Below are positions 1 through 64,000 of a stretch of 64,000 bases of DNA, piece by piece. The stretch covers positions 62,001 through 126,000 of the forward strand of contig NZ_CP100457.1 in assembly GCF_024228315.1 (NCBI RefSeq), written 5' to 3'. The translations under genes and the position numbers were made by a program. Position 1 is the first letter of the stretch; each line of letters starts with the position of its first letter. The notes beneath the pieces are model-generated. The model saw only the letters and a program-made list of their open reading frames with translations, did not search any database and was not told the origin of the DNA. Source of the stretch: Halomarina pelagica (GTDB taxonomy: Archaea; Halobacteriota; Halobacteria; Halobacteriales; Haloarculaceae).

Positions 1-104
1 CCACTCACTGCGAACGCACTCGCGCCGATGCCGCCGAGTGCTCGTAGCACGGTCCGTCGCCGGATTCGTTGATCGCTCCTCGCTGATGTCTGAATCTCTG
101 CCAT
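1..104 (-). CDS. N-terminus of a Tat-exported protein, cut by the window edge
   Basis: Reading leftwards from an ATG at 104, the first 34 codons stay open to the window edge. They contain a twin-arginine signal: IRRRTVLRALGG followed by a small-residue hydrophobic stretch (GASAFAVSG). In haloarchaea such a leader sends folded proteins through the Tat system. The mature part lies outside the window, so the function is unknown. The frame is also open upstream of this ATG, so the start is my choice, based on the usual distance of about 12-16 residues before the arginine pair. Confidence 0.55.
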   Translation of the reverse strand, partial: MAEIQTSARSDQRIRRRTVLRALGGIGASAFAVS

Positions 105-550
105 CGTCGTGTCCTCTTGCTGTCGCTCCCCCGGATACCCCCGGAAGAACTCGAAGCGGTGATGGATGGCAGACAGCATATAGATTTACATTGACACATT
201 CGGCAGAGGATACCCAGAGAGGGACACTCAGTAAAAAGAGTGGCGAGGACACACACACCTCTCAGCAGGATTAGGTTGGCACGGACGTGATGCTCACCGT
301 TCCTCCAGTTGATAACGGTATGTACGAGGAGGTTGGTTCATGTCTATGAGCGCCCGCGTATCAAGACGGCCGACTAGGTGTGCCATAACGCCTACTGCAG
401 ATAGACGGCCTGGCAGGTTGACGATGCCATCTCAGAGTAGTCCTCAAGGATCTGGACGTAGCGATACTCACACGCCGATGGATGATATATACTAGCTCCC
501 TCCAGTGAAACGGCGTTGAGGTGGGGTGTCAATCATATCTCACGCTGGCG
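105..550. other. Intergenic stretch, nothing recognised
   Basis: About 450 bases lie between two leftward genes. There is an AT-rich run (gatgatatatactag) near 482-496, but it points at no start I can support. I see no convincing coding frame, repeat or RNA gene here. Confidence 0.5.
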
Positions 551-2167
551 CTACTTGCAGTGCTCCCATCGGTGAAAGAGTTCGTCGACATAGGCATGCC
601 AGGGGTAGAAGATGGCCGCCGCTGCAGCCGTTTCTTGGAATCCCATCGCTCCTCCGATACCGTTCCCATTACCGCTATCTTCGTGGCGTTTGACCGTCCC
701 ATCAGGCGCCTCGACATGAGTGAACTGCTGTGTGTGAATTTCGTCGTGCCAGGGTTGGAGTCGCTCGGAGAAGCCGAGGACCTTTTTCTCTGGATTGAGT
801 GGGTCACTAGCGGGTTTTTCAACGGCAGTCACGTCTTGGATAAGACACGAGTACGGAGTCGTGAGTTGCGCTGGAACTGGATTGTCAGGATCGGGATCGT
901 CAAGTGTCGTCTGCTCCTCCCCATTCGGGGCGACTTGCGGGCTTCCGTCATCACGCCGCTTCACCCATAAGAACTGTAGAGGAATCGGCGTATCCGGTGA
1001 CCACATAGGGAGAGGAAGGTACTGCGTGAGGCCCATCTCCCAGAGGTGGTGTTCTAACTCCGTGAGGATCTCACGATGATCGATCAGGAAGTCCACTCCC
1101 GTGTGCGATTTCCCGTCATGTTGGTTAACAACACGGTTCGTGATGTACCCCCAGATGGCGCCGGAAAGTTCCCACCGCTCGGCGTCACTTAACGTGGTCA
1201 GTCGTCGCCGCGTGGAGTCTCGACTGCGCGTGATGCGAAGAGCCATCGTTAATGGGACATGCCGTACTGGTGTGACGACGCGCCCGTTCTTTTCCTCGAC
1301 CATCGGGACGTCATAATTCGCCTTGGTATACGGGTCTGGCCGCCGGGCAGCTTTCTTCTGCTGTCGGTACTGCTCGATCGTCTTCCGTTCTTGGCCCCAA
1401 CAGTCTTCATGCTTGACTCGGTTGCCAATGACGAGAAGATACCCACTGCCCCGTCGGAGTGGGGCAGGAGGTACGATGGCGACACGCCATAGCGGCTCAA
1501 ACTGGTGTTCGGTATGAACAGAGAGCACTTCGTACCACCCTGCCGCTCGCGCTTCTGTCGCCGAGGGAGGCCCCTCTGGGAGCGGCGTATCTATGGCTGA
1601 ATGTCGAGACTCCGTTCCGTGGTGGTGATGCTCGAAAACTCGAATATCGTGTTCGACAAGGAGGGGGGCGGTAAACTCGACGATCGTACTTCCAGCGGGA
1701 AGCACGCCGTATGCTCCAGGCGCGATCTCGGTGTTCTGCCCGTGCAACCGTTCGAGGTGTCTGAAGGCAGCTACGGCATTGCTCACTGGTTGAACTACTG
1801 TCGGAGTTGGTCCGGTCACCTCGGGTCCACCCTTAAGTACTCGGATGAATCTCGGAATGCGAGCGCCCTGAACGTGAAACGGTGGGCACTCCATTGTCGG
1901 GAGGCTCCGCTCAGGGAGCCTCCCGAGGTTATTTCGCGTGCTACTATCACCACGCGTTTGAAGATGCCGTTTGCCACCCCTCGTGACGACTAGTACTTCT
2001 GTCCGTTGGGAATCGTCGCCCCGGACGAAGAATGCCCACTCGCCGGAGTTGATAAGATCAACGGCGCGCTGGGTCGTAATCCCCCATACGCCAGAGATGT
2101 CCTTTCCCCCGACCTTCGCGATATCTCCGTCAGCTGCCCGCTCGATATACTTGAGTTCGATACACAT
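551..2167 (-). CDS. Large protein with N-terminal DUF3892-like domain
   Basis: A 538-residue protein read from ATG 2167; a GTG four codons upstream is the alternative. Residues about 1-85 follow the DUF3892 pattern: a start strand (IELKYIERA), IAKVGG, a W-G-I-T-x2-RAVDLI helix, GEWAFFV, then a strand pair ending in KRHLQTRGD and LGRLPE. DUF3892 is a small domain of unknown function. The remaining 450 residues contain a His-rich patch (EHHHHGTESRH) and many Trp and Pro, but no motif I recognise. There is no signal peptide or membrane segment, so it is probably cytoplasmic. It stands alone, about 440 bases from orc1 and divergent from it. The domain call is moderate; the overall role is unknown. 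Confidence 0.7.
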   Translation of the reverse strand: MCIELKYIERAADGDIAKVGGKDISGVWGITTQRAVDLINSGEWAFFVRGDDSQRTEVLVVTRGGKRHLQTRGDSSTRNNLGRLPERSLPTMECPPFHVQGARIPRFIRVLKGGPEVTGPTPTVVQPVSNAVAAFRHLERLHGQNTEIAPGAYGVLPAGSTIVEFTAPLLVEHDIRVFEHHHHGTESRHSAIDTPLPEGPPSATEARAAGWYEVLSVHTEHQFEPLWRVAIVPPAPLRRGSGYLLVIGNRVKHEDCWGQERKTIEQYRQQKKAARRPDPYTKANYDVPMVEEKNGRVVTPVRHVPLTMALRITRSRDSTRRRLTTLSDAERWELSGAIWGYITNRVVNQHDGKSHTGVDFLIDHREILTELEHHLWEMGLTQYLPLPMWSPDTPIPLQFLWVKRRDDGSPQVAPNGEEQTTLDDPDPDNPVPAQLTTPYSCLIQDVTAVEKPASDPLNPEKKVLGFSERLQPWHDEIHTQQFTHVEAPDGTVKRHEDSGNGNGIGGAMGFQETAAAAAIFYPWHAYVDELFHRWEHCK

Positions 2168-2603
2168 GAGTTTCACCACTCGGGACGCCCCCGCTGCGTC
2201 ACTGACCCCCCATGAAAGTCACTTGACCTACAGGTGATCAATTGAAATAAACGTTCGTTCGATAATACATCGAATACGTAATCAGTCTGAACAACTTGCC
2301 TGTTATATTTTTGTAAAAGAGTAATCCGAGTGACCGACATTCAAGCTCGTCTCTTTTAGGGATTGTTTCTCTTGAGGTCCTTCTGCCGATATCGGTTGGT
2401 TTTCTGCGACATTCAAATAGATCTGAAAACGCCACGTTTCCGTAGTAACTCTCCCAACGCTTCCCTCTCTTACCAACGATCGATAGGAGTCACCCGTCCG
2501 AGGTTTGATAAGAGGATGCTACCGACGAAGTGGAGCATCTTCTGGAAGTTCTGGAAACGACCCCTCCATCATTATACCAGTCGGCGTGCAAGCGGTCGGG
2601 TAG
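2168..2603 (+). promoter_or_regulatory. AT-rich orc1 upstream region; candidate origin and orc1 promoter
   Basis: Haloarchaeal origins usually sit directly upstream of an orc1/cdc6 gene and contain inverted ORB repeats with a GGAAAC core beside an AT-rich stretch. Here a GGAAAC core lies on the + strand at 2550-2566 (tctggaaacgacccctcc) and another on the - strand at 2434-2443 (acgtttccgt). AT-rich DNA lies at 2240-2330. The G-rich tail of a canonical ORB is not seen, so this is a weak candidate. A TATA-like attatacc at 2571-2578 lies 26-33 nt before the orc1 ATG. Confidence 0.4.
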
Positions 2604-3614
2604 ATGATCGTCGATGCGCGCGTCCTCCGCGACGAATTCGTCCCGCGCGAGGTCGTCCATCGCGACGCTGAAACCAATCGCCTCTCAGCGGCGCTCTCAC
2701 CGCTGCTGGACGGCGAACCGGCAGAGACGGCGCTCCTAACCGGTCCCTCCGGCGTGGGCAAGACCTGCATCGCGCAATATACGGTTTCACGGCTCCGTGA
2801 GCGCGTCCTCGATATCGAGACGCAGTACGTCAACTGCTGGCAGAACTACTCGCGCTTTCGCGCGCTCTATCGCATCCTCGACGGCCTCGGCCAGACGATC
2901 GACATTCACCGCCAGTCGACGCCGCGCGACGAACTGCTCGAACGTCTCGAACAGTACGATGGGCCGCCCTGCGTGGTGATCCTCGACGAGGTCGATCAAC
3001 TCGAGGATATGCGCATCCTCTACGACCTCTATCACCTCCCGCGGTTTTCGATGATCCTCATCGCCAATCGAGAGGAGGAACTGTTCGCCCGCCTCGACGA
3101 TCGCATCCAGAGTCGGTTGCATACTGCCGAGCGAGTCCACTTCGACCGCTACTCGGTCGACGAACTCGTCGCCATCCTCGAGGATCGGGCTGAATCCGGG
3201 CTAACAACAGGCGCGGTCGCCCGCGAACAACTGGCGATCATTGCTGATGCGGCCGCCGGCGATGCGCGCGTCGCGATCGGCATCCTTCGGAATGCGGCCC
3301 GGCAGGCCCAGCGCGCCGAGAGCCGCGCGATCACCTACGAAATGCTCCACGAGGCGATCCCCGAGGGGCGCGCCGAGGTCCGCCGCAAGAGTATCGAGAC
3401 GCTCACGCCCCACCAACGGACACTCTATGACATCCTGGCCGAGGAGGGTGAACTCGAACCGGCTGACCTGTACGCCGCCTACCAGGAGCGTGTCGACGAG
3501 CCGAAGACCGATCGTACTGTCCGGAACTACCTCCAAAAGCTCGCGCAGTACAACCTCATCACAATTACAGGGACGAGTCGGGATCGGACCTACGTCGTCG
3601 AGCGTCGCGAGTAG
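2604..3614 (+). CDS. orc1/cdc6: Orc1/Cdc6 replication initiator
   Basis: A 336-residue AAA+ origin-binding ATPase. It has Walker A GPSGVGKT at about 47-54, Walker B VVILDEVDQ at 124-132, a sensor-1 Asn in LIANREE near 155, and the sensor-2 arginine in GDARVAIGILRNAA near 219-232. A C-terminal winged helix (about 265-336) ends in an RTVRNYLQKLAQYNLI helix-wing, the usual DNA-binding module. Proteins of this family bind ORB repeats and load the MCM helicase. It is shorter than chromosomal Orc1 (about 400 residues), as plasmid paralogues often are. A TATA box 26-33 nt upstream suggests a leaderless transcript. All catalytic motifs are intact, so it probably drives replication of this replicon. 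Confidence 0.93.
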   Translation: MIVDARVLRDEFVPREVVHRDAETNRLSAALSPLLDGEPAETALLTGPSGVGKTCIAQYTVSRLRERVLDIETQYVNCWQNYSRFRALYRILDGLGQTIDIHRQSTPRDELLERLEQYDGPPCVVILDEVDQLEDMRILYDLYHLPRFSMILIANREEELFARLDDRIQSRLHTAERVHFDRYSVDELVAILEDRAESGLTTGAVAREQLAIIADAAAGDARVAIGILRNAARQAQRAESRAITYEMLHEAIPEGRAEVRRKSIETLTPHQRTLYDILAEEGELEPADLYAAYQERVDEPKTDRTVRNYLQKLAQYNLITITGTSRDRTYVVERRE

Positions 3615-3719
3615 CGGGAATACGATGGTCTGTACGATCGCGAACGCGATGTGGTCGTACCGCATTGGCGGTTGAATTTCGACGACTTGTGCGTAGATTG
3701 GCGGTTCTATCAGGATTGG

Positions 3720-4559
3720 CTACAGGTATGGAAGGGGACTTACTGGACAGAACATCGGCGTCTCGGCCAGCAAGTAGCGTAACACGCGGACGTGCCCCGA
3801 CCCGATGACGAGGAGGAGTCGCTCATCACCAGGCTCTATCGCTCGCCAGAGGTTGTGGACGATTCTGAGATTTCGGTCGAACCACGTTGCGAGCATTCGC
3901 GGGCCGCCGAAGTTATCTCCCTCACCCCACGGGATGAGCTGGTCGAACATCCCTGCGTGATTGTACCGGAGTTGTTCTTCCTGGTTTATCCATCGTACAT
4001 ACTCGGGAATGGTTGAGGTCGCGAGCCGCTCGTTCCGCTCACGCTCGACCGTGTGCGGTTCTGGAACGGTGATTTGCGTCTTCGCTTCCGGTTTGAATCC
4101 TCGCTCTTCCAGTGCTTCTGCATCATCGTTTGCGAGCCGCATCGGATAATCGACCGGGTAGACGCACTCGTGATGCAGTGTCTCTGCGAGTCGAAAGCCG
4201 ACCTGGATAACCTCGCTTCGACACTCTGTATCCCGTTCGTCACGGTAGGGGTGTGGTGGATTGATTTCTTGCTCGTCTGCGTACGACCGCTTGCCGGTAC
4301 AGTAGTCGCGATACAGTGCGTTGACGTCGCTGGCTCTGTCATAAGGACGTTCGACCGCGACCCGTTGGGGGTCCCACTCTGCAAGTCGGTCGACGAGGTC
4401 GGTGAGTTCCGTCTGCCGCTGGTCGGAGAGGACGTCGTCCGCGTCGACGTTGACCTCGTCTAATCCCGGATTATCCATATGATACGTACCGAGCAGCAGT
4501 ACAGCCACCTGATCAGCCGTGCAGTTTGGCCAGGAGTTCAGCGGTGGTCCAGTCTCCAT
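3720..4559 (-). CDS. TraB/PrgY-like protein (DUF5694 type)
   Basis: About 279 residues from ATG 4559; the frame is open to 4634, giving a longer alternative start. The N-terminus VAVLLLGTYHMDNPG matches the strand and GTxH motif that opens TraB/DUF5694-type proteins. A conserved R-V-A-V-E-R-P follows about 50 residues later, and VIGSGHVRVLRYLL near the C-terminus is the family's terminal GxxH motif. These His, Glu and Gly positions are thought to form an active site related to erythromycin-esterase-like folds; the substrate is unknown. No signal peptide or membrane segment is visible. It is convergent with orc1. The family call is fairly good, but a biochemical role cannot be stated. Confidence 0.72.
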   Translation of the reverse strand: METGPPLNSWPNCTADQVAVLLLGTYHMDNPGLDEVNVDADDVLSDQRQTELTDLVDRLAEWDPQRVAVERPYDRASDVNALYRDYCTGKRSYADEQEINPPHPYRDERDTECRSEVIQVGFRLAETLHHECVYPVDYPMRLANDDAEALEERGFKPEAKTQITVPEPHTVERERNERLATSTIPEYVRWINQEEQLRYNHAGMFDQLIPWGEGDNFGGPRMLATWFDRNLRIVHNLWRAIEPGDERLLLVIGSGHVRVLRYLLAETPMFCPVSPLPYL

Positions 4560-4791
4560 GCACGTCGGTACTGAGCCAGGTGAATTAATGGTTCGTCGAG
4601 AAGAATAAGGGTGGTCCATCATCTCTTGTCCCATACCGTGGATCAGGAGTTGACTAAGAGAAACGCGAGGGCCGTCCGATCAGCCCCGAATGAGGTATGA
4701 GTAGCACATCTCTGTACAGTCGCCTGCACACCGTAAGACGGTGTGTGGAGGGTCTCCAAACAGGTAAGGTGTCGCGAACGGGCACTGATAT

Positions 4792-5406
4792 ATGGACATT
4801 CTCCCATTGCTTGACGAACTTCGCGTGATGGCACAGGCCGGATTGTTCTTTGCGGAACGGAACGACAATCCCTACGACCGCGAACGATACGAGCGCATCC
4901 TCGAACTCGTCGCCGAGTACTATGGTGAAACGATCGAGATTCCGCCCGCGGAGGCCCACGACCGTCTCACCGAAGAGCTCGGGTATGTGACGCCCAATAT
5001 CGGCGTCAAGGCGGCGATCTTCGACGAAGGCGGACAGATGCTGCTAATGCGACGTCCCGATCCGCCTGTCGCTGGAACGTGGGATATCCCCGGCGGGGCA
5101 GTCGAACCGTTTGAAGCTCCTGCCGAGACTGCAGTCCGCGAAACGCGCGAGGAAACCGGACTCGATGTCGAGACGATCGACGTGGTCGATGCCTACTTTA
5201 TGGACCCGAACGCGCTCAACCCACACGGGCACATCCTCCTGCTCTATCTGTGTGAGGTCGTTGGCGGTACGTTACGATTATCGCGCGAGGGCGATGCGCT
5301 CGACTATTGGACGATAGACGATGTCCCAGAGTGGAGTCTAGATTTCCGAGGACCAGCCCTCGATGCTCATGAAAGATGGGCTGAACGGAACCGCGAAGCA
5401 CGCTAA
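4792..5406 (+). CDS. Nudix hydrolase with N-terminal helical domain
   Basis: A 204-residue protein. Residues 1-60 form an acidic helical N-terminal domain like the one preceding some ADP-ribose and NADH pyrophosphatase-type Nudix proteins. The Nudix fold follows from GVKAAIFDEGG. The Nudix box is complete at 102-124: G, five residues, E, seven residues, then RETREETGL, so metal-dependent hydrolysis of a nucleoside diphosphate linked to another group is expected. An upstream strand has LMRRPDPPVAGTWDIPGG. The substrate cannot be read from sequence. The gene stands alone with no obvious TATA box. Confidence 0.9.
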   Translation: MDILPLLDELRVMAQAGLFFAERNDNPYDRERYERILELVAEYYGETIEIPPAEAHDRLTEELGYVTPNIGVKAAIFDEGGQMLLMRRPDPPVAGTWDIPGGAVEPFEAPAETAVRETREETGLDVETIDVVDAYFMDPNALNPHGHILLLYLCEVVGGTLRLSREGDALDYWTIDDVPEWSLDFRGPALDAHERWAERNREAR

Positions 5407-5510
5407 TTCCTACTGGGGAGTTGGAGTCCAGGTACAAGCATCACGGTGTCAGGGAGAGCTACGACACGCTCAATCGGACTACTAATCAGCCAACTCATAG
5501 GGTACGTGCG

Positions 5511-6230
5511 TTACTTCTCCAGCGCGGCCCGATAGTGGGGCGTAGCGGGCGATCGCCTGATCTCGGCAACGTCCCACCCGGTACCGACCGCGGCCTCGCG
5601 CAGCCGATCCGGACTGAACAGCCGGAAGAGTAGCGTTTCGCCGATCGCGCCGTCGTACTCGAAGTGCATCACCCGGTAGGCGAGGCCGGGCGTCGGATCG
5701 GCTCGATAGCCGAGGAGGTCCGCGGTTTCCTCGCGCTCTGGATCGTAGCAGTCGACGATAGCGGTCGCGTCGGACGTCGTCACGAACGCCAGGTCGCCGA
5801 GAAACCGTCGAAGTCCCTGCATCGAACCGGCGAGTCCGAGTTGCGTCCCATATACGAGCGCCGACCGAAAGCGGTCGCGCTCGAACGTCCCACGCAGTTC
5901 GAACATGTCGGCGCGGCGTGCGTCCGTCACGCCGCGCTCACGCATCGTCTCGACGAGGTGCTCGCTCACCTCGATAGCGACGGTCTCGAACTGCTCTTGG
6001 AAGTAGAGCGTATCGCGTCCCGCACCAGCACCGATGTCCAGCAGTGGTCCTTCAAGCATCGAAACGAGCCACCGACCGCGTTCACCGCTTGTCGAATTGA
6101 GTTCACCGAAGTAGTTTTCCCTCATAGGATGCTCGTGTGCCTCGTCGCCATCTCGCTGAATGAGCGGCTCCTCTAATTCGTCACGCTGGAAGTCGAAAAT
6201 CGCCCGACCAAACGGATCGGTGTCCGTCAT
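5511..6230 (-). CDS. Class I SAM-dependent methyltransferase
   Basis: A 239-residue protein from ATG 6230 (MTDTDPFGRAI); another ATG lies nine codons upstream. SAM-binding motif I is GPLLDIGAGAGRDTLYF, followed by the acidic end of strand 2 (VAIEVSEHLV) and a DARRADMFEL segment. This is a free-standing Rossmann methyltransferase of the kind annotated Methyltransf_25 or Methyltransf_11 in haloarchaea. The C-terminal half, with a YRVMHFEYDG strand and FSPDRLREAAVGTGW, fits small-molecule acceptors, but the substrate is unknown. It converges with the Nudix gene, 104 bases away. Confidence 0.85.
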   Translation of the reverse strand: MTDTDPFGRAIFDFQRDELEEPLIQRDGDEAHEHPMRENYFGELNSTSGERGRWLVSMLEGPLLDIGAGAGRDTLYFQEQFETVAIEVSEHLVETMRERGVTDARRADMFELRGTFERDRFRSALVYGTQLGLAGSMQGLRRFLGDLAFVTTSDATAIVDCYDPEREETADLLGYRADPTPGLAYRVMHFEYDGAIGETLLFRLFSPDRLREAAVGTGWDVAEIRRSPATPHYRAALEK

Positions 6231-6703
6231 AAGGTGTGATACACTATCATTTATCATAAAATTACCATGAGATTCGGTAGCGATCGAGAGACCCTAGCTG
6301 ATCATAGATTGAGAGTAGTGGCGGTCACACTCTGCGGAAACCTTCCTCGGCCTTGTTTAGACCCCGGTAACAACGGCTTCCTCCGACAGACTAACCAGCG
6401 TCATACCCAGAACCGAGTAGTGTGTCCTCTCGTCTCTCTCGTTTCACAGACCGACTCGTAGCGTTGGCGAAACGTGCTGTCGCTGGCGAGTCAGCACCAG
6501 CGGTCGAGAAGGGCGGGGTGGTTACGCAGACTGGGGGTAATCATCGCGATTCGTTCATGCACGGGACGGCGGTTGATATCGACGGCGGCTGGCTCGTTGA
6601 CTGAGGAACCGACAGCGTTCTCGATCTTCATGGAGACTGCGTCTTCCGACTGGACTGATAGCTGAGTGATCAGCCTCTTCGCTCGAGAGATGCTAAGCGG
6701 GAA
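6231..6703. other. Intergenic stretch with only doubtful frames
   Basis: Short open frames occur but none has haloarchaeal protein character throughout. One frame ending at 6604 closes with MHGTAVDIDGGWLVD, which resembles the C-terminus of short-chain dehydrogenases, but the preceding residues do not match that family. I treat it as chance or a very degraded relic. Confidence 0.4.
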
Positions 6704-6713
6704 ATACATAAGT
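6704..6713 (+). promoter_or_regulatory. TATA box of the following gene
   Basis: The AT-rich string atacataagt ends 24 nt before the ATG at 6737, the spacing expected for a leaderless haloarchaeal transcript. No ribosome-binding site is visible before the ATG, which agrees with this. Confidence 0.55.
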
Positions 6714-6736
6714 CGGAGAGTATCCACGGTAGAGCT

Positions 6737-7264
6737 ATGTCTCGGTCACCTTCTGGAATGGAGATCCAGCAGATCAAACGGGATCTGCACGGCGAGCCGG
6801 TTGGCCGTGCCGGCTCGTTCTGTTGTGACTTCTGTGACGCAGCGATCGCGATCGGTGAGCCTGTCATGTACGATATTGCTTCCGTCGATGAGATGCCGAA
6901 TCTCGAGGCGCTCGTCGACCTTCCGGATGGCTGGGCGCTGGATGCTGCTCGGTGCCGGGAGTGCGAAGTGGACTCCATCTCACCTGAAACCGATGGCTGG
7001 GAGGAAGCGGTCGTGATGCTGTCGATCAACGAGTCGAACGGTGTCCTCAGCGCAGATACGACCGAGATCACCGTCGTTGACTATTCACCAGGGAACGAAG
7101 GGACCTATCCGCCGCCGGTTCCATTGGCGTTTTTCACCCAGCATGGATACTCTATGTCTCGATGGGGCTTCCTCAGGAATTTCGTTGAAAACACCGATCT
7201 GGACATCGAGCCTATCCAGCTCTATCGGAAGAGGCTTGCGGAGATGGATCAAGAAGAACGCTGA
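6737..7264 (+). CDS. Cys-rich protein, function unknown
   Basis: A 175-residue acidic protein. FCCDFCDAAIAIGEPVMYD near residues 28-46 and RCREC near 72-76 supply two C-x2-C pairs that could bind one zinc ion. The layout resembles treble-clef or zinc-ribbon domains in which the first pair sits at a beta hairpin. The C-terminal half (YPPPVPLAFFTQHG, then a helical FLRNFVENTDLDIEPIQLYRKRL) is not recognised. It is a stand-alone gene with its own TATA box. The codon use, acidity and promoter support a real gene; the function is unknown. Confidence 0.7.
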   Translation: MSRSPSGMEIQQIKRDLHGEPVGRAGSFCCDFCDAAIAIGEPVMYDIASVDEMPNLEALVDLPDGWALDAARCRECEVDSISPETDGWEEAVVMLSINESNGVLSADTTEITVVDYSPGNEGTYPPPVPLAFFTQHGYSMSRWGFLRNFVENTDLDIEPIQLYRKRLAEMDQEER

Positions 7265-7621
7265 TCGCCCTTCACTCGCGGCCTTGTCTACATCCACCGA
7301 GGCGGAACTCCGGTCACGGCGTACCGCTCTGTTCGGGGAAGGCCCTCGATTCACTAATCCAGAGGGTGTTATAAACAGTTCACATTCTCGCTATTCGATA
7401 ACGGAAGAAGCGATAGACACAGAGAACTCACGTATCGCTCAATACAACGGAAGGATTATACGCCATAGTCTTATTGAATGAAAACACGAGGCTGAAGGAT
7501 GACCATTTCCGCTCTCTTATAAGTCGTCGCGTTCCCATTTCGGGGCCGCGAGAACCGTCTTTGTAACGATTAGAGCGGTGTGTCCGATTTCATCGCTCAC
7601 TGCGCCAAGCATCAGCGAAGT
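7265..7621. other. Intergenic region upstream of pepF
   Basis: There is no supported gene. A TATA-like tcttataagt at about 7515-7524 lies roughly 100 nt before the pepF ATG, implying a short leader if it is used. Another AT-rich run is at 7375-7385 (gttataaacag). Confidence 0.4.
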
Positions 7622-9433
7622 ATGAATCAATTACCGACACGAGCAGACATTGACGAGAAGTACAAGTGGGACCTCTCAGCCATCTTCGATTCCGTCGAAG
7701 AGTGGGAAAGTGAATGGTCAGCAGTTTATGACCGGCTCGGTGATCTCCGTGAATACGAGGGGCGCGTCGCGCAAGATGGCGAAGCGCTATTGCGTGCTCT
7801 CCAGTTGTTCGGAGAAGTCCTCCGTCGCACGCAGCGACTTCGACTCTACGCCCAATTGAAACGCAACGAGGACACCGAGAACAGCGCCCATCAGGAACGA
7901 CTCCACGAGTCAAATCGGTTAGACCGGGAGGTGACGAAGGTTACCGACATGGTGCGACGCGAGATACAGGCCACTGGCCGTGAGACAATCATGCAGGCGG
8001 TAGAGACGACTGAGGAGTTAGAGGTGTACAAGCATTTACTCGATGACGTGCTTCAGATGGGAAGTCGTGCACGATCCTCAGAGGTTGAGAACCTGCTGGC
8101 AGACTTCACCGAAGTCATCGAATCACCGACGCGTGTCTACTCCTCGCTCACGAACAACGACATCGAGCCACAGTCTGTGGAGACGCCCGGTGGAGAACAG
8201 GTCGAGGTGACTGGGGTCAATCTCGGGAACTATCTCCGCCATCGGGATCGCACCTTCCGTCGTCGTACCTATCAGTCGGTATACGAAGAATACGCCGCCG
8301 TAAAGCACACTATCGCGACTGCATACGCGGATAACGTGAAAGCGCAGGTTGCACTCGCGGACGCTCGAAGCTACGACTCAGTGCGGGAGATGGCGTTCAA
8401 TAAACCGAGCTACCCCGAAACCGGCCTGCATATTCACCTCCCTGTCGAGGTGCACGACACCTTGACAACCGCAGTCCGCGACTCGCTTGACCCACTGCAT
8501 CAATACTACGAGCGGCGAAAGGCAATCCTCGGACTCGACGAACTCAAAGCGTGGGACTTGGATGTTCCACTCGCTGACGCGCACGAACCGACTGTGGCAT
8601 ATGAGGAGGCACGAGACCACATCCTCACCGCAGTTGAACCACTCGGGGATTCGTACAAAAATCAGCTTGACGAGTTCTTCGCGTCCCAACGCATCGATGT
8701 CTATGAGACGCGAAACAAGCAGAATATTCTCGCGTATGGACCGTTGTCGTACGATACCGGGTCGTACATCCTGTTGAACTATCAGAACGACGTCCGTTCG
8801 ATGTCAATCCTCGCCCACGAACTTGGCCACGCGATGCACGCCGAGTACTTACGAGAGGCCCAGTCGCCCGCATACGCGACCGGGACGCGTCCTATCGAGG
8901 AAGTCCCGAGTTACGTCCACGAGATCTTGCTCGCGCATCACCTACTCAACGTGGACGACTATGCCCTCCGCCAGTATGCGCGTGACCGCTTGCTCGATGT
9001 GTTACTGGGTATATACGGCTCGACGCTACACTCGCTATTCACGCATAAGACGTATCGGACCGTCGAAGACGGGGAGGACCTCACGCTCGACCGCATCGAG
9101 GAGATATATACTGACCTCCTGTCCGAATTCCGTGGCCCGATGGAGATAGATACGTGGGCGAAACGAGGATGGCTTGTCGGCAGTCACGGACGACTACCCT
9201 ACCATTTCTATCAGTACACTCTTGGGACGGCTGGCGCACTACGCACCGTCGAACAGCTTCTCGACGGCACCGTCACACCGAATGAGTACCACGACTTCTT
9301 GCGAGCAGGTGGTACGGTACGTTCTGTCGAGGCATTCGAAACGCTCGGTCTCGACATCCAGTCACGAGAGCCGTTCGAACGGGCATGCTCAGTCGTCGAG
9401 AAATACGTGGAGGAACTGGGCGTGATTGAATAG
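7622..9433 (+). CDS. pepF: Oligoendopeptidase F, M3 family metallopeptidase
   Basis: A 603-residue zinc peptidase from ATG 7622, chosen because the paralogue at 29.6 kb begins the same way (MTQLKDRADI there, MNQLPTRADI here); a GTG at 7580 would add 14 residues. The zinc-binding HELGH lies at 399-403 in LAHELGHAMHAEY, and the third ligand Glu is in EEVPSYVHE about 25 residues later, as in the M3 family. The long helical N-terminal half and the YNHFYQY-like C-terminal segment (PYHFYQYTLG) also fit. The enzyme cleaves short peptides in the cytoplasm. It is monocistronic, with full family length and intact catalytic residues. Confidence 0.93.
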   Translation: MNQLPTRADIDEKYKWDLSAIFDSVEEWESEWSAVYDRLGDLREYEGRVAQDGEALLRALQLFGEVLRRTQRLRLYAQLKRNEDTENSAHQERLHESNRLDREVTKVTDMVRREIQATGRETIMQAVETTEELEVYKHLLDDVLQMGSRARSSEVENLLADFTEVIESPTRVYSSLTNNDIEPQSVETPGGEQVEVTGVNLGNYLRHRDRTFRRRTYQSVYEEYAAVKHTIATAYADNVKAQVALADARSYDSVREMAFNKPSYPETGLHIHLPVEVHDTLTTAVRDSLDPLHQYYERRKAILGLDELKAWDLDVPLADAHEPTVAYEEARDHILTAVEPLGDSYKNQLDEFFASQRIDVYETRNKQNILAYGPLSYDTGSYILLNYQNDVRSMSILAHELGHAMHAEYLREAQSPAYATGTRPIEEVPSYVHEILLAHHLLNVDDYALRQYARDRLLDVLLGIYGSTLHSLFTHKTYRTVEDGEDLTLDRIEEIYTDLLSEFRGPMEIDTWAKRGWLVGSHGRLPYHFYQYTLGTAGALRTVEQLLDGTVTPNEYHDFLRAGGTVRSVEAFETLGLDIQSREPFERACSVVEKYVEELGVIE

Positions 9434-9734
9434 CACCAGCACCCGATTTTCTGACGTCTTCGTTTAATATTGATATGAGACGACGAGTAGCTACACCGCT
9501 CACTGAACAGCCAATTTCCGAAGTTTGACGTGAAACTATCCTATGAGAAGAGTTCGGTGACACCCTCGGATCTAGCCTCTAACGAGGTGACCATCGGTGC
9601 TAGTATTCGAGATTCCCTGAAACCGTTCTGCACCAATCGCTACTGCTGGTTCTACTTCCTGGAACTCACAATTCGAAAACAGAGCGTGGTGGAGCGCTGT
9701 CGTTACGATCCTCCGTCGCTACGTACTGTGTCCA
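9434..9734. other. Intergenic stretch, nothing recognised
   Basis: About 300 bases lie between convergent genes. Short AT-rich runs (gtttaatattgatatgag near 9463) could end or start transcripts, but no gene, repeat or hairpin is clear. Confidence 0.4.
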
Positions 9735-10058
9735 CTACTCATCTGGTGTGACTGGGCCCTTGTAGCGCGAGCGAATCGTGTCGCCATCCCGCCACTGCCA
9801 GTAGTAGTAGCGGTTGTCGTTGATCTCCTTGATCGTGATCGTCGCCTTTGCGGGGACGTCAGCAGGGAGGTCCTCCGGACGGTCATCGATCTCGACATTC
9901 TCGACTTCCTCGGCAAGATGGGCCTCCCGCTCTCTGTACTCAGCGAGTTCCTCGGCATACCCAGCAATGTCTCGGAGGAGTTCGGGTGAACCCTCGTCAA
10001 GCGTGTCACGGACGTCGGGAGGAAGTTCTGAGGGCGGCGTTGGTGGCTCGGAGGACAT
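9735..10058 (-). CDS. Small DUF6788-like protein
   Basis: A 107-residue protein. It has a Pro-rich acidic N-terminus, a helical stretch rich in Glu and Leu (about residues 28-52, a probable short coiled coil), and a C-terminal hairpin KEINDNRYYYWQWRDGD then SRYKGPV. The tyrosine-rich hairpin ending in a K/R-S-x-Y-x-G turn is typical of DUF6788-type proteins on haloarchaeal and bacterial mobile elements; their function is unknown. A long inverted repeat begins 16 bases before its start codon and overlaps where the promoter should be. The protein may therefore bind that repeat or be controlled through it (inference). Confidence 0.72.
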   Translation of the reverse strand: MSSEPPTPPSELPPDVRDTLDEGSPELLRDIAGYAEELAEYREREAHLAEEVENVEIDDRPEDLPADVPAKATITIKEINDNRYYYWQWRDGDTIRSRYKGPVTPDE

Positions 10059-10073
10059 GAGTCGCTGCTCGTA

Positions 10074-10114
10074 TTAACCAACATAGACGCCATTAGCATA
10101 GTGTTGTTGGTTAA
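10074..10114. repeat. Long inverted repeat, copy 1 of 4
   Basis: Arms TTAACCAACA (10074-10083) and TGTTGGTTAA (10105-10114) match perfectly around a 21-bp spacer; including the flanking A/T, the match is 11 bp. The same arms recur near 23.2, 29.2 and 37.8 kb with spacers of 20-22 bp and unrelated spacer sequence. Here it covers the promoter of the DUF6788-like gene. It could be an operator or a recombinase site. Confidence 0.85.
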
Positions 10115-10179
10115 TCCTTGTGGTCTTCCCTGCTCTCTACCAACTCACCCGGCGGACTCTACCGCCACTCGAAACCAGA

Positions 10180-10632
10180 TTATGGCGGGTTCGAGCTACT
10201 ATTGAGTCGGTCCGGGTCGTCACTCTCGTAGGCGACTCGCCACAGTTTGTGGACGGCACGGGTGACGAGCGAGACTTCTCTGACACGGATACAGGATGGT
10301 TCGGCATCGGCAGTCCTCGCATCAGGTGGCGGATGGAAATGCCAGTCAGGAGAATGGGGGTTCGGATGTCGATCGAACCGCCAGTTCACGTCTGCGCTGT
10401 CGACGTAGTGAAACGAGTAGTTGTCTAGCGTACTCCATTGAATGTCGAACCGCGCTGTGTCAGCGGCATCGAGTCCATCAGTCAGCTCGATCCGCAGTTC
10501 CGTTGGGTCAATGGGATCGTCATACCCGGTCTCTGCAACCAGCGGTTCGAGGGCGAGCCAGAGGGTGCGAATGCGCTGAAGCGCTGGGAGATAGATCGTC
10601 CCAAAATCTCCGGCTCGATCGGTAGCCGTCAT
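10180..10632 (-). CDS. TumE-like toxin of a toxin-antitoxin pair
   Basis: A 150-residue protein from ATG 10632, which overlaps the stop of the upstream HTH gene (ATGA). The central part carries the TumE/DUF6516 signature: strands FDIQWSTLDNYSFHYVD, then WRFDRHPNPHSPDWHFHPPP with several conserved His, then a helix resembling the family's C-terminal one. TumE proteins are predicted toxins paired with an HTH antitoxin. The N-terminal helical region (about residues 10-35) is longer than in the minimal toxin near 47.1 kb. Order is HTH first, toxin second, presumably translationally coupled. The family call rests on the His pattern, so it is moderate. Confidence 0.62.
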   Translation of the reverse strand: MTATDRAGDFGTIYLPALQRIRTLWLALEPLVAETGYDDPIDPTELRIELTDGLDAADTARFDIQWSTLDNYSFHYVDSADVNWRFDRHPNPHSPDWHFHPPPDARTADAEPSCIRVREVSLVTRAVHKLWRVAYESDDPDRLNSSSNPP

Positions 10633-11147
10633 GCAGCAAGTTGTTCGCTGGCTTCGTCGTAGGCAAGTGCCGCCTGCGCGACGGCAAGGTTCTGCCGCGT
10701 CGTCTTCCACGCAGTAACGTCGTCCCATTCCTCACGCGCTTCGTTCGGTAGTTGCCGGGCCAACTCTTCGGGAGAGAGCGCATCGTATCGTTTCTCGTAC
10801 TCGCGGATCTCGGCCTTCATCTGCCTGATTCCCTCGAGGAGGTCGTCGCGAGTGGCTTGGGTTCGAAGTTCCCGAATCCGCGTCATCAGCACGCGATCGT
10901 CGTCACGCCTGTAGAGTGTCGTGCGGCCATCCTGTGTGGTCGTCGCGAACCCCGTTGTGACGAGTGCGTTGAGATGACGGCGAGCGGTTGGCTCGCTGAC
11001 GAGCGCACGCTCGGCGATCTCGGCTGCGGATTGGCCGTCGTGTGTCTGCTCGAGAATTTCGTAGATGCGTTCGAACGGTGTCGTCTCAGCTTTCCACTCC
11101 TCGGTGACGCGCTCGTTGATATCATCCCAGGTTTCATCCTCCGTCAT
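10629..11147 (-). CDS. Winged-HTH protein (DUF7342 type), probable antitoxin or regulator
   Basis: A 172-residue protein from ATG 11147 (MTEDETWDDINERV). A winged helix spans about residues 25-90, with QSAAEIAERALVSEPTARRHLNALVTTGF as helix-turn-helix and an RTTLYRRDDD wing. A charged coiled-coil-like helix (95-140) and an Ala-rich C-terminus follow. Haloarchaeal DUF7342 proteins have this architecture and often precede TumE-like genes, as here. An AT-rich imperfect palindrome at 11173-11197 (aaataatttc, ctga, gaaaaatattt) overlaps the likely TATA element, so autorepression is plausible. Confidence 0.75.
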   Translation of the reverse strand: MTEDETWDDINERVTEEWKAETTPFERIYEILEQTHDGQSAAEIAERALVSEPTARRHLNALVTTGFATTTQDGRTTLYRRDDDRVLMTRIRELRTQATRDDLLEGIRQMKAEIREYEKRYDALSPEELARQLPNEAREEWDDVTAWKTTRQNLAVAQAALAYDEASEQLAA

Positions 11148-11397
11148 GGGAGGCTGTACGACGCAGAAGCACAAATAATTTCCTGAGAAAAATATTTCTA
11201 TCTGCCAATCGAGATAGGTCTCACTAGTTCTGATCGTGCTGTTTCGTCCATTCGCCGGGAGATGATGCGGAACTGCCAGTGGGTTTAGTTTCTCGCGCTG
11301 GAATACAGCTACCAACAGCTAAATTCGGAATCAAAGGCTGTAATTGTACCTTTTGAAGCAGCCCGAGAGTATCTATGTCTATTTCGATTCTGTTCTC
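11148..11397. other. Spacer between two leftward TA operons
   Basis: This stretch holds the promoter of the DUF7342/TumE pair, with the AT-rich imperfect palindrome at 11173-11197. A second small repeat, TATCT / AGATA, lies near 11199-11216. No coding frame is supported. Confidence 0.4.
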
Positions 11398-11946
11398 TCA
11401 CTCGATTTGCGCTTCCATGTATTCAAGGGCCGTCCAGAGGGCTATGACACGGATTCGTCCTTCGTAGTACGTATTCTCAATCACGCCAGCAATTGCTCGT
11501 TCAGCGTTCCGGTCATCCATCAGGATCCCGACGGAGTCATGCGGCGTCGAACCGAGGAGCATTACGGCAACAGCTGGCAGCTCCGAATCTGTCTTCCGTA
11601 GTTCATCGGGATTTGTTTGCTCGAACGTTGCCAGCCGTTGGTGAACCCGATCCATGACTTGACCAGCTCGTGGTCCATCATGAACCCGAACACCGGGTTG
11701 GATGTCGCCCACGAGGGTAATCCAGTCTGCTGTGTCTGCTCGGTCGACCCAGTCGATACTAATGTAGCCGCGCTGTTCGGTGAGTTCTTCAACAACTCCA
11801 GGACTCAAATAGAGGTCTCGATCTTCGGTTTGAACGTACTGAATGAACGTTTGATACGAATCACTTTCCGTTCCACCGATTGTTCGAAGGAAACTCGTAT
11901 CGAGGAGGAGCGCCGTCGGAAACGGCGTCGGATGCTCCTCACGCAT
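11398..11946 (-). CDS. PIN-domain ribonuclease, probable toxin
   Basis: A 182-residue protein from ATG 11946, whose start overlaps the upstream HTH gene by 8 bp. PIN motifs are visible: ALLLDTSFLRTIGG (first Asp), LYLSPGVVEELTEQ (Glu), and GILMDDRNAERAIAG (paired Asp). PIN domains are magnesium-dependent RNases and form the toxic half of many type II toxin-antitoxin pairs. It is longer than typical VapC (about 130 residues), with an extra middle helical region (about 75-125). Coupling to an HTH partner with an operator supports the TA reading. The RNA target is unknown. Confidence 0.75.
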   Translation of the reverse strand: MREEHPTPFPTALLLDTSFLRTIGGTESDSYQTFIQYVQTEDRDLYLSPGVVEELTEQRGYISIDWVDRADTADWITLVGDIQPGVRVHDGPRAGQVMDRVHQRLATFEQTNPDELRKTDSELPAVAVMLLGSTPHDSVGILMDDRNAERAIAGVIENTYYEGRIRVIALWTALEYMEAQIE

Positions 11947-12568
11947 CGGCGCGCTGGTACGGTGCCTGTTCGATCGCCCGGTCATGCACGTCGACGCGAA
12001 ACGTGACGTCATCGAGCGTCGGATCGGACGCTTTCACCACGGCGATGATCCGCTCGATCACCTGCGTGACCGCAATCGCCTCAACCGCAGGAACGCCGAG
12101 ATCGGCAGCAACGCCACGGCGCGTTGTTTCCCCCGTGAGGTACTCAAGTGTCGCCATGACTGCGGGCGCGAGTGCCGCCTTCCCGTGACGGTCGATGAAC
12201 AGGTCGAGATCGTCGTCAACGCTCGTCGCCCCATACACGGCAATGAGAACGGGGCCGAGTTCGATGGTCGTTTCATCCGTCCAGTTACCGCTCACGGGCT
12301 CAGCCCGCCAGAGTGACGACCCATCTTCATACCGGTCGAGTTCCTCCGCGATGCCCAATTCGGCTAGTGTGTTGGCGTACTTGTAGGCAGTACTCTTCGA
12401 GAAGCCCTGCCGCTCACGGACAGCGGTGACTGTCGTTGGGGAGTTGATCAGCAGATCGGTGTAAAACCGCGCGAGTTCGGGGGTTCCCAACAGCTCTTGG
12501 ATGACGAAAAACCGGTGGGCGGTGTGTCCTGCGTCCGGCGGTTGGATGGACGTTGGCGCGCGCGACAT
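11939..12568 (-). CDS. HTH regulator (DUF7437 type), probable antitoxin of the PIN gene
   Basis: A 209-residue protein. A winged helix lies at about 35-95: TVTAVRERQGFSKSTAYKY as helix-turn-helix and a YEDGSSLWRAEP wing. A larger C-terminal domain with ELGPVLIAVYGA and a long Ala/Val helix follows, as in the haloarchaeal DUF7437 family. It is the first gene of a two-gene operon whose second gene encodes a PIN nuclease. A perfect 7-bp inverted repeat ends only 3 bases before its ATG, so it most likely represses its own transcript. Confidence 0.75.
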   Translation of the reverse strand: MSRAPTSIQPPDAGHTAHRFFVIQELLGTPELARFYTDLLINSPTTVTAVRERQGFSKSTAYKYANTLAELGIAEELDRYEDGSSLWRAEPVSGNWTDETTIELGPVLIAVYGATSVDDDLDLFIDRHGKAALAPAVMATLEYLTGETTRRGVAADLGVPAVEAIAVTQVIERIIAVVKASDPTLDDVTFRVDVHDRAIEQAPYQRADA

Positions 12569-12571
12569 AGT

Positions 12572-12591
12572 CCATAGTACGCGAACTATGG
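12572..12591 (-). promoter_or_regulatory. Operator palindrome of the DUF7437-PIN operon
   Basis: Perfect arms CCATAGT (12572-12578) and ACTATGG (12585-12591) lie around a 6-bp centre, immediately upstream of the start codon at 12568. Part of the half-site (catagt) is repeated at 12566-12571. Position and symmetry fit a dimeric HTH autorepressor site. Confidence 0.65.
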
Positions 12592-12749
12592 TCTAAAGCG
12601 TTTCGGGCTACGATCGAGACAGCCTTTCGTGTATTCGTACGTTCGCGGGTTAGCATGGGGTGTTGTGAGAGAACAAATTAGAAATATACGTTTAGCTGGC
12701 TCTGTTGAAATCCTCTGAAGGTTACAGGTTCAGTCAGTAGTGTGAGCGG

Positions 12750-13571
12750 ATGCAGGCCCTCCCGAGGTCACGATTGCTCCGGTTCGTTGAGCAGGGATTT
12801 CACTTGGCTCGACGAGCTGTCGCTCGCTACTCTTCGAAGTTCTCGAAACGACGGTACACACTCCACCAGCACATTGTCTTGCTCTGCCCCAAGGTTCGGA
12901 AGAATGCGACGTACCGGACGCTTCTCGACGAACGTATCGAAATGCCCCGGATACGGAGAGCAATTGAACTTGAGAAACTCCCTTCTCCTTTGACGTTGTG
13001 TAAGGCGTTCAATCGGCTCGATATGGCGGTTTGGCGTGTCCTGCTCCACCTCTCGGTCGCACTCCTTCCGACCAACGGTGTCGTCAGTATCGATGCATCC
13101 GGTTTCGACCGTAGTCGCGCCTCAAAACACTACACAAAGCGAGCGAGGTTGACGATTCAGCGGTTGAAAGTCACACTTCTCGTGGACACGAGAGCGAATG
13201 CTATCCTCGATCTCCACGTTACGACAATCAGAAAACACGGCTCAAAGACCGCACCGTCGCTCATCAAGCGGAACACCGGTAAGGTGGCGATTTTCTTCGG
13301 TGACAAGGGATACGACGACCAGAAGATTCGGGCGTTAGCCCGTGAGGAGAACCTTCGCCCGCTTATCAAACATCAAGAGTTCTTGTCACTTCATAAGGCG
13401 TGGAATGCTCGGCTGGATGCTGGTCCCTACGGTCAGCGCAGTCAGAACGAGACCGTAAACTCCCGCCTCAAACTGAAATTCGGGGCATTCGTCCGCTCAC
13501 GGCGTTGGTGGAAACAGTTTCGAGAACTCACCATCGCCTGTTTCACTCATAATATCGACCGATCACTCTAA
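12750..13571 (+). CDS. IS5-family transposase (DDE)
   Basis: A 273-residue transposase. DDE-type catalytic positions are seen as VVSIDASGFDRS (first Asp), FFGDKGYDD (second Asp), and QNETVNSRLKLKFGAF (Glu). The N-terminus is basic and helical for DNA binding, and the C-terminus ends in FTHNIDRSL, as in haloarchaeal IS5-group enzymes. It starts 52 bp inside the left inverted repeat, the usual arrangement. The frame is complete with no stop or shift, so it is probably active. Confidence 0.92.
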   Translation: MQALPRSRLLRFVEQGFHLARRAVARYSSKFSKRRYTLHQHIVLLCPKVRKNATYRTLLDERIEMPRIRRAIELEKLPSPLTLCKAFNRLDMAVWRVLLHLSVALLPTNGVVSIDASGFDRSRASKHYTKRARLTIQRLKVTLLVDTRANAILDLHVTTIRKHGSKTAPSLIKRNTGKVAIFFGDKGYDDQKIRALAREENLRPLIKHQEFLSLHKAWNARLDAGPYGQRSQNETVNSRLKLKFGAFVRSRRWWKQFRELTIACFTHNIDRSL

Positions 13572-13680
13572 TTGGTAGATGCAGAGCGTCTATCCTTCAC
13601 CCTGTATCACTATCCCTGAAAAGAGAGCAATAGGAAAGAGAATGGCATATCTCCGTCCGCTGCTGGTGGTGAACAGTCCG

Positions 13681-14187
13681 TTAGCCTACGAACAGCCGGA
13701 TATCATCCGCGACATCGCCCTCTTGTTCGGGAGGAACCTCGTTGAACCAACCAATGTCTTGAATGTCCTCCTCCTTGAGTGTCTGTTCATCAGCAACGGG
13801 CCTTCCCTCTACGGGAACCGCTCGAACAACGACGTTATAGATGCTGTTTTGTCGGTTCTCTTCTCCCTCAGGGCTAAGTTCGATGTGGCGGACGCGTTCC
13901 GGGCGGGCAAGTTGTACTGTCGCACCTGTTACTTTCTCCACCCCACGCTGACCGATATCTGTCCAATTCTCATCGGGTTCGACGGTGAAGGCAGTTAAAG
14001 TCCACCCGTGAGACCCGTCGTTCATTAACAGGACTTCCCCCTCGTCATTGGTAACGCCGACTGCGACATGGCTATCCAAGTTTTCGCGGGCCGCTTCAAA
14101 CTCCTTTTTGTCGATGATGTGTGTCTCCTCAAGGAAGGTAACGCCCTCGTGACTACGAAGGCTTTCAGGGTCGAACAGGGTTTCCAC
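13681..14187 (-). CDS. Nudix-like protein carried inside the IS, degenerate active site
   Basis: A 168-residue protein from GTG 14187. The fold resembles haloarchaeal Nudix proteins: an acidic N-terminal helix, then AVGVTNDEGEVLLMND, a WTLTAFTVEP strand and a late GWFNEVPPE segment. Where the Nudix box should read RExxEExG it has GQRGVEKVTGATV, so the key acidic metal ligands are largely missing. It may bind a nucleotide without hydrolysis, or be decaying. It lies wholly between the transposase and the right inverted repeat, transcribed in the opposite direction. The frame is intact over 168 codons, which argues for selection or recent capture. Confidence 0.68.
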   Translation of the reverse strand: METLFDPESLRSHEGVTFLEETHIIDKKEFEAARENLDSHVAVGVTNDEGEVLLMNDGSHGWTLTAFTVEPDENWTDIGQRGVEKVTGATVQLARPERVRHIELSPEGEENRQNSIYNVVVRAVPVEGRPVADEQTLKEEDIQDIGWFNEVPPEQEGDVADDIRLFVG

Positions 14188-14378
14188 CAGAGATGCTTAT
14201 TCGATAACCTACAAAAACCCATCTGCTTCCTCGCTGTACTCTTCCCTGCAAACGGCGGGCGAGCCAGCCCCGAATTGAGTGATACTGCACGGAAATCGAA
14301 CGATACGCACAGTCGATTACTGGGTATTTCACCGAGTATAATGTCTAAGTAATAGGATTTCAACAGAACCGTTTAGCT

Positions 14379-14704
14379 AAAATTTAGAAAGCACCGAAAT
14401 TATTTAGTGAGGACCACTGTAAGTGATACTATGGCATGCTGTAGCCAAAATCGAATGAGGGGAGTGAGCTCTCTCCGTGACCACTGTGGTCTTTATCTTG
14501 CCATGCACAGCAGTCAACCGAATTTTCGGCACTCACCCCCCACCCCAATCCCCTCCCCAGCTACGACGATCCCTCGACGAGTCAGGTTACACACTAGTCC
14601 CCATTCAACGATGTTCGGCAGCCATCGACAGACGAACTACCCCCCGGCGTCTCGTCGAGGGCTGTCCGGGTGTGGGACGAATCGCAGCCATACGAGGGTG
14701 CTCG
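14379..14704 (+). other. Candidate transfer origin (oriT) upstream of the relaxase operon
   Basis: This 326-base non-coding stretch precedes the RHH-relaxase operon. A perfect 11-bp inverted repeat CCCTCGACGAG (14571-14581) / CTCGTCGAGGG (14651-14661) and a tight palindrome GACCACTGTGGTC (14479-14491) are present. GACCACTGT also occurs once upstream, near 14405. oriT regions commonly sit directly 5' of relaxase genes and contain such repeats. No nick site can be assigned from sequence. Confidence 0.45.
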
Positions 14705-15184
14705 ATGGCACGTGATGCCCCCCTCACCCTGTACGTCGAACAGGAGACGAAAGACCAGCTCCACCGGGAGGCCGACGACCGCGGGCTCTCCCTCTCTGCC
14801 TACTGTCACCAGCTGCTTGACCAGGCACGCAAGGAGGACGCACAGGAGGAGCTCGCCGAGGAATTGAACGCCGAACAGCGGCTTCGCGAGATCGCGACGA
14901 CCGCCACCGAGGAACTCCAGCAGACTGCCGCCGATATCCGAGATATGAATGCAAAGCTCGGCGTCTATGCCGTCGCCAACTGGGAACTGTTGAAGCAGGA
15001 GCATCCCGATTCGCTGCGTCAAGAGGCACTGCGAACAGGCCGTCGTCGACTCCGAACTCCGCTCGGTGACCACTCCGTCGACGTCGACCCTGATCCCACC
15101 ACAGATACCCCCGACAGCAATGCAGGTAGAGACACCGACGAGAGTACCACTGGAGACGACAACGTCTTCGATCGCCTAGAGTGA
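14705..15184 (+). CDS. Ribbon-helix-helix mobilization accessory protein (MobC-like)
   Basis: A 159-residue protein from ATG 14705. The N-terminus LTLYVEQETKDQLHREADDRG followed by SLSAYCHQLLDQAR is a ribbon-helix-helix DNA-binding motif. A long Glu-rich helical stretch (about 50-100) that could be a coiled coil follows, then a disordered Asp/Thr-rich tail. RHH proteins encoded just before a relaxase usually bind oriT and help relaxosome assembly. The stop codon touches the relaxase start (GTG at 15181, ATG at 15187), so the genes are probably translationally coupled. A plain transcriptional repressor is the alternative. Confidence 0.75.
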   Translation: MARDAPLTLYVEQETKDQLHREADDRGLSLSAYCHQLLDQARKEDAQEELAEELNAEQRLREIATTATEELQQTAADIRDMNAKLGVYAVANWELLKQEHPDSLRQEALRTGRRRLRTPLGDHSVDVDPDPTTDTPDSNAGRDTDESTTGDDNVFDRLE

Positions 15185-15186
15185 GT

Positions 15187-15705
15187 ATGGCTGCAGTACT
15201 GCAAACGACATACCGCGACGGCCGCGATGCGTCACGATTACTCGCGTATATCGAGCGCGACACCGCCCTCCGAAACCGGTTCGGCGACGCAATGTCTGAT
15301 CGTGACGTCCGAGCGTTCATCGAGAAGAGCAGACGCCACATGTTCGAGCGCGATATGATCCTATCCCCCGAGAACGGGCATCAGCTATCGAACGAGGAGT
15401 TTTCGCTCCATACCCGCCAAATCATGGGCGAGTTCCTCGAAGATCGTCCGACTGTCGACTACTGCTATGCGGTCCATCGCGACACTGACCACCCGCATGT
15501 CCACGTTGCGCTCACCGGCGAGCGTCGAGACTTGTACATGGACCGTGAGGATATCAGAGACGTCCGCGCGCTCACAAACGAACGGATGGTCGAACAACAC
15601 CGTGCACGTACCCAGGCACTCGACCAGGCGGTCACTCAGGCACAGGAGGACGAGCAGGAACAGGCGCACGATCGGGAGCGGGATCGCGATGGGTGGTCGC
15701 GATGA
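15187..15705 (+). CDS. HUH relaxase, VirD2-like, minimal size
   Basis: A 172-residue protein. The signature is HRDTDHPHVHV at about 97-107, the His triad of HUH relaxases (motif III). Upstream, RHMFERDMILSPENG matches the (I/V)-x-SPE motif of VirD2-type relaxases, and LLAYIERD (about 18-25) resembles their YIxR segment; Tyr21 is the best candidate nucleophile. The enzyme should nick oriT and lead DNA to the coupling protein. It lacks the long C-terminal domain of most relaxases, and its tail (130-172) is just a charged helix. Its stop overlaps the coupling-protein ATG. A GTG at 15181 is an alternative start. Confidence 0.82.
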   Translation: MAAVLQTTYRDGRDASRLLAYIERDTALRNRFGDAMSDRDVRAFIEKSRRHMFERDMILSPENGHQLSNEEFSLHTRQIMGEFLEDRPTVDYCYAVHRDTDHPHVHVALTGERRDLYMDREDIRDVRALTNERMVEQHRARTQALDQAVTQAQEDEQEQAHDRERDRDGWSR

Positions 15706-17267
15706 ACGTCCTCTCGACTGTAATCGCCTCCGTCACGCTCCTGGTACTCGTCGGTGCTGCCATCGAGTTCTTCTTCCGGATACGAGTACTCGCATGGCCA
15801 CGCCGGTGGCTGCATACGGCTGAACAAAGTATCGGGAAGCTACATCGATTCGCTATCTACCCGATCGTTCTCGTCGTCTCGACGCTGCTGTTTCTCGGCG
15901 GCGGACTCCTCGGCGAGTTCGTCGTCGGTCTCACGGGATTGACGCTCCCGTTCATCGCGAGTGGAGTCGCAGTGAAGCGTCGAGTGAGACGGAAGCTCAC
16001 TGAACGTGCGGCCAGGAAAGCCGATGAAATGGGATACCGACTTCCGATGGATGTCATTCGACAGAAGAACATCGGCTCGACCTATGGTGGCATCCTCGGG
16101 ATCTCCGACGAAGGGAGTATTCTCTGTCTCGGCGCGACGCGCTCCGGGAAGACAGAAGTCGGCAAGCACCTGCTTGCACAACTCCAGACCCAGCCGGATG
16201 AACCGATTGTTGTGTTCGACTACAAGACCGACTATCAGCAGTGCCTCAACGAGTGGGGCGCAGAAATCATCCGGCTTTCAGGGAGCGATTCGACGCACCG
16301 CTGGAACCTCTTTCGCGAGGCCGAAACCGAACGGGACTTCGACGAACTCGGACGGGCGCTGTTCCCCACCGATACCGGGAGCAGTCGAGGAAGTACGGAG
16401 TTCTTCTCGACGGCAGCGCGCCAGCTGTTCGTCGCGACGCTGAAGTACCTCGATCGGGAGGCAGCGGACGCGGGCAAGGTCCCGTCGAACGCGATGCTCG
16501 TTCGCTACTTCCAGCGAACGGACGCCAAGCAACTGTACGAGGATCTCACTTCGTACGAAGACCTCATTGGCGCCGCGTCGGCGATCGACCCCGATGCGTC
16601 GAAACAGGCCGCTGGTGTCTACGCAACGGTCCAGCAACGCGTCACGGACGTCTTTATCGACGATTTTGCGAAGAATGGTGAGTTCTCGATTCGAGAGTAT
16701 ATGGAGGATCCCCGCGGCCGAGTGCTGGTGCTTGACTTTCCGCAGCGATACGGGCAGGTCGTTACGCCCGTGTTCCGGTTTTTCCTCGACCGAGCGGCGA
16801 TGCACGCTCTCGCATCGCCGCAACGAGGTGGGTACTTCATTCTCGACGAAGTCGCACGAATTCCTGGCCTTCGTCGCATTGGCGATCTGGTCAACACCGG
16901 TGCCGGGCAGAGGACACAGGTCATTCTGACGCTCCAGTCGGTGAGCCAGTTGTACGACAGCTACGGGAAAGACCGCGGGACGGCAATCCTCTCGGGGTTG
17001 GTCACATCGGTCATTCTCCGGCTCTCTGATCCCGAGAGCATCCGGTACGCCCGGGCAATCATCGGGACCGAATTCGAAGAGTACACTCAACACGTCGAGA
17101 AACGGCCGTCTGCACTTGGCGAGCATCAGGTCGAAACGAGGCGCGAAACGAGAGAACAGGAGGAGCACCCGTTCGCGAAGGGGGAGTTCACGACGTTCGA
17201 TCCTGGCGTTGGGGTGGTTGTCCGCCCCGACGGCTGGGCACACGGCTACATCCCCATGCTCAGATAG
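15702..17267 (+). CDS. Type IV coupling protein, VirD4/TraD-like ATPase
   Basis: A 521-residue protein from ATG 15702 (ATGA overlap with the relaxase stop). Two hydrophobic N-terminal segments (about 4-22 and 52-90) anchor it in the membrane. Walker A GATRSGKT is at about 144-151 and Walker B GGYFILDEVARIPG near 375-390, followed by the conserved LTLQSVSQL. These are VirD4/TraG-type hexameric ATPases that bring the relaxosome to a secretion channel. With the relaxase and RHH protein it forms a compact three-gene mobilization operon. No VirB4, VirB6 or other channel gene lies in the window, so the channel must be elsewhere or supplied in trans. Confidence 0.9.
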   Translation: MNVLSTVIASVTLLVLVGAAIEFFFRIRVLAWPRRWLHTAEQSIGKLHRFAIYPIVLVVSTLLFLGGGLLGEFVVGLTGLTLPFIASGVAVKRRVRRKLTERAARKADEMGYRLPMDVIRQKNIGSTYGGILGISDEGSILCLGATRSGKTEVGKHLLAQLQTQPDEPIVVFDYKTDYQQCLNEWGAEIIRLSGSDSTHRWNLFREAETERDFDELGRALFPTDTGSSRGSTEFFSTAARQLFVATLKYLDREAADAGKVPSNAMLVRYFQRTDAKQLYEDLTSYEDLIGAASAIDPDASKQAAGVYATVQQRVTDVFIDDFAKNGEFSIREYMEDPRGRVLVLDFPQRYGQVVTPVFRFFLDRAAMHALASPQRGGYFILDEVARIPGLRRIGDLVNTGAGQRTQVILTLQSVSQLYDSYGKDRGTAILSGLVTSVILRLSDPESIRYARAIIGTEFEEYTQHVEKRPSALGEHQVETRRETREQEEHPFAKGEFTTFDPGVGVVVRPDGWAHGYIPMLR

Positions 17268-17532
17268 CTATCCTGAGAGATACGAGGGGGAACCGAGCGA
17301 AGGTGGGCATGCAGGCCTTGTTGAAACCCTCAATCGGTGATAGGTTGCAGGAGTCGTGGTAAATACAGGGCGCAAGTCGGTCACGTGCTCTGAGTAGTGG
17401 TCGCATTCTCGACCCGACCTATACACCTCAGTTGTTGTTTTCGCTGAATCAGCCCTAAGACTCGCGCACCAAGGCGAGGTAAGAACCGGCTGAACGCCGC
17501 GGTTTTTTGTCCTCGGAGAAAAAATTACAATT
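17268..17532. repeat. Gap with a lone IS5-type inverted-repeat end
   Basis: GGCCTTGTTGAAACCCTC at 17314-17331 resembles the left end of the IS at 12698 (GGCTCTGTTGAAATCCTC). No transposase follows and no matching right end was found nearby, so it looks like a solo end or deletion scar. The remainder contains the methyltransferase leader, with a T6 run (gcggttttttgtcc) near 17505 that may terminate the mobilization operon. Confidence 0.45.
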
Positions 17533-18312
17533 ATGTCAGAACGCCCGCCCTCAGACGATGATGAGCGAGACCGATGGGAAAGAGTTCTTTCGACTCGTAC
17601 CGAAGAGACGTTTCGAGACTTCGTATTCGAACAGGTGAGGCCGCGTAAAGATGAATCAGTCCTTTCGGTCGGATGTGGCCCCGGATTCGAGACGGCAGCC
17701 CTTGCACGGTACGTCGGGGAGGGCGGGACGATCACCGGCATTGACGTGAACGAAGAGGTGTTGGCCGCAGCGAGAGACCGGTGCGGGGACTTGCCGCAGG
17801 CGTCGTTTGAGCAGGGAGACATCGTTGACCTCCCGGTGGCAGACGAGAGCTACGACCTCGCTATCGCAAAACAGGTTCTGTATGCCGTCTCGGATATCGA
17901 AGCGGCGCTGAACGAACTCTTCCGCGTGATTGCACCGGGTGGCCGAGTAGCGGTCACGGCAGGAGATAGACGAACCCATGTGAAGCACACGCCGACCGAC
18001 CGGATGCAACGGGCCGACAACGTATATCGTGCCGAGATCAACCACTCGCAACTCGGGACGCGTCTTATTGGTCGGCTTCCTGAGGCGGGGTTCACGGTCG
18101 AAGAAGTCACGCCATGTGCAAAGATTCAGACTGAAATCGACGACCAGATAGAGCAAGGAATCGGTGTCCAACGTGGGCTTTTAGAGGCGAGTGATGCCTT
18201 CGACAGCGAAGCGATCGACGCGTGGGAGCAGGATATCAGGGAGCTCAACGAGACTGGCCAGTTCCTCTCCTGTTCCACTTCTTTCCTCTACGTCGCCCGG
18301 AAGCCCGAATAG
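17533..18312 (+). CDS. Class I methyltransferase, UbiE-like
   Basis: A 259-residue protein. SAM motif I is ESVLSVGCGPGFETAALARY (about 40-60), motif II GTITGIDVNEEVLAAAR, then FEQGDIVDLPVADESYDLAI and the post-motif ELFRVIAPGGRVAVTAGDRR. This is the UbiE/Methyltransf_11 pattern for small-molecule methylation. The C-terminal substrate domain (LPEAGFTVEEVTPCAKIQTE) is not diagnostic. The gene stands alone with an adenine-rich leader before the ATG; no neighbour hints at the acceptor. Confidence 0.88.
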   Translation: MSERPPSDDDERDRWERVLSTRTEETFRDFVFEQVRPRKDESVLSVGCGPGFETAALARYVGEGGTITGIDVNEEVLAAARDRCGDLPQASFEQGDIVDLPVADESYDLAIAKQVLYAVSDIEAALNELFRVIAPGGRVAVTAGDRRTHVKHTPTDRMQRADNVYRAEINHSQLGTRLIGRLPEAGFTVEEVTPCAKIQTEIDDQIEQGIGVQRGLLEASDAFDSEAIDAWEQDIRELNETGQFLSCSTSFLYVARKPE

Positions 18313-18620
18313 ACCGGCGCTTCTCGCGTTCGAATCGGCGATTAGGATCTCTCAGTGGGTCAGCGGGGGACAGTCGGCTTGCTGAATGTATTCTCTACAT
18401 CTTGCACGGTTTCCCGATCTCTTCTCGACATTTGCTCATAGGGCGTACAAGATACAGAGCGTAGATCCATCACAATGATCCACTCTATGACCTAGTCAAA
18501 GCGTAACCAGATGCCGCCAGTGTACGATCGGAAAAATAGCCAGCACCGAGAGCGTGTCAGAACGTTTCTCGTACCCTTTGAAGTGACCAAAATGAGCGAT
18601 GCCAGTCGTTCATCTAACAG
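18313..18620. other. Intergenic stretch with IS-like debris
   Basis: A segment beginning TTGCTGAATGTATTCTC (18378) and ending near tacagagcgtag (18464) resembles in layout the repeats at 20652 and 21296 (start with GCTGAAT, end with an ACAG-GCG motif). The similarity is weak and may only reflect related IS remnants. No gene is supported. Confidence 0.3.
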
Positions 18621-19295
18621 TTATCGTGCCACTCGGACAGTTCGTCTGAAAACGCCTGTAGTTCGTTTATTGTTTCTTGAAGCTTCTCTTGGGCCGCCTC
18701 CTCCCCCCTTGTAGGCGGTCATGGATTTGAGCCGGTTCTTCGTTGATTTCGTACAGCCATCTATCTCGTCGTACCAGTCGTATCCGTTTTGTTTCATCAA
18801 CGTATTGATGACAACCCAGAATCCGATTCCCTTGGGATTGTGGTCACCTTCGTCACCAACCATAGCAATCTGCTCGTCTAGCGCTTCGTACAGGTCTAGA
18901 CTCGTTTGAGTCAGGAGTGGCTTCAACCGCATGAACAGGTCGGCACCCCTCTTGCCGACATTATCGACTGCTTTCGAATACACGCTGTCGTATCCGATTT
19001 CCTCAAACGGTAGCACGCTCCACGACTCGATTGCCCCGTCTTCGACGAGGGAATCCCACCGATCACACTCCTCGTCGACGACGGTTTCGGGGTCGCCGTC
19101 GATCATCAGGAGAATCCGTCCTCCCTTGAAATACTCTATTCCGTGACGACCGTAGTGCCCGTTTCGCCAGAACCAACCCTTCTCGAAGGCTTCCATCGTT
19201 TCGAAGCGCTTCCAGGCGGATACGAGATAGTTCCTGATGAAGGATGCTTCCGCATCCGTGTCCTCCATTCGAAACGTGACCTGAACTGTAGACAT
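18621..19295 (-). CDS. Hypothetical protein, function unknown
   Basis: A 224-residue protein starting MSTVQVTFRMEDTD. It begins with a strand and a helix (RNYLVSAWKRFETMEAF), continues with GRHGIEYFKGGRILLMIDGD, then an acidic helical part rich in Trp and Asp. The last 35 residues are basic and Gly/Arg-rich (KGGGGGPREASRNNKR), unlike the acidic body, so the original stop may have been lost. An AT-rich gaaaatatatcag element lies about 25-35 nt upstream. I do not recognise the family. Confidence 0.55.
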   Translation of the reverse strand: MSTVQVTFRMEDTDAEASFIRNYLVSAWKRFETMEAFEKGWFWRNGHYGRHGIEYFKGGRILLMIDGDPETVVDEECDRWDSLVEDGAIESWSVLPFEEIGYDSVYSKAVDNVGKRGADLFMRLKPLLTQTSLDLYEALDEQIAMVGDEGDHNPKGIGFWVVINTLMKQNGYDWYDEIDGCTKSTKNRLKSMTAYKGGGGGPREASRNNKRTTGVFRRTVRVAR

Positions 19296-19496
19296 GCCTC
19301 GACTGTGCTCCCTAGTTCTGATATATTTTCTGTAGACATAAGTACAAGAACTAACTGACCCGAGGCATGAAATTGTCGCTGATATACTCGCACGCTCTAT
19401 CTATCAGCTGATTCGCTGAAGGACAGGGTGAACACAATCTCCTGAGGATGATTCTACGACACGCTCAGCACCTGTAGCGACCGCATCGCCGTTTGG

Positions 19497-19856
19497 CTAC
19501 TGAATCACTGCCGGACGGTCGCGCTGGCCAGCGTGAAAGAGACACTCACACTCACTGACGGCACTGTGAAAGTCGATATTGAGAGCCTCTTCCATCACCT
19601 CCCGAGACTCAGCAATCAAGGCATCTGTCGCTTCCTCGTAGGTCTCCCACGCTTTCTCTATGTCCGGCGTCTCCATATACCAGAGTAGATAGCTCACGTC
19701 AGGCCCTTCTTCGAGGAAAATTGACTCTGTCAACATCTCCTCCCGCTGGAGGATATCTGCTACCTCCGACTCCCGGTTTTTCGCTTCCGAAAACAACTTA
19801 CGGAGGTCGTTAATCCGGTCACTCGGTATTTCGTACCGCAGCAGTATCACGTCCAT
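19497..19856 (-). CDS. DUF6176-like protein
   Basis: A 119-residue protein. The strand VILLRYEIPSDRINDLRKLF, a charged helix with ESEVADILQREE, then ESIFLEEGPDVSYLLWYMETPD and a helix with EKAWETYE follow the ferredoxin-like pattern of DUF6176, a small haloarchaeal and bacterial family of unknown function with a dimeric alpha/beta barrel character. The C-terminal ECECLFHAGQRDRP is consistent. It is divergent from the HTH_10 regulator, sharing an 84-bp intergenic promoter, and may be that regulator's target. Confidence 0.72.
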   Translation of the reverse strand: MDVILLRYEIPSDRINDLRKLFSEAKNRESEVADILQREEMLTESIFLEEGPDVSYLLWYMETPDIEKAWETYEEATDALIAESREVMEEALNIDFHSAVSECECLFHAGQRDRPAVIQ

Positions 19857-19910
19857 TACACGTGATGAGACGGCCGGAGTCCGAGTGAGCGTTGTGTGGA
19901 ATATGCTAGG

Positions 19911-19920
19911 TTATTTATTA
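19911..19920 (+). promoter_or_regulatory. TATA box of the HTH_10 regulator
   Basis: The string ttatttatta lies 21-30 nt upstream of the ATG at 19941, as expected for a leaderless transcript. It sits in the divergent intergenic region shared with the DUF6176-like gene. Confidence 0.6.
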
Positions 19921-19940
19921 GTAGTGCTCCGACACCTCGT

Positions 19941-20594
19941 ATGCGGTTCGTCCGAGTTACCCTCACAAGCCCACGGGAAACACAGCATCAGATGCAACGC
20001 TTCGTCGAGGAGTCGGACGCGGTTCGGCGAGAGCAGAACTTGGGGGTGTCGAACCTCCCCGATTCGAGATGGGCGCATCTCTATTATGTTGAGGGGGAGA
20101 TCGAAGCCTACCGTGCGATGTTGGAGCAACAGGAGACGGTCGAGTATTTCGATTTGAACCCTATTGAGGCACGCTCGTTCTGCGCGTACGTCGTTTTTCG
20201 GAAGCGACCAACGGACGAACGATTCGCCGAGGCGTTCGAGAAACACGGGGTCGTAGTCGTTTCGCCCGTAGAGACGGACAGAACGGGAGCGAAATTCACC
20301 CTCGTTGGCCCACAAGAAGCGCTTCAGGCACTGCTGGAGGACATCCCCGAGGACTTGGACACTGAGATCTTGCAAGTGGGGGAGTTCAATCACCACCACG
20401 GGGCCCTTGCCGGGCGACTAACGTCTCGCCAGCGTGAGGCGGTCAGCGCCGCACTGGCTGTGGAGTACTACGGTGTGCCCCATGACGCGACGCTCGCTGA
20501 CGTTGCCGACGAGCTCGGGTGTACCGTCGGGACAGCCTCCACCCTTCTGAGACGGGCGGAACGAGCAGTAATGGAAGCTGTCGTCGTGGGATAG
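19941..20594 (+). CDS. HTH_10 (Bat-like) transcription regulator
   Basis: A 217-residue protein from ATG 19941, chosen because of the TATA box 21-30 nt upstream. The N-terminal 150 residues form an alpha/beta sensor-like domain typical of haloarchaeal Bat-type regulators without PAS or GAF. The C-terminal LTSRQREAVSAALAVEYYG, then ATLADVADELGCTVGTASTLLRRAE is the HTH_10 domain. Such proteins are single-gene regulators, often controlling an adjacent target; the divergent DUF6176-like gene is the obvious candidate. The ligand is unknown. Confidence 0.87.
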   Translation: MRFVRVTLTSPRETQHQMQRFVEESDAVRREQNLGVSNLPDSRWAHLYYVEGEIEAYRAMLEQQETVEYFDLNPIEARSFCAYVVFRKRPTDERFAEAFEKHGVVVVSPVETDRTGAKFTLVGPQEALQALLEDIPEDLDTEILQVGEFNHHHGALAGRLTSRQREAVSAALAVEYYGVPHDATLADVADELGCTVGTASTLLRRAERAVMEAVVVG

Positions 20595-20651
20595 TCTCGT
20601 CCTCTCCGAACGGATTCAGATCGGTTGGCATAGGCGGGGAACCGATCTGTC

Positions 20652-20742
20652 GCTGAATATATCCGCTGTAGTCAGCATGCAAATTTCTGATAGCGGTTAG
20701 GGGATTTTTCGTACCCTTGCTGAATACAGAACGCGTATTTCG
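20652..20742 (+). repeat. Direct repeat of about 90 bp, copy 1
   Basis: It starts GCTGAATATATCCGCTGTAG and runs through TCAGCATGCAAATTTCTGAT, AGCGGTTAGGGG, CCCTTGCTG and ACAGAACGCGTA. Most positions match the copy at 21296, and both lie on either side of the DUF1428 gene. The first 27 bases contain a GCTGA/TCAGC inverted repeat. No gene is seen in 20595-20835 otherwise. Probably insertion-element relics. Confidence 0.7.
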
Positions 20743-20835
20743 CACGGTCAGGAGTTGCGGATCCGCCGTTACTGGACGCCGAACCGGTATACTACTATCG
20801 CGACACAAGCCGATCTTCACCGCTAGTTTCGTTCG

Positions 20836-21216
20836 TCAATTTTCGTAGCTGACGATGGAACGGAAGCCGCCATACGCCATGCGCTTCGTATCGAAGGGCA
20901 TCTCCTCATCGAAGTTCTCCGAATCCATCGCGGGATCTTCCATCACCTTCGCGTTCACCTCGTCGCGGTGGTCCCGCGACTCAAACACGATAAACGAGAA
21001 CACGACCGTTTCGTCCTCTCCGGTTTCGGCGAGCTGTGGGAAGGTTCGAATCGGCATGCCGTCCATGTCGGGCTCCATGTCGTCGCCGACCCCTTCGAAA
21101 TACTCGAGAGCGCCGTGTTCGATCCAGAGCTGTCCGGCCTCGCTGGCCATCTCACGGTACGCATCGAGCTCATCGGTCGGGATCGGGATAACGAATCCAT
21201 CGACGTATCGTTCCAT
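20836..21216 (-). CDS. DUF1428 family protein
   Basis: A 126-residue protein. YVDGFVIPIPTDELDAYREMA, an A-x2-W-x2-HGALEYFE motif, DETVVFSFIVFESRDHRDEV and a C-terminal PFDTKRMAYGGFRSIV are the hallmarks of DUF1428, a dimeric ferredoxin-like family common in bacteria and haloarchaea. Its biochemical role is unknown. Length and motifs are complete. Two copies of a 90-bp direct repeat flank the gene at 94 and 80 bases, so it may have moved as a unit. Confidence 0.9.
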   Translation of the reverse strand: MERYVDGFVIPIPTDELDAYREMASEAGQLWIEHGALEYFEGVGDDMEPDMDGMPIRTFPQLAETGEDETVVFSFIVFESRDHRDEVNAKVMEDPAMDSENFDEEMPFDTKRMAYGGFRSIVSYEN

Positions 21217-21295
21217 ACCCTACGTGGTAGGACGCGACAGGAATTGAACGTTATTCCCACTTACCGCGATTTATCTCAGCAATTGATTTTGCCCT

Positions 21296-21386
21296 GCTGA
21301 ATATACCCACTGTAGTCAGCATGCAATTTCTGATAGCGGTTGGGGGAATTTGCAGTGCCCTTGCTGCAGACAGGGCGCATAGTTAG
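21296..21386 (+). repeat. Direct repeat of about 90 bp, copy 2
   Basis: This is the second copy of the repeat at 20652, in the same orientation: GCTGAATATACCCACTGTAG, then TCAGCATGCAATTTCTGATA, GCGGTTGGGGGAA, CCCTTGCTG and ACAGGGCGCATA. Its first 27 bases hold a TGCTGA/TCAGCA inverted repeat. The copies differ by scattered substitutions and a few short indels. Confidence 0.7.
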
Positions 21387-21442
21387 CAGCAAGAATCGGA
21401 TGGCTGGAGATAAATTAGGTCGGTCTGTGTCGGCCCCCATCG

Positions 21443-21892
21443 TTACAGATCCAATTCATCGAACGCCCGCTCGGGAGGTCGGGGGTTTGCGTTCAGTTCC
21501 CACTCAACGTCGTACCTGTCGAGAAAGACTCGGTGGTGGGGAGCGTTCTCCTCTACGTTGCACCCGAGCGAGTCGGCACGTTCAGTGATTTCGTCAAATG
21601 CTTCGTCATCGACAGCCAGCGCAATGTGGTCGAGTCGGCCAGTTCCCTGTTGGTCCGATATGTCGGCAACTGCCATGTAGAACTCATCTCGCCCAAGAAA
21701 CGACATATACGGTGTAACTCCTCTATTGATGGCCTCCTCCCAAGAAACGTCGTCTGGAACGGTTCCAGGGTCACCATCAATCCCTGCCTCGCGGAATAGC
21801 ACTGCAAGGTCGAACAGTTCCCTGTAATATGATTCACCGTCCGGAACATCATCCACCGACAGAACGAGATGATGGACACCGTTGACGTACAT
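21443..21892 (-). CDS. VOC (glyoxalase-type) family protein
   Basis: A 149-residue protein from ATG 21892 (MYVNGVHHLVLSVDDVPDGE). The fold consists of two beta-alpha-beta-beta-beta modules: GVHHLVLSVDD with SYYRELFDL, and GRLDHIALAVDDEAFDEI. His in HHLVL and LDHIALAV and the late YDVEWEL could supply metal ligands. Members include glyoxalases, extradiol dioxygenases and fosfomycin-resistance proteins; the specific activity cannot be chosen. It is a stand-alone gene. Confidence 0.87.
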   Translation of the reverse strand: MYVNGVHHLVLSVDDVPDGESYYRELFDLAVLFREAGIDGDPGTVPDDVSWEEAINRGVTPYMSFLGRDEFYMAVADISDQQGTGRLDHIALAVDDEAFDEITERADSLGCNVEENAPHHRVFLDRYDVEWELNANPRPPERAFDELDL

Positions 21893-22081
21893 GCATTCGG
21901 TTAATCGATAAAGCACATAGGTCTATAGTCAATCTACTCTTGAGCTACACCCCTCTCAATCAATTCACCGCGATTCTGAGGACGAAGAAATCGGTCCGTG
22001 CTGAATCCATCCTCTCTATGCAGCACCCAATTCCTACCAGATATTGGTCATTTTAACAGAGCTAATTCGGTGATCAGTGCT

Positions 22082-22996
22082 CTAAACCTGTTCAACCGCC
22101 TCAAGAACACCGTCTCGAAGCTTCTGAGCGTGTTCCCTGGTCTCCTCTGGTCCGTGCTGATCCTGTACGTACAGCGACTCAAAGTAGTAGACCCCGTTCA
22201 AGATCGTATAGAGCGGTTTTCGGCGTTCGAATCCCGATGAGAGTGAACGGACGGATTCGTACCCTGCTCGGAACGCCTCTCCTGAGGCGTCACAGTCACG
22301 ACCGAACGTCGGAAGCCCCGTCCGCCAGTAGTCGAATTCACCCGGCGCAGCGATCGCATGCTCGAAGTCCACCATACAGGCAACTTGCTCGTCGACAACG
22401 GTGACGTGCTCAGGCGTCGCCCAACCGTGGCAGCAAACAGGGCCATCTGCGCCACTGAACACGCTTGGGTGGTCCTTCAGAAACTCTAGGACCATATCTG
22501 CGACATCAGCGTGTCCATGTTGGGCAAGCGTCGGACGGTACTGGTGGACGTACGCAAGAGCGGCCGCATGCCAGTCATCATCCTCAGCGACCACGGTTCC
22601 GTTAACCGACGGCCGAAATCGACCGTACCGATCAATTAACGGGTCGGTTTCGTTGTGCAGTGTTGCTAAGCCCCGTCCCGCGGCGTAGGCCCACGTTTCG
22701 TCGGCCTGCCCTCCTTCGTCAGGCGCTGGAGCATTCGGATGCCACGCAGCAACGTAGTAGCCGTCTCCGACCAGTAGTATCTCAGGTACAGGTACCGACG
22801 TCTGATCGCCAACGAACGCGATCACATGCCCCTCGAGTGTTGCTTTCCCCGTTGGACCGGTATTACCCTTGTAGACAGCACGCTGGCCATCCACGAAGAC
22901 TTCGTAGACCTCGTGAGGCGGTACGTCGTGAAGCTGGCGCACAATGCTGTGGGTAGTAAACTGCGCTGCGAGTGTGTCGTGGACGTCTCGTTTCAT
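22082..22996 (-). CDS. Aminoglycoside phosphotransferase-like kinase fold protein
   Basis: A 304-residue protein from ATG 22996 (MKRDVHDTLAAQF). An N-lobe with RAVYKGNTGPTGKATLEGHV supplies the ATP-binding Lys, and a C-lobe has VCCHGWATPEHVTVVDEQVA then MVDFEHAIAAPGEFDYWR. In canonical APH enzymes the first of these reads HGD-x4-N with a catalytic Asp; here Trp and His stand at those positions, while the later metal-binding Asp (VDFE) is kept. It is either a haloarchaeal subfamily with altered chemistry or an inactive kinase. Antibiotic resistance should not be assumed. Confidence 0.82.
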   Translation of the reverse strand: MKRDVHDTLAAQFTTHSIVRQLHDVPPHEVYEVFVDGQRAVYKGNTGPTGKATLEGHVIAFVGDQTSVPVPEILLVGDGYYVAAWHPNAPAPDEGGQADETWAYAAGRGLATLHNETDPLIDRYGRFRPSVNGTVVAEDDDWHAAALAYVHQYRPTLAQHGHADVADMVLEFLKDHPSVFSGADGPVCCHGWATPEHVTVVDEQVACMVDFEHAIAAPGEFDYWRTGLPTFGRDCDASGEAFRAGYESVRSLSSGFERRKPLYTILNGVYYFESLYVQDQHGPEETREHAQKLRDGVLEAVEQV

Positions 22997-23175
22997 ACTA
23001 TGGCCACCGCGTGACGAGCGGCGATCGGCCGTAGTGAGTGCTGTAGCTACGGCCGAGAGAAGACAGACGAAAGGTAGGGGCAGCTTCAAATAAGCACTTC
23101 GACTCACCTGAATGAGTCCTCGTTAGAAAAATTATGGATATTGTTCTCCGTATCCAATGCATGAGTATAGCGCTG

Positions 23176-23216
23176 ATTAACCAACAGCGGCCTCGATAAC
23201 ACACATTGTTGGTTAA
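23176..23216. repeat. Long inverted repeat, copy 2 of 4
   Basis: Arms TTAACCAACA (23177-23186) and TGTTGGTTAA (23207-23216) match perfectly around a 20-bp spacer. It lies about 220 bp upstream of the RHH-PIN toxin-antitoxin operon and 180 bp from the divergent phosphotransferase gene. Confidence 0.85.
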
Positions 23217-23415
23217 ACGCTCGCTGAATGTTCTTCTCCACAATCGCTGCCGGTCATATCCAGCGCCAAGAGCCCATGTCTCCCAGGGAGGAGTCGGAGG
23301 GCTGTCTTATGAACGGTCGAAGTGGAAGATAAAGAACGTGGGCCTTCCACTAGTCGTTATTTTCGTACCCGTCAACTGACTGGTGGTCTACTCCCGGAGA
23401 AGCCTTTTTGCGTCT

Positions 23416-23434
23416 GTGGGTACAACGTACCCAC
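23416..23434 (+). promoter_or_regulatory. Operator palindrome of the RHH-PIN operon
   Basis: Perfect 8-bp arms GTGGGTAC and GTACCCAC surround a 3-bp centre (aac), ending 3 bases before the antitoxin ATG. RHH antitoxins typically bind such short palindromes at their own promoters. Confidence 0.75.
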
Positions 23435-23437
23435 AGT

Positions 23438-23740
23438 ATGAGTACCCGAAAAGTCAACTTCCGGCTCCCAGAGGACCTGGTGACGCATGCGGATATAGCC
23501 GCAGAAGTCACCCATAAAAACCGAACTGAACTCCTAATCGAAGCCCTGCGCGAGTACCTCGAAGAAATCGAATCGAGCGAGCGTTTTCAAGAGGCAGTCG
23601 TTGAACTCTACCTTCAAGACGAACTCGAGTTTGAATCGCTTAGCAAGATTATCGGTCGCCAGGACGCAGAAGCAGTCCGGACGTCGAAGCAGCTCCTCGA
23701 TCAAGGCGATGCCCTCGCTGACAAACTTGCGGATCGCTGA
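23438..23740 (+). CDS. RHH antitoxin (VapB-like)
   Basis: A 100-residue protein from ATG 23438. The N-terminus TRKVNFRLPEDLVTHADIAA followed by HKNRTELLIEALREYLEE is a ribbon-helix-helix domain. The acidic, helical C-terminus (about 50-100) is suited to wrap a toxin. Its stop codon is followed at once by the PIN gene ATG (23741), and a perfect palindrome sits at its start, the standard arrangement of an autoregulated type II antitoxin. Confidence 0.85.
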   Translation: MSTRKVNFRLPEDLVTHADIAAEVTHKNRTELLIEALREYLEEIESSERFQEAVVELYLQDELEFESLSKIIGRQDAEAVRTSKQLLDQGDALADKLADR

Positions 23741-24256
23741 ATGCTGGTCATCGACACAAGCGCGTTCATTTCTCTCGCAATCGGTGATGTCCTTGATGAT
23801 GTACTCGCCGAATTTGACGTCGTGACAACGGCACTCGTCATCGACGAACTCGAAACGACCGCAGAATACGACGATGTGCATGGCCGCGGGGCCACAGCCG
23901 TTCTCGAACGCGCTGATTGCTTCGAGATTCTGGAGCTTCCTGCCCCAGCGTTTTCGTCGAGTCAGATCGATGCTGGCGAAGCGAGTTGTGTCGCCGCTGT
24001 TGAAGAGATCGACGCCCCATTTCTCATTACGGACGATTTTCGAGCACTTCCAGAACTCACCACATTGCTGTCTGCCGATGTGGCGCTATCACCTATCCTC
24101 CTCCGAGCACTCGTCAAACGAGAGGTGCTTACAGAGGCCGAGGCGCACTCCGCGCTCAACACTATTGCGCAGGGTCGAGACTGGCTTGGTGCGCCGATCT
24201 ACCGCTATGCACAACGGCTCTTCGACGAGACAGAGACGTCATCAACCGAACCGTGA
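23741..24256 (+). CDS. PIN-domain toxin (VapC-like)
   Basis: A 171-residue protein. MLVIDTSAFISLAIGDV gives the first Asp, TTALVIDELETTAEYDD the Glu, AGEASCVAAVEE the third acidic position, and APFLITDDFRAL the paired Asp residues, so the PIN active site is complete. The C-terminal extension (about 120-171) resembles a family of haloarchaeal DUF3368-like PIN proteins with LTEAEAHSALNTIAQGRDW. It presumably cleaves RNA when freed from the RHH partner upstream, to which it is directly adjacent. Confidence 0.85.
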   Translation: MLVIDTSAFISLAIGDVLDDVLAEFDVVTTALVIDELETTAEYDDVHGRGATAVLERADCFEILELPAPAFSSSQIDAGEASCVAAVEEIDAPFLITDDFRALPELTTLLSADVALSPILLRALVKREVLTEAEAHSALNTIAQGRDWLGAPIYRYAQRLFDETETSSTEP

Positions 24257-24521
24257 CTGTTGAAGAACAATCACGACGAGAACCAGGAACCGATCGGTGT
24301 CGGTCACTCCCTTACGGACTGCGTTCGCTGCACGGGATCGAAGCTGAGTAGATTGCATTGGGTGCCACGTCTGTACGCAGAACTAATCTCAGTCCTCGGG
24401 GACAGTTCACTTCGCATCGATAGAGCGAAAGCCCGGCGCGCGGAGCGCGCCCGGACCGTGGAGGCGGGTGGGGCGGTCGGGGATGGGTGGTCTGGCACGG
24501 CAAAAAAGAGTGGTACGTCGC
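24257..24521 (-). terminator. Terminator region between the convergent PIN and TFB genes
   Basis: An A6 run on the + strand at 24502-24507 reads as T6 on the - strand, about 15 bases past the TFB stop codon, and follows GC-rich sequence, a typical archaeal terminator. The rest of the gap is GC-rich and non-coding. Confidence 0.5.
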
Positions 24522-25598
24522 TCAGTGCAGTTGGACGCGCCCGCGCTCAAGGACGGCTGCCGGATCGTCCGTCCCATGCGTGGCCACGTAGGCGTCGTAC
24601 AGTGCCTGGGAGTATCGACTAATGCGGCTCTTGGTGGTGTCGAGAATCGTCCGTCCGGCGGTGACCACCTCCGCCTGGGTCAGCGTCTTCCCGTCGGTGA
24701 GCCGGTCAGCTGCGTAGACGGCCGCCGCCGCCATCGTCAGCCGCGACGTTCCCGGTCCAACTGGCGTCTCGTCAGCGATCTCCAAGAGGTGCTCGCCCAG
24801 CCGTCGAAGCTCCAGACACGTTTTCACGTCCGGCGCATCCTCACCGAGTGCTGCAACCACCGCGTCGACGGGGGCCGCCCGCACCGGCGGTACATCCAGA
24901 CCGAGTGCACACCGCAGCTTCCGCGCTGCTGCGCACACTCGCTCGCGGTCCGCCTTCGCGTACTGGGTCACTTCCACGTCGGATCGCGGAACGCCCGCAT
25001 CGATCGCAGCGAGCAGCACCGCGCCCGCGGCGAGTGCTTCCCAGGACATCCGCCCACCGGGAAGCCGCGCCGCAGCCGCCTGTTTGAGGATCAACCCCGC
25101 ATCCTCGGCCACGTAGCCGGGGAGGGACAGATTACCAGTGATCGACTCGATGTCTCGGAAGCCCTCGTTGAGCCGGATGGCCCGCTTGTCCTCGACTTGG
25201 AAGCGCTTGTGCCGCCGCCGCAACCGACCGAACTTGTCTTTCTGCTCGCTCGACAGTGCCCGTCCGTAGCCGTCAGTGCCGAGGAAGAACGTCGTATGCA
25301 GGCCCTTGTCCACCCGCAGCGGATTGATCGACTCACAGCTCCACTCTGCCGGACCACTCCCCTCGGACGGCCCGTGCACGCCGCGCGTCGGCCGGTGATC
25401 GACATGCTCCGCAGAGACCACGAGCCCACAATCCACGCAGTAGGACTCCTGATCGCCGGTGACGACCTGTCCATCGCACTCGAGACACGTCGACTGCCAC
25501 GTTGGCTCGTGCTCGACGACCGCCTGGCTGTGCTCCTCGTCATGTTTTGTTCCCTGTTCAACCGAAGATTCATACCGCACAAAGTTCGTACTCGACAT
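24522..25598 (-). CDS. tfb: Transcription initiation factor TFB (TFIIB-like), divergent
   Basis: A 358-residue protein from ATG 25598. A zinc ribbon lies at about 38-62 (CLECDGQ and CVDCGLVV). A B-reader-like linker (VDHRPTRGVHGPSEGSG, with a P-L-R-x-D-K-G-L-H-T-T-F segment in place of the usual D-R-G-L-S-T) precedes two cyclin-like repeats. TFB recruits RNA polymerase to TATA-bound TBP; haloarchaea keep several TFB paralogues with different regulons. The cyclin repeats are Ala-rich and divergent, typical of plasmid-encoded copies. A poly-T terminator follows the stop. Confidence 0.85.
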   Translation of the reverse strand: MSSTNFVRYESSVEQGTKHDEEHSQAVVEHEPTWQSTCLECDGQVVTGDQESYCVDCGLVVSAEHVDHRPTRGVHGPSEGSGPAEWSCESINPLRVDKGLHTTFFLGTDGYGRALSSEQKDKFGRLRRRHKRFQVEDKRAIRLNEGFRDIESITGNLSLPGYVAEDAGLILKQAAAARLPGGRMSWEALAAGAVLLAAIDAGVPRSDVEVTQYAKADRERVCAAARKLRCALGLDVPPVRAAPVDAVVAALGEDAPDVKTCLELRRLGEHLLEIADETPVGPGTSRLTMAAAAVYAADRLTDGKTLTQAEVVTAGRTILDTTKSRISRYSQALYDAYVATHGTDDPAAVLERGRVQLH

Positions 25599-26142
25599 GG
25601 GTTCCAAACCCGAAGGCGCTCACTCGGCGTCTTCTTCCGACACTACGACTCTCCAGCCGTAGCTCTCGACAACGACCAACTCACCTACGACGCGCGCTCG
25701 CTCGCGCCTTCGCGAGCGCCCTGTGGGCGCGAGCGAGCGCGCCTCGAGGAGCACAGTCAACCAGCCCCGCGCGCCGTCCGCCCGGAGCGAGCGACCAGCG
25801 GAGTACGCGTGGGGGGTGAGCACCGACCGGAGCGCAACCCCTCGCGGGTACCCGCTGGCGTCGAAACCAGACGCCCGGACCGGTGAGCGACGTGAGGAGC
25901 GAACCGCAGCCCGGAATGGTCGGTCGCGAGCGAAGCGAGGCGCGACCGCAGGGAGCGCCTCGACGCGAGCGGTGAACGAAGTGAACCGCGAGCAAGCGGA
26001 GGGCGGCATGCGGCGAGTGGGGCGGGCCGTAACGACTCATCTTAATTTGATATCAACGCACAGCGACCCAGCCACCATTATGGCGGACTCAAAATGGGAA
26101 GTTATGTGAAGGGAACTGGGCTTCATATGAAGCCACATGAAT
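25599..26142. repeat. Non-coding GC-rich region with dispersed 196-bp repeat, copy A
   Basis: From 25833 to about 26031 the sequence GCAACCCCTCGCGGGTACCC onward, with ACCAGACGCCCGGACCGG and a GGCATGCGGCGAG end, matches 35099-35295 over nearly its whole length. The first 70 bases are identical. Codons in every frame are Arg/Ser/Ala-rich and I see no real protein. Many short palindromes such as GAGCGAAGCGAG occur in the flank. Confidence 0.75.
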
Positions 26143-26628
26143 TTACTGCGCTGTTTTGTCTTCCGCTCCTACCCTAGATGTGAATGAAATTCTCGGGACA
26201 ATGCCGTTATAGGAATTCTCAAGCAGTTCACCGATTGGATCAAGGATATATTGAAGGATTCCTGATTCAAGATGATCTCTAAATTTCTGGTCTGCATCCT
26301 GGTATTCCTCAGTGGTGATCCACTCGTCAACGTAGGGCACAAACGTGGCCATCTCCCCCGGGATATGGATAATAAACTCGGTGTCTACTGTCCCAAACCG
26401 CTCTTCTGCTTTCTCTTCATCTACTTGCCATGGTGCCTTCCCATTGTGAAAGAGATGTAATGAGAGGCTTGCCTCACACTGGAACCCTTCCGGATCCTCC
26501 TCAAAGATGGGTGGCTCAACCTGGAGGTTACTCCCAAGAACCCCAATGACCGTCTCACCGACGGTTGGAGAGACGTCAATATCGACTGATTTCAAATAGT
26601 ACTCTGGAAGTTCGAAGCTTGGAATCAT
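26143..26628 (-). CDS. Unknown protein coupled to a winged-HTH gene
   Basis: A 161-residue acidic protein whose ATG overlaps the stop of the upstream HTH gene (ATGA). The first 95 residues look like a run of beta strands (YYLKSVDIDVSP, VIGVLGSNLQVEPPIFEED, CEASLSLHLFHN, TEFIIHIPG). A helix (about 110-140) and a final strand NGIVPRISFTSRV follow. This strand-then-helix order and length are reminiscent of SecB-like chaperones, which occur in some toxin-antitoxin-chaperone modules, but I see no decisive motif. Function unknown; the pairing with a regulator is clear. Confidence 0.6.
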   Translation of the reverse strand: MIPSFELPEYYLKSVDIDVSPTVGETVIGVLGSNLQVEPPIFEEDPEGFQCEASLSLHLFHNGKAPWQVDEEKAEERFGTVDTEFIIHIPGEMATFVPYVDEWITTEEYQDADQKFRDHLESGILQYILDPIGELLENSYNGIVPRISFTSRVGAEDKTAQ

Positions 26629-27104
26629 TGATCCGGTATTGGAGCAGGCTCATCGTCCTCGGAGCGGCTCAGACCAAGGTCAACAGGGGCTTCGACAGCT
26701 ACTGGCCCATATTCTTGATTGTGTATGTTTTCAACCTGCTCGTAGTGAAATCGGGGTGTGAAGCTATCAACCGAGCCAAGGGAGTTGAGAAGGCAATCAA
26801 CAAACCGCTCCCCATACTCGCTCACTTCGTAATAGGATCGGACTTGCTCACCAGCAGTATCAGCAACACGCTTGTCTACTAAGCCGCCCTCTTGGAGTGC
26901 TTCGAGTGCATTCGTAAGCGTCTGATTGTGGAGCTGCTCGTCTTCATCACTCAGCGAGTCACGAAGCTCCGAGAAACGCAACTTACCCTCATTGAGGAGT
27001 GTGATCATGATCGCTTGTCGCGTCCCATTATCGAATGCACTGACTGCAGCTCTGATCTCAAATGGGAGTTTGTCAGCCGTGTTGCGTACCGTATGCGTCG
27101 TCAT
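26625..27104 (-). CDS. Winged-HTH DNA-binding protein
   Basis: A 159-residue protein from ATG 27104; a TTG two codons earlier is possible. A winged helix occupies about 15-95: FDNGTRQAIMITLLNEGKLRFSELRDSL, a recognition helix within HNQTLTNALEALQEGGLV, and a wing with VRSYYEVSEYGERFV. The pattern is ArsR/PadR-like. The C-terminal tail (100-159) carries SVDSFTPRFHYEQVENIH and an acidic end. It is the first gene of a two-gene operon and divergent from the Rossmann-like gene at 27268, suggesting shared control of a 163-bp promoter region. Confidence 0.75.
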   Translation of the reverse strand: MTTHTVRNTADKLPFEIRAAVSAFDNGTRQAIMITLLNEGKLRFSELRDSLSDEDEQLHNQTLTNALEALQEGGLVDKRVADTAGEQVRSYYEVSEYGERFVDCLLNSLGSVDSFTPRFHYEQVENIHNQEYGPVAVEAPVDLGLSRSEDDEPAPIPDQ

Positions 27105-27267
27105 TGTCAATCTAGATTGACTGGACCGTCTTAGTTCTTAGGCCATGGATCCCCCGATCAGATCCAAGCCGGCCCACTTGCCTCGTACTGGGCCACTCTA
27201 TCCAGTCAAATGTACTTGACCCACAACCTTAAAGATAGCGGCGATCCATTGTCGACTGTCAACGTAA

Positions 27268-27972
27268 ATGGCAGGTCGGTTCCCGAACGGATTCGATGCA
27301 GAACGACAGAATGTAGACGCAGTCTCCGACCGGGCGCTCTACAAATATCTCCGGGTACACATCCTCGGTCCGTATATCAATGATTGTCATCCGTTCTTGA
27401 ATGAAGTGAAATACCGCCTCCAAGAAGCAGGCTTCAAGCGAGCCAAGCTCTGTACTGATCGAGACGACACACCGCCAGCTCATCTTCAGGGCAACACCCT
27501 CTCATCCACCGAAGAACAAGAGCTAAGGGAGTTCTGGACCACAGTGAGCTATCGCTTCCTCCAAAACGCAGACGTGGCAGTCTTTTTCTTTCTCGACCCA
27601 ACGATTAACCGGTCGAATCTACCGTCAGCCTTCCAAGATAAAAACGACCCACAGAAAGACCATCTCCACGGGCAGTCGACATACAAGACACCACAGGACG
27701 CGAACGGGTCTGTCATCGAGGAGCTGAACTACTGGCTTCGTGAGATGGAGATGGAGGCTGCAAGAACGATGGTGCTCTTCGAGGAGAGCAACTATGACCA
27801 AACCGGGAGTCTCGTCACAGGTCGTGTCGGCCTCGAAGCGTGTCATTGGGGCAGATTCGAGGATAACGAAATTGACAGTGTTCATCAAAAGACGCGGAGC
27901 CGATGCGTGAACTGGGCAATGGACGACTGTAAACCATGGCTTCAGGATCAATACTACGCTGAGCAGTTTTAA
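27268..27972 (+). CDS. Rossmann-like protein resembling DUF7509 or deoxyribosyltransferase folds
   Basis: A 234-residue protein. The opening LYKYLRVHILGPYINDCHPF, an NEVKYRLQEAGFKRAKLCTD helix-strand, SYRFLQNADVAVFFFLD and SVIEELNYWLREMEMEAARTMVLFEE follow the GPY / ADV / EL pattern of nucleoside 2-deoxyribosyltransferase-like proteins and the haloarchaeal DUF7509 family. A catalytic Glu in the ELNYW helix is plausible. NAD- or nucleotide-cleaving members of related folds act in phage defence, but that role here is only inference. A TATA-like cttaaaga lies about 32 nt upstream. It is divergent from the wHTH operon. Confidence 0.55.
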   Translation: MAGRFPNGFDAERQNVDAVSDRALYKYLRVHILGPYINDCHPFLNEVKYRLQEAGFKRAKLCTDRDDTPPAHLQGNTLSSTEEQELREFWTTVSYRFLQNADVAVFFFLDPTINRSNLPSAFQDKNDPQKDHLHGQSTYKTPQDANGSVIEELNYWLREMEMEAARTMVLFEESNYDQTGSLVTGRVGLEACHWGRFEDNEIDSVHQKTRSRCVNWAMDDCKPWLQDQYYAEQF

Positions 27973-28351
27973 ATGGCATTTCGATTTCTCATAATCGGGT
28001 TTGTCTATTGGTTCTGTAGGCACTGTTTAGTTACGAGATATCGGTAGGGAGGGGGAGGCCGGCGGTCTGCTCCAGGAAGCCCTTGCGCGCCGGTCGGGGG
28101 CCGGTGTACGCCGCGCTCGCTGGCGCTCGCGCAGTGCGTGCGTCGGCCGCCTTCCCCAGAATACTCGTCCTTCCAGTCTGCCAAGAGCAGGGCTGATCGG
28201 ACGGTTGCCGCTTATCTAGACAGTGCCATGCATGGTAATATACAGATCTTACTAAGTGTTCAGAGACAATTCGCAGACGAGAGAATGTCAGAGAGTCCCT
28301 GCATGAACGAGACGTACGCAATGACCACTCAAGAACGATACGGTAGAGAAG
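27973..28351. other. Intergenic stretch, GC-rich then AT-rich
   Basis: No gene is supported. A GC-rich segment (28040-28150, with gcgctcgctggcgctcgcgc) is followed by AT-rich DNA. It may carry the end of the Rossmann-like gene's transcript and the terminator of the VapBC operon. Confidence 0.4.
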
Positions 28352-28780
28352 CTATGCTGGTTTCGTTCGGAACCGTTTGAGTGAGACATCGGTGATATCG
28401 TCGAAGTCATCGTCGGCACCGACAAGCAACATCCCATCGACAGACTCAGCAGTCGCAAGCGCGAAGGCATCCCCGAGTGCTGGGGAATGGCGGTATTTGA
28501 AGTCTGCCGCAAATCGCCACGTCTCCGCCGTATCGACCTGTCTGATACCCGTCTCCTCAATGACGTCGACAACCGCGTCGGCACGCTCTTCGCCCTCGAT
28601 GGCGCGCACGATATAGTGGACTTCGGTGATGTTGACTGCTGAAATGTATCCCTCGGACGATCCCATCACCGCCTCGACGTACGTTTCGACGGTGTCACTG
28701 CCGGGCTCATCACAGAAGTAGGCAACAAGCGGTTCGGTGTCGAAGACGATTGTCTTGGGGATCTCCTCAGCTGCCGTCAT
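28352..28780 (-). CDS. vapC: VapC-type PIN toxin
   Basis: A 142-residue protein. TIVFDTEPLVAYFCDEPGSD gives the first Asp and the helix; ISAVNITEVHYIVRA the conserved Glu; HSPALGDAFALATAES the third acidic residue and DAFALA core; and LLVGADDDFDDI the fourth. This is the canonical VapC layout and length. Its ATG overlaps the antitoxin stop (28777-28780). Expected activity is site-specific RNA cleavage, held in check by the AbrB-type partner. Confidence 0.88.
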   Translation of the reverse strand: MTAAEEIPKTIVFDTEPLVAYFCDEPGSDTVETYVEAVMGSSEGYISAVNITEVHYIVRAIEGEERADAVVDVIEETGIRQVDTAETWRFAADFKYRHSPALGDAFALATAESVDGMLLVGADDDFDDITDVSLKRFRTKPA

Positions 28781-29082
28781 TCGTCCTCGTCTGAATCAGC
28801 ATACCGGCGTCGGAGCTCATCCTCGCGAGCGTTGTCTCGCTTGCGTTCTTCGCGCAGGCGCTCGGTCGCCGACCGGCCCTGTGCGTCGGTTTTGCCGGTC
28901 AAAATTCCGCGAAGATCCTTGACTGATCGGATAGGACGCACGACGATATCGCCTTCGTCAGTACGGACGAACTTCACACGACCAGGGGTATCGATGCCGA
29001 GTTCCTCGCGGAACTCCTTGGGAATCGTCGCCTGCCCACGAGCGGACACCGAAACCACTCGTTCAGACTCTGATTTGCTCAT
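28777..29082 (-). CDS. vapB: AbrB/SpoVT-type antitoxin
   Basis: A 101-residue protein. RVVSVSARGQATIPKEFREE followed by LGIDTPGRVKFVRTDEGDIV is the swapped-hairpin AbrB/MazE DNA-binding domain. The C-terminal half is a charged helix (ERLREERKRDNAREDELRRR) that should wrap the PIN toxin. A TATA-like ttgtataac lies about 30-37 nt upstream. A long inverted repeat is found 109 bp upstream of the start. First gene of the two-gene toxin-antitoxin operon. Confidence 0.88.
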   Translation of the reverse strand: MSKSESERVVSVSARGQATIPKEFREELGIDTPGRVKFVRTDEGDIVVRPIRSVKDLRGILTGKTDAQGRSATERLREERKRDNAREDELRRRYADSDEDE

Positions 29083-29582
29083 GCTTTCTCATTGTATTAC
29101 TTCGTGCTAGTTATACAAAAGGCTAGCGCTGATTTAGATGGGTGGTGAATGGTATCAGCTACGACAATTAACGTTTGACGATACATGTGACTTAACCAAC
29201 AATCCCGATTGCATTGGTCAGTTGTTGGTTAAGAGCATCCAAACTCCAGTCACATTCGAAACGGTCCCCGACCTGAATGCACACCTGAGCGGATGAATAG
29301 CCGACCCCAGGACCCTAATTTACAGAATCCGCGTTACTCGCAGCTAGAATACGGATGTAGTGACCTGGGATGGCTCATTGCTTGCCCTCGCTGACCATCG
29401 TATGGTTCGAGCGCTCCCAGACTCAAAATCCTGATGGGTACCCCATATTTAAGTACCTGCCAATGAAATTCGTAGCTAAGGCGAACGATGACCCGTATCT
29501 CTTTCTAACCCTGCCGTGCTTACCGCCGCGGGGATTGGCGTGCGTTCGCACCGTCTTGTAGCCGACTAGCTGACAGTAGCTA
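29083..29582. other. Intergenic region with inverted repeat copy 3
   Basis: Five hundred bases lie between the divergent vapBC operon and the second pepF. The only clear structure is the long inverted repeat at 29191-29233. No convincing open frame is present. Confidence 0.55.
29191..29233. repeat. Long inverted repeat, copy 3 of 4
   Basis: This is the longest match: arms CTTAACCAACAA (29191-29202) and TTGTTGGTTAAG (29222-29233) are perfect over 12 bp, with a 19-bp spacer (21 bp if counted between the 10-bp cores). It lies upstream of the vapBC pair on the complementary strand. Confidence 0.88.
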
Positions 29583-31385
29583 ATGACACAACTGAAAGAT
29601 AGAGCCGATATCGAACAGCCTTACAAATGGAACCCAGAGACCCTCTTCTCAGACGAAGAAGAATGGGAAAACGCCGCAGAGCAGGTTGAAACTCATCTCA
29701 ACAACCTGAACACCGAACACGTGACGGCGACCGCGGCCACACTCGCTGAGATACTTGACGCTTACTTCGAAATCTGGGTTGCCTTCGAGCGGGTGAACGT
29801 CTATGCCTCTCTTCGTTCCTGTGTCGATGCTACCGACGAACACGCTCAAGAACTCTCAGGCCGGGCAAGCAATCTCGAATCCCGGCTCAAAACCACGCGT
29901 TCAACCATCGAAACCGAGATCCAGCAGGCCGACACTGAGTGTATTGAGCAGATGCTCACAGATTCTATTCTCCTCTCGAAGTATAAGCAATATCTTCACG
30001 ACATTCTACGGAGGGCAGAACACACCGCCGAACCAGAGGTTGAGAACGCACTCTCAACGCTCGCACCTGCGACCGGAGGTAGTGATATCTATCAGACCGT
30101 ACGGGATGCCGACCTCTCGTTCCCGACGGTCGAACAACCGGATGGAAAGTCGACGGAATTGACGCTGAACAACCAGCGGACGCTTCTTCGTTCGTTTGAT
30201 CGACCGTTTCGTCGAACCGTCCATAAACACTTCTATGATTCTCTCGGCGAGTACCGACACACGTTCGCAGCCACATTCAACAAGCACGTCGAAGCGGCAG
30301 TCAGGACGGCTGAACTTCGTGGCTATGACTCATCGCTCGCTGCCGCGCTCGGCGAAGAAAATGTTCCTACAGGAGTATACGACACGCTGGTTGAGACGGT
30401 ACAGGCCAATCTTGACCCGCTTCACGACCATCTCCTCCGGAAGCGTGCACGACTTGGCATAGAGACGCTTCGGCCGTGGGACATCACGGTCCGACTGGTT
30501 GACGATGACCCCACGATTTCCTACGAGCAGGCTAAAGAATACGTCGTTAAGGCCGTCGAACCCCTCGGTGATGCGTATCAAACACGGTTAGCTCGTGGAT
30601 TAGAATCGGGATGGGTCGATGTCTACGAAACTCCGAACAAAGCTTCTGGCGCGTTCACGATTCCAGCGTACAGCACCCAACCATTCGTTCTCTTGAACTA
30701 CCAGAGAGACGTCAACTGGTTGTTCGGACTTGCACACGAGGTTGGCCACGCAATGCACGCTGAACTCACTAGTGACTCGCAGCCAATGGTCTACGGTTAT
30801 TTTGACCGATTCGTATCGGAAGTACCAAGCACGCTCACAGAAATCCTGCTCGTTCAGCACTTGTTGGAGACGACTGACGATTCTGCACTTCGGCGGGTGG
30901 TACTCGATATGTGGCTCGAACGCTTCCGCGACTTGCTCTATCGCCGGACACGGTATGCAGTCTGTGAACGCCAGATGCACGAACAGGTCGCCGACGGCAA
31001 GCAATTGACGGCGGAGCGGCTCGACCGGTGTTTCGTCGACAGTTGGGAGACGTTCAACGCACCGGTTGAGTGCGACGACCAGATAGCTGGCGAGTGGATG
31101 CATACTGGGTATCTCAACGCATTCGACGAACCGTTCTTCGTCTATCAATACGCAACCGGGTTCAGTGCTGCACTCGCGCTGGCCACGGATATCCGCACCG
31201 AATGGGATGGTAGTGAACCAGGTGACACGGCTGAACGGTATCTTCGCTTCTTGCGAAGCGGATCGAGCGAGTATTCTGTGAAACTAATCGCGGATGCAGG
31301 TGTCGATCTCACCTCCGCGACCCCGATTGAGCGAGCCATTGATACCTATCGTGAATCCCTTGCAGCGCTGGAAGAGATGATCTGA
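29583..31385 (+). CDS. pepF: Second oligoendopeptidase F, M3 family
   Basis: A 600-residue paralogue of the enzyme at 7622, starting MTQLKDRADIEQPYKWN against MNQLPTRADIDEKYKWD. Zinc-binding HEVGH lies at 385-389 within LAHEVGHAMHAEL, and the third ligand is in SEVPSTLTEILLVQHLL. PFFVYQYATGFSAAL near the C-terminus matches the substrate-binding segment of the family. Length and active site are complete. The two copies differ over most positions, so the duplication is old, or they arrived separately. Cytoplasmic peptide hydrolysis is expected. Confidence 0.92.
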   Translation: MTQLKDRADIEQPYKWNPETLFSDEEEWENAAEQVETHLNNLNTEHVTATAATLAEILDAYFEIWVAFERVNVYASLRSCVDATDEHAQELSGRASNLESRLKTTRSTIETEIQQADTECIEQMLTDSILLSKYKQYLHDILRRAEHTAEPEVENALSTLAPATGGSDIYQTVRDADLSFPTVEQPDGKSTELTLNNQRTLLRSFDRPFRRTVHKHFYDSLGEYRHTFAATFNKHVEAAVRTAELRGYDSSLAAALGEENVPTGVYDTLVETVQANLDPLHDHLLRKRARLGIETLRPWDITVRLVDDDPTISYEQAKEYVVKAVEPLGDAYQTRLARGLESGWVDVYETPNKASGAFTIPAYSTQPFVLLNYQRDVNWLFGLAHEVGHAMHAELTSDSQPMVYGYFDRFVSEVPSTLTEILLVQHLLETTDDSALRRVVLDMWLERFRDLLYRRTRYAVCERQMHEQVADGKQLTAERLDRCFVDSWETFNAPVECDDQIAGEWMHTGYLNAFDEPFFVYQYATGFSAALALATDIRTEWDGSEPGDTAERYLRFLRSGSSEYSVKLIADAGVDLTSATPIERAIDTYRESLAALEEMI

Positions 31386-31411
31386 GCTCCGAGGACGCTC
31401 TCAGTCATATT

Positions 31412-31624
31412 TCATCTTCTACACTGATGTTGCTGGATGCGTTCTGGCAGACTGACCTTCCCACAGACGGGACACTCCTGCAGCGGCGTTGGCGGCAGGT
31501 TGTCCCATTCTCGCAGCGCTGCTTGAATGTGTTCTCGTGCATCGTCCGACTCGACCCGTGTGAAGGCTTGGGTGAGATGCATTCGAATTCTCTCCCGGAC
31601 TGTCGTTGAGTTCTTGGAAGCCAT
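31412..31624 (-). CDS. Small zinc-finger protein
   Basis: A 70-residue protein. The N-terminal 45 residues are helical (MHLTQAFTRVESDDAREHIQ). The C-terminus ECPVCGKVSLPERIQQHQC forms a C-x2-C, then H-x-C finger. Haloarchaea encode many such one-domain zinc-finger microproteins; several affect biofilm or motility, but none can be matched to this one. It is convergent with pepF, ending 26 bases after it, and lies 36 bases downstream of the HNH endonuclease stop region in the same direction. Confidence 0.72.
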   Translation of the reverse strand: MASKNSTTVRERIRMHLTQAFTRVESDDAREHIQAALREWDNLPPTPLQECPVCGKVSLPERIQQHQCRR

Positions 31625-31697
31625 CGTAGTTCCAGAGGGCGAATCACCCGCCCTCCGCTCCTCAACGGGTGAATAAACGACTCAGGTTACGGCGCCA

Positions 31698-32660
31698 CTA
31701 CCGGATATCTGGTTGAAGCGGGGACACCTGCTCCCAGAACTGGTGGTGTTCGAGACAGAAAGTCACGAGGTTATCCAGCGTATTAGCTTGCTCTGCGTCG
31801 TAGTTCCCCTCGCTGTCGACGAACTGCCGGCGCGGGATGATATGATGAACATGGATATCTTTCTCATAGCGTTCTCGATGGATCTCACGAGTTACGCCAC
31901 ACCCGAGTGTCCGACACTGGAACCCATCGCGTTTGAGCGCGCGCTGGCGTTGCTGGGACCAGTTTGGTGCCCAAGGCAAGGATTCGGTTTCCTCCTTCCA
32001 GTGGGGATGATCCTCTCCACTTACTCGTCCGACTGGCTCGTAGCCTGCGGTCCTGACGGCGGCCTCCCACCCCTCAAAGAGGTCGTAGTAACAGCGGTGG
32101 GAATACATCCCGATAGATTTGATCTCCGTCACAGTCGGCACTCGGTTTAGGTCCTCAGCCAGCCGATGGATTTCACTGAGTAGGTCCTGTTTAGTCACCC
32201 CGGCCTCACGATGTGGTTTGAATCCGGCCTGTCGAAGTGCATCGTTCCAGCTCCCGAATTTGTTCTGGTACGTTTTACACGAATACGCTCCCTGAGTTCG
32301 CATTTCCGTTGATGTCGACGGATGTCCGAGTTGCTGGGCCAGTCGACGAAGCTCATCAAGAAGATCTACTTGCGAGACGTTCTGGTTGATATTTAGCTTA
32401 AATCCGGCAGCCTGCACGGCGGCATTCCAGCTACCGAACTGGTTCTCAACAGTCGCCGCAGAAACTCGGCCTTCGTCGTTCATCTCTGCGACCATGGGAG
32501 CTCGTCCTTTCTGTTTGGCAAGTCGCTGAATTTCGCGCTGTATCGACTCACGCGTGTATACTTCTGAATGGTCCCACCGTTTGTGACAGCCCTTTCCACC
32601 GGATGTGTCGAAGACTTTTCCACAGATCTCGCATCGGTACACGTGATTGCTCTCGGACAT
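31698..32660 (-). CDS. HNH endonuclease with zinc finger and three helical repeats
   Basis: A 320-residue protein. A C2H2-type finger opens it (YRCEICGKVF, then H-x3-H). Three repeats of about 50 residues follow, each with the pattern ELxRLA-x-G-x-P-T, then FGSWNxAxxxAGF; these are the HNH-associated repeats (PF18780 type) that read DNA. The C-terminus has the HNH nuclease itself: DIHVHHIIPRRQF, then NTLDNLVTFCLEHHQFWE. It cuts DNA in a sequence-guided manner and may be a free-standing homing-type or defence nuclease. No intron or intein is evident around it. Motifs are intact. Confidence 0.85.
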   Translation of the reverse strand: MSESNHVYRCEICGKVFDTSGGKGCHKRWDHSEVYTRESIQREIQRLAKQKGRAPMVAEMNDEGRVSAATVENQFGSWNAAVQAAGFKLNINQNVSQVDLLDELRRLAQQLGHPSTSTEMRTQGAYSCKTYQNKFGSWNDALRQAGFKPHREAGVTKQDLLSEIHRLAEDLNRVPTVTEIKSIGMYSHRCYYDLFEGWEAAVRTAGYEPVGRVSGEDHPHWKEETESLPWAPNWSQQRQRALKRDGFQCRTLGCGVTREIHRERYEKDIHVHHIIPRRQFVDSEGNYDAEQANTLDNLVTFCLEHHQFWEQVSPLQPDIR

Positions 32661-32889
32661 TCATTGACACCCTCATGTGAGCACTCAGTCCTGCGCCCGC
32701 ACCCAGCAGGGCGCAGAAAAACACGCCAAATTCGACAGTATCGGGTGATTACAATCTCCTGCTTTAGCACGCACGACCTAGTCACCGAGGTTGTGGCTGC
32801 GCGCGCAGCGAAGCGAGCACGGAGCGGAGGGTGGGGTGGTGGGAAGTGGGTGATCGGGCACCAGCAAAAAAGAAGACTGCGACGACCGG
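32661..32889 (-). terminator. Gap with a poly-T terminator for the decayed OB-fold gene
   Basis: An A6 run on the + strand near 32868-32873 reads as T6 on the - strand, about 17 bases past the last stop of the OB-fold pseudogene. The remaining sequence is GC-rich (gcgcgcagcgaagcgagcacg) and non-coding. Confidence 0.45.
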
Positions 32890-33314
32890 CTATTCCCACC
32901 ACCGACCGCGTTCGGGGAACTCTACCCGGCTCCATCCGGTCAACGCGATTGAACAGCGACCGTTGTACCAGTTCTTCGCTGCCGCCCGGAATCGCACCGT
33001 CTGGCCTTCTCGAACGATCGGCTGCTTGACCCTTACGTCGTGGGTCAACGACGTAAACTTGATTCGCCCGCTCTCGTCTTCGATCAATCCCACCTACTGG
33101 ATACTCGGTGAGGGAGGATCCCATAGGTGGTGATCTCACCTTGAACCGTCACCTCGCTAACCGGCACGTCCGGCACCTCCGCAATCGGAACGATCGTTCC
33201 TAGGACGATCTTCTGTCGCTCAAGCATCTCTAACACCACTTTCGTCAGAATCAGCGTGCCATTCGCTGAATTTGAGAGGAGGTCGAAGACCAACAAAATG
33301 GCCACTTGAGTCAC
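32890..33314 (-). pseudogene. Decayed OB-fold single-stranded DNA-binding protein (RPA-like)
   Basis: Two frames together give a haloarchaeal OB-fold protein. The first, ending near 33127, reads VPVSEVTVQGEIT; after a one-base shift the other frame continues TLWDPPSPSIQ, a TAG stop (33094-33096), then VGLIEDESGRIKFTS and RSIALTGWSRVEFPERGRWW-like residues to 32890. The expected amino acid at the TAG is Gln (CAG to TAG). In RPA-type proteins this segment is strands 1-5 of the DNA-binding OB fold. One frameshift and one nonsense mutation make it inactive unless sequencing error is involved. Confidence 0.68.
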
Positions 33315-33491
33315 TGGCAGTAGAGTGGTGACGTTCCTCTCGAATGCTTACCGGAACCCAACTCACGTTGCGGCACCAGCTAGCAACGTGGCTTCATGGC
33401 GGACGTATCAGCCCCCTTGACCGCGATCTGGTGGCTGTAGTTCGCCGTGTGACAGGACAACGAGAAGTGGCCCGGTGCAGGCATACCAGAG

Positions 33492-34325
33492 TCAACAACA
33501 CCAGACGTCGTCTGCATCGCTTTCTCTGACGGTTGCGTACGCACCTTCCCACGAACTACTCGAGTTGTTCACGTTGAAGTTGATACCACCACTTGGCGAG
33601 ACGCCAAAGCCCGCGAGACTTGCATCGTTCCATGTGTGAAGGTGTTCACCACGGACATAACGCTCTTGGCTCGTTGAAAGCTCCTCGATACGGCAGCCGA
33701 CGTAATCATACCACGTCGTGTTCGTCGTAATTGCCCACTTGTCGTTGAACCAGTGATCGAAGCCATTTGGTTCTGATTCTTCGAAGCCAATGTGGCTACT
33801 GTCGTTACAGTACCACGTGTAGTCGATGATGAGGTAGTGGTCGTCGTTCCATCCGACACCGATATGATCCGCGTTCCCTTCGCCGACGAACTGGTGGGTT
33901 TCGATGTCGAAATAATAGTCGACATAGGTATCGACCTGACCGCCACCGTGGAATCGCGTCAACGTGATATCGCCCGTGATCTCGTCAGTATCGATCTTCT
34001 GCGTTGTCACACCACCATTCTGCGTTGTTGTGGCGTCACTCCCATTGCTCTCATTCGCCAGCGTGGTCGTTGAGTCGCGATTCGGGAACGCATCGACCGT
34101 TCGTTGCGTAGACACCGTAGCACCGTGCTTCGTGAGATACTTGACGAAATCTGCGTGGTTATGCGTCCGGTCACGAACGTCGAGGGCGTTTTGGTAGATC
34201 CGCGCATGACGCGGAGGGCGAGCGCTCGTCATGGGAAGCGCACTGAGTGCGACGCTCGTCGCTCCGAGTCCAGCTAAGAACGAACGTCGTCCGATTGTTG
34301 ATTGTCTATTCTGAGGTATTATCAC
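33492..34325 (-). CDS. Tat-exported protein, function unknown
   Basis: A 277-residue protein. Residues 12-32 are a Tat signal: GRRSFLAGLGATSVALSALP, cleavable after TSA. The mature part is rich in Thr, Asn, Asp and Trp, with a beta-strand character (VDTYVDYYFDIETHQFVGEG, HYLIIDYTWYCNDSS, TNTTWYDYVGCR) and a C-terminal DDVWCC. It resembles other haloarchaeal secreted proteins of unknown role. Free cysteines late in the chain could form disulfides outside the cell. Its neighbours include further exported proteins at 34.4, 35.5 and 36.6 kb. Confidence 0.7.
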   Translation of the reverse strand: MIIPQNRQSTIGRRSFLAGLGATSVALSALPMTSARPPRHARIYQNALDVRDRTHNHADFVKYLTKHGATVSTQRTVDAFPNRDSTTTLANESNGSDATTTQNGGVTTQKIDTDEITGDITLTRFHGGGQVDTYVDYYFDIETHQFVGEGNADHIGVGWNDDHYLIIDYTWYCNDSSHIGFEESEPNGFDHWFNDKWAITTNTTWYDYVGCRIEELSTSQERYVRGEHLHTWNDASLAGFGVSPSGGINFNVNNSSSSWEGAYATVRESDADDVWCC

Positions 34326-34435
34326 TCTCGATAATCTATTGGATCAAGAGATATTACATTTTTATATAATCTATGTCAGAATAATGTAAATAGAGGAGAT
34401 ACTGTTATTTTGTAATGTGACGTCTACCAAATGAG

Positions 34436-35022
34436 ATGATCTCACGCCGCCGATTCCTTGAGGTAGGAGGAGTGCTTTCCCTTGGCGGACTTACCGCACT
34501 CAGTGGTTGTACCGCACTCGCAGATAGCATCACACCCGTCGAACCGCGGGTCAAACAGTCCTGGCAATTCGAAACCGACGCGTCAATCTTCAGGGAACAC
34601 CCCAAAATGAGGTTCCGCAGGCACTCACGTTCGGAACCGTGATCCGAGATGCCGATGACTGGAACGCCCTCCGTTCGGAGTATTGGATAGAACAGACGGA
34701 TCCTGCGAGCGTAAACTCGTTCACGACCGTGGACTTGCAGACGTCCTTCGTGGCGCTGTTCGGCGTGGTGCTCCCGCGTGGATTGGTGATGGATCCTGTC
34801 CGGGATACACTCTCCGAACAGCGACTCAGTCTCACGGCACGGATCATCGACGAATCAGAGACACGTCAGCGTCGCCAGTATCGTTCCTCCGAGTCAGCCG
34901 ACGATGACGGGTGGTACGTCGCGAATCTGATTCGCGAGTACCGCCGTGACGGGGCAGTTCCCCAAACACTCGCAGTGACGCTTCAACAGCAAACCGCAAC
35001 TACGCCCGGCGAAGAGCCATAA
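34436..35022 (+). pseudogene. Tat lipoprotein gene broken by a frameshift
   Basis: The first frame gives MISRRRFLEVGGVLSLGG, with a lipobox ending LSGC at Cys25, and stays sensible to about DASIF. The continuation lies in another frame: TPQNEVPQALTFGTVIRDAD, then DWNALRSEYWIEQTDPASVN to 35022. The shift falls in about 34580-34603. Joined, this is one lipoprotein of about 195 residues anchored outside the membrane. Function unknown. A sequencing error would restore the gene. Confidence 0.65.
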
Positions 35023-35489
35023 CGGAGTCACACTCGTCTTCGGAAAAGTTGTATCTCTCCTGTATCGACTCCTCAATAGACCAGACGCCAACGAGGGTGC
35101 AACCCCTCGCGGGTACCCGCTGGCGTCGAAACCAGACGCCCGGACCGGTGAGCGACGTGAGGAGCGAACCACAACCCGGAATGGTCGGTCGCGAGTGAAG
35201 CGCGGCGCGACGGTACAGAGCGCCTCGCCGCGAACGGTGACCGAAGGGAACCGTGAGCAGGCGGAGGGGCGGCATGCGGCGAGCGGGGTGAGCCATCGCG
35301 TATCATCGATTAACAAGTTTAACGCTCGGTGTACTAGCTGCCGTCCTGGCTGACGTAGAAGGGATGAGACCGCTTCGATCACCGGGAGAACAAAGCTCTC
35401 CGCCATCCTCAATCAACGTGTCCCTGATAAGATTGATAGTAATCTATCTAAGAAATAATCTCATAGATTATATTCAATTTAAGCAAAGT
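35023..35489. repeat. Non-coding region with dispersed 196-bp repeat, copy B
   Basis: From 35099 to about 35295 it is nearly identical to 25833-26031 in the same orientation; the two begin at the same GCAACCCCTCGCGGG. Differences accumulate towards the right end. The right flank becomes very AT-rich (35420-35500) towards the next promoter. Confidence 0.75.
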
Positions 35490-35498
35490 TTTTAATAA
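35490..35498 (+). promoter_or_regulatory. TATA box of the exported-protein gene
   Basis: The string ttttaataa lies 27-35 nt before the ATG at 35525 in an AT-rich region, consistent with a leaderless transcript. Confidence 0.6.
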
Positions 35499-35524
35499 TC
35501 GGAGATGTTTATTGTTCGTCTACT

Positions 35525-36547
35525 ATGAGACCAGACAGACACCAGGAGAGTAAAATGAGTCGTCGTTCACTCCTCCAGTCACTCGGGGTCACCAGCTTCG
35601 CTACCGGAGCGCTGTTGTACTCGCCGCCAGTGAGAGCGGCTACTGCTCCTCACACGTGGCAAGAGACTGCAACGGCTAACACGGTAACAGACAAGCTCAT
35701 CACACTCTCATCAAGTATTGAGCTGAAAGATACGTTTCTTGGTAGTACACACTGGAACCACGAGTTCCATCTCGCTGGCCATGGTGTCTCGACGAATCTG
35801 GCCGGCACGCGGAAGGAACGAGATATGCAACGGAATGTTATGGCAATAGATGAGCGCGATAGCGACCTCACAACGCTAGCCGCGATTGATGCGACTGGTA
35901 ATCGGATGTATCCAAAACCTGATGACGATAACGGTGAGTCCTGGGGCACGGTGACCGATGCGCTTGCGACGGCAGCGGACGCACTGGGGAGAGCAGTCGC
36001 AGCCAATGTTCTGACAGCGGCATCATTGGCCGATGGATTGCTTGATGCATTCACCCATACAAGCTCGTCAATGCCGAAGACGTGGGAAGGAATCTATAAT
36101 GATTCAGGGGCAAAAAACGAGGTCGGTCACCACCTCGATTTCGATATTCACGAAGATTATGCCAGTAACGATTGGACAGACAACATGTCCATCTACTCAC
36201 AGGCAGGAATCCTTCAAACGCGCTGGGATCTTGGATTCACAGAGGGGGATATCTATGCGACGGCAAGTCTTGTCGGTGGGACGGATCGCTATGAATGGGG
36301 ACATCCTGAGTCAATGACTCCTGAGGAAAAAGAATATTTCGGTGTAATTAAAGTAACGCGCGCTGATATAAGAGGGTTAAACGTCGCCCGGAACGTAGTG
36401 GGCGGAAAAATCCCTGTTCGTGTTAATGGCCGCGATATCACGATGACGCCAAAATCCATCCAATACGTTAAAGATCATGGATCAACGTACATCGCGACGA
36501 ACCCGCCGATTACAGTCACCGCAGAGTCCTCAGTTATCGCGGAGTAG
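35525..36547 (+). CDS. Tat-exported protein of 340 residues, function unknown
   Basis: The leader SRRSLLQSLGVTSFATGALL is a Tat signal (residues about 12-40, cleavage near VRAAT). The mature protein has a polar N-terminal half (HTWQETATANTVTDKLITLS), a helical Ala-rich middle (DALATAADALGRAVAAN) and a C-terminal part with KSIQYVKDHGSTYIATN. No catalytic motif is recognised. ATG 35525 is favoured by its TATA box; ATG 35555 would still keep the arginine pair. Similar secreted proteins often accompany mobile regions in haloarchaea. Confidence 0.72.
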   Translation: MRPDRHQESKMSRRSLLQSLGVTSFATGALLYSPPVRAATAPHTWQETATANTVTDKLITLSSSIELKDTFLGSTHWNHEFHLAGHGVSTNLAGTRKERDMQRNVMAIDERDSDLTTLAAIDATGNRMYPKPDDDNGESWGTVTDALATAADALGRAVAANVLTAASLADGLLDAFTHTSSSMPKTWEGIYNDSGAKNEVGHHLDFDIHEDYASNDWTDNMSIYSQAGILQTRWDLGFTEGDIYATASLVGGTDRYEWGHPESMTPEEKEYFGVIKVTRADIRGLNVARNVVGGKIPVRVNGRDITMTPKSIQYVKDHGSTYIATNPPITVTAESSVIAE

Positions 36548-36625
36548 CAGTGAGAAGAACAACAAAAACGGAACGTATGGATGGTTAACTGAACACGGCT
36601 CTGATAAAGGTACACTGCACTGTAA

Positions 36626-37111
36626 TTACTCTTTTTCCGTAATTATAGATTCAGTATTCATCCCAAACTGTTTCTCGACGATATAACCGTCTGTAGTTGC
36701 ACTATTCTTGTGTTGGACCGCAATATACGCTGGTGGTTCAGTAAACGAAACATCAACTTGGTACTGGATTAGCCCAGCGCACGAGGAACACCCATCTATC
36801 GGTGTCGAGTCAACCGTTCTGATTTCGATCTCTGCCGCTCGTGGATTGCTATCATCAATGGCTACAGGCACAGTCAGCGAGAGATCATCACATACCTGAT
36901 CAGTTGCGAGTGTTCCTTTAATGATAATATCTTTCTGAGTATCACCTCGATGGATCGTCGCCGTGTCCTTAGCCGTAGTGCTACACTCGCGAGAGAGTGC
37001 AGTAATAGACGTTGAGGTGGTCGCAAACTCGGGATCACCGCTGGTCGATGTACACCCCGTAAGAACGGTAGATAGACTAACCAAGGCGGTAAGAAACCTG
37101 CGTCGATTCAT
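36626..37111 (-). CDS. Tat lipoprotein, function unknown
   Basis: A 161-residue protein. MNRRRFLTALVSLSTVLTGC is a Tat signal with lipobox Cys20, so the mature protein should be lipid-anchored on the outer face of the membrane. The mature part is beta-rich with a Cys pair (DGCSSCAG near 110) and YQVDVSFTEPPAYIAVQHKN. I do not recognise the family. It is convergent with the exported-protein gene at 35525 and divergent from the PIN gene at 37205. Confidence 0.72.
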   Translation of the reverse strand: MNRRRFLTALVSLSTVLTGCTSTSGDPEFATTSTSITALSRECSTTAKDTATIHRGDTQKDIIIKGTLATDQVCDDLSLTVPVAIDDSNPRAAEIEIRTVDSTPIDGCSSCAGLIQYQVDVSFTEPPAYIAVQHKNSATTDGYIVEKQFGMNTESIITEKE

Positions 37112-37204
37112 GCCTACCTCTAGAAGTCAGAGAATATAACGGTTATCTCCAGTACTGGTGAAGGTGAGCTCGACCTCAACGAGCTTGATGCTGCCGTCGA
37201 AGAG

Positions 37205-37765
37205 TTGGATGAGGAGGGATCACGAGCGAAAGATCGCTTCGTTCCTGACGTTGAGGCACACGTCATCGATACTAATCTATTCATCAAGTTTGAGCGAGCG
37301 GACGCCGTTTCGCTGCTCGAACGCCCCGTCACCGCAGCCGACGCGGTGTTGCTCGTCCCGCCACGCGTCTACGCGGAACTGACACCAGCGGAGGCGCCCT
37401 ATGATCGACCCCCGATCGATGCGGCGATTGCGGCTTGCTGGGCCCGCGTTATTGAGAACGTTGAGTACGCCGATCCGGTTGTCTCGACGACGATGGATAT
37501 GATACGACGGTATATTGCAGTCGCCGATGATCGCCCAGAACACGATATCGAGCAGGCTGACGGCGAAGTTGGCGGTGTAGCCGCACAGCATCTCGCGAAG
37601 GGTGATACGGTGTCGGTGGCCGTCTACACGAACGATCGAGCGGCGTTTCGTGGTATCGATCGGGCGCTCGCGACGCACGGGTACGAGGATCGCCTTGAGT
37701 TGGTAAACGCAAGTGAGTTTTTCGAGGCAGTTCAAGATCGATATGACGTGGAGACCAGCCGATAG
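37205..37765 (+). CDS. PIN-domain toxin with truncated antitoxin-like leader
   Basis: A 186-residue frame starting at TTG 37205; the open frame reaches back to 37124 without an ATG. AHVIDTNLFIKFERAD supplies the first PIN Asp, PRVYAELTPAE the Glu, AVYTNDRAAFRGI the late Asp. The residues before the PIN core (GEGELDLNELDAAVEELDEE, then GSRAKDRF) are acidic and helical, like the C-terminus of an antitoxin. The divergent lipoprotein gene begins only 10 bases from the end of that open frame. I infer that an antitoxin gene was cut off by rearrangement, leaving its tail fused to the toxin. Confidence 0.7.
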   Translation: MDEEGSRAKDRFVPDVEAHVIDTNLFIKFERADAVSLLERPVTAADAVLLVPPRVYAELTPAEAPYDRPPIDAAIAACWARVIENVEYADPVVSTTMDMIRRYIAVADDRPEHDIEQADGEVGGVAAQHLAKGDTVSVAVYTNDRAAFRGIDRALATHGYEDRLELVNASEFFEAVQDRYDVETSR

Positions 37766-37833
37766 AAGGAGCTGCGTCGGAGGTAGATTGAGTTGTCGTC
37801 CGAAGAGCTAGCAGTCTGGAGGTGCAGCCACGA

Positions 37834-37875
37834 TTAACCTACAAATACCAGCAGGAAATCGCAGTTGTTGGTTAA
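37834..37875. repeat. Long inverted repeat, copy 4 of 4
   Basis: Arms TTAACCTACA (37834-37843, one mismatch) and TGTTGGTTAA (37866-37875) surround a 22-bp spacer. It lies 69 bases after the PIN toxin stop codon; the other TA-linked copies lie upstream of their operons. Confidence 0.75.
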
Positions 37876-38464
37876 CAGATCGAATGTTACCGCGGTGTCG
37901 CACCCTCCATCGTTTCCTAAGCTTTGACGAAGCTGAACAACAGAGATATCCGCTAGTCCCAATGTCGCCGACAGAGTACGATTACAGGAACGACGGTTCA
38001 GGGCCGGGGAACCACGCCCTGTATCCCCCGACGATAGCACGGCAGCGACCGCTTCAAGTGTCTGGTTCATGGTCATTATTCTTCGACCACCCATACAACT
38101 CCCCGGAACGGACGCGAGGCGGCGAGACAGTAGAAATCGGGAACAACAGGGCAGCTCAGTCGGCAGCAGGAATGAGCGCAGATTCCAAGAGATCACGGTG
38201 TCCGGGCGTGGAGGCAGACGGCGACCGCTCTGACGCAATTGCCGTCCGCTCGCGCTCCCAAGTTTCTTCTACATTCACCGCAAACGACTCGCTGAGCAGG
38301 TCTGTGAGCATCTTGGTCGATCGACTCAACGACCTGCTCGCTCCTCAAACTGGCGTAACTAGTGGTGCTTCAAGCATAAACTGAGTACGTAGAACATTGG
38401 TAGTGGAACCGGTATCGACTCATCTATTCACGCTTGAAGAAGCACTAGACAGTGCCAGACAAGT
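37876..38464. other. Intergenic stretch without a supported gene
   Basis: Both strands have open frames of 130-170 codons here, but their composition (Ser/Arg-rich, not acidic) is unlike haloarchaeal proteins and no motif is seen. I regard it as non-coding or long-decayed sequence. Confidence 0.5.
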
Positions 38465-38647
38465 CTAATGGTTCGGTCGGGAACTAACGATCCGATTTGC
38501 ACCATATCCAAGTAGTCCGCCAATGACAATCACTGATACGGCAATTAATGGGGATCGTACATCTAACGCTATCAAAGACGCTATTTCAGCTATTAGGAGA
38601 ATACCTACGAGCATAAACAAAACACTCCGAAGGCTCGTATTCGTCAT
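38465..38647 (-). CDS. Small membrane protein with two helices
   Basis: A 60-residue protein from ATG 38647 (MTNTSLRSVLFMLVGIL); an ATG eight codons earlier is possible. Two hydrophobic segments (about 8-27 and 31-50) joined by a short DVRSP turn indicate a hairpin in the membrane, with a polar Arg-containing tail. No family is recognised. An AT-rich ttagaatata element lies about 20-30 nt upstream. Confidence 0.5.
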   Translation of the reverse strand: MTNTSLRSVLFMLVGILLIAEIASLIALDVRSPLIAVSVIVIGGLLGYGANRIVSSRPNH

Positions 38648-39002
38648 GTTTCCAATCGAGTGTGTGACCATATATTCTAATACACTTGGTGAGGATAAGT
38701 ACCTTTTGGTAGGTTTACAGGCTCGGTTCAACAGTAGCTCTACCAACAGTAGTTTCGAGTAATAGATACCAACCGAACTTGCCCTCTCCGGTAATCGATA
38801 AATGAGTCATGGAAGTGAAATAGATCCATATTGACATACTTTTTGGTTAAAGTCAAATCATAGTTTATCGAATTGATGAGATGTGACGAAGGGGCCATCC
38901 AATACTAACACTATTTAGTGTTAGGTCGCTATCTCCTTTGTTCTGATCTCGAATGTTTTGAGTAACTAACCATGTGTGTTAGATAGATATCTAGATCAAT
39001 AT
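38648..39002. other. AT-rich intergenic region
   Basis: Base composition is clearly lower in GC than the rest of the window. A half-site ttggttaa occurs near 38846 without a partner arm. No gene is supported. Confidence 0.45.
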
Positions 39003-39902
39003 TTAATCAGCAGTTGGACGTTCAAAGACCCGAGCGCCCGTGCTATCACACCTGATCGTGATTATATCCTGAGAAGAGCAACACGTTTCTATCGTTTCTT
39101 GTTTCATACTGACTGATCCGCTTCCATCTGGGCACTGTTCAATGAATAGACGTAAATTATCGAGGATTATCCCTTTTTGGTTGGGAGAATAGGTGTTCCA
39201 GATCCTTGAATACTCGTCTAACACATGTGCAGCGCCAACATCAGCAATAAGTGCCTCGTAGGATGGCCATCTCCCAACCATCTTTTGTTCTATTAGAAGT
39301 AACCGCTCCTCACCATGTCTCTTAATTTCACACCTATTATGGTTTACTTGAACACCAATTACAGACGCTATCTCACCCCCCTTTAGGTTTGTATCGTAGA
39401 ACTGCTCCATCTCACGGTGCCATCTGACTTTGAATTGATCAGTGAGACAAAGGTCGTTACCATCTCTACAAACTTCAAGGATATCTTCTTTGAGGAAATA
39501 ATTGTACGAATCAACCTCAATCATTCTATTATTGTCTGAATATTTTGTGACTGCTGATTCAACTGGTCCGTTCGGAATTATATAAATATTTGGATTAAGA
39601 TGACTACGAGCGATCGGTATCAGCTCTTTTTCAATCCATCGAAGGGTTTCTAATGGGAAATACTGTTTTGTTAGTTTTGGAGTGCCGGGTACGAGATAAC
39701 CACGGAGATAGATAAGTATGATTGATCCAGTAAAGGCTAAAAAACCACCGACCAAACATTTATATGCGATTAAAATACTAATGAAAGTCGCGAGGGTGAG
39801 ATTAAATACGGTACACAGTCCACATCGGTTTTCTCCGGTATATTTGGATTGACGAACCCTGTTGAAAGCTTTAACCATTACTGACTGCGATAGTAGGGCC
39901 AT
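39003..39902 (-). CDS. Membrane-anchored protein downstream of an exported protein
   Basis: A 299-residue protein. Two hydrophobic segments (about 30-48 and 50-68) follow an N-terminal ENRCGLCTVFNLTLATFI, and then comes IYLRGYLVPGTPKLTKQYFP, a motif I recall from a conserved haloarchaeal membrane family of unknown function. The remaining 215 residues are soluble and presumably cytoplasmic. The coding sequence is unusually AT-rich for this window, as is its neighbour, suggesting common foreign origin. It starts 34 bases after the exported-protein gene, so the two form an operon. An immunity or processing role is possible but unproven. Confidence 0.65.
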   Translation of the reverse strand: MALLSQSVMVKAFNRVRQSKYTGENRCGLCTVFNLTLATFISILIAYKCLVGGFLAFTGSIILIYLRGYLVPGTPKLTKQYFPLETLRWIEKELIPIARSHLNPNIYIIPNGPVESAVTKYSDNNRMIEVDSYNYFLKEDILEVCRDGNDLCLTDQFKVRWHREMEQFYDTNLKGGEIASVIGVQVNHNRCEIKRHGEERLLLIEQKMVGRWPSYEALIADVGAAHVLDEYSRIWNTYSPNQKGIILDNLRLFIEQCPDGSGSVSMKQETIETCCSSQDIITIRCDSTGARVFERPTAD

Positions 39903-39936
39903 AGATCATTGAGCAAAAATGATAACCTTGGTACTG

Positions 39937-40857
39937 TTATGCCCAGTTCTTGCAGTATGACCAATATTGTGTTTTAAGGCTGAAGTACGATGTAGGTGGA
40001 TCATACTGTCCCTCGTTGCCCTGTGTGGTTGTTTGCCCCCACCATCCCATAGTTCCGTCTGGGTTCATTGTCAACGCGGCATAGAGATACGCGTAGTACG
40101 ATTTGTAAGTTAGATCGCGGTAGTACTGTGAGAACGATTTGCTATACAGTGTATCTCCACCCCAGTCCGTTTCTTGGAAACCCCCAGCTTGGTGATCAGC
40201 ACCAGCTGCATTGGGTCCAACGTACCAGCACCAGTATCGGTCACTGTATGAAGTGACCTCTCCACCAGAGGAAGACCACCGAGATGTCTGCCCATGGTTG
40301 ATATCATTGTAGGACGCCTCACTCAACCCGACCTGTAGTCCTCCCTCATAGTCGGTCGTATAGTCCGTACCACTGTCACTCTCTTCCGCTTGCGCTTCCA
40401 CTGAGCTACTCGAGAAGAATGAATGCGTGTTCGGATCTCGACCGGAAGCATGCTCTTTATTTGATCCACCTCCAGATCCGCCTTTTTTGATCACTTGTTC
40501 CGTATCAACTATTTCAATTGTGCCTTCTACTCGATCAGGTTGAAAATCCTCTATAGGCACAGGCTTACTGCTTGTAGGACCATCTCCGTACTTGGTCTCG
40601 ATCTGCAGCACGGGAATTTTTTCGTTGGATTGGGGGACTTCGGATCCGCTTGCAGTGATTGTATAATTCCCATCACTAAAAACCACGATTTGCGCATTAT
40701 CGACATAATCAATCGAAGAAGTGTCGAGATTGATTGTATTGGAGTTTGTCACTCCTTCCTCAGCATTGACCGTATTAGCTACGCTCAGCGAACCGAGAGC
40801 GATACTAGTTGTTTGCAGGACCTTGCGACGCGATAGTTTTTCATTTCCTTTCGTCAC
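39937..40857 (-). CDS. Tat-exported protein with aromatic-rich C-terminus
   Basis: A 306-residue protein from GTG 40857. SRRKVLQTTSIALGSLSVAN is a Tat signal, cleavable after VNA. After a Gly/Ser linker (KKGGSGGGSNKEH) the last 130 residues are extremely rich in Tyr, Trp, Gly and Ser (SDRYWCWYVGPNA, then TMGWWGQTTTQ, ending YWSYCKNWA) with few Cys. Such a two-part secreted protein next to a membrane protein and regulator could be a halocin precursor or an adhesive surface protein. A TATA-like aatataat lies 30 or so bases upstream. Function not established. Confidence 0.65.
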   Translation of the reverse strand: MTKGNEKLSRRKVLQTTSIALGSLSVANTVNAEEGVTNSNTINLDTSSIDYVDNAQIVVFSDGNYTITASGSEVPQSNEKIPVLQIETKYGDGPTSSKPVPIEDFQPDRVEGTIEIVDTEQVIKKGGSGGGSNKEHASGRDPNTHSFFSSSSVEAQAEESDSGTDYTTDYEGGLQVGLSEASYNDINHGQTSRWSSSGGEVTSYSDRYWCWYVGPNAAGADHQAGGFQETDWGGDTLYSKSFSQYYRDLTYKSYYAYLYAALTMNPDGTMGWWGQTTTQGNEGQYDPPTSYFSLKTQYWSYCKNWA

Positions 40858-41057
40858 GGGGACTTCACAGGCACACCGATGAACTCCATTATATTTACTC
40901 TAACTCTCCAGAAAATCACGAAATATCTGCACTACAACGAAAAATCACCACCCCCTCCCAAACTTCCTCCCTCACACGATAGACTCGTAGCTAGCCATTC
41001 ACTATTATCACACATATAGGTAGGATTTAATATCTTGGAGTGTGAGGGATTGACCTA
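40858..41057 (+). promoter_or_regulatory. Divergent promoter region with TATA box of the FilR1-type regulator
   Basis: The 200-bp region separates the exported-protein operon (left) from the regulator (right). tttaatat at 41026-41033 lies 25-32 nt before the regulator ATG; on the other strand a gtaaatataatgg element lies near 40890. The regulator may act on both. Confidence 0.5.
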
Positions 41058-41924
41058 ATGCATAGTTCGACTGAACTTGGACGACTCCTCCTTGCCCGCT
41101 ACGGTGTTCTTCAGGCCCTTACTCAGACACCACAAACGAAACGAGATCTGGTTGATGATCTTAGTATTCCTCGCTCAACACTTGATGATATTATCCGTGA
41201 CCTTAGTGAAGCTGAACTAGTCACGTTCACCAAGGGCCAATGGTATACTACAATCATTGGCCAGTGCATGGTTCAGGTCCACGAGGAGTACTTAGCCCAG
41301 TTGACTAGCCTTAGCGATATTTCATCAATAACTGATGTTCTCGATTCGAAGAGTCCGCTTGACTCTGCCTTCCTCATTGGCGCAGATCTTAACGATTCCA
41401 GGGGACCGGTCCCCGATGAGGTAATGCACGTCCTGTTAGAGGCAGCTACCACTGCAACTCGATTCCGTATCTTCACTCCCTCTGCAATTTCCGCATACGT
41501 CAAGCCGTTCTATGATCGAGTCACGAACGGTGATGACTCCTGTGTTGAAGTAGTAGTTTCATCAACTCTCTTCGAGCAACTCTATAGTCTTCATCCTAAT
41601 TTGATGAGCGAAGCTGTTGACAATCCCTGTATTTCGTTTTTCAGTGCCTCAATACCATTTTCATTCGGACTTTGGATTGCAGACAATGCGCATGCAGGTG
41701 TCATCATCTTTGAGGAAGGTGGGATCAGCGGTATCTTGGTCAACGATTCAGTTGAGGCGCTCAATTGGGCTGAGAATCAGTATGAACAGATTAGGAAGGG
41801 GACGCCAGTCCTATTATCTTCAGCGGTGATTCAGACGATATTACGTCGACAGATTCGCCTGGATCTATCTTCGGCCAAGATCTCTGAATCGCACGGTACA
41901 GGTAGGACTCATGGAGATCTCTGA
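41058..41924 (+). CDS. HTH regulator with FilR1-type sensor domain
   Basis: A 288-residue protein. The N-terminal winged helix (about 10-75) contains TKRDLVDDLSIPRSTLDDII and a KGQWYTTIIGQCM wing. The C-terminal two-thirds follow the FilR1 (methanogenesis regulatory protein, PF08350) pattern seen in many haloarchaeal regulators: ATTATRFRIFTPSAISAYV, VVVSSTLFEQLYS, IPFSFGLWIADNAHAGVIIF, EEGGISGILVNDS. The domain probably senses a small ligand. It is divergent from the exported-protein operon at 40857 with 200 bp between, so those genes are the likely target. Confidence 0.82.
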   Translation: MHSSTELGRLLLARYGVLQALTQTPQTKRDLVDDLSIPRSTLDDIIRDLSEAELVTFTKGQWYTTIIGQCMVQVHEEYLAQLTSLSDISSITDVLDSKSPLDSAFLIGADLNDSRGPVPDEVMHVLLEAATTATRFRIFTPSAISAYVKPFYDRVTNGDDSCVEVVVSSTLFEQLYSLHPNLMSEAVDNPCISFFSASIPFSFGLWIADNAHAGVIIFEEGGISGILVNDSVEALNWAENQYEQIRKGTPVLLSSAVIQTILRRQIRLDLSSAKISESHGTGRTHGDL

Positions 41925-42098
41925 GAGTCCGTCTCTCAAACTCTGCAAGGTAACGATGTACAGAAATTTCGCGTGATAAGAGGGGTAGCATAGAAAGGAT
42001 TGAACCGAATTGCGTTCCGCAGTCGTTAGTACCTTGACGGGGTGCTCCTTACCTGAGCACATAGAGCCGCTCTCGGCCGTGCTGCTGCCGTCCAGACG

Positions 42099-42317
42099 TC
42101 AGCCGATCCCAGTCCGTCTAGCGACCGCGATTGCCCGCGAGACGTCGGTGTGGAACTGCTGCACCGCGACATAGACAACAAGCGCGGTGAGTACGTAGTT
42201 CGTGTAGTGCTCGATCGCAGAGCCCGCTACGCCGATCGCAGCGACCGCCGCTGTCAGCACGACTGGGAGTCGAAGCGTCGTGATGGCAGGCCGGCAGCAC
42301 TCCGCGCAGAGCGACAT
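42099..42317 (-). CDS. Small membrane protein in the SWIM operon
   Basis: A 72-residue protein from ATG 42317; a TTG six codons earlier is possible. A Cys pair at the N-terminus (LCAECCRP) is followed by two hydrophobic helices (about 19-35 and 42-57, VLTALVVYVAV). It lies 41 bases after the 39-residue zinc-finger gene in the same direction and is probably cotranscribed. Function unknown. Confidence 0.5.
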   Translation of the reverse strand: MSLCAECCRPAITTLRLPVVLTAAVAAIGVAGSAIEHYTNYVLTALVVYVAVQQFHTDVSRAIAVARRTGIG

Positions 42318-42358
42318 GACGCGGTTGATCGTCAAGAGCGAGAACGGCGAACTCGCCG

Positions 42359-42478
42359 TTATTCACACACCTCGAGATCGTCCCGGCAGTCGGAACAGAG
42401 CTCACGCAGTCCGCCGTCAATCTTCACCCGGCGAACGTCGCGCTTGATCCCGCCGCAGCAGTCACACGCAGCAATCAT
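42359..42478 (-). CDS. 39-residue zinc-finger microprotein
   Basis: Translation from ATG 42478 gives MIAACDCCGGIKRDVRRV, then GLRELCSDCRDDLEVCE. Two C-x2-C pairs (the first as C-D-C-C, the second C-S-D-C) can bind one zinc ion. The ATG overlaps the stop codon of the SWIM gene (ATGA), strong support for translation. Haloarchaeal microproteins of this kind are common; their roles are mostly unknown. Confidence 0.65.
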   Translation of the reverse strand: MIAACDCCGGIKRDVRRVKIDGGLRELCSDCRDDLEVCE

Positions 42479-43092
42479 TGCCCATCGTCCTCCCGCTTCG
42501 CGTTTGGACAGCCCTCCGTGTGGAGGAGTGCATCGCGCCCACCAAGCGCTATCAGCAGCTCACGACCACACCCTTCGCAGCGGACGTAGCGCTCACCGCC
42601 CTGCGCAAGCGGTTCGACGGACTCGGTGAACGCCGAACCGTCGAGGACCTCTTCGTCATCGCCGACGATGACGAGCTCGCCACCGTCCGTCGCAATCGTG
42701 GGCATAGCCGTCTCCGTCTCTGTCTCACCCTCGACGGCCGCGCCAGCGGCCGTCTCGTCCTCGCCCTTCTCCTCGTGCTCCGCAAGTGCCTCGACGAGTA
42801 GCGGATCCATCGCAGTGCGATGTGCCCAGGTTGGGACGTCGCGTGCACCCGTCTCGAAGGCAACGCGACGGACGTGCTTACACCCACCCGTGGGCTGGCG
42901 GTACTCGTCGTCGGGGCACGTACACGCACCGGTCCGCGCATCCACCGTGTATTCATCACCACCTTCGCCGTACACCACGTACAGGTCGGGCGCCTCCGCG
43001 ACGACCAGCAGGTACTCAGTGAGCGCTCGGACGTCGCGCTGAGCGAGGTTATAGTCGGTACAGTCTTCTGCTGTGATCTCGTGTGTCGGCAT
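42475..43092 (-). CDS. SWIM zinc-finger protein
   Basis: A 205-residue protein. After an N-terminal helix, LYVVYGEGGDEYTVDARTGA then CTCPDDEYRQPTGGCKHVRR shows C-x-C and C-x-H, the SWIM zinc finger (about 55-80), thought to bind DNA or protein. An acidic low-complexity linker (EHEEKGEDETAAGAAVEGET) follows, and a second Cys-rich element VRCEGCGRELL with HTEGCPNA near the end may bind another zinc ion. It heads a three-gene operon with a 39-residue zinc finger and a small membrane protein. Confidence 0.82.
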   Translation of the reverse strand: MPTHEITAEDCTDYNLAQRDVRALTEYLLVVAEAPDLYVVYGEGGDEYTVDARTGACTCPDDEYRQPTGGCKHVRRVAFETGARDVPTWAHRTAMDPLLVEALAEHEEKGEDETAAGAAVEGETETETAMPTIATDGGELVIVGDDEEVLDGSAFTESVEPLAQGGERYVRCEGCGRELLIALGGRDALLHTEGCPNAKREDDGQ

Positions 43093-43191
43093 GGCTGTTA
43101 GTCCATTAGACAGCCAGCCCGCGTGTTCCTACCACGTGGGCGTTTCCTATCAAGTGAAACGCCCCGGAGGGACTGGCTGTCTCCATCCATG
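43093..43191. repeat. Nested inverted repeats between divergent operons
   Basis: The outer pair AGACAGCCAG (43108-43117) / CTGGCTGTCT (43173-43182) is perfect over 10 bp. Inside it lies a perfect 9-bp pair GGGCGTTTC (43138-43146) / GAAACGCCC (43156-43164), and a CCACGTGG palindrome at 43132-43139. It could form a cruciform or hold stacked operator sites for the SWIM operon, which starts 16 bases away. Confidence 0.75.
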
Positions 43192-43240
43192 CCTTGTAGG
43201 GCATGGAATATAAATCCACCGGTACCTTACAGGGCAAGGA
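43192..43240 (+). promoter_or_regulatory. TATA box flanked by two direct-repeat operator candidates
   Basis: CCTTGTAGGGCATGGA (43192-43207) and CCTTACAGGGCAAGGA (43225-43240) match at 13 of 16 positions with a 33-bp period, about three helical turns. Between them lies aatataaat (43207-43215), a likely TATA box for the HTH/HicB-like/PIN operon starting at 43269. The second repeat would cover the transcription start, fitting repression. Confidence 0.65.
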
Positions 43241-43268
43241 TTAACCGGTAGCCGTCGTATGTACAACT

Positions 43269-43517
43269 ATGAGCGACCCGCGCCAACGGGATAACAAAGG
43301 TCGGTTCGAGGCGTCGCACGATATCACGGCCGAGGATTTCCTCACGGCGATGGATGCGCTCGAACCCTACACGACGCGCGAACTCGCCGACGCACTCGGT
43401 GTCCCGCGCCGCACAGCCTATGAGGTCCTAGATGGACTCGCCACCCACGGCGCCATTCGAAAGAAAAAGCCCGAACCCCGGCGCGCGATCTGGATTCGTC
43501 CGGAGGACACCCCATGA
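43269..43517 (+). CDS. HTH regulator, first gene of a PIN toxin operon
   Basis: An 82-residue protein. YTTRELADALGVPRRTAYEV and LDGLATHGAIRKKKPEPRRA form a compact winged helix. Its stop overlaps the next start (ATGA at 43514-43517). As a small DNA-binding protein encoded first in a toxin-antitoxin operon behind repeated operator-like sequences, it is probably the autorepressor. Confidence 0.75.
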   Translation: MSDPRQRDNKGRFEASHDITAEDFLTAMDALEPYTTRELADALGVPRRTAYEVLDGLATHGAIRKKKPEPRRAIWIRPEDTP

Positions 43518-43807
43518 GCACCGAGACGATCACCCTGACCCGCAGAGACGACAACGACTGGATCGCAATCGACGAACAGACCGGGGTGCGTGCTCGTGGG
43601 CCGACGCGTACCCAGGCGCTTGTGAATCTCGACGAGGCGGTCGCTCGCCGAGCAGCGTCCACGTCGGCGGTTGACCCTGACGATCCGTTCTGGTCGTCGG
43701 CCGGGTTGTTTTCGGGGGGCGAACCGACTGATGTGTCCACGAACGTTGATGAATATCTCGTCAAGGCGTGGCAGGCCGATCGGGAGGCCTCTGACGGGAA
43801 CACATGA
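43514..43807 (+). CDS. HicB-like antitoxin
   Basis: A 97-residue protein. TITLTRRDDNDWIAIDEQTG followed by VRARGPTRTQALVNLDEAVA is the partial RNase H-like HicB pattern: strand, strand with D-x-W-x-A, then the helix with ALxNLxEA. An acidic tail (EPTDVSTNVDEYLVKAWQAD) is suited to toxin binding. It lies between an HTH and a PIN gene with 4-bp overlaps on both sides. HicB-like antitoxins pairing with PIN toxins are known in archaea. Confidence 0.75.
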   Translation: MSTETITLTRRDDNDWIAIDEQTGVRARGPTRTQALVNLDEAVARRAASTSAVDPDDPFWSSAGLFSGGEPTDVSTNVDEYLVKAWQADREASDGNT

Positions 43808-44256
43808 GCAGTCGTGCGCCCGGTCCCACCCCGCTGTTCATCGACACCGGCGCGTTCTACGCATGGTACGACGATGACGACGAGCAGCACGACCGCGCTG
43901 TGGCTGTCTTTCACGGGATTCAAACGGCTGACCTCCCCTACCGACCACTCTATACGAGTCGGTACGTACTGGCCGAACTCACCCGGCTGATTTTGTATCG
44001 CAAGGGGCATGCTCCGGCCCGAAGCGCACTCGAACGGATACGAACCTCGAGTGTGTTCACCGTTCTCTCAGTCTCCCCGGAGCAGTTCGCCACCGCCTGT
44101 GACGAATTCGCTCGATACGACGATCAACAGATCTCACTCGTTGATCATATAAGCGCCGTTCTTGCCCAAGAGCATGACATTGAACACGTATTCGCCTTCG
44201 ATAGCGATTTTGCGACGCTCGGGTTCACCCGCGTACCGGGGGAGACAAATCCGTGA
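43804..44256 (+). CDS. PIN-domain toxin
   Basis: A 150-residue protein. PLFIDTGAFYAWYDDDDEQH gives the first Asp, YTSRYVLAELTRLILYRKG the Glu, QISLVDHISAVLAQEHD the third acidic residue and VFAFDSDFATLGF the fourth; the VDHI/F-x3-L and F-D-x-DF pattern marks VapC-like PIN proteins. The start overlaps the HicB-like gene. It is the probable RNase effector of this three-gene operon. Confidence 0.85.
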   Translation: MSSRAPGPTPLFIDTGAFYAWYDDDDEQHDRAVAVFHGIQTADLPYRPLYTSRYVLAELTRLILYRKGHAPARSALERIRTSSVFTVLSVSPEQFATACDEFARYDDQQISLVDHISAVLAQEHDIEHVFAFDSDFATLGFTRVPGETNP

Positions 44257-44540
44257 CGTCCTGCGAAGCTGTTGTTACGAATAGGAGCGTATGGCGGCCA
44301 TCCTCGCCGAGATGTGCTCAGCGACCCGGTAGGAATTCGGTGTTCGACAGGACCCGGTCGTGCCGCGCCGCCGTTCGCGAGCACGACCTAGCAGTGACCC
44401 GAGAGGTGGCGGAGACCGTCGGCGTCACCCGACAAGGGGCAGATTATCGGCACCGGAAACTCGAAGCAGAAGGGTTCGTTCTGAGTAAGAAAATTGGGCG
44501 AGAACTCGTCTGGATGGTCGCCGAGAAGGACGCTGAGTGA
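44253..44540 (+). CDS. Winged-HTH protein, N-terminus possibly degraded
   Basis: A 95-residue frame starting at GTG overlapping the toxin stop. The C-terminal half is convincing: LAVTREVAETVGVTRQGADY with RHRKLEAEGFVLSKKIGREL is a MarR-like winged helix. The first 40 residues are Arg/Ser-rich and not haloarchaeal in character. The domain normally begins near VFDRTRS, so the upstream part may be decayed or the real start is internal. Confidence 0.55.
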   Translation: MTSCEAVVTNRSVWRPSSPRCAQRPGRNSVFDRTRSCRAAVREHDLAVTREVAETVGVTRQGADYRHRKLEAEGFVLSKKIGRELVWMVAEKDAE

Positions 44541-44689
44541 GATGAGCACACCTTCAACAGGCTACGATAGCGCGAAACATGTGTATGCCGAGCGGGGGCT
44601 GACAGCTCACCGTCGGATCCGATCGTGAACGAGGACACAAATCGAACTCATCGCAGCTGTTCGCAATCGCCAGTAACGGTTTAACTAGA

Positions 44690-45150
44690 CCGTGCTTAAA
44701 CACCTATATTGACTTGAGCGTGTGTATTCATCCGATCATCATTAGTCGTCCGGCGTCCCGAAGAGCCACCATTTGAGCCGCGTTTCCCCTCTGCACTCGC
44801 CCGCTGACGAGAAAGTGACCGCTCCTCCTGGGCGTAGTTAACGAGTTCCCAATGGTCTTTGTGCTCTTCGTGCTGTTCGAGCATCAGCTAGTTCTCCCGT
44901 TCGAGGCGATCCGCGCGCTGCTGGAGTCGCTCGTCGTTGGCCAGTAGTTGCTCGTAGTCAGTGGTGACTCGTCGTCTACGCGCAGTTGGTTGTAGTCGTC
45001 GGAGGAATCGTCACGCGACTCGACAAACTAGTGGAGGTACGTTGAGCGAGACAGCCCCAACCGCCTCCTCACCGAATGCCGTAAGTGTCTCCTCGTTGAG
45101 GCGGACACTGTCGAACTCGTTGTCGTCGTCATTGTTGCTACAGACGACGC
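44690..45150 (-). pseudogene. Decayed coiled-coil plasmid-type gene
   Basis: Reading leftwards, one frame gives VRLNEETLTAFGEEAVGAVS, the next FVESRDDSSDDYNQLRVDDE, the third TTDYEQLLANDERLQQRADR, then RLEREN, a TAG stop near 44892, and LMLEQHEEHKDHWELVNYAQ in the same frame. Joined, this is an acidic protein with a long coiled coil, broken by two frameshifts and a nonsense mutation (probably CAG to TAG). The intact relatives I recall are haloarchaeal plasmid proteins of unknown role. The fragment MSTPSTGYDSAKHVYAERGL at 44544 on the other strand is also just a relic. Confidence 0.5.
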
Positions 45151-45210
45151 GCGTGGTCCGTTATCGCCACGGCAGCCACGCGTCGGATCGGCCCGACGGG
45201 CACACGACCG

Positions 45211-45390
45211 TCAGCGAGCATCGGGAGACGGGAAGACGTTTCCTGATCCGTCGCCAACCTCCACAGTGACCAAGTTGTCGGGTGCCGTCTCGACGTCGTG
45301 ATCGTCAAGATGCACGCCCAGCAGCCCGAGGGCGAAGAACGTGGCAGCTGCTCCGAGGATAAATCCGGCCACGAATGTGCGTGGGACCAT
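45211..45390 (-). CDS. Small single-helix membrane protein
   Basis: A 59-residue protein from ATG 45390 (MVPRTFVAGFILGAAATFFA). One hydrophobic segment (about 6-25) is followed by an acidic His-containing tail (HLDDHDVETAPDNLVTVEVG). It is probably anchored with a short soluble domain. Nothing identifies its role. Confidence 0.5.
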   Translation of the reverse strand: MVPRTFVAGFILGAAATFFALGLLGVHLDDHDVETAPDNLVTVEVGDGSGNVFPSPDAR

Positions 45391-45889
45391 ATCACAGATC
45401 CACGGCCTGCTCGGCATAAGCTTTCTCCCCCGGGGGAGCTGACAGTCATCTCGTGATCGCCGTCGGTACGGTCGACAGCCGGGAAAGCACTCCCGAGTCG
45501 GTGGTGTCGTCGCGCCGACCCCATTACCTGGCCAAGGACAATAGCAGGGATCCCCCCGCCATTGTCCTGCACAGGTGGGAGCCCGTACCAATCAGCGGAT
45601 GGACCACAACGAAACGTCGATTCAGGGCCACGACGTCTATCGCGAGGGGTTGCACGTCGATATTGCCCGACGCTCGAAGCGGCCGGTACACCTCCAGGTC
45701 CGGCACGCACCGCTGCCGTCGAACCCGGGGATAGTGGTTCGTGGGTGCGACCAGTACCTCCGACGCGAAGCTGACTATTTCAGTGACGTCTACGAGGAGC
45801 GTCGCCCGCCCGGCAGACCGCCCCGATGGTCTCCCGACGGGGGCGATTCTGCACGCACATTTATCACTGCGGATCCGCTACAAGGACGT

Positions 45890-46096
45890 ATGAGCCGCAA
45901 AGCTCCGGCCGAGAACGAGGTTCTCACGCCCGAGGAGCTGAGCGAGGTCCTCGCCGAGGCGACCGGGACCACCGCCGAGGAGATCGAACGCGGGGCCGCC
46001 GAGCTTGAGATCGCCCCGCCGGAAGAGGGGACGGTCGTCGGCTACGGGGAGTGTGTCGGGGGGCTTGATCCCCTGAGCGACCCCGAGAGCACGTGA
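45890..46096 (+). CDS. Small acidic protein opening a micro-gene cluster
   Basis: A 68-residue protein from ATG 45890, favoured by a TATA-like acatttatca about 28 nt upstream. It is highly acidic: LTPEELSEVLAEATGTTAEE then IERGAAELEIAPPEEG. The frame is open back to 45575, so a 173-residue form is possible, but the upstream part is Arg/Pro-rich. Function unknown. A GTG overlaps its stop, starting the next micro-gene. Confidence 0.5.
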   Translation: MSRKAPAENEVLTPEELSEVLAEATGTTAEEIERGAAELEIAPPEEGTVVGYGECVGGLDPLSDPEST

Positions 46097-46197
46097 AGAG
46101 CTTCGGGAAGTACCGGGGGACGAATATCGCCGAGAGTGTCGACGCCGTGAGCGAGCGCCTCGATCGCGACCTCCGGGAACACCGCGATGCCCAGTGA
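46093..46197 (+). CDS. 34-residue micro-gene
   Basis: GTG 46093 overlaps the stop of the preceding gene. Translation: VKSFGKYRGTNIAESVDAVS then ERLDRDLREHRDAQ. Charged and helical, without a recognised motif. The stop-start overlap is the main support. Confidence 0.35.
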   Translation: MKSFGKYRGTNIAESVDAVSERLDRDLREHRDAQ

Positions 46198-46255
46198 ACG
46201 CCCCCACGACCAGCGAAAGGCCGACGAGGAACGCGAGGCCTACACGGAGATTTGA
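46187..46255 (+). CDS. 22-residue micro-gene, truncated relative of the one at 46451
   Basis: ATG 46187 lies 9 bases before the previous stop. Its HDQRKADEEREAY matches HDQRKADEERAAY at 46451, but it ends early. It looks like a broken tandem copy. Confidence 0.3.
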   Translation: MPSERPHDQRKADEEREAYTEI

Positions 46256-46258
46256 ACA

Positions 46259-46435
46259 ATGGCACGGGATCACGAGCCGGTAACGGACGCCGAGATCGAG
46301 GCAGTTCGCGACGCGATGCGTGAGCAGCGTGATGAGATTCGCGACTACCTCAAAGGCGAAGGCGTCGACGTCCGGGCGTGGGAGCGCGGGCGGACGCCCT
46401 CCCGTGCGGATCGCGAGTCTGCCGACTCCGACTGA
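46259..46435 (+). CDS. 58-residue small protein, unknown
   Basis: ATG 46259. An acidic and Arg-rich helical protein: VTDAEIEAVRDAMREQRDEI then RDYLKGEGVDVRAWERG. No motif is recognised. It sits in the same tightly packed run of micro-genes with 3-16 base gaps. Confidence 0.45.
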   Translation: MARDHEPVTDAEIEAVRDAMREQRDEIRDYLKGEGVDVRAWERGRTPSRADRESADSD

Positions 46436-46450
46436 GCCTGCAGGGAGACA

Positions 46451-46558
46451 GTGAGCCACCACGACCAGCGGAAGGCCGACGAGGAACGCGCGGCCTACCG
46501 CGACCGGATTCGACAGCTTATCGAAGAGGATCGCGAGCTGCTCGACGCCCTCGCCTAA
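46451..46558 (+). CDS. 35-residue micro-gene
   Basis: GTG 46451. VSHHDQRKADEERAAYRDRI then RQLIEEDRELLDALA: one long amphipathic helix. The intact paralogue of the fragment at 46187, which supports an origin by tandem duplication. Confidence 0.4.
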   Translation: MSHHDQRKADEERAAYRDRIRQLIEEDRELLDALA

Positions 46559-46614
46559 CGAGCCTCTTCTCCTCACCGACCGCCGAAAACCTCGAACGCG
46601 AAGACCTCACCCCC

Positions 46615-47052
46615 ATGCAAGAAGCGTGGGCCTTCGCCGAAAACGTCAGCGTCACCGTTGACGGCGAGGAGATGGCGTACGCGGAATACATTAACAATTT
46701 GTGGGGTCATGACCCCACAGACGGCATACATGTTGTGGGGAAGAACCACCCGGATGTCAAGGCGCTCCACGAGAAACTCGGTCAGAGCCGTTCGACCATC
46801 AGCGAACGTCTCTCGTACCTCCTCCTACCCGACGAGGCACAGGAGTGGATTGACGAGGAGGACCTGACGAAGCGCGCGGCGCGCATGATCGTGCGCAAGT
46901 GCCGGTCTGGGATCGACGACCCCGAAGACGCCCTCGCCATGATGGCAGCGTATGCCGAGCGGTACGGTCCCGGCCGCGACTCGATGTCTGACGGCGCCGT
47001 CGGCCAGCCCCGAATGCTTATGGTCTATGGGGTCATAGGTCATAATAGGTAG
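46615..47052 (+). CDS. ParB-like DNA-binding protein lacking the N-terminal domain
   Basis: A 145-residue protein from ATG 46615. Just before the ATG, in frame, is AENLEREDLTP, and MQEAWAFAE follows, matching the N-x2-R-E-D-L-x-P-x-E-E-A segment that joins the ParB/Srx domain to the HTH. LHEKLGQSRSTISERLSYLL is the helix-turn-helix that reads parS-like sites. The CTPase-type N-terminal domain of ParB is absent, so the gene is shortened or specialised. It could serve plasmid partition or regulation. The frame is open upstream to 46378, without similarity. Confidence 0.65.
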   Translation: MQEAWAFAENVSVTVDGEEMAYAEYINNLWGHDPTDGIHVVGKNHPDVKALHEKLGQSRSTISERLSYLLLPDEAQEWIDEEDLTKRAARMIVRKCRSGIDDPEDALAMMAAYAERYGPGRDSMSDGAVGQPRMLMVYGVIGHNR

Positions 47053-47056
47053 CAGG

Positions 47057-47362
47057 ATGCCGGAGACCCACCCGCTTGAACTGAATCGCGCCGTTCCAGG
47101 CGGGCGCGTCGAGATGTTCGCGATCCGTGACGACGACTATCCCGGCGGGTGGTTCTATCGGTTCCAGTACTACCACCCCGAGGGCGGCGAAATACTCCGC
47201 TACGACGACGCACACGACGACGTCGATCTCGGCTGGCACCACCGACACATCCGATTCGGCGACGACACCGGCATCGAGTTTCACGGGATCGTCTTGCACG
47301 TCGCGCGGTTCCTGACCGACATTGCTGAACTCACCACCACCGAGGATTCACCCCATGACTGA
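47057..47362 (+). CDS. TumE-type toxin
   Basis: A 101-residue protein. The compact TumE/DUF6516 pattern is clear: AIRDDDYPGGWFYRFQYYHP, GGEILRYDDAHDDVDLGWHH, RHIRFGDD, then VLHVARFLTDIAEL. The clustered His (WHHRH) and following hairpin define the family. Order here is toxin first, HTH second, reversed relative to the pair at 10.2-11.1 kb. The downstream start lies inside its last codons (8-bp overlap). Confidence 0.75.
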   Translation: MPETHPLELNRAVPGGRVEMFAIRDDDYPGGWFYRFQYYHPEGGEILRYDDAHDDVDLGWHHRHIRFGDDTGIEFHGIVLHVARFLTDIAELTTTEDSPHD

Positions 47363-47813
47363 CACCGACCACGACGGCTGGCCCGACAAGTACCGCGACC
47401 CTCGCGACCGCCCGCACCCCGACACCCTTCGCGTGACCGTCGAGACGTTCGACGAAATGCGTGAGGCGACGGTCGACGCGGCCGACGCGATCGCCGAGGG
47501 CGACGCACCGCCCGCCGTGGTGTCGTTCGCGACGGTCGGCGAGCTGCGGAAGATCCTCACCGACCGCCGGATCGAACTCCTCCGGGCGCTCATGAACACC
47601 GACGGCGCCGCCGAGAGTATCAGCGCGCTCGCCGAGGACCTCGATCGTGACTACCGGACGGTCCACGACGACGTCACGCTACTCGCGGACTACGGCCTGG
47701 TGTTCGTCGTCGACGAGGGGCAGTCGAAGCGGCCGTACCTTCCCTACAAACGGATCCACCTCGACGTCGAACTCGTCGGGAACGACCCCGGCGAGGAACC
47801 CGCCCCGGCGTGA
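47355..47813 (+). CDS. HTH antitoxin of the HVO_A0114 family
   Basis: A 152-residue protein from ATG 47355. LRVTVETFDEMREATVDAAD, then VVSFATVGELRKILTDRRIE with LLRALM, a winged helix ISALAEDLDRDYRTVHDDVT and a wing ending KRPYLPYKRIHLDVEL reproduce the HVO_A0114 family, the usual partner of TumE toxins. It probably neutralises the toxin and represses the operon, although being downstream it would need an internal promoter to be made alone. Confidence 0.8.
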   Translation: MTDTDHDGWPDKYRDPRDRPHPDTLRVTVETFDEMREATVDAADAIAEGDAPPAVVSFATVGELRKILTDRRIELLRALMNTDGAAESISALAEDLDRDYRTVHDDVTLLADYGLVFVVDEGQSKRPYLPYKRIHLDVELVGNDPGEEPAPA

Positions 47814-48111
47814 TCACGGCGGTCGGTTCTCACCCTATTCACCGTAGCGAAGGACCAGCGGAGCGCGGGTCCCAGTCCGCGCGGAGCGGCCGGAAGCGGG
47901 GGCGTGCCCCCCGACCCGGAAGCCTGAGCGTCCCCCCGACCGGAGGGAGGGGACGTCCGGCGGTCGCTCGCCGCTCGCCGGAAGGGAGGTGCGAAGGGCG
48001 ACTGGAGAGTGCCAATGTGATCGCCCTCGCCATAGGTGGGGTGCCCGCGCCGCTGCGAGCAGGCGGCATTTGTCCCTCCGACGGATACCTGTTACTCTAC
48101 TGTTACACCTC
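47814..48111. other. GC-rich non-coding stretch
   Basis: Very GC-rich, with short internal repeats (gcggagcggccggaagcggg, cggaagcctgagcg, ccgaccggaggg, gccggaagggagg). All frames are Arg/Pro/Gly-rich, so I do not accept a gene. Confidence 0.5.
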
Positions 48112-48273
48112 ATGCTAGTAGGACACCGGACGGCACGTCACGAGTTCGTATTCCGGCTTGAAGGAGAGTCGTATAATACAGAAGTGACGCAAACGAAGAT
48201 CGAGCGGCTGGAATCACAGAGTGAGAATCTCGAAGAACAGATCGAAAGCGTCCCGATTGGGGGCGATATCTAA
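48112..48273 (+). CDS. 53-residue small protein, unknown
   Basis: ATG 48112. An N-terminal polar part (RHEFVFRLEGESYNTEVTQT) is followed by a short coiled-coil-like helix (ERLESQSENLEEQIES). Its stop overlaps the ATG of the next gene by one base (TAATG), so the two are cotranslated. Family unknown; a small antitoxin-like pair is possible. Confidence 0.5.
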   Translation: MLVGHRTARHEFVFRLEGESYNTEVTQTKIERLESQSENLEEQIESVPIGGDI

Positions 48274-48515
48274 TGGTCCAAACAGGGACAGACACTACGT
48301 TCACGACAGCATCAAGTGGGAAGACCCGGAAGGGAGGCCTCGGCATCTTCGGCGAAGCGGAGGCCAACTACTACGTTTCCGAACGAAAAGCGAAAGCAGC
48401 GTGTGACGCGGTCGGAAGCGACGACCGGTGGGCTCTCGCCGAGTTAGCTGTTCGGGAGTGGAAACGCTATTCAGCAGCGCCAAAATCTACGCAATTTCTT
48501 ACGCTCGCCCGATAA
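48273..48515 (+). CDS. 80-residue small protein, unknown
   Basis: ATG 48273. After a Thr/Ser-rich N-terminus, GGLGIFGEAEANYYVSERKA then KAACDAVGSDDRWALAELAV forms a hairpin followed by a helix with WKRY. No family is recognised. It is the second gene of a two-gene unit just left of the 25-bp direct repeat. Confidence 0.5.
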   Translation: MVQTGTDTTFTTASSGKTRKGGLGIFGEAEANYYVSERKAKAACDAVGSDDRWALAELAVREWKRYSAAPKSTQFLTLAR

Positions 48516-48596
48516 CTACGACCATAAGGATTCAAAGTCGATGCGTGATCGGTGAGAAGAACCACAAGTCGACGGCGATTCAACCAAGAACTGGCC

Positions 48597-48621
48597 CATC
48601 CTCCGAAACTGTGGACCTCGC
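48597..48621 (+). repeat. 25-bp direct repeat, left copy
   Basis: CATCCTCCGAAACTGTGG then ACCTCGC is identical to 56518-56542, same orientation. This copy also forms a hairpin with a downstream TCGGAGGAT. The two copies bracket the oxidoreductase cluster and the broken IS4-type element. Confidence 0.85.
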
Positions 48622-48771
48622 ACAACCTCGGAGGATGATTTTGATGCGTGCCTTTATACTATACATGCGACGGTGAATAAAAACCGCCATTGAACGAGTT
48701 ATCAAGCCACCCCTTCTACTCGTTCTGAGCAGACCCAGAAGATTAACCGTCCAAACAGCGTGGACCTATAC

Positions 48772-49446
48772 ATGACCATTACTACTGAGTTCGTCCTTCG
48801 GTCTCCATCGCTCCCCCTCGTCAGTATCACGAATACGCTACAACCCAACGAATTAGAGTGCATTCACGCACTTTGTTTGCAGCCAGATGTTCAGATATTC
48901 ACAGTTCAATTCGATCTTGATGACGGTGTCTCCAAAGAAGACCTCCTGCCTCTTGACGAAGTCGTGGAGGTAGATTCGTTAGGAGAAACAGGTGATAAGG
49001 CGGTCTTCAGGCTCACTGTCGAGCTAAAGGAATCAGTATCGCGGGCATTCGCCCCCGACTTCGAAGGTGCACAGCTCGAACCAACGACCATCACTACAGA
49101 GGGATGGTACGAAACGAAGGTTTTCAAAGAGTATGAGAGTTTCAACGAATTCCGGAGGAGCTGCGAGAGCCACGGTATTTCTCTCGATCTCGTCTCCATT
49201 ACCCCCGATCCGTCTACAGCTGACAACTCGTCACAAGATGGACTGACTGACCGACAACGAGAGGCTCTCACTCTCGCTATCTCCCGTGGCTACTACGAGA
49301 GCCCCCGCCAAGTGACAGCAGGGGACCTCGCCGAAGAATTAGACATCTCACAGCCCTCTCTGTCAAGCCTCCTTCGCCGTGGCGAACGGCAGCTCCTCAC
49401 ATCCGCGCTCAATACGGAGACGCACTTAAACGCCCTTTCAAAATAG
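48772..49446 (+). CDS. HTH_10 (Bat-like) regulator 1 of the oxidoreductase cluster
   Basis: A 224-residue protein from ATG 48772; a GTG four codons earlier is possible. The N-terminal 150 residues are an alpha/beta sensor-like domain (LPLVSITNTLQPNELECIHA). The C-terminal LTDRQREALTLAISRGYYES, then QVTAGDLAEELDISQPSLSS with LLRRGERQLL is HTH_10. The paralogue at 52995 shares nearly the whole design, including the closing NALSK. It lies 48 bases upstream of the alcohol dehydrogenase and probably controls the cluster. Confidence 0.88.
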   Translation: MTITTEFVLRSPSLPLVSITNTLQPNELECIHALCLQPDVQIFTVQFDLDDGVSKEDLLPLDEVVEVDSLGETGDKAVFRLTVELKESVSRAFAPDFEGAQLEPTTITTEGWYETKVFKEYESFNEFRRSCESHGISLDLVSITPDPSTADNSSQDGLTDRQREALTLAISRGYYESPRQVTAGDLAEELDISQPSLSSLLRRGERQLLTSALNTETHLNALSK

Positions 49447-49494
49447 CATCAAGCACATCCGGTACGCGGCCTCACAGTATACTGTACACTACCC

Positions 49495-50535
49495 ATGAAA
49501 GCAGCAGTCTACCGAGGACCGGGCGACATTCGTATCGAAGACACACCCGAACCAGAAATCGAAGAACAGACGGACGCGATCGTTCGCATCACCCACACAG
49601 CCGTTTGTGGGTCAGACCTCTGGTTCTACCGCGGTGAAGAAGAGGAGGAAGAGGGCGCTCCGGTCGGCCACGAACCGATGGGTATCGTCGAGGAAGTCGG
49701 GGACGACGTTCGGTCGGTCGAACCGGGAGATCGCGTGTTCGCTCCGTTCGCTATCAGCTGTGGCGAATGCGAGTTCTGTCGCAAGGGAATTCATACATCA
49801 TGCGTGAACGGCGGCTTCTGGGGCGGCGAGGGCCGCGGCGCGCAGGGTGAAAAGATCCGCGCACCGCAGGCCGATGGCACGCTCGTCCGCGTCCCTGACC
49901 GGTACGCCGACGACGAGGACGCGCTCGAAGCACTCCTCCCGCTCACGGACGTCATGGGAACAGGTCATCACGCCGCGGTCTGTGCGGACGTGGAGCCCGG
50001 CGACACAGCTGTCGTCATCGGTGACGGCGCGGTCGGGCTCTGTGCGGTCCTCGCCGCGAAACGCCTCGGCGCGGAACGCATTATCGCGGTCGGCCATCAC
50101 GAGGATCGTCTCGAACTCGCCACGGAACTCGGCGCGACAGAAGTCGTTTCCAGTCGAGGCGAGGAAGCAATCGAGGAAGTTCAAGAACTCACGTACGGTG
50201 GTGCAAATCACGTTCTCGAATGTGTCGGCGCGGAGTCCTCACTGGAGACCGCAGCCGGCGTTGTTCGCCCCGGCGGTAACATTGGATACGTCGGTGTGCC
50301 ACACGTCGAAGACCCGACGTTCCTCCAGCCGCTGTTCTTCAGCAACGCCTCGCTCACCGGTGGCCCCGCGCCTGTCCGGGCGTACGCCGAGGAACTCATG
50401 GACGATGTTCTCCAAGGAACCCTTGATCCGTCGCCAATATTCACGAAGACCGTTGATCTCGACGGTGTTCCAGAGGGATACGAGGCGATGGACGAGCGTG
50501 AGGCAATCAAGGTCCTAGTGAAAATTGACCAGTAG
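49495..50535 (+). CDS. Zinc-dependent alcohol dehydrogenase (MDR family)
   Basis: A 346-residue protein. Catalytic zinc ligands: Cys38 in AVCGSDLWFYRG and His59-Glu60 in VGHEPMGIVEEVG. Structural zinc site: Cys89, Cys92, Cys95 and Cys103 in ISCGECEFCRKGIHTSC. The Rossmann segment VVIGDGAVGLCAVLAAKRLG binds NAD(P). The SLxGGPAPVRAYAEELMDDV region fits the GroES-fold family. It oxidises an alcohol or polyol reversibly; the substrate is unknown. It leads the oxidoreductase operon after the regulator. Confidence 0.92.
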   Translation: MKAAVYRGPGDIRIEDTPEPEIEEQTDAIVRITHTAVCGSDLWFYRGEEEEEEGAPVGHEPMGIVEEVGDDVRSVEPGDRVFAPFAISCGECEFCRKGIHTSCVNGGFWGGEGRGAQGEKIRAPQADGTLVRVPDRYADDEDALEALLPLTDVMGTGHHAAVCADVEPGDTAVVIGDGAVGLCAVLAAKRLGAERIIAVGHHEDRLELATELGATEVVSSRGEEAIEEVQELTYGGANHVLECVGAESSLETAAGVVRPGGNIGYVGVPHVEDPTFLQPLFFSNASLTGGPAPVRAYAEELMDDVLQGTLDPSPIFTKTVDLDGVPEGYEAMDEREAIKVLVKIDQ

Positions 50536-50652
50536 AACGTCAAAACCGACCCTGTCACGAAGCGTCTACATCATACATGGTACTTAAACAGGCTTTGAAA
50601 ATAGCATCACTCCCAAGCGACACGGGGACCAAGTTACGGTCGAAGAAAGAAC

Positions 50653-51027
50653 ATGGATGTGAAAAACATCGCGTCAGCCGAGACGGAAGTATTGGAACAC
50701 CCGGTGCAGGAGTCAGCAGTACTCTTCACCGAAGGCGTTTCGAGCGAGTTCGACGGCAACAGCGTGAGCGCGTCCGAAGTGACGTTCCGTGCCGGTGAGC
50801 GAACGAAGTGGCATACCCACGACGGCGTGCAGGTCCTCTACGTCACCCACGGGGAGGGGATTGTTGCGACGCGTGATGAAGAACGCACGGTCAGTCATGG
50901 CGACCTCATCGTCTTCGACCCGGACGAGGAGCACTGGCACGGGAACAAAGAGGGTTCCGAAGCCCCCTTTAGCCACATCTCCTTCATCGCACAGCCTGCG
51001 GGAGCCGACCCGACGGTCCTCGACTGA
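50653..51027 (+). CDS. Cupin protein
   Basis: A 124-residue single-domain cupin. Motif 1 has TKWHTHDGVQVLYVTHGEG (His54, His56, Gln60 as possible metal ligands; the usual Glu is Gln), and motif 2 HGDLIVFDPDEEHWHG (His94, His96). Such cupins occur beside SDR and aldo-keto reductases in bacterial sugar or aromatic catabolism clusters. Small-molecule binding or isomerisation is plausible. The gap from the dehydrogenase is 118 bases. Confidence 0.88.
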   Translation: MDVKNIASAETEVLEHPVQESAVLFTEGVSSEFDGNSVSASEVTFRAGERTKWHTHDGVQVLYVTHGEGIVATRDEERTVSHGDLIVFDPDEEHWHGNKEGSEAPFSHISFIAQPAGADPTVLD

Positions 51028-51172
51028 CCGACCGGGACGGCATACCCGAAGCGGGTGACGAGCGACGAACCACGAACGAGAAACCAGATATGCACACAGT
51101 GAACGAGTGCGGAAGAATCACAACGAACCGTTCCCCGACCACGAACCCGGCGTCACTCGTGATGGAAGCGCG

Positions 51173-51994
51173 ATGACAGACGTACTCGTCGTTATCGGTG
51201 CCGGACAGATCGGCCAAGCTATCGCGCGGCGCGTCGGTACAGGCAAACATGTCCTCCTGGCAGACCTACGCCGTGAGAACGCTGAAGCCGCGGCAGAAGT
51301 GATGAGAGACACCGGCTACGAAGTGAGCGTTTCGACGGTTGACGTGTCCGAACGTGAATCCGTGGAAGCGCTTGCCGAAGAGGCCACGGATCTCGGCGAC
51401 GTAACCGGGCTCGTCCACGCCGCCGGTGTCTCCCCCTCACAGGCGTCAGTAGAGAGGATTTTCGACGTGGACCTGTACGGCACAGCGCTCGTGCTCGAAA
51501 CGTTCGGCGATGTCATCGCCTCCGGAGGAACCGGTGTAGTCATCGCGTCGCAGTCCGGACACCGCCTCCCGCCGCTCACCGTCGAACAGAACGAGGCGTT
51601 GGCCACGACACCCGTCGAGGAACTCCTCGATCTCCCCTTCCTCCAACCCGTCGAGATAACGGATACGCTTCATGCCTACCAGCTCTCGAAGCGGGGGAAC
51701 ACCCAACGCGTGATGGCGGAAGCGGTTCGTTGGGGCGAGCGTGACGCGCGGATCAACTCGATCAGCCCAGGGATTATCATGACCCCTCTCGCCAGAGACG
51801 AACTCGACGGGCCCCGTGGCGAAGGGTATCGACGTATGATCGAGACGTCTACGGCTGGTCGCGCTGGCACACCGGACGAGGTGGCGAACGTCGCCGCTCT
51901 TCTCATGGGCCCGGATGGGGTGTTCATCACCGGCAGCGACTTTCTGATGGACGGTGGAGTGACCGCCTCCTACTGGTACGGCGAAGACGAATAG
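51173..51994 (+). CDS. Short-chain dehydrogenase/reductase
   Basis: A 273-residue protein from ATG 51173 (MTDVLVVIGAGQIGQAIARR); the frame extends 22 codons upstream. The nucleotide-binding loop is GAGQIGQ rather than the classical TGxxxGIG. GLVHAAGVS replaces NNAG. Catalytic residues: Ser in VVIASQSGHR, Tyr and Lys in HAYQLSKRG. DGVFITGSDFLMDGGVTAS closes the Rossmann fold. NAD(P)-dependent oxidation of a hydroxyl group is expected. The substrate-binding insert (about 155-180) is unusually long. Confidence 0.9.
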   Translation: MTDVLVVIGAGQIGQAIARRVGTGKHVLLADLRRENAEAAAEVMRDTGYEVSVSTVDVSERESVEALAEEATDLGDVTGLVHAAGVSPSQASVERIFDVDLYGTALVLETFGDVIASGGTGVVIASQSGHRLPPLTVEQNEALATTPVEELLDLPFLQPVEITDTLHAYQLSKRGNTQRVMAEAVRWGERDARINSISPGIIMTPLARDELDGPRGEGYRRMIETSTAGRAGTPDEVANVAALLMGPDGVFITGSDFLMDGGVTASYWYGEDE

Positions 51995-52035
51995 CGCTGC
52001 GACCGAACTCGACACAGAACCTGACCCCATAAACG

Positions 52036-52887
52036 ATGTACACTGTCACCCTCAATAACGGCGTGGAGATGCCCATTCTGGGCTTCGGCACGTACCAGAT
52101 AGATGACCTCGACATATGCGAGCGCAGCGTCTCCGAAGCGCTCGACACCGGGTATCGGCTCATCGATACCGCAGCGGCCTACGAAAACGAGGCGGCTGTC
52201 GGCGACGCCATCGAGAAGAGCGACGTCCCGCGAGAGGATGTCTTCGTCACGACGAAACTCTGGATTCAGGACGCCGGCTACGAGAACACGAAAGATGCGT
52301 TCGAGCGCTCGCTGGAACGACTCGGGCTCGATCACCTCGACTTATACTTGATCCACCAGCCCTTCGGCGACGTCCACGGTTCGTGGCGGGCGATGGAAGA
52401 CCTCTACGACGAGGGGGCCGTCCGGGCGATTGGTGTCAGTAACTTCCACCCCGACCGCGTGATGGACCTGATCGCCCACAACGACGTCACGCCAGCAGTG
52501 AACCAAATCGAAACCCACCCCTTCTACCAGCGCCGCGAGGACGCCGATTTCCTCGACGAACACGACGTCCAACACGAGTCCTGGGGGCCGTTCGCCGAAG
52601 GGAAGAACGACATTTTCCAGCACGACGCTCTCACCGACATCGGCGAGCAGTACGGAAAGACGCCCGCCCAGGTCGTGCTCCGCTGGCTGATACAGCGTGA
52701 TATCGTCGCAATCCCGAAATCCGTCCACGAAGAGCGCATCACGGAGAACTTCGACGTCTTCGACTTCGAACTCAGCTCCGAGGATATGGACGCGATTGGA
52801 GAACTCGACGAGGACGAGAGTCAGTTCTTCAGTCACCGCGACCCGGAGATGGTGAAGCAACTGAGCGATGTCGAATACGACATCTAA
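52036..52887 (+). CDS. Aldo-keto reductase
   Basis: A 283-residue TIM-barrel oxidoreductase. The catalytic tetrad is Asp44, Tyr49 (DTAAAYENE), Lys74 (VTTKLW) and His107 (LYLIHQPF). NADPH-binding residues lie in [14 protein letters not shown] near the C-terminus, and [10 protein letters not shown] is the usual substrate-side strand. This resembles bacterial 2,5-diketo-gluconate reductase-type enzymes. The start lies 41 bases after the SDR stop, so the two are probably cotranscribed. Confidence 0.93.
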
Positions 52888-52994
52888 CTGCCCGTAGCGT
52901 ACGGGAGTCGGCTTCGACTCGTGTCCACTGAAACGCTGATTGACGATACGTCGCGTGTCGTCGCTTAACTCCACCGAGAACCTAACCCCAGAAT

Positions 52995-53669
52995 ATGGCC
53001 ATCACCGCCCAACAACACCTCAGCTCACCGGTGCTCCCGCTCGTGAGTATCGCCAAATACACGCGCTCGGACGAGATCGAGTGCATACAGGGACTCAATC
53101 TCCAACCGAATCTGCAACTGTTCATCGTCCAAATCGACGCCGAGGAGGATGTCTCCGAGGACGACCTCTCGATGCTGGACGAGGTCGTCGAGGCGACGCT
53201 GCTCGGCGAGTCAAGCGGGAAGGCGATTCTCAAGCTCACTGTCGAACTCGACGAGACGGTCGCGGGGGCGTTCGACGGGAGCACCGACGGTGCGCTCATG
53301 GACTCGATACTCGTCACGCCTGAGGGGTGGTTCGAGGAGAAGCTATTCAAGGACTACACCGCGATGTCCGAGTTCCAGACAACCTGCGAGGAGAACAACA
53401 TCGACGTCGAAATCCTCTCCTTGACGCACGACTCGACGTCCTTCGAGGATGATTCGCCGTACGGGTTGACCGAGCGCCAACACGAAGCGCTGACACTCGC
53501 CCTCTCGCGCGGCTACTATGAACGCCCCCGCCAGGTCACCACCGAGGAACTCGCTGACGAGCTCGGTATCTCGCAGCCGTCTATGTCCGATTTGCTCCGT
53601 CGGGGGGAGCGTCAGCTCCTCACCGCCACGCTCGACACGCGTGGATACATAAACGCGCTTTCTAAATAG
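52995..53669 (+). CDS. HTH_10 (Bat-like) regulator 2 of the oxidoreductase cluster
   Basis: A 224-residue paralogue of the regulator at 48772: SSPVLPLVSIAKYTRSDEIE, an alpha/beta sensor-like middle, then LTERQHEALTLALSRGYYER with QVTTEELADELGISQPSMSD and INALSK at the end. It separates the two aldo-keto reductase genes. Two such regulators in one cluster suggest separate control of the upstream and downstream halves, or heterodimers. Confidence 0.88.
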   Translation: MAITAQQHLSSPVLPLVSIAKYTRSDEIECIQGLNLQPNLQLFIVQIDAEEDVSEDDLSMLDEVVEATLLGESSGKAILKLTVELDETVAGAFDGSTDGALMDSILVTPEGWFEEKLFKDYTAMSEFQTTCEENNIDVEILSLTHDSTSFEDDSPYGLTERQHEALTLALSRGYYERPRQVTTEELADELGISQPSMSDLLRRGERQLLTATLDTRGYINALSK

Positions 53670-53716
53670 CGTCGAAGGTAAGCGACTCACGTTCTTCATT
53701 TCAAACGAGATCGACC

Positions 53717-54712
53717 ATGGAATACACGACACTCGGTTCGACCGGGATGGAGGTCAGCCGGATCTGCCTCGGCTGCATGAGCTTCGGCGTCCAGAACGAC
53801 ATGCACGACTGGATTCTCGACGAGGACGACTCACGGGAAATCATCGAGCGGGCAATCGACCTCGGGATCAACTTCTTCGATACGGCGAACGCGTACTCGA
53901 TGGGCGAATCCGAGCGAATTCTCGGAACCGTCCTCGACGATTACGACCGCGACGAACAGGTCGTCGCCACGAAAGGCTACTTCCCGACGAACTTCTTCTC
54001 GGGCGAGGACGAACCCCATCCGAACGCGTCGGGTCTCTCACGGAAAGCCATCGAACAGGAACTTCAGAACTCCCTCGACCGCCTCGGCATGGAGACGGTG
54101 GATCTCTACCAAATCCACCGCTGGGACTACAACACCCCCATTGAACAGACGTTGCGCGCTCTCGACGACGCAGTCCGCCGTGGCCAGACCCGTTACATCG
54201 GCGCGTCGTCGATGTACGCGTATCAGTTTGCGGAGGCGCTCTACACGAGCGACAGGCTTGGTCTCGAACGGTTCGTGACGATGCAGGACCACTACAACCT
54301 CACCTACCGCGAGGAGGAACGCGAGATGCACTCGCTCTGTGAGAAGGAAGATATCGGTGTGATTCCGTGGAGTCCGCTGGCGCAGGGCTACCTCACTCGT
54401 CCGCACGAGGAGATGACGGCGACGACGCGTGGCGAAGAATTGACCGAACGCCACCAAGAGTATCGGGCCGGTGGCGGTCCGAAAGTCAACGAACGAGTCG
54501 AGGAACTGGCTGAGGAAAAGGGCGTGAAGATGGCCCAGATTTCGCTGGCATGGCTGCTCCATCAGGACGCTGTGGACGCGCCAATCGTGGGAACGACCAG
54601 CGTCGAGCACCTAGAAGACGCCGTCGAGGCGCTGGATATCGACCTGTCGGATTCGGACCTCGAGTATCTCGAAGAACCGTACGAACCCCTGCCGGTTGCG
54701 GGTCACGAGTAG
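53717..54712 (+). CDS. Aldo-keto reductase, second
   Basis: A 331-residue protein of the aryl-alcohol/YajO-type AKR branch. The catalytic tetrad is Asp55, Tyr60 (FFDTANAYSMGESE), Lys86 (VVATKGYF) and His134 (LYQIHRWDYNTP). Typical AKR elements MEVSRICLGCMSFG, TRYIGASSMYAYQF and IPWSPLAQGYL follow. The C-terminal helices ending AHE-like GHE are complete. It is 47 bases after the second regulator. An insertion-element remnant begins directly after its stop. Confidence 0.93.
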   Translation: MEYTTLGSTGMEVSRICLGCMSFGVQNDMHDWILDEDDSREIIERAIDLGINFFDTANAYSMGESERILGTVLDDYDRDEQVVATKGYFPTNFFSGEDEPHPNASGLSRKAIEQELQNSLDRLGMETVDLYQIHRWDYNTPIEQTLRALDDAVRRGQTRYIGASSMYAYQFAEALYTSDRLGLERFVTMQDHYNLTYREEEREMHSLCEKEDIGVIPWSPLAQGYLTRPHEEMTATTRGEELTERHQEYRAGGGPKVNERVEELAEEKGVKMAQISLAWLLHQDAVDAPIVGTTSVEHLEDAVEALDIDLSDSDLEYLEEPYEPLPVAGHE

Positions 54713-54758
54713 CTGCTCAAGGCTTCTGGGCGTCCTCGATTACGATTATCTCATTAGA

Positions 54759-56346
54759 ATGGTATCCCGGGGCCAACGGTTGACTGACGCATTCGTCGCT
54801 GCTCTCGAACTCTGCAAACACCTTCGTGAAGGAACGGATCTCTGTACCGCATTCACCGATCTCAGACTTCAAATCGAGACACTTGAGGACAGGTATCCAG
54901 CATGGCATCCCGCGTCGTACTCGTTTCACGGGATGCTCAAGCTCTTCTTCTATCGGGAAGTTACGGGCGACAGTTATCGGTCGCTCACACGTCACCCGGA
55001 ACTCGCCGACGTATTCGATCTCGAACGAATTCCTGATGAATCAGTTCTCTCGCGGGCATGGCGCAACCGCTTCGATGACGATGTTCGAGGATACATCACC
55101 GCCAGCGCTCACCTCTTAGTCAGGGAGGTCTACAACGAGGACCTCGCTGTTCCAGAAGTCCGACCACTGGAGGAAGTCAGAAGATCGCCCGAGAGTGGTT
55201 CTGAAGCGCCTGAAGCGACTAGCGAGTTCTCTGAAAAAGAGATTTTCCGAACCACGCGCCTCGCTCGTAAGCATGGATTCGGTCCGTTCGACTCCCGGAG
55301 AGCTCACAACGCGACGTACGAAGATACGCGATTCTTCGAGCTTCAGACGTTCATTGGAATGGTCGGTTGTGGCACTCCGCAAGGCGCGGCTCGGTTCAAA
55401 TTCCGTCGAGGAAAAGAATACAGTCCCCACGGAGACACGCACCTCCGCGCAGTCAAACAATTTGACTCGGAGAGATTACTTGAAGGATTTCAGCAGGCGA
55501 CAGAACGACTCCTCTCGGTGATCCAATCGGAGTCCGCGTTTCGCCGTCCAGTCACCGTAGCGATTGACATCACGACTATTCGCTACTTCGGTAACGTGGA
55601 GGGAATGCCGATGGTCAGTGGGACGAAAGACGGCGAGGGAAAAGCATTCAAATTTTCGACTCTTTCGATTGTCGGGTGGAATATCCCTCTCATTCTGGCT
55701 GTCGAGCCCGTCCGTGAGAGTTCCCCGTGGGACGAGAACCCGCCAAACCGGATTCATCGTGTAGTTCGACGACTCGTTCGACGCGCACAGGAGCACGTAC
55801 CGATTGAGATGGTACTGTGCGACCGAGAGTTTGACGCGAAAGCGGTGTACTAGACGCTCTCGAACCTCGATGTGAACTATCTCATCCCGAAACGCATCCA
55901 CAGTGACGAGCGGGAGGCTATCGAGACGATGGACGAGAATGGACAGGAGGTCGCCGTTGAATCGGCGACTGTCCATGTCGATCATGGGTCGCACGCGATG
56001 CAGTTTCTGTACGTTCCCTCAACGAAAGGGGAAGGAACAGCGGTCTTTGCGACGAATCTCTCAGTCGAGCCAGACGAGGTTGAGACGTTCACTCGTCGGT
56101 ACAGCCGCCGCTGGCAGATCGAGAACGAGTATAAGAGTATCAAGAACGACTTTCTGGCGAAGACGTCTTCCAAGGATTACCGCGTAAGGCGTTCTACTTC
56201 GTGTTCGCGGTGTTGCTGCACAACATCTGGCGGTTCACTGATTTCCTGTTGAAGGCAGGTGTCGGCGGAGAGATGGACTATGCCCCGATTCTGACGGCTG
56301 GTGAGTGTGTCGAGTTGGTTTGCTCGGCACTTATCCCACCTGACTA
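54759..56346 (+). pseudogene. IS4/ISH8-type transposase, inactivated
   Basis: From ATG 54759 the frame runs to a TAG at 55851-55853, continues in frame (TLSNLDVNYLIPKRIHSDER), then needs a one-base shift near 56178 to read VRAFYFVFAVLLHNIWRFTD and finish at TAG 56346. Joined it is a DDE transposase of about 525 residues: VTVAIDITTIRYFGN (first Asp), MVLCDREFDA (second Asp), YSRRWQIENEYKSIKN (Glu, YREK-type motif of IS4). One nonsense and one frameshift make it inactive. Clear terminal repeats were not found. Confidence 0.82.
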
Positions 56347-56766
56347 GCGCTTAACGCCGACTCAGATCGCCTATCGTGAGTGGCAACACTTTGTGAGAGG
56401 TCGAATTTTAGACTGTTTTCGCGCATTCGATGGCATATCTCCAAGTGTGTTAATTGATACCCCACCAATGTGGGCCATTCAATTCACGATAAGTCCCGTA
56501 AACACGCGAAAATAGCGCATCCTCCGAAACTGTGGACCTCGCTGTTCGAGAGGTTAGTATAGCGCCATATAGTTTATAATGAATCTCTACTCTTTCGTTG
56601 GAAATGGCTATGTAGTATGTTGTGCCAGCCCCCACAACTCACCCAACAAAAGTATTAATAGAACATCAGAATAACCCTCACCCGTGAAAACCGACGACAC
56701 AGAATCACCCCAGAAGAGAGCGAGCAGGCTTCTCCGGCGGGATTACAGCGGAACTGACGGGGGTCA
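56347..56766. other. Gap with the right copy of the 25-bp direct repeat
   Basis: The repeat CATCCTCCGAAACTGTGG then ACCTCGC lies at 56518-56542. Around it the sequence is AT-rich. A TATA-like agtattaatag at about 56650 lies roughly 100 nt before the recombinase start. No gene is supported. Confidence 0.6.
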
Positions 56767-58047
56767 ATGACGGGGGAGTACCGCTGGAGCCAGCAGTCGC
56801 TGGCGGATCTCCAGTATCTCTACTGGCGGGATATCGCACCCGACCGGGAGGCCGACGGATTCAATCCCGAGACAGAGCGTCCGTCGTACCAGTGGCTCGT
56901 CGAACACGGCTTCGGCGGGATTCAGTACGCGCTGCGCGAGCACCACGACCTCACAGTGAAGGAGTTCTTCGTCGACGTCGTCGGCATCCCGGACGACCAG
57001 CAGGGGTTTGTATGGCCCACGGAAGATGAGGCAACGCAGCAGGCACTGGCGAGCTTCCTCGACCGACTCCGCCACCGCCAGGGTCGGACCGAGTCACGTG
57101 TTCGAACCGTTCGGTCGCACCTCGCGAAGTACGTCCGGGCGTACCGTGACGTCCACGGGCACGCACGTCTGCTCGAGCAGCTGGGCGACACGAGTGCGCG
57201 GCCCGCGGAGATCCAGCGGGTGCTCGCCGCGATGGATGCCGTCGGCACTGCCCTCGGGACCGACGCCTCCCGGCTTGAGTACCTCGGGGACGTCCAGCGG
57301 TTCTACCGCCACCTGCAGAACCGAGGCCACGCCGCCTACAATCCCCTCGCGAACGCCAGCGAGGAGTTCGGCTGGGAACGCTCGGAACCGGACAACCCCA
57401 CGCTTACGGCCGCAGACGTTCGTGCCCTGTATCAGGCGGCCGAAACCACTGAGGAGCGACTCGTCATCGTCGGCCTCGCCGCGTGGGGATTGCGGCCCGC
57501 CGAATTGACGGCCCTCTCTGTCTCCCAGGTAACGCTCGATCCCGATGACCCGCATCTCACGTTCGACGACCGCAAGAACGGGCCCGGAACGGTCGCCCTC
57601 ATCTACGGCCTTGACGTTCTTGCCGATCGCGTCGACGAACTCGACGATAGTGACGAGGACACTCCCGAGTGGAACGGCTACCTCTTTCCCTCGCAGCGCT
57701 CGTCGACGGGCCACATCGCGCAGGGAACGCTCCGGTCGCGGTTCGACACCCTCGCTACCCGCGCCGAGGTGACCGTCGACGGCCGCGCACCGACGCCGAA
57801 GATGGGGCGTCGGTTCTGGTACGCAACGTACACGCGCGCGACCGCCGCCATCCTCGAGTCGCTCCAGGCGGTCGCCGACGACCAAGGGAGCACAAGCCCC
57901 GAGGTCGTCCTCCGCAACTACCTCTCCGAGGAACGTCGCCGAGCACTGCGCCGCCAGTTCATGCGAGCCCGTCTATCCAACGCATTCACTAGCCGTCCTG
58001 ATAGCCAGTCATCATCGCCAACTCACTCGATCATGACTCACCGCTAA
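56767..58047 (+). CDS. Tyrosine recombinase (phage-type integrase)
   Basis: A 426-residue protein. An N-terminal SAM-like core-binding domain (about 85-200, with FLDRLRHRQGRTESRVRTVR) precedes the catalytic domain: Arg243 in AAWGLRPAELTALS, Lys270 in FDDRKNG, Arg349 in GRRFWYATYTRA, and nucleophile Tyr385 in VLRNYLSEERR. The His of the H-x2-R box appears to be Met346, a departure seen in some divergent integrases. It would catalyse site-specific strand exchange. Its start lies 225 bases from the right copy of the 25-bp direct repeat, so it may act on the island to its left. Confidence 0.85.
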   Translation: MTGEYRWSQQSLADLQYLYWRDIAPDREADGFNPETERPSYQWLVEHGFGGIQYALREHHDLTVKEFFVDVVGIPDDQQGFVWPTEDEATQQALASFLDRLRHRQGRTESRVRTVRSHLAKYVRAYRDVHGHARLLEQLGDTSARPAEIQRVLAAMDAVGTALGTDASRLEYLGDVQRFYRHLQNRGHAAYNPLANASEEFGWERSEPDNPTLTAADVRALYQAAETTEERLVIVGLAAWGLRPAELTALSVSQVTLDPDDPHLTFDDRKNGPGTVALIYGLDVLADRVDELDDSDEDTPEWNGYLFPSQRSSTGHIAQGTLRSRFDTLATRAEVTVDGRAPTPKMGRRFWYATYTRATAAILESLQAVADDQGSTSPEVVLRNYLSEERRRALRRQFMRARLSNAFTSRPDSQSSSPTHSIMTHR

Positions 58048-58203
58048 CCTTTTGACATGGAATGTACCGCATACCAGAATATCAAAAACGCTCTGGCATT
58101 ACATCGATACTCTTGCAATGGTTATCCAGGCGGTCGCTCAAGAAGCGGTGTTACCATTCTCATTAACAAAATGGGATGCGTGTGAGGTACACGGTGGACG
58201 ACC

Positions 58204-58503
58204 ATGACACTGTTTGAGCTGACCGGATTTCAGCGCGACTTGCTGTGGGTGATCGCTGGCTTTGACCAGCCCTCGGGCCAGCAACTCAAAACGGAGCTCG
58301 AAGCACACACAGATCGTGAGATCACCCATGGGCGATTGTATCCCAACCTCGATACGCTCGTCAATCGGGGGTACGTCGAGAAGGGACAGATCGATCGCCG
58401 AACGAACTACTACGAACTCTCGGAGGAGGGCCAGGAGGCGCTTGCCGCGCGCCATGACTGGGAAGACGACTACCTCCCATTTACCACCTCCCCGTCAACA
58501 TAA
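58204..58503 (+). CDS. PadR-like winged-HTH regulator
   Basis: A 99-residue protein. ELTGFQRDLLWVIAGFDQPS with GQQLKTELE, THGRLYPNLDTLVNRGYVEK and a wing RRTNYYELSEEGQEALAAR are the PadR pattern, including the GRLYPxL helix. No effector domain is attached. It follows the integrase by 156 bases and may regulate it or a nearby target. Monocistronic. Confidence 0.85.
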   Translation: MTLFELTGFQRDLLWVIAGFDQPSGQQLKTELEAHTDREITHGRLYPNLDTLVNRGYVEKGQIDRRTNYYELSEEGQEALAARHDWEDDYLPFTTSPST

Positions 58504-58575
58504 TATACAACAGCACCGCTCATATTCCGGGACTCTGCAGCAGCATCATGTCCAGCAGTCAGCGGCCAGCGTGAA

Positions 58576-59805
58576 CTACCCCGCCCTGCTCGGCCTGACG
58601 GCCTCGCTGAGGACGGGGCTTCCTGTTTCTACGACGCGCTTTGCAGACACCGAATGGGTGTCCGTAGGGAGCGCAGTCTCCGCAGGCATTGAATCGGGGT
58701 GAACCACCCCTACTTGATCGAGTCCGCGTGACAGGATGTTGTACGCCGCGTTGAGGTCCCTGTCCGCTTCGAACCCGCATGACGGGCATGAGTGTTCGCG
58801 GACCCACAGCGGTTTGTCGGTCGAAACGCCACACTCGGAACACTCCTTCGTCGTCCCGCGTGGGTCGACGGCGACGAAGTGCGTTCCTTCCCGCTCGCAC
58901 TTGTATTCGAGCATCCGGAGGAACGTGCCCCACGCCGCTCCGGCGCGGTTTCGTGAGTTCGACGGGAGTTCCATCAGACCCTTCGCGTCGAGATCTTCGA
59001 CCGCTACGAGGTCGTACTCCCGAGCGTAGTAGTTCGAGAGCTTGTGCAGGAAGTCGCGGTGCTTTCGCTTCAGGTCGGCGTGACGGCGGGCTACTACGCG
59101 CTGTTGCTTGCGGTAGTTCACCGAACCGTGTTCCTTCCGCGAGAGATCGCGCTGTGCGCGTTCCAACCGCTCGCGTTCCTCGGAAAGATCGGGACCTTCG
59201 ACGGCGGTTCCGTCGCTGTCGTGGGCGTACTTCAGAATCCCCACGTCGATCCCGACACACTGCTCGGGATTCTCGGGCTTCGGTGGTGCGTCGTTCTCGG
59301 TTTCGATCCCGAGGACGGCGAACCACTCGCCGGTCGGTTCCTGCTTCACGACGACCTCCTTGATCGTGGCGTCGTCGGGAACCTCGCGGTGGTAGACCAA
59401 CGGAACATCGCCGATTTTGGAAAGAGAGAGTACAGGCCGACCGCTCGTGTTGTTGAGCTTGAAGCCGGTTTGACTGTACTTGATCGAGCGATATTCCTGC
59501 GGGGCTTTCCACTTGAGTTCGCCGACGCGGTAGCCGTTGTCCTTCCGTCCCTTCAGCGTCGAGAGGTTGTCGTACAACCGCTGAACGACTTTCTGAAGGA
59601 CCTTCGAGTGAACGTCCTTCAGGTCGGTCCACTCGCGTTTGAGGTCGGGAAGGAGCGACTGTTCGGAGTAGGCGGAGGTTCCGTCTACTCGGTTGAGCCG
59701 GTGAAGGAAGTGATTGTAGACCTGCCGGCAGGTATCGACGGTCCACGCTAACCGCTCGTGGAGTTCGTCGGTCGGTTTGAGCCGATACCTGTAGTTGTAG
59801 CGCAT
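58576..59805 (-). CDS. tnpB: TnpB, RNA-guided nuclease of an IS200/IS605-type element
   Basis: A 409-residue protein. RuvC-like catalytic positions are intact: Asp in CVGIDVGILKYAHDS, Glu in DLVAVEDLDAKG and Asp in FEADRDLNAAYN. The zinc finger CSECG with CPSCG lies before the last Asp. TnpB cuts DNA guided by an omega RNA transcribed from the element's right end. No tnpA is present, so this is an IS1341-type element that needs a transposase in trans. The hairpin-rich sequence from about 58560 to 58640, overlapping the 3' end of the gene, is where the omega RNA should lie. Confidence 0.93.
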   Translation of the reverse strand: MRYNYRYRLKPTDELHERLAWTVDTCRQVYNHFLHRLNRVDGTSAYSEQSLLPDLKREWTDLKDVHSKVLQKVVQRLYDNLSTLKGRKDNGYRVGELKWKAPQEYRSIKYSQTGFKLNNTSGRPVLSLSKIGDVPLVYHREVPDDATIKEVVVKQEPTGEWFAVLGIETENDAPPKPENPEQCVGIDVGILKYAHDSDGTAVEGPDLSEERERLERAQRDLSRKEHGSVNYRKQQRVVARRHADLKRKHRDFLHKLSNYYAREYDLVAVEDLDAKGLMELPSNSRNRAGAAWGTFLRMLEYKCEREGTHFVAVDPRGTTKECSECGVSTDKPLWVREHSCPSCGFEADRDLNAAYNILSRGLDQVGVVHPDSMPAETALPTDTHSVSAKRVVETGSPVLSEAVRPSRAG

Positions 59806-59814
59806 AACTGTGGC

Positions 59815-59967
59815 CTACTCGCCTGAATCGGCGTCGGGTTCGGAGACGCGGACGACCTTCACGTTCGCTCCGATCCATCGCTTCGGGACGAGAACGTGCG
59901 CTCCATTTCCGACGGGGCGAACGTCTCGGTCGAGGACTTCGTAGCCCTCGATTTCGTGCCGATCCAT
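59815..59967 (-). CDS. DUF2080 transposon-associated small protein
   Basis: A 50-residue protein from ATG 59967: MDRHEIEGYEVLDRDVRPVG then NGAHVLVPKRWIGANVKVVR. This matches the DUF2080 family found just upstream of tnpB in haloarchaeal IS1341-type elements. It ends 9 bases before the tnpB ATG, on the same strand, so the two are cotranscribed. Its role in transposition or TnpB control is unknown. Confidence 0.82.
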   Translation of the reverse strand: MDRHEIEGYEVLDRDVRPVGNGAHVLVPKRWIGANVKVVRVSEPDADSGE

Positions 59968-61006
59968 TAACTCTGTATATACTCTGTTGCAACTTAAGTC
60001 TACCGAATCGTGGGCCTGCGGGCTTGCTACCGAACACGTTTGAGAACTGTGCGGCGCTGTATCCCCTCCCTACGACCTCGCTTCGCTCGGTCGTTGAGGA
60101 AGGGGCCTTAGCGCCTCGATTTAGGTAACACAGGTGGGGGGAGTACGAGAGGTGACTGCTACGCCCTCGTACGATCGCAGTAGTTACGATCAATTGACAT
60201 AGTAGTATCGATCTCCAGTGACACCCCGCCTCAGTCGTCGTGATAGTCTCGAATTTCTATCATAAAAGGCCACGATTGAGCGACCTCGTTCTCGTGAAAG
60301 CCGGCGAGACCGACGAGCGCTATCTGTTCCTCGTCCGGAAGACGGACGCGAAACGAGTGTTTGACGCAATCACATTGTCTCCCCTTGCACCGACTGAGAG
60401 GACGGCTCTAAGCGCATCAATGACACGGGAGTAGACCCTCTACTGCCGCTGAGACGGACGGGTTCCCGGTCGACCGGTGACCGTTGTTCCGTATTGCACG
60501 AGGCGGCAACCCTGACAGGATGCTCCAGCGCGTCAGCGACGTGCTCGCGGCGTTCACACCGGATTTCGTAGGTCCTCATCCGGAGCACGCTGACCGTTGG
60601 CCATCGCTTGATGCGACACTTGCCGATTGCTGTAGCGCCGACGACCGCACCTCGATCTTGACACCGTTGCTCCCCAGCTCGCTCTTCCGCGGCGACCCCC
60701 CGGCGACGAGTGAATGGGATGTCCTTGTTATCCTATCGTTGACGGAAGCAATGATCAGATTGCTTCCGCGTACGCGCGTCAGATCATAACCGCTGCCAGC
60801 TCGCCCAACTCGTCGATGTCTACGTCCCTGCTAGCGATTCTTGCTCGATAGAGGGCGACTCTGTGAACGCAATCCCAAGACAAATCTAAGAGGAGCCACT
60901 ATGCAGAACGACGATTCTAGACTGCCAACAGAATCAAGAACGGGAGTATCAAGAACGCATTAACACCCGTCTAGACCAACAATTAGGTGCACTACATTCC
61001 AGCTAG
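59968..61006. other. Long region without a firmly supported gene
   Basis: Just over 1 kb. The left part (60020-60120) is the flank of the IS1341-type element with a hairpin CGACC-TCGCTTCGCTC-GGTCG. Two frames are possible but weak: GTG 60240-60434 (64 residues, PRLSDLVLVKAGETDERYLF) looks plausible for a small protein fragment; 60484-60789 (101 residues) is less so. Neither has a clear family, so I leave them as candidates only. Confidence 0.45.
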
Positions 61007-62149
61007 TTAGAATTGGTAACCGAATTCATTCATTCGGTAACATCCAAGGCCAAAGAAGTCATCAGAGTCAGGATCTTCATAGTTACAGAGGCTAATAAGC
61101 CAGCAGTAGGAGGAGTTATTCGGTGATTCATAATAGCTCATCGAACCGCTGTCCCCTGGTTTATAATCATTTGATGAACTATTATCAACTAACCATACAG
61201 AATACGGTTTCGGAAGACAGCCAAAAAAAGAGGTGTATACAGTCGATGCAATAGCTGTGATGCCTGCCGTCGTCGTCCGGCAGGTTCTCTGTCCAACTTT
61301 TTGCGGGCGGGCTCCGTTTCGCCGGAGGTCACCGAGCCCGTCGTAGGAAAAATTCCCTCGGATTCCATTATATCCAGAGTCCCAAATCGCACGAGCATAT
61401 CCGAATCCATTAGTGATATCAGTAGCGGCGAAGTCTTCCTTACACCGGTCGTACCGGACCTCACCAATCAAAGTACCATCTGCCTTTCTCAATTTCTTAC
61501 CAACATTATCAGAACCATTAAAGATATGCTGGCTTGTTATAATGTAACTGTTTCCGTTTTTATATCCCGTACAACTTACGGTGCCATACCCACGTTCAGA
61601 ACTATCGCCTTTAACCAAGAAGCCGCCATAGATGTATGTATTGGTCCAGTTTCGGAGATCATCAAGGCTACAACTAGTAGGCCGTGGAACGCCTGATTTA
61701 CGGGGGACTACCTCCACACCGTCCACGTGATCTGGTAGCTCTGAAGCAGTCCGGTGGTATTTATCTTCCACAATTCGAACCGAGATTCTTGAGTTCTCAC
61801 CTCCAGCGTCTCCTGGAATTACACCGACAGAGACCACTCCATTTTTCTGGCTGAATCGGTGACCTACTCGATCTTTAACATCAGTTGCGTGTCTGAAATC
61901 GTTGTACCAGTCTGCGGGGATATATTTGACGAAAGGCGTCCGCTTTGCATGAGGATCATCCCCATGAAAACCCACAACAATAGGGACTTCGTCCGATGCC
62001 GCCGCTTTAACATCATCGGTTGTAAGATAACTCGCAGTAATACCACTGAAGCCTAAACCAGAGAGTGTCCGCATTAATCGACGTCGAGACATTACCTTAC
62101 ACCGCTTCCGGTGAATCCCCTGTGTTTCAGGATATTTCGGTTTCATCAT
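61007..62149 (-). CDS. Tat-exported trypsin-like serine protease
   Basis: A 380-residue protein. SRRRLMRTLSGLGFSGITAS (about 21-40) is a Tat signal. A propeptide-like region follows. The catalytic domain begins near YGTVSCTGYKNGN. His208 lies in YIITSQHIF, Asp239 in CKEDFAATDI, and Ser334 in KPGDSGSMSYY, the order of chymotrypsin-fold (S1) proteases. Several Cys (for example C290 and C311) could form disulfides in the exported enzyme. The upstream taatatatta element lies about 31-41 nt before the ATG. It probably acts in the medium, and the propeptide would be removed on maturation. Confidence 0.8.
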   Translation of the reverse strand: MMKPKYPETQGIHRKRCKVMSRRRLMRTLSGLGFSGITASYLTTDDVKAAASDEVPIVVGFHGDDPHAKRTPFVKYIPADWYNDFRHATDVKDRVGHRFSQKNGVVSVGVIPGDAGGENSRISVRIVEDKYHRTASELPDHVDGVEVVPRKSGVPRPTSCSLDDLRNWTNTYIYGGFLVKGDSSERGYGTVSCTGYKNGNSYIITSQHIFNGSDNVGKKLRKADGTLIGEVRYDRCKEDFAATDITNGFGYARAIWDSGYNGIRGNFSYDGLGDLRRNGARPQKVGQRTCRTTTAGITAIASTVYTSFFGCLPKPYSVWLVDNSSSNDYKPGDSGSMSYYESPNNSSYCWLISLCNYEDPDSDDFFGLGCYRMNEFGYQF

Positions 62150-62252
62150 ACTACTGCCTAACCTATACCATCTCTAATATATTAATCTTACTGTGATTCA
62201 TATCTAATGAACACTAGTGAAGGACTACAATTTCAGCCGCCCTATTAGCAAG

Positions 62253-62657
62253 TTATGACAGCTTTCTCAGCACGACCCCAAGTATAAATCCTACTGTGCC
62301 AAAAATGAATCCGAAAATGAGAGCAAATATTACGATATGATGCGGTGGAACTTCGCCTCCATAGGTTGCAATTCCACCACTGGTAAGGACTCCACCAGCA
62401 ATGATACTAGGCACGACAATACAAGTGAGATAACCCCCATTTCGGTAGCCATGAATTACACTCAACCCGAGAAGAAAAATACCAGCTACGATCTGGGCGA
62501 CCTCAGACTGGAACACGACAAACGATCCTAAAGAAAACATGGTACCAATATAAACCGCTGCTAAACTGATCACACCGCTTAATAGAATGAAAAGAACGGC
62601 CACTGCCAGTGAGCGACCAACGATTAACCCACGAATCTGGTGCCGTTGAAACTGCAT
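62253..62657 (-). CDS. Four-helix membrane protein, unknown
   Basis: A 134-residue protein. Four hydrophobic helices (about 14-36, 48-66, 78-96, 108-130) are joined by short loops, with a basic C-terminal end (RKLS). It lies 103 bases after the protease start, upstream of it in the same direction, so the two may form an operon with the membrane protein first. A role in protection from the protease is conceivable but unsupported. Confidence 0.65.
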   Translation of the reverse strand: MQFQRHQIRGLIVGRSLAVAVLFILLSGVISLAAVYIGTMFSLGSFVVFQSEVAQIVAGIFLLGLSVIHGYRNGGYLTCIVVPSIIAGGVLTSGGIATYGGEVPPHHIVIFALIFGFIFGTVGFILGVVLRKLS

Positions 62658-63179
62658 AGAGGAGATACATCCGAAGAGGATATATGTGTTTCCTACGCTA
62701 TAGTCACCGTTTCAAGTATTGTATTGAATAGCCTCACGAAGCGACTTCGTGACGCAGATAACTGGTTAGAGAGCAACAAAGCGCCGTTGATGAACTATGC
62801 AGATGCCGTGGTGGTTCTTGACCACTATTATTTCGATGAAGGCCATTACGGGGTGGGATTCATCGGCAATGTCGGGTACGACAGCAATATCTGTGGGATT
62901 ATTGACTGTGCCTATGAAGACTACAACAGTATGGCGCCAGAACTCCAAAATGTAAAATCCGCAGGGGTCGCCTACCACGAACTCAGTCACGTTTTCAACG
63001 CTCGTCATACTGATGTAGGTATGGACATATATAACAACGCAACCATCAAGTACGGTTTCGACGATGGCATTTCTGCCTGTTACAAAGACGCGTTACCCGA
63101 AGTCGTCGAACGTGAACAGTCGTATTGCTGCGTCAACAGGGTCCGTAATCGCTACGATAACCGTAAGGTTCTCTTTTAA
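62640..63179 (+). pseudogene. Metzincin-like metalloprotease remnant, N-terminus lost
   Basis: The frame ends at 63179. VAYHELSHVFNARHTD has HExxHxxxxxH (His113, Glu114, His117, His123 in this frame), the metzincin zinc motif with Asn at the usual Gly position. Upstream APLMNYADAVVVLDHYYFD fits the fold's strands. No signal peptide or good start is present; the frame runs without an ATG into the start of the divergent membrane gene, and the first ATG is at 62790. I infer that the 5' part was deleted. If translated from 62790, only a partial catalytic domain results. Confidence 0.6.
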
Positions 63180-63235
63180 TTCGTTCGTGTGCAATTCGAC
63201 GAAAAAGACACCATCATACACGCAAATTAAGGGTT

Positions 63236-63748
63236 ATGAACCGAAGACAGTTCCTCCTCATCGGCACGGGTTCGGTGTTGTTCGCCGGCTGCCTGAACAA
63301 TCCCACCCGGGCAGGTGATACCACAAACGAGTCAAATTCGTCGAACGAGACGACGCCCGATCCGGCAGCGCCGTCGAACGGCTCTACGCCCTCGAACGTC
63401 ACGTCAGCTGATTTACCTCCGGTCTCCGAAGCCCCGCGCGACCTCCTCGTGCAGAACGAAGATCGGGTCCGCCACGAAATTAGCGTCACAATCAAGCACG
63501 CTGGGGCGCAGATCTTCTCGGAGACGGTGACGCTGAACCCGGCACTCAACGAGAGTGGCGAGGTAAACTCCGGATACAAGCGATATTGGAGTGAAGTCAT
63601 TCCAGAGACAGGCATGTATACGGTGACTGCATCAGTGACCGGCGGAGAATCGGTCACGGAGAAGATGCATGTTACCAATCAGACGACCGGTCTCTTCGTC
63701 CTGATTGAGGAAGGCACGATCAAAGTCAGGGAAAAACCGACGATGTAA
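63236..63748 (+). CDS. Tat lipoprotein with beta-sandwich-like domain
   Basis: A 170-residue protein. MNRRQFLLIGTGSVLFAGC is a Tat signal with lipobox Cys19. A low-complexity linker (TTNESNSSNETTPDPAAPSN) follows. The mature domain (about 70-165) is a beta-rich fold: HEISVTIKHAGAQIFSETVT, TGMYTVTASVTGGESVTEKM, GLFVLIEEGTIKV. Several haloarchaeal lipoproteins share this design; the role is unknown. It lies 56 bases after the metzincin remnant. Confidence 0.78.
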   Translation: MNRRQFLLIGTGSVLFAGCLNNPTRAGDTTNESNSSNETTPDPAAPSNGSTPSNVTSADLPPVSEAPRDLLVQNEDRVRHEISVTIKHAGAQIFSETVTLNPALNESGEVNSGYKRYWSEVIPETGMYTVTASVTGGESVTEKMHVTNQTTGLFVLIEEGTIKVREKPTM

Positions 63749-64000
63749 GTAAGGGGCGTCGCTCTATATGTAAAATTAGAGCACAGTTCAACCAACTTCT
63801 TGACGGCGTTCGACGTGATCCGTAAGACTGACCACGTCAACATTGTCCCCGGCGCCGGGACCGATCAGAGGGCGCGAGTATCTGTCTGACGTACTTTTAT
63901 GAGACTGTGGAACGCACGCGAAACTACTGTTGAACGGGCGTTAAACAGGTGTCAAACGACGGGAAGCAATACCCATACGACACGACTATGGCAGCAGACG
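63749..64000 (+). other. Right edge, possible start of a further gene
   Basis: After the lipoprotein there is mostly non-coding sequence. An ATG at 63988 (ATG GCA GCA GAC) begins a frame that leaves the window. A TATA-like acttttatga lies near 63893-63902, too far upstream to decide. Only four codons are visible. Confidence 0.3.

Follow-up and report, generated by a model that had tools for sequence, protein, structure and literature searches.

The window, by which we mean the whole analysed stretch of 64,000 nucleotides (bases 62001-126000 of the 144,667-bp contig C4, in a haloarchaeal genome of 4.6 Mb and seven contigs), carries three consecutive plus-strand open reading frames that form a single operon and encode an RHH protein, an HUH relaxase and a coupling ATPase (T4CP), with a candidate origin of transfer (oriT) in the intergenic region before them (Table 1). 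Contig C4 is most likely a plasmid, since it bears an Orc1/Cdc6 gene (2604-3614) as well as, at the right edge, a ParA-like ORF. An initial annotation of this DNA had proposed a mobilization module of these three genes, and the reading frames are indeed where it placed them, with identities backed by profile matches and by 55 homologous cassettes of the same order. Starting from the ATG at 15187, the relaxase is 172 residues long, as it had been described, and the motifs Y21-IER, SPENG and HRDTDHPHVH are all found. The start/stop overlaps claimed for the genes are exact at one junction only: relaxase and T4CP genes share 4 bp (ATGA at 15702), and the RHH stop codon (15182-15184) ends 2 nt before the relaxase ATG, although the use of a GTG at 15181 as an alternative relaxase start would produce a 4-bp GTGA overlap there as well.

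Table 1. Features of the mobilization cassette and its candidate oriT, in window coordinates; the slash marks the predicted nick.
Feature	Position	Strand	Basis
Direct repeat GACCACTGT	14412-14420, second copy 14479-14487	+	Repeat search; RHH binding site possible, binding inferred
Palindrome GACCACTGTGGTC, which may form the oriT hairpin recognised by the relaxase	14479-14491	+	Sequence, repeats; ssDNA hairpin only weak (z -1.75)
Candidate nic site TTTATCTTG/CC, with the nick predicted 3' of G14500	14492-14502	+	Sole motif match in window; conserved near clusters
RHH (NikA-like) relaxosome accessory protein, 159 aa	14705-15184	+	NikA-like profile E 3e-4 (below cut-off); gene in 55/55 cassettes
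MOBP-type HUH relaxase, 172 aa, catalytic domain only (Tyr21; His97, His104, His106)	15187-15705	+	PF03432, fold, conservation
VirD4/TrwB-type coupling protein (T4CP), 521 aa, Walker A GATRSGKT	15702-17267	+	TrwB_AAD_bind, TraG-D_C, TrwB structures

Relaxase, RHH protein and coupling protein

The relaxase matched the Pfam profile PF03432 (Relaxase) with 29.8 bits, where 24.6 are required, so that the failure of relaxase profiles, which would have counted against the original proposal, did not occur. Its best NCBIfam match was MobP1 (NF041450, a model of 321 positions), which was partial and, at 28.2 bits, did not reach the curated cut-off of 200 bits, and a Rep-type profile, REP_ORF2-G2P, matched weakly (E 0.016). 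DUF3363 was not matched in the profile search, which places the protein outside the DUF3363/RlxS subfamily; it is a relaxase of the PF03432/MOBP kind. A sequence search of the PDB with the relaxase as query returned no relaxase among its matches. Against an AlphaFold2 model built from 8 sequences (pLDDT 75, pTM 0.65), the six chains with the highest Z scores were all relaxases, namely MobA of R1162 (9.8 over 133 residues), TrwC (9.4), NES (9.2) and MobM (8.0-7.2), compared with 7.0 and less for unrelated folds and 6.8 for one viral Rep structure; Foldseek by itself placed only MobA at the top, with an E value of 0.05. The alignment took in residues 1-143 of the 172, so that the protein consists of little more than a relaxase domain.

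Across 51 different relaxases of the family, Y21, P61, Y94, H97 and L116 are invariant, and the two remaining histidines of the triad are retained in most (H104 in 45, otherwise D; H106 in 46, otherwise Q). The features expected of a motif I catalytic tyrosine (Tyr21) and a motif III metal site (the His triad) are thus present, and their catalytic roles are inferred from them. The family is under purifying selection (dN/dS 0.06-0.20 in the 14 computable pairs), a result that comes from other members; selection on the window's own copy was not computed because its nearest relative is only about 50% identical.

The RHH protein, whose profile match to NikA-like proteins is subthreshold, was modelled with helices at residues 13-25 and 30-99. 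The coupling protein exceeded the cut-offs of both TrwB_AAD_bind (132 bits, E 3e-38) and TraG-D_C (54 bits, E 2e-14), and matched TrwB chains in the PDB at 5e-12. Hydrophobic stretches can be seen by eye in its first 90 residues (no membrane-anchor predictor was used).

A predicted nick site

Side-by-side reading of the regions upstream of the cassettes brought out a motif, seen at first as TTTA[AT]C[CT]TGCC, which in the window lies directly 3' of the palindrome and 205 nt upstream of the RHH gene. In the form TTTWDCYTGCC it matches the 64 kb window once (0.10 expected), and the broader TTTWDCYTGYC occurs at 6 places in the 4.6 Mb genome, among which the site of Table 1 is the sole TTTATCTTGCC. 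A second nic-like match at position 38671 of contig C4 lies inside a TFB gene and was judged a chance occurrence; ACCACAGT, the first candidate from a k-mer search, was discarded, its enrichment being mostly due to related loci.

When the relaxases were clustered at 70% identity (n=18), TTT[AG]NCYTGYC was found adjoining the cassette in 14 clusters, always on the relaxase (+) strand and never on the opposite one, compared with 0.175 clusters (at most 2) in dinucleotide shuffles of one representative each. The constant core is C[CT]TG[CT]C, and the sites fall in one of two places, some 200 nt ahead of the RHH start or some 300 nt past the end of the T4CP gene. In Haloarcula operons, most of which were not in the set in which the motif was first noticed, it follows the T4CP stop codon at a distance of about 300-360 nt, with conserved repeats (AAATCGCAAGACGGCG) nearby. 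The strict motif is missing in 4 of the 18 clusters, and was for example not found near loci L104 and L113; one group (L021) has a related motif farther behind the T4CP gene, two loci (L015 and L026) carry the variant TTTAAACTTGCC or similar, and at L089 the site is disrupted.

MOBP relaxases have a described nick consensus, (C/T)ATCCTG(C/T), with an inverted repeat 5' of it (PMC3772185). The window's TATCTTGC departs from this by one base, a T for the consensus C, and has the palindrome adjacent; nicking there has not been shown. A closely similar sequence, TTT[AG]TCTTGC, lies 138-299 nt before the relaxase gene in 4 of 10 bacterial DUF3363/RlxS loci (Xanthomonas, Dyella, Pseudomonas and Phycisphaera), but on the strand opposite to the haloarchaeal one; in the related ICEMlSymR7A, an rdfS-traF-msi107 operon has been described as upstream of oriT and rlxS (PMC11963761). 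We take the conserved, oriented motif to be the nick site of the relaxase, which remains an inference until the nick is mapped. The weak hairpin of the window, the T for C and the four clusters without the strict motif count against it, and the motif might instead be a promoter or other regulatory element of a cassette that is still a mobilization module. Its TTTAWN part does resemble haloarchaeal TATA boxes, but the part held constant is C[CT]TG[CT]C, a single orientation is kept, the distances to the RHH start or T4CP stop do not suit a promoter, and a near-identical motif precedes bacterial relaxase genes on the other strand; we therefore regard a regulatory role as rather unlikely, without dropping it altogether.

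Distribution and gene order of the cassette

The cassette family is present in 33 of 391 Halobacteria genomes and 11 of 86 sampled genera. PF03432 matches were found in 28 of these 391 genomes, all of them among the 33, and 13 of 14 family members match the profile. A tblastn search of plasmid records recovered about 20 haloarchaeal plasmids together with many bacterial DUF3363 relaxases; a closer subset of the relaxases as query gave 11 related loci, 2 of them bacterial, and no relatives were found in IMG/VR or in phage records. Among the 55 distinct cassettes, the RHH gene stands upstream of the relaxase gene in every case and the T4CP gene downstream in 53, contrary to the outcome, a relaxase always found without a coupling ATPase, that had been named as refuting the proposal. 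With profiles matching, catalytic residues conserved and this ATPase adjacent, its reading as a relaxase and coupling set is upheld. In one genome (G073, contig 33, 10983-13055; locus L109) relaxase and T4CP are naturally fused into one 690-aa ORF, in which the motifs are kept and the last histidine of the triad is Q; the fusion was not found in the nine congeners searched. Two plasmid records, NZ_CP119995.1 (L015) and NZ_CP085343.1 (L017), look like multimer assemblies, built of repeated units of about 16.35 kb and 10.7 kb respectively, which inflates the copy counts in them.

An unrooted tree separated 24 haloarchaeal rows from 10 bacterial DUF3363 relaxases by a 100/100 branch. The bacterial DUF3363/RlxS and TraG systems, known from IncP-like plasmids, Tn4371-type elements and Mesorhizobium ICEs and with RlxS typed as MOBP1 (PMC8627217), share the Y and HxxTDxPHxH motifs with the haloarchaeal proteins and, in most loci read, the placing of the relaxase gene directly before the coupling-protein gene. 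They differ in size and architecture: the bacterial proteins have 561-720 aa, end in a DUF3363 region and are in most cases also extended at the N terminus, whereas the haloarchaeal ones, of about 170-260 aa, carry no more than a charged tail, and the haloarchaeal RHH gene stands where the bacterial loci have traF/transglycosylase neighbours.

The window's genome holds a second RHH-relaxase-T4CP cassette, closest to one on a Halomarina plasmid, on the 16.7 kb contig C7 (= L026, 1-16726) together with phage head genes (terminase, likely portal and capsid). This element is possibly a phage-plasmid or a capsid-bearing mobilizable element.

Channel genes

VirB4 accompanies 30 of the 55 cassettes (counted up to about 12 kb upstream and 7 kb downstream), and the 25 without it in range include some near contig ends. 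Searching the whole genome with the VirB4 of pNG500 gave a single place, on contig C5 (21171-24067, split over two frames), and no VirB4 was found on contig C4, which thus does not qualify as a self-transmissible plasmid. This agrees with the earlier report of no channel genes in 64 kb, which holds for the window's plasmid but not for the organism: contig C5 has a T4SS-like cluster (17064-28503) of a small possible pilin, a TrbL/VirB6-like protein (over cut-off), VirB4 and an ATPase of 1465 aa that matches TraG-D_C weakly. Neither a relaxase nor the nic-like motif was found on C5. Mobilization in trans may be inferred as possible from these VirB6/VirB4-like genes and has not been shown; because C5 encodes its own T4CP-like ATPase, a match between its channel and the C4 cassette is only conjectural.

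VirB4 was detected in 32 of the 33 relaxase-positive genomes vs 221 of the other 358 (Fisher p 1e-5, uncorrected for kinship and dominated by one genus), and for cassettes without their own VirB4 the presence of one elsewhere in the genome gave p 0.06 in a hand count that ignored phylogeny. Such VirB4 in trans is weak evidence, since VirB4 is common anyway (253/391 Halobacteria genomes). Across the same survey, in which only 28 genomes have a PF03432 relaxase, most haloarchaeal T4SS-like loci are without a recognisable relaxase.

The description of the module as minimal fits this channel-less plasmid but cannot be extended to the family, as Haloarcula conjugation operons end in the same three genes. 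In pNG500 of Haloarcula marismortui and its relatives, the RHH-relaxase-T4CP order is the same and the nic-like motif lies about 300 nt behind the T4CP gene, but the cassette there closes an operon of a pilin (with a T4SS_pilin match just below cut-off), a large protein, two further ORFs, VirB4 and another NikA-like ORF, which the window's plasmid lacks. Our cassette could accordingly be the inactive, decayed remnant of a conjugation operon that has lost its channel genes. It is found in only one of five genomes of the genus, and damaged cassettes do exist (the frameshifted T4CP gene of L018 and the disrupted site of L089); however, the window keeps three intact ORFs with catalytic motifs and a nic-like site, cassettes without VirB4 in range are frequent, and the family is under purifying selection. 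Moreover, cassette-bearing, VirB4-less plasmids from several haloarchaeal families (Haloarchaeobius, Haloferax, Halobellus and Haloarcula JP-L23) share stretches 92-97% identical over kilobases, near-identities that, at the level of sequence, indicate recent movement and not its mechanism. A remnant is hence an account to which we give little credence.

Discussion

We consider it highly probable that the haloarchaeal plasmid has at this locus a MOBP-type DNA-mobilization cassette, working as set out below, although no nicking or transfer has been shown. Gene identities, fold, conservation of catalytic residues, gene order, the oriented nic-like motif and purifying selection on the family were established by computation; nicking, the exact position of the nick, ssDNA transfer and the channel used are inferred. 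The RHH protein would bind the intergenic oriT, and the relaxase would nick the plus strand at the candidate nic site by means of Tyr21, with a metal held by His97, His104 and His106, and stay attached to the resulting 5' end. The coupling ATPase would then deliver the relaxase with its bound ssDNA to a type IV channel, which must be supplied from elsewhere because the window's plasmid has no VirB4, plausibly from the T4SS that the same cell encodes on contig C5 or from a co-resident conjugative plasmid of the Haloarcula type. That the HUH protein might instead initiate rolling-circle replication, with the ATPase as a replication or segregation partner, carries very little weight: relaxases and Reps do have a common catalytic core, which the weak Rep matches reflect, but relaxase profiles and structures rank clearly higher, a TrwB-type ATPase is nearly always adjacent and once fused, VirB4 is nearby in 30/55, and the replicon already has an Orc1/Cdc6 gene.

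Bacterial mobilizable plasmids of the CloDF13 type likewise encode a relaxase and their own T4CP without a channel, and depend on that of a helper. The window's plasmid resembles them in this, but its relaxase is domain-only, its setting is an archaeal envelope, and there is no functional test. The conjugative plasmids of Sulfolobus (pNOB8-type) and Thermococcus (pT33-3) also have a VirD4-like ATPase, but they carry their own VirB4 and no recognised relaxase (PMC12857230), the reverse of the window's plasmid, where a relaxase is found and VirB4 was not found on the contig.

The initial annotation had suggested a little-studied class, which must be qualified, as parts of the family had already been noticed: Guglielmini et al. 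(2011) counted a single conjugative plasmid among haloarchaea, pNG500, and proposed that archaea have relaxases still unknown (PMC3158045), and MOBP profile matches have been counted in a haloarchaea-dominated lake plasmidome (PMC8563766). We found no paper describing the relaxase family, its gene order or its oriT, in a search that did not extend to subscription journals and preprints. What is new here is the conserved, oriented nic-like motif, and with it a haloarchaeal variant of MOBP mobilization whose nick site can be predicted. The presence of such a relaxase family, with a coupling protein and a predicted nick, contrasts with statements that relaxase homologues are not known in archaea (2023; PMC9905601) and that archaeal conjugative plasmids have no identified relaxase (2025 T4SS review; PMC12857230), accounts that propose other ways of making the transferred strand. 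It is possible, though we advance this only tentatively, that the haloarchaeal proteins are a single clade of domain-only MOBP relaxases whose nick site is recognisably the same in bacteria, and that channel-less plasmids with their own T4CP travel as ssDNA through archaeal T4SSs that lack a relaxase, such as that of C5; if so, classical relaxase chemistry would be usable by archaeal conjugation across unrelated channels. The predicted nick site provides a directly testable oligonucleotide substrate, and the family offers a means of typing haloarchaeal plasmids, which PLSDB's MOB-suite mostly calls non-mobilizable, and might open the way to genetic tools for haloarchaea that rest on conjugation.

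Other genes of the plasmid

Outside the cassette, the window contains a PIN-toxin/AbrB-like antitoxin pair (28352-29082, minus strand), 73.5% identical in DNA to a pair just upstream of the cassette in the JP-L23 and Haloarchaeobius plasmids. An IS605 OrfB/TnpB-type protein with a Cas12f1-like TNB domain is encoded at 58576-59805 (minus strand), and the same plasmid has two M3-family oligopeptidase genes (7580-9433 and 29583-31385).
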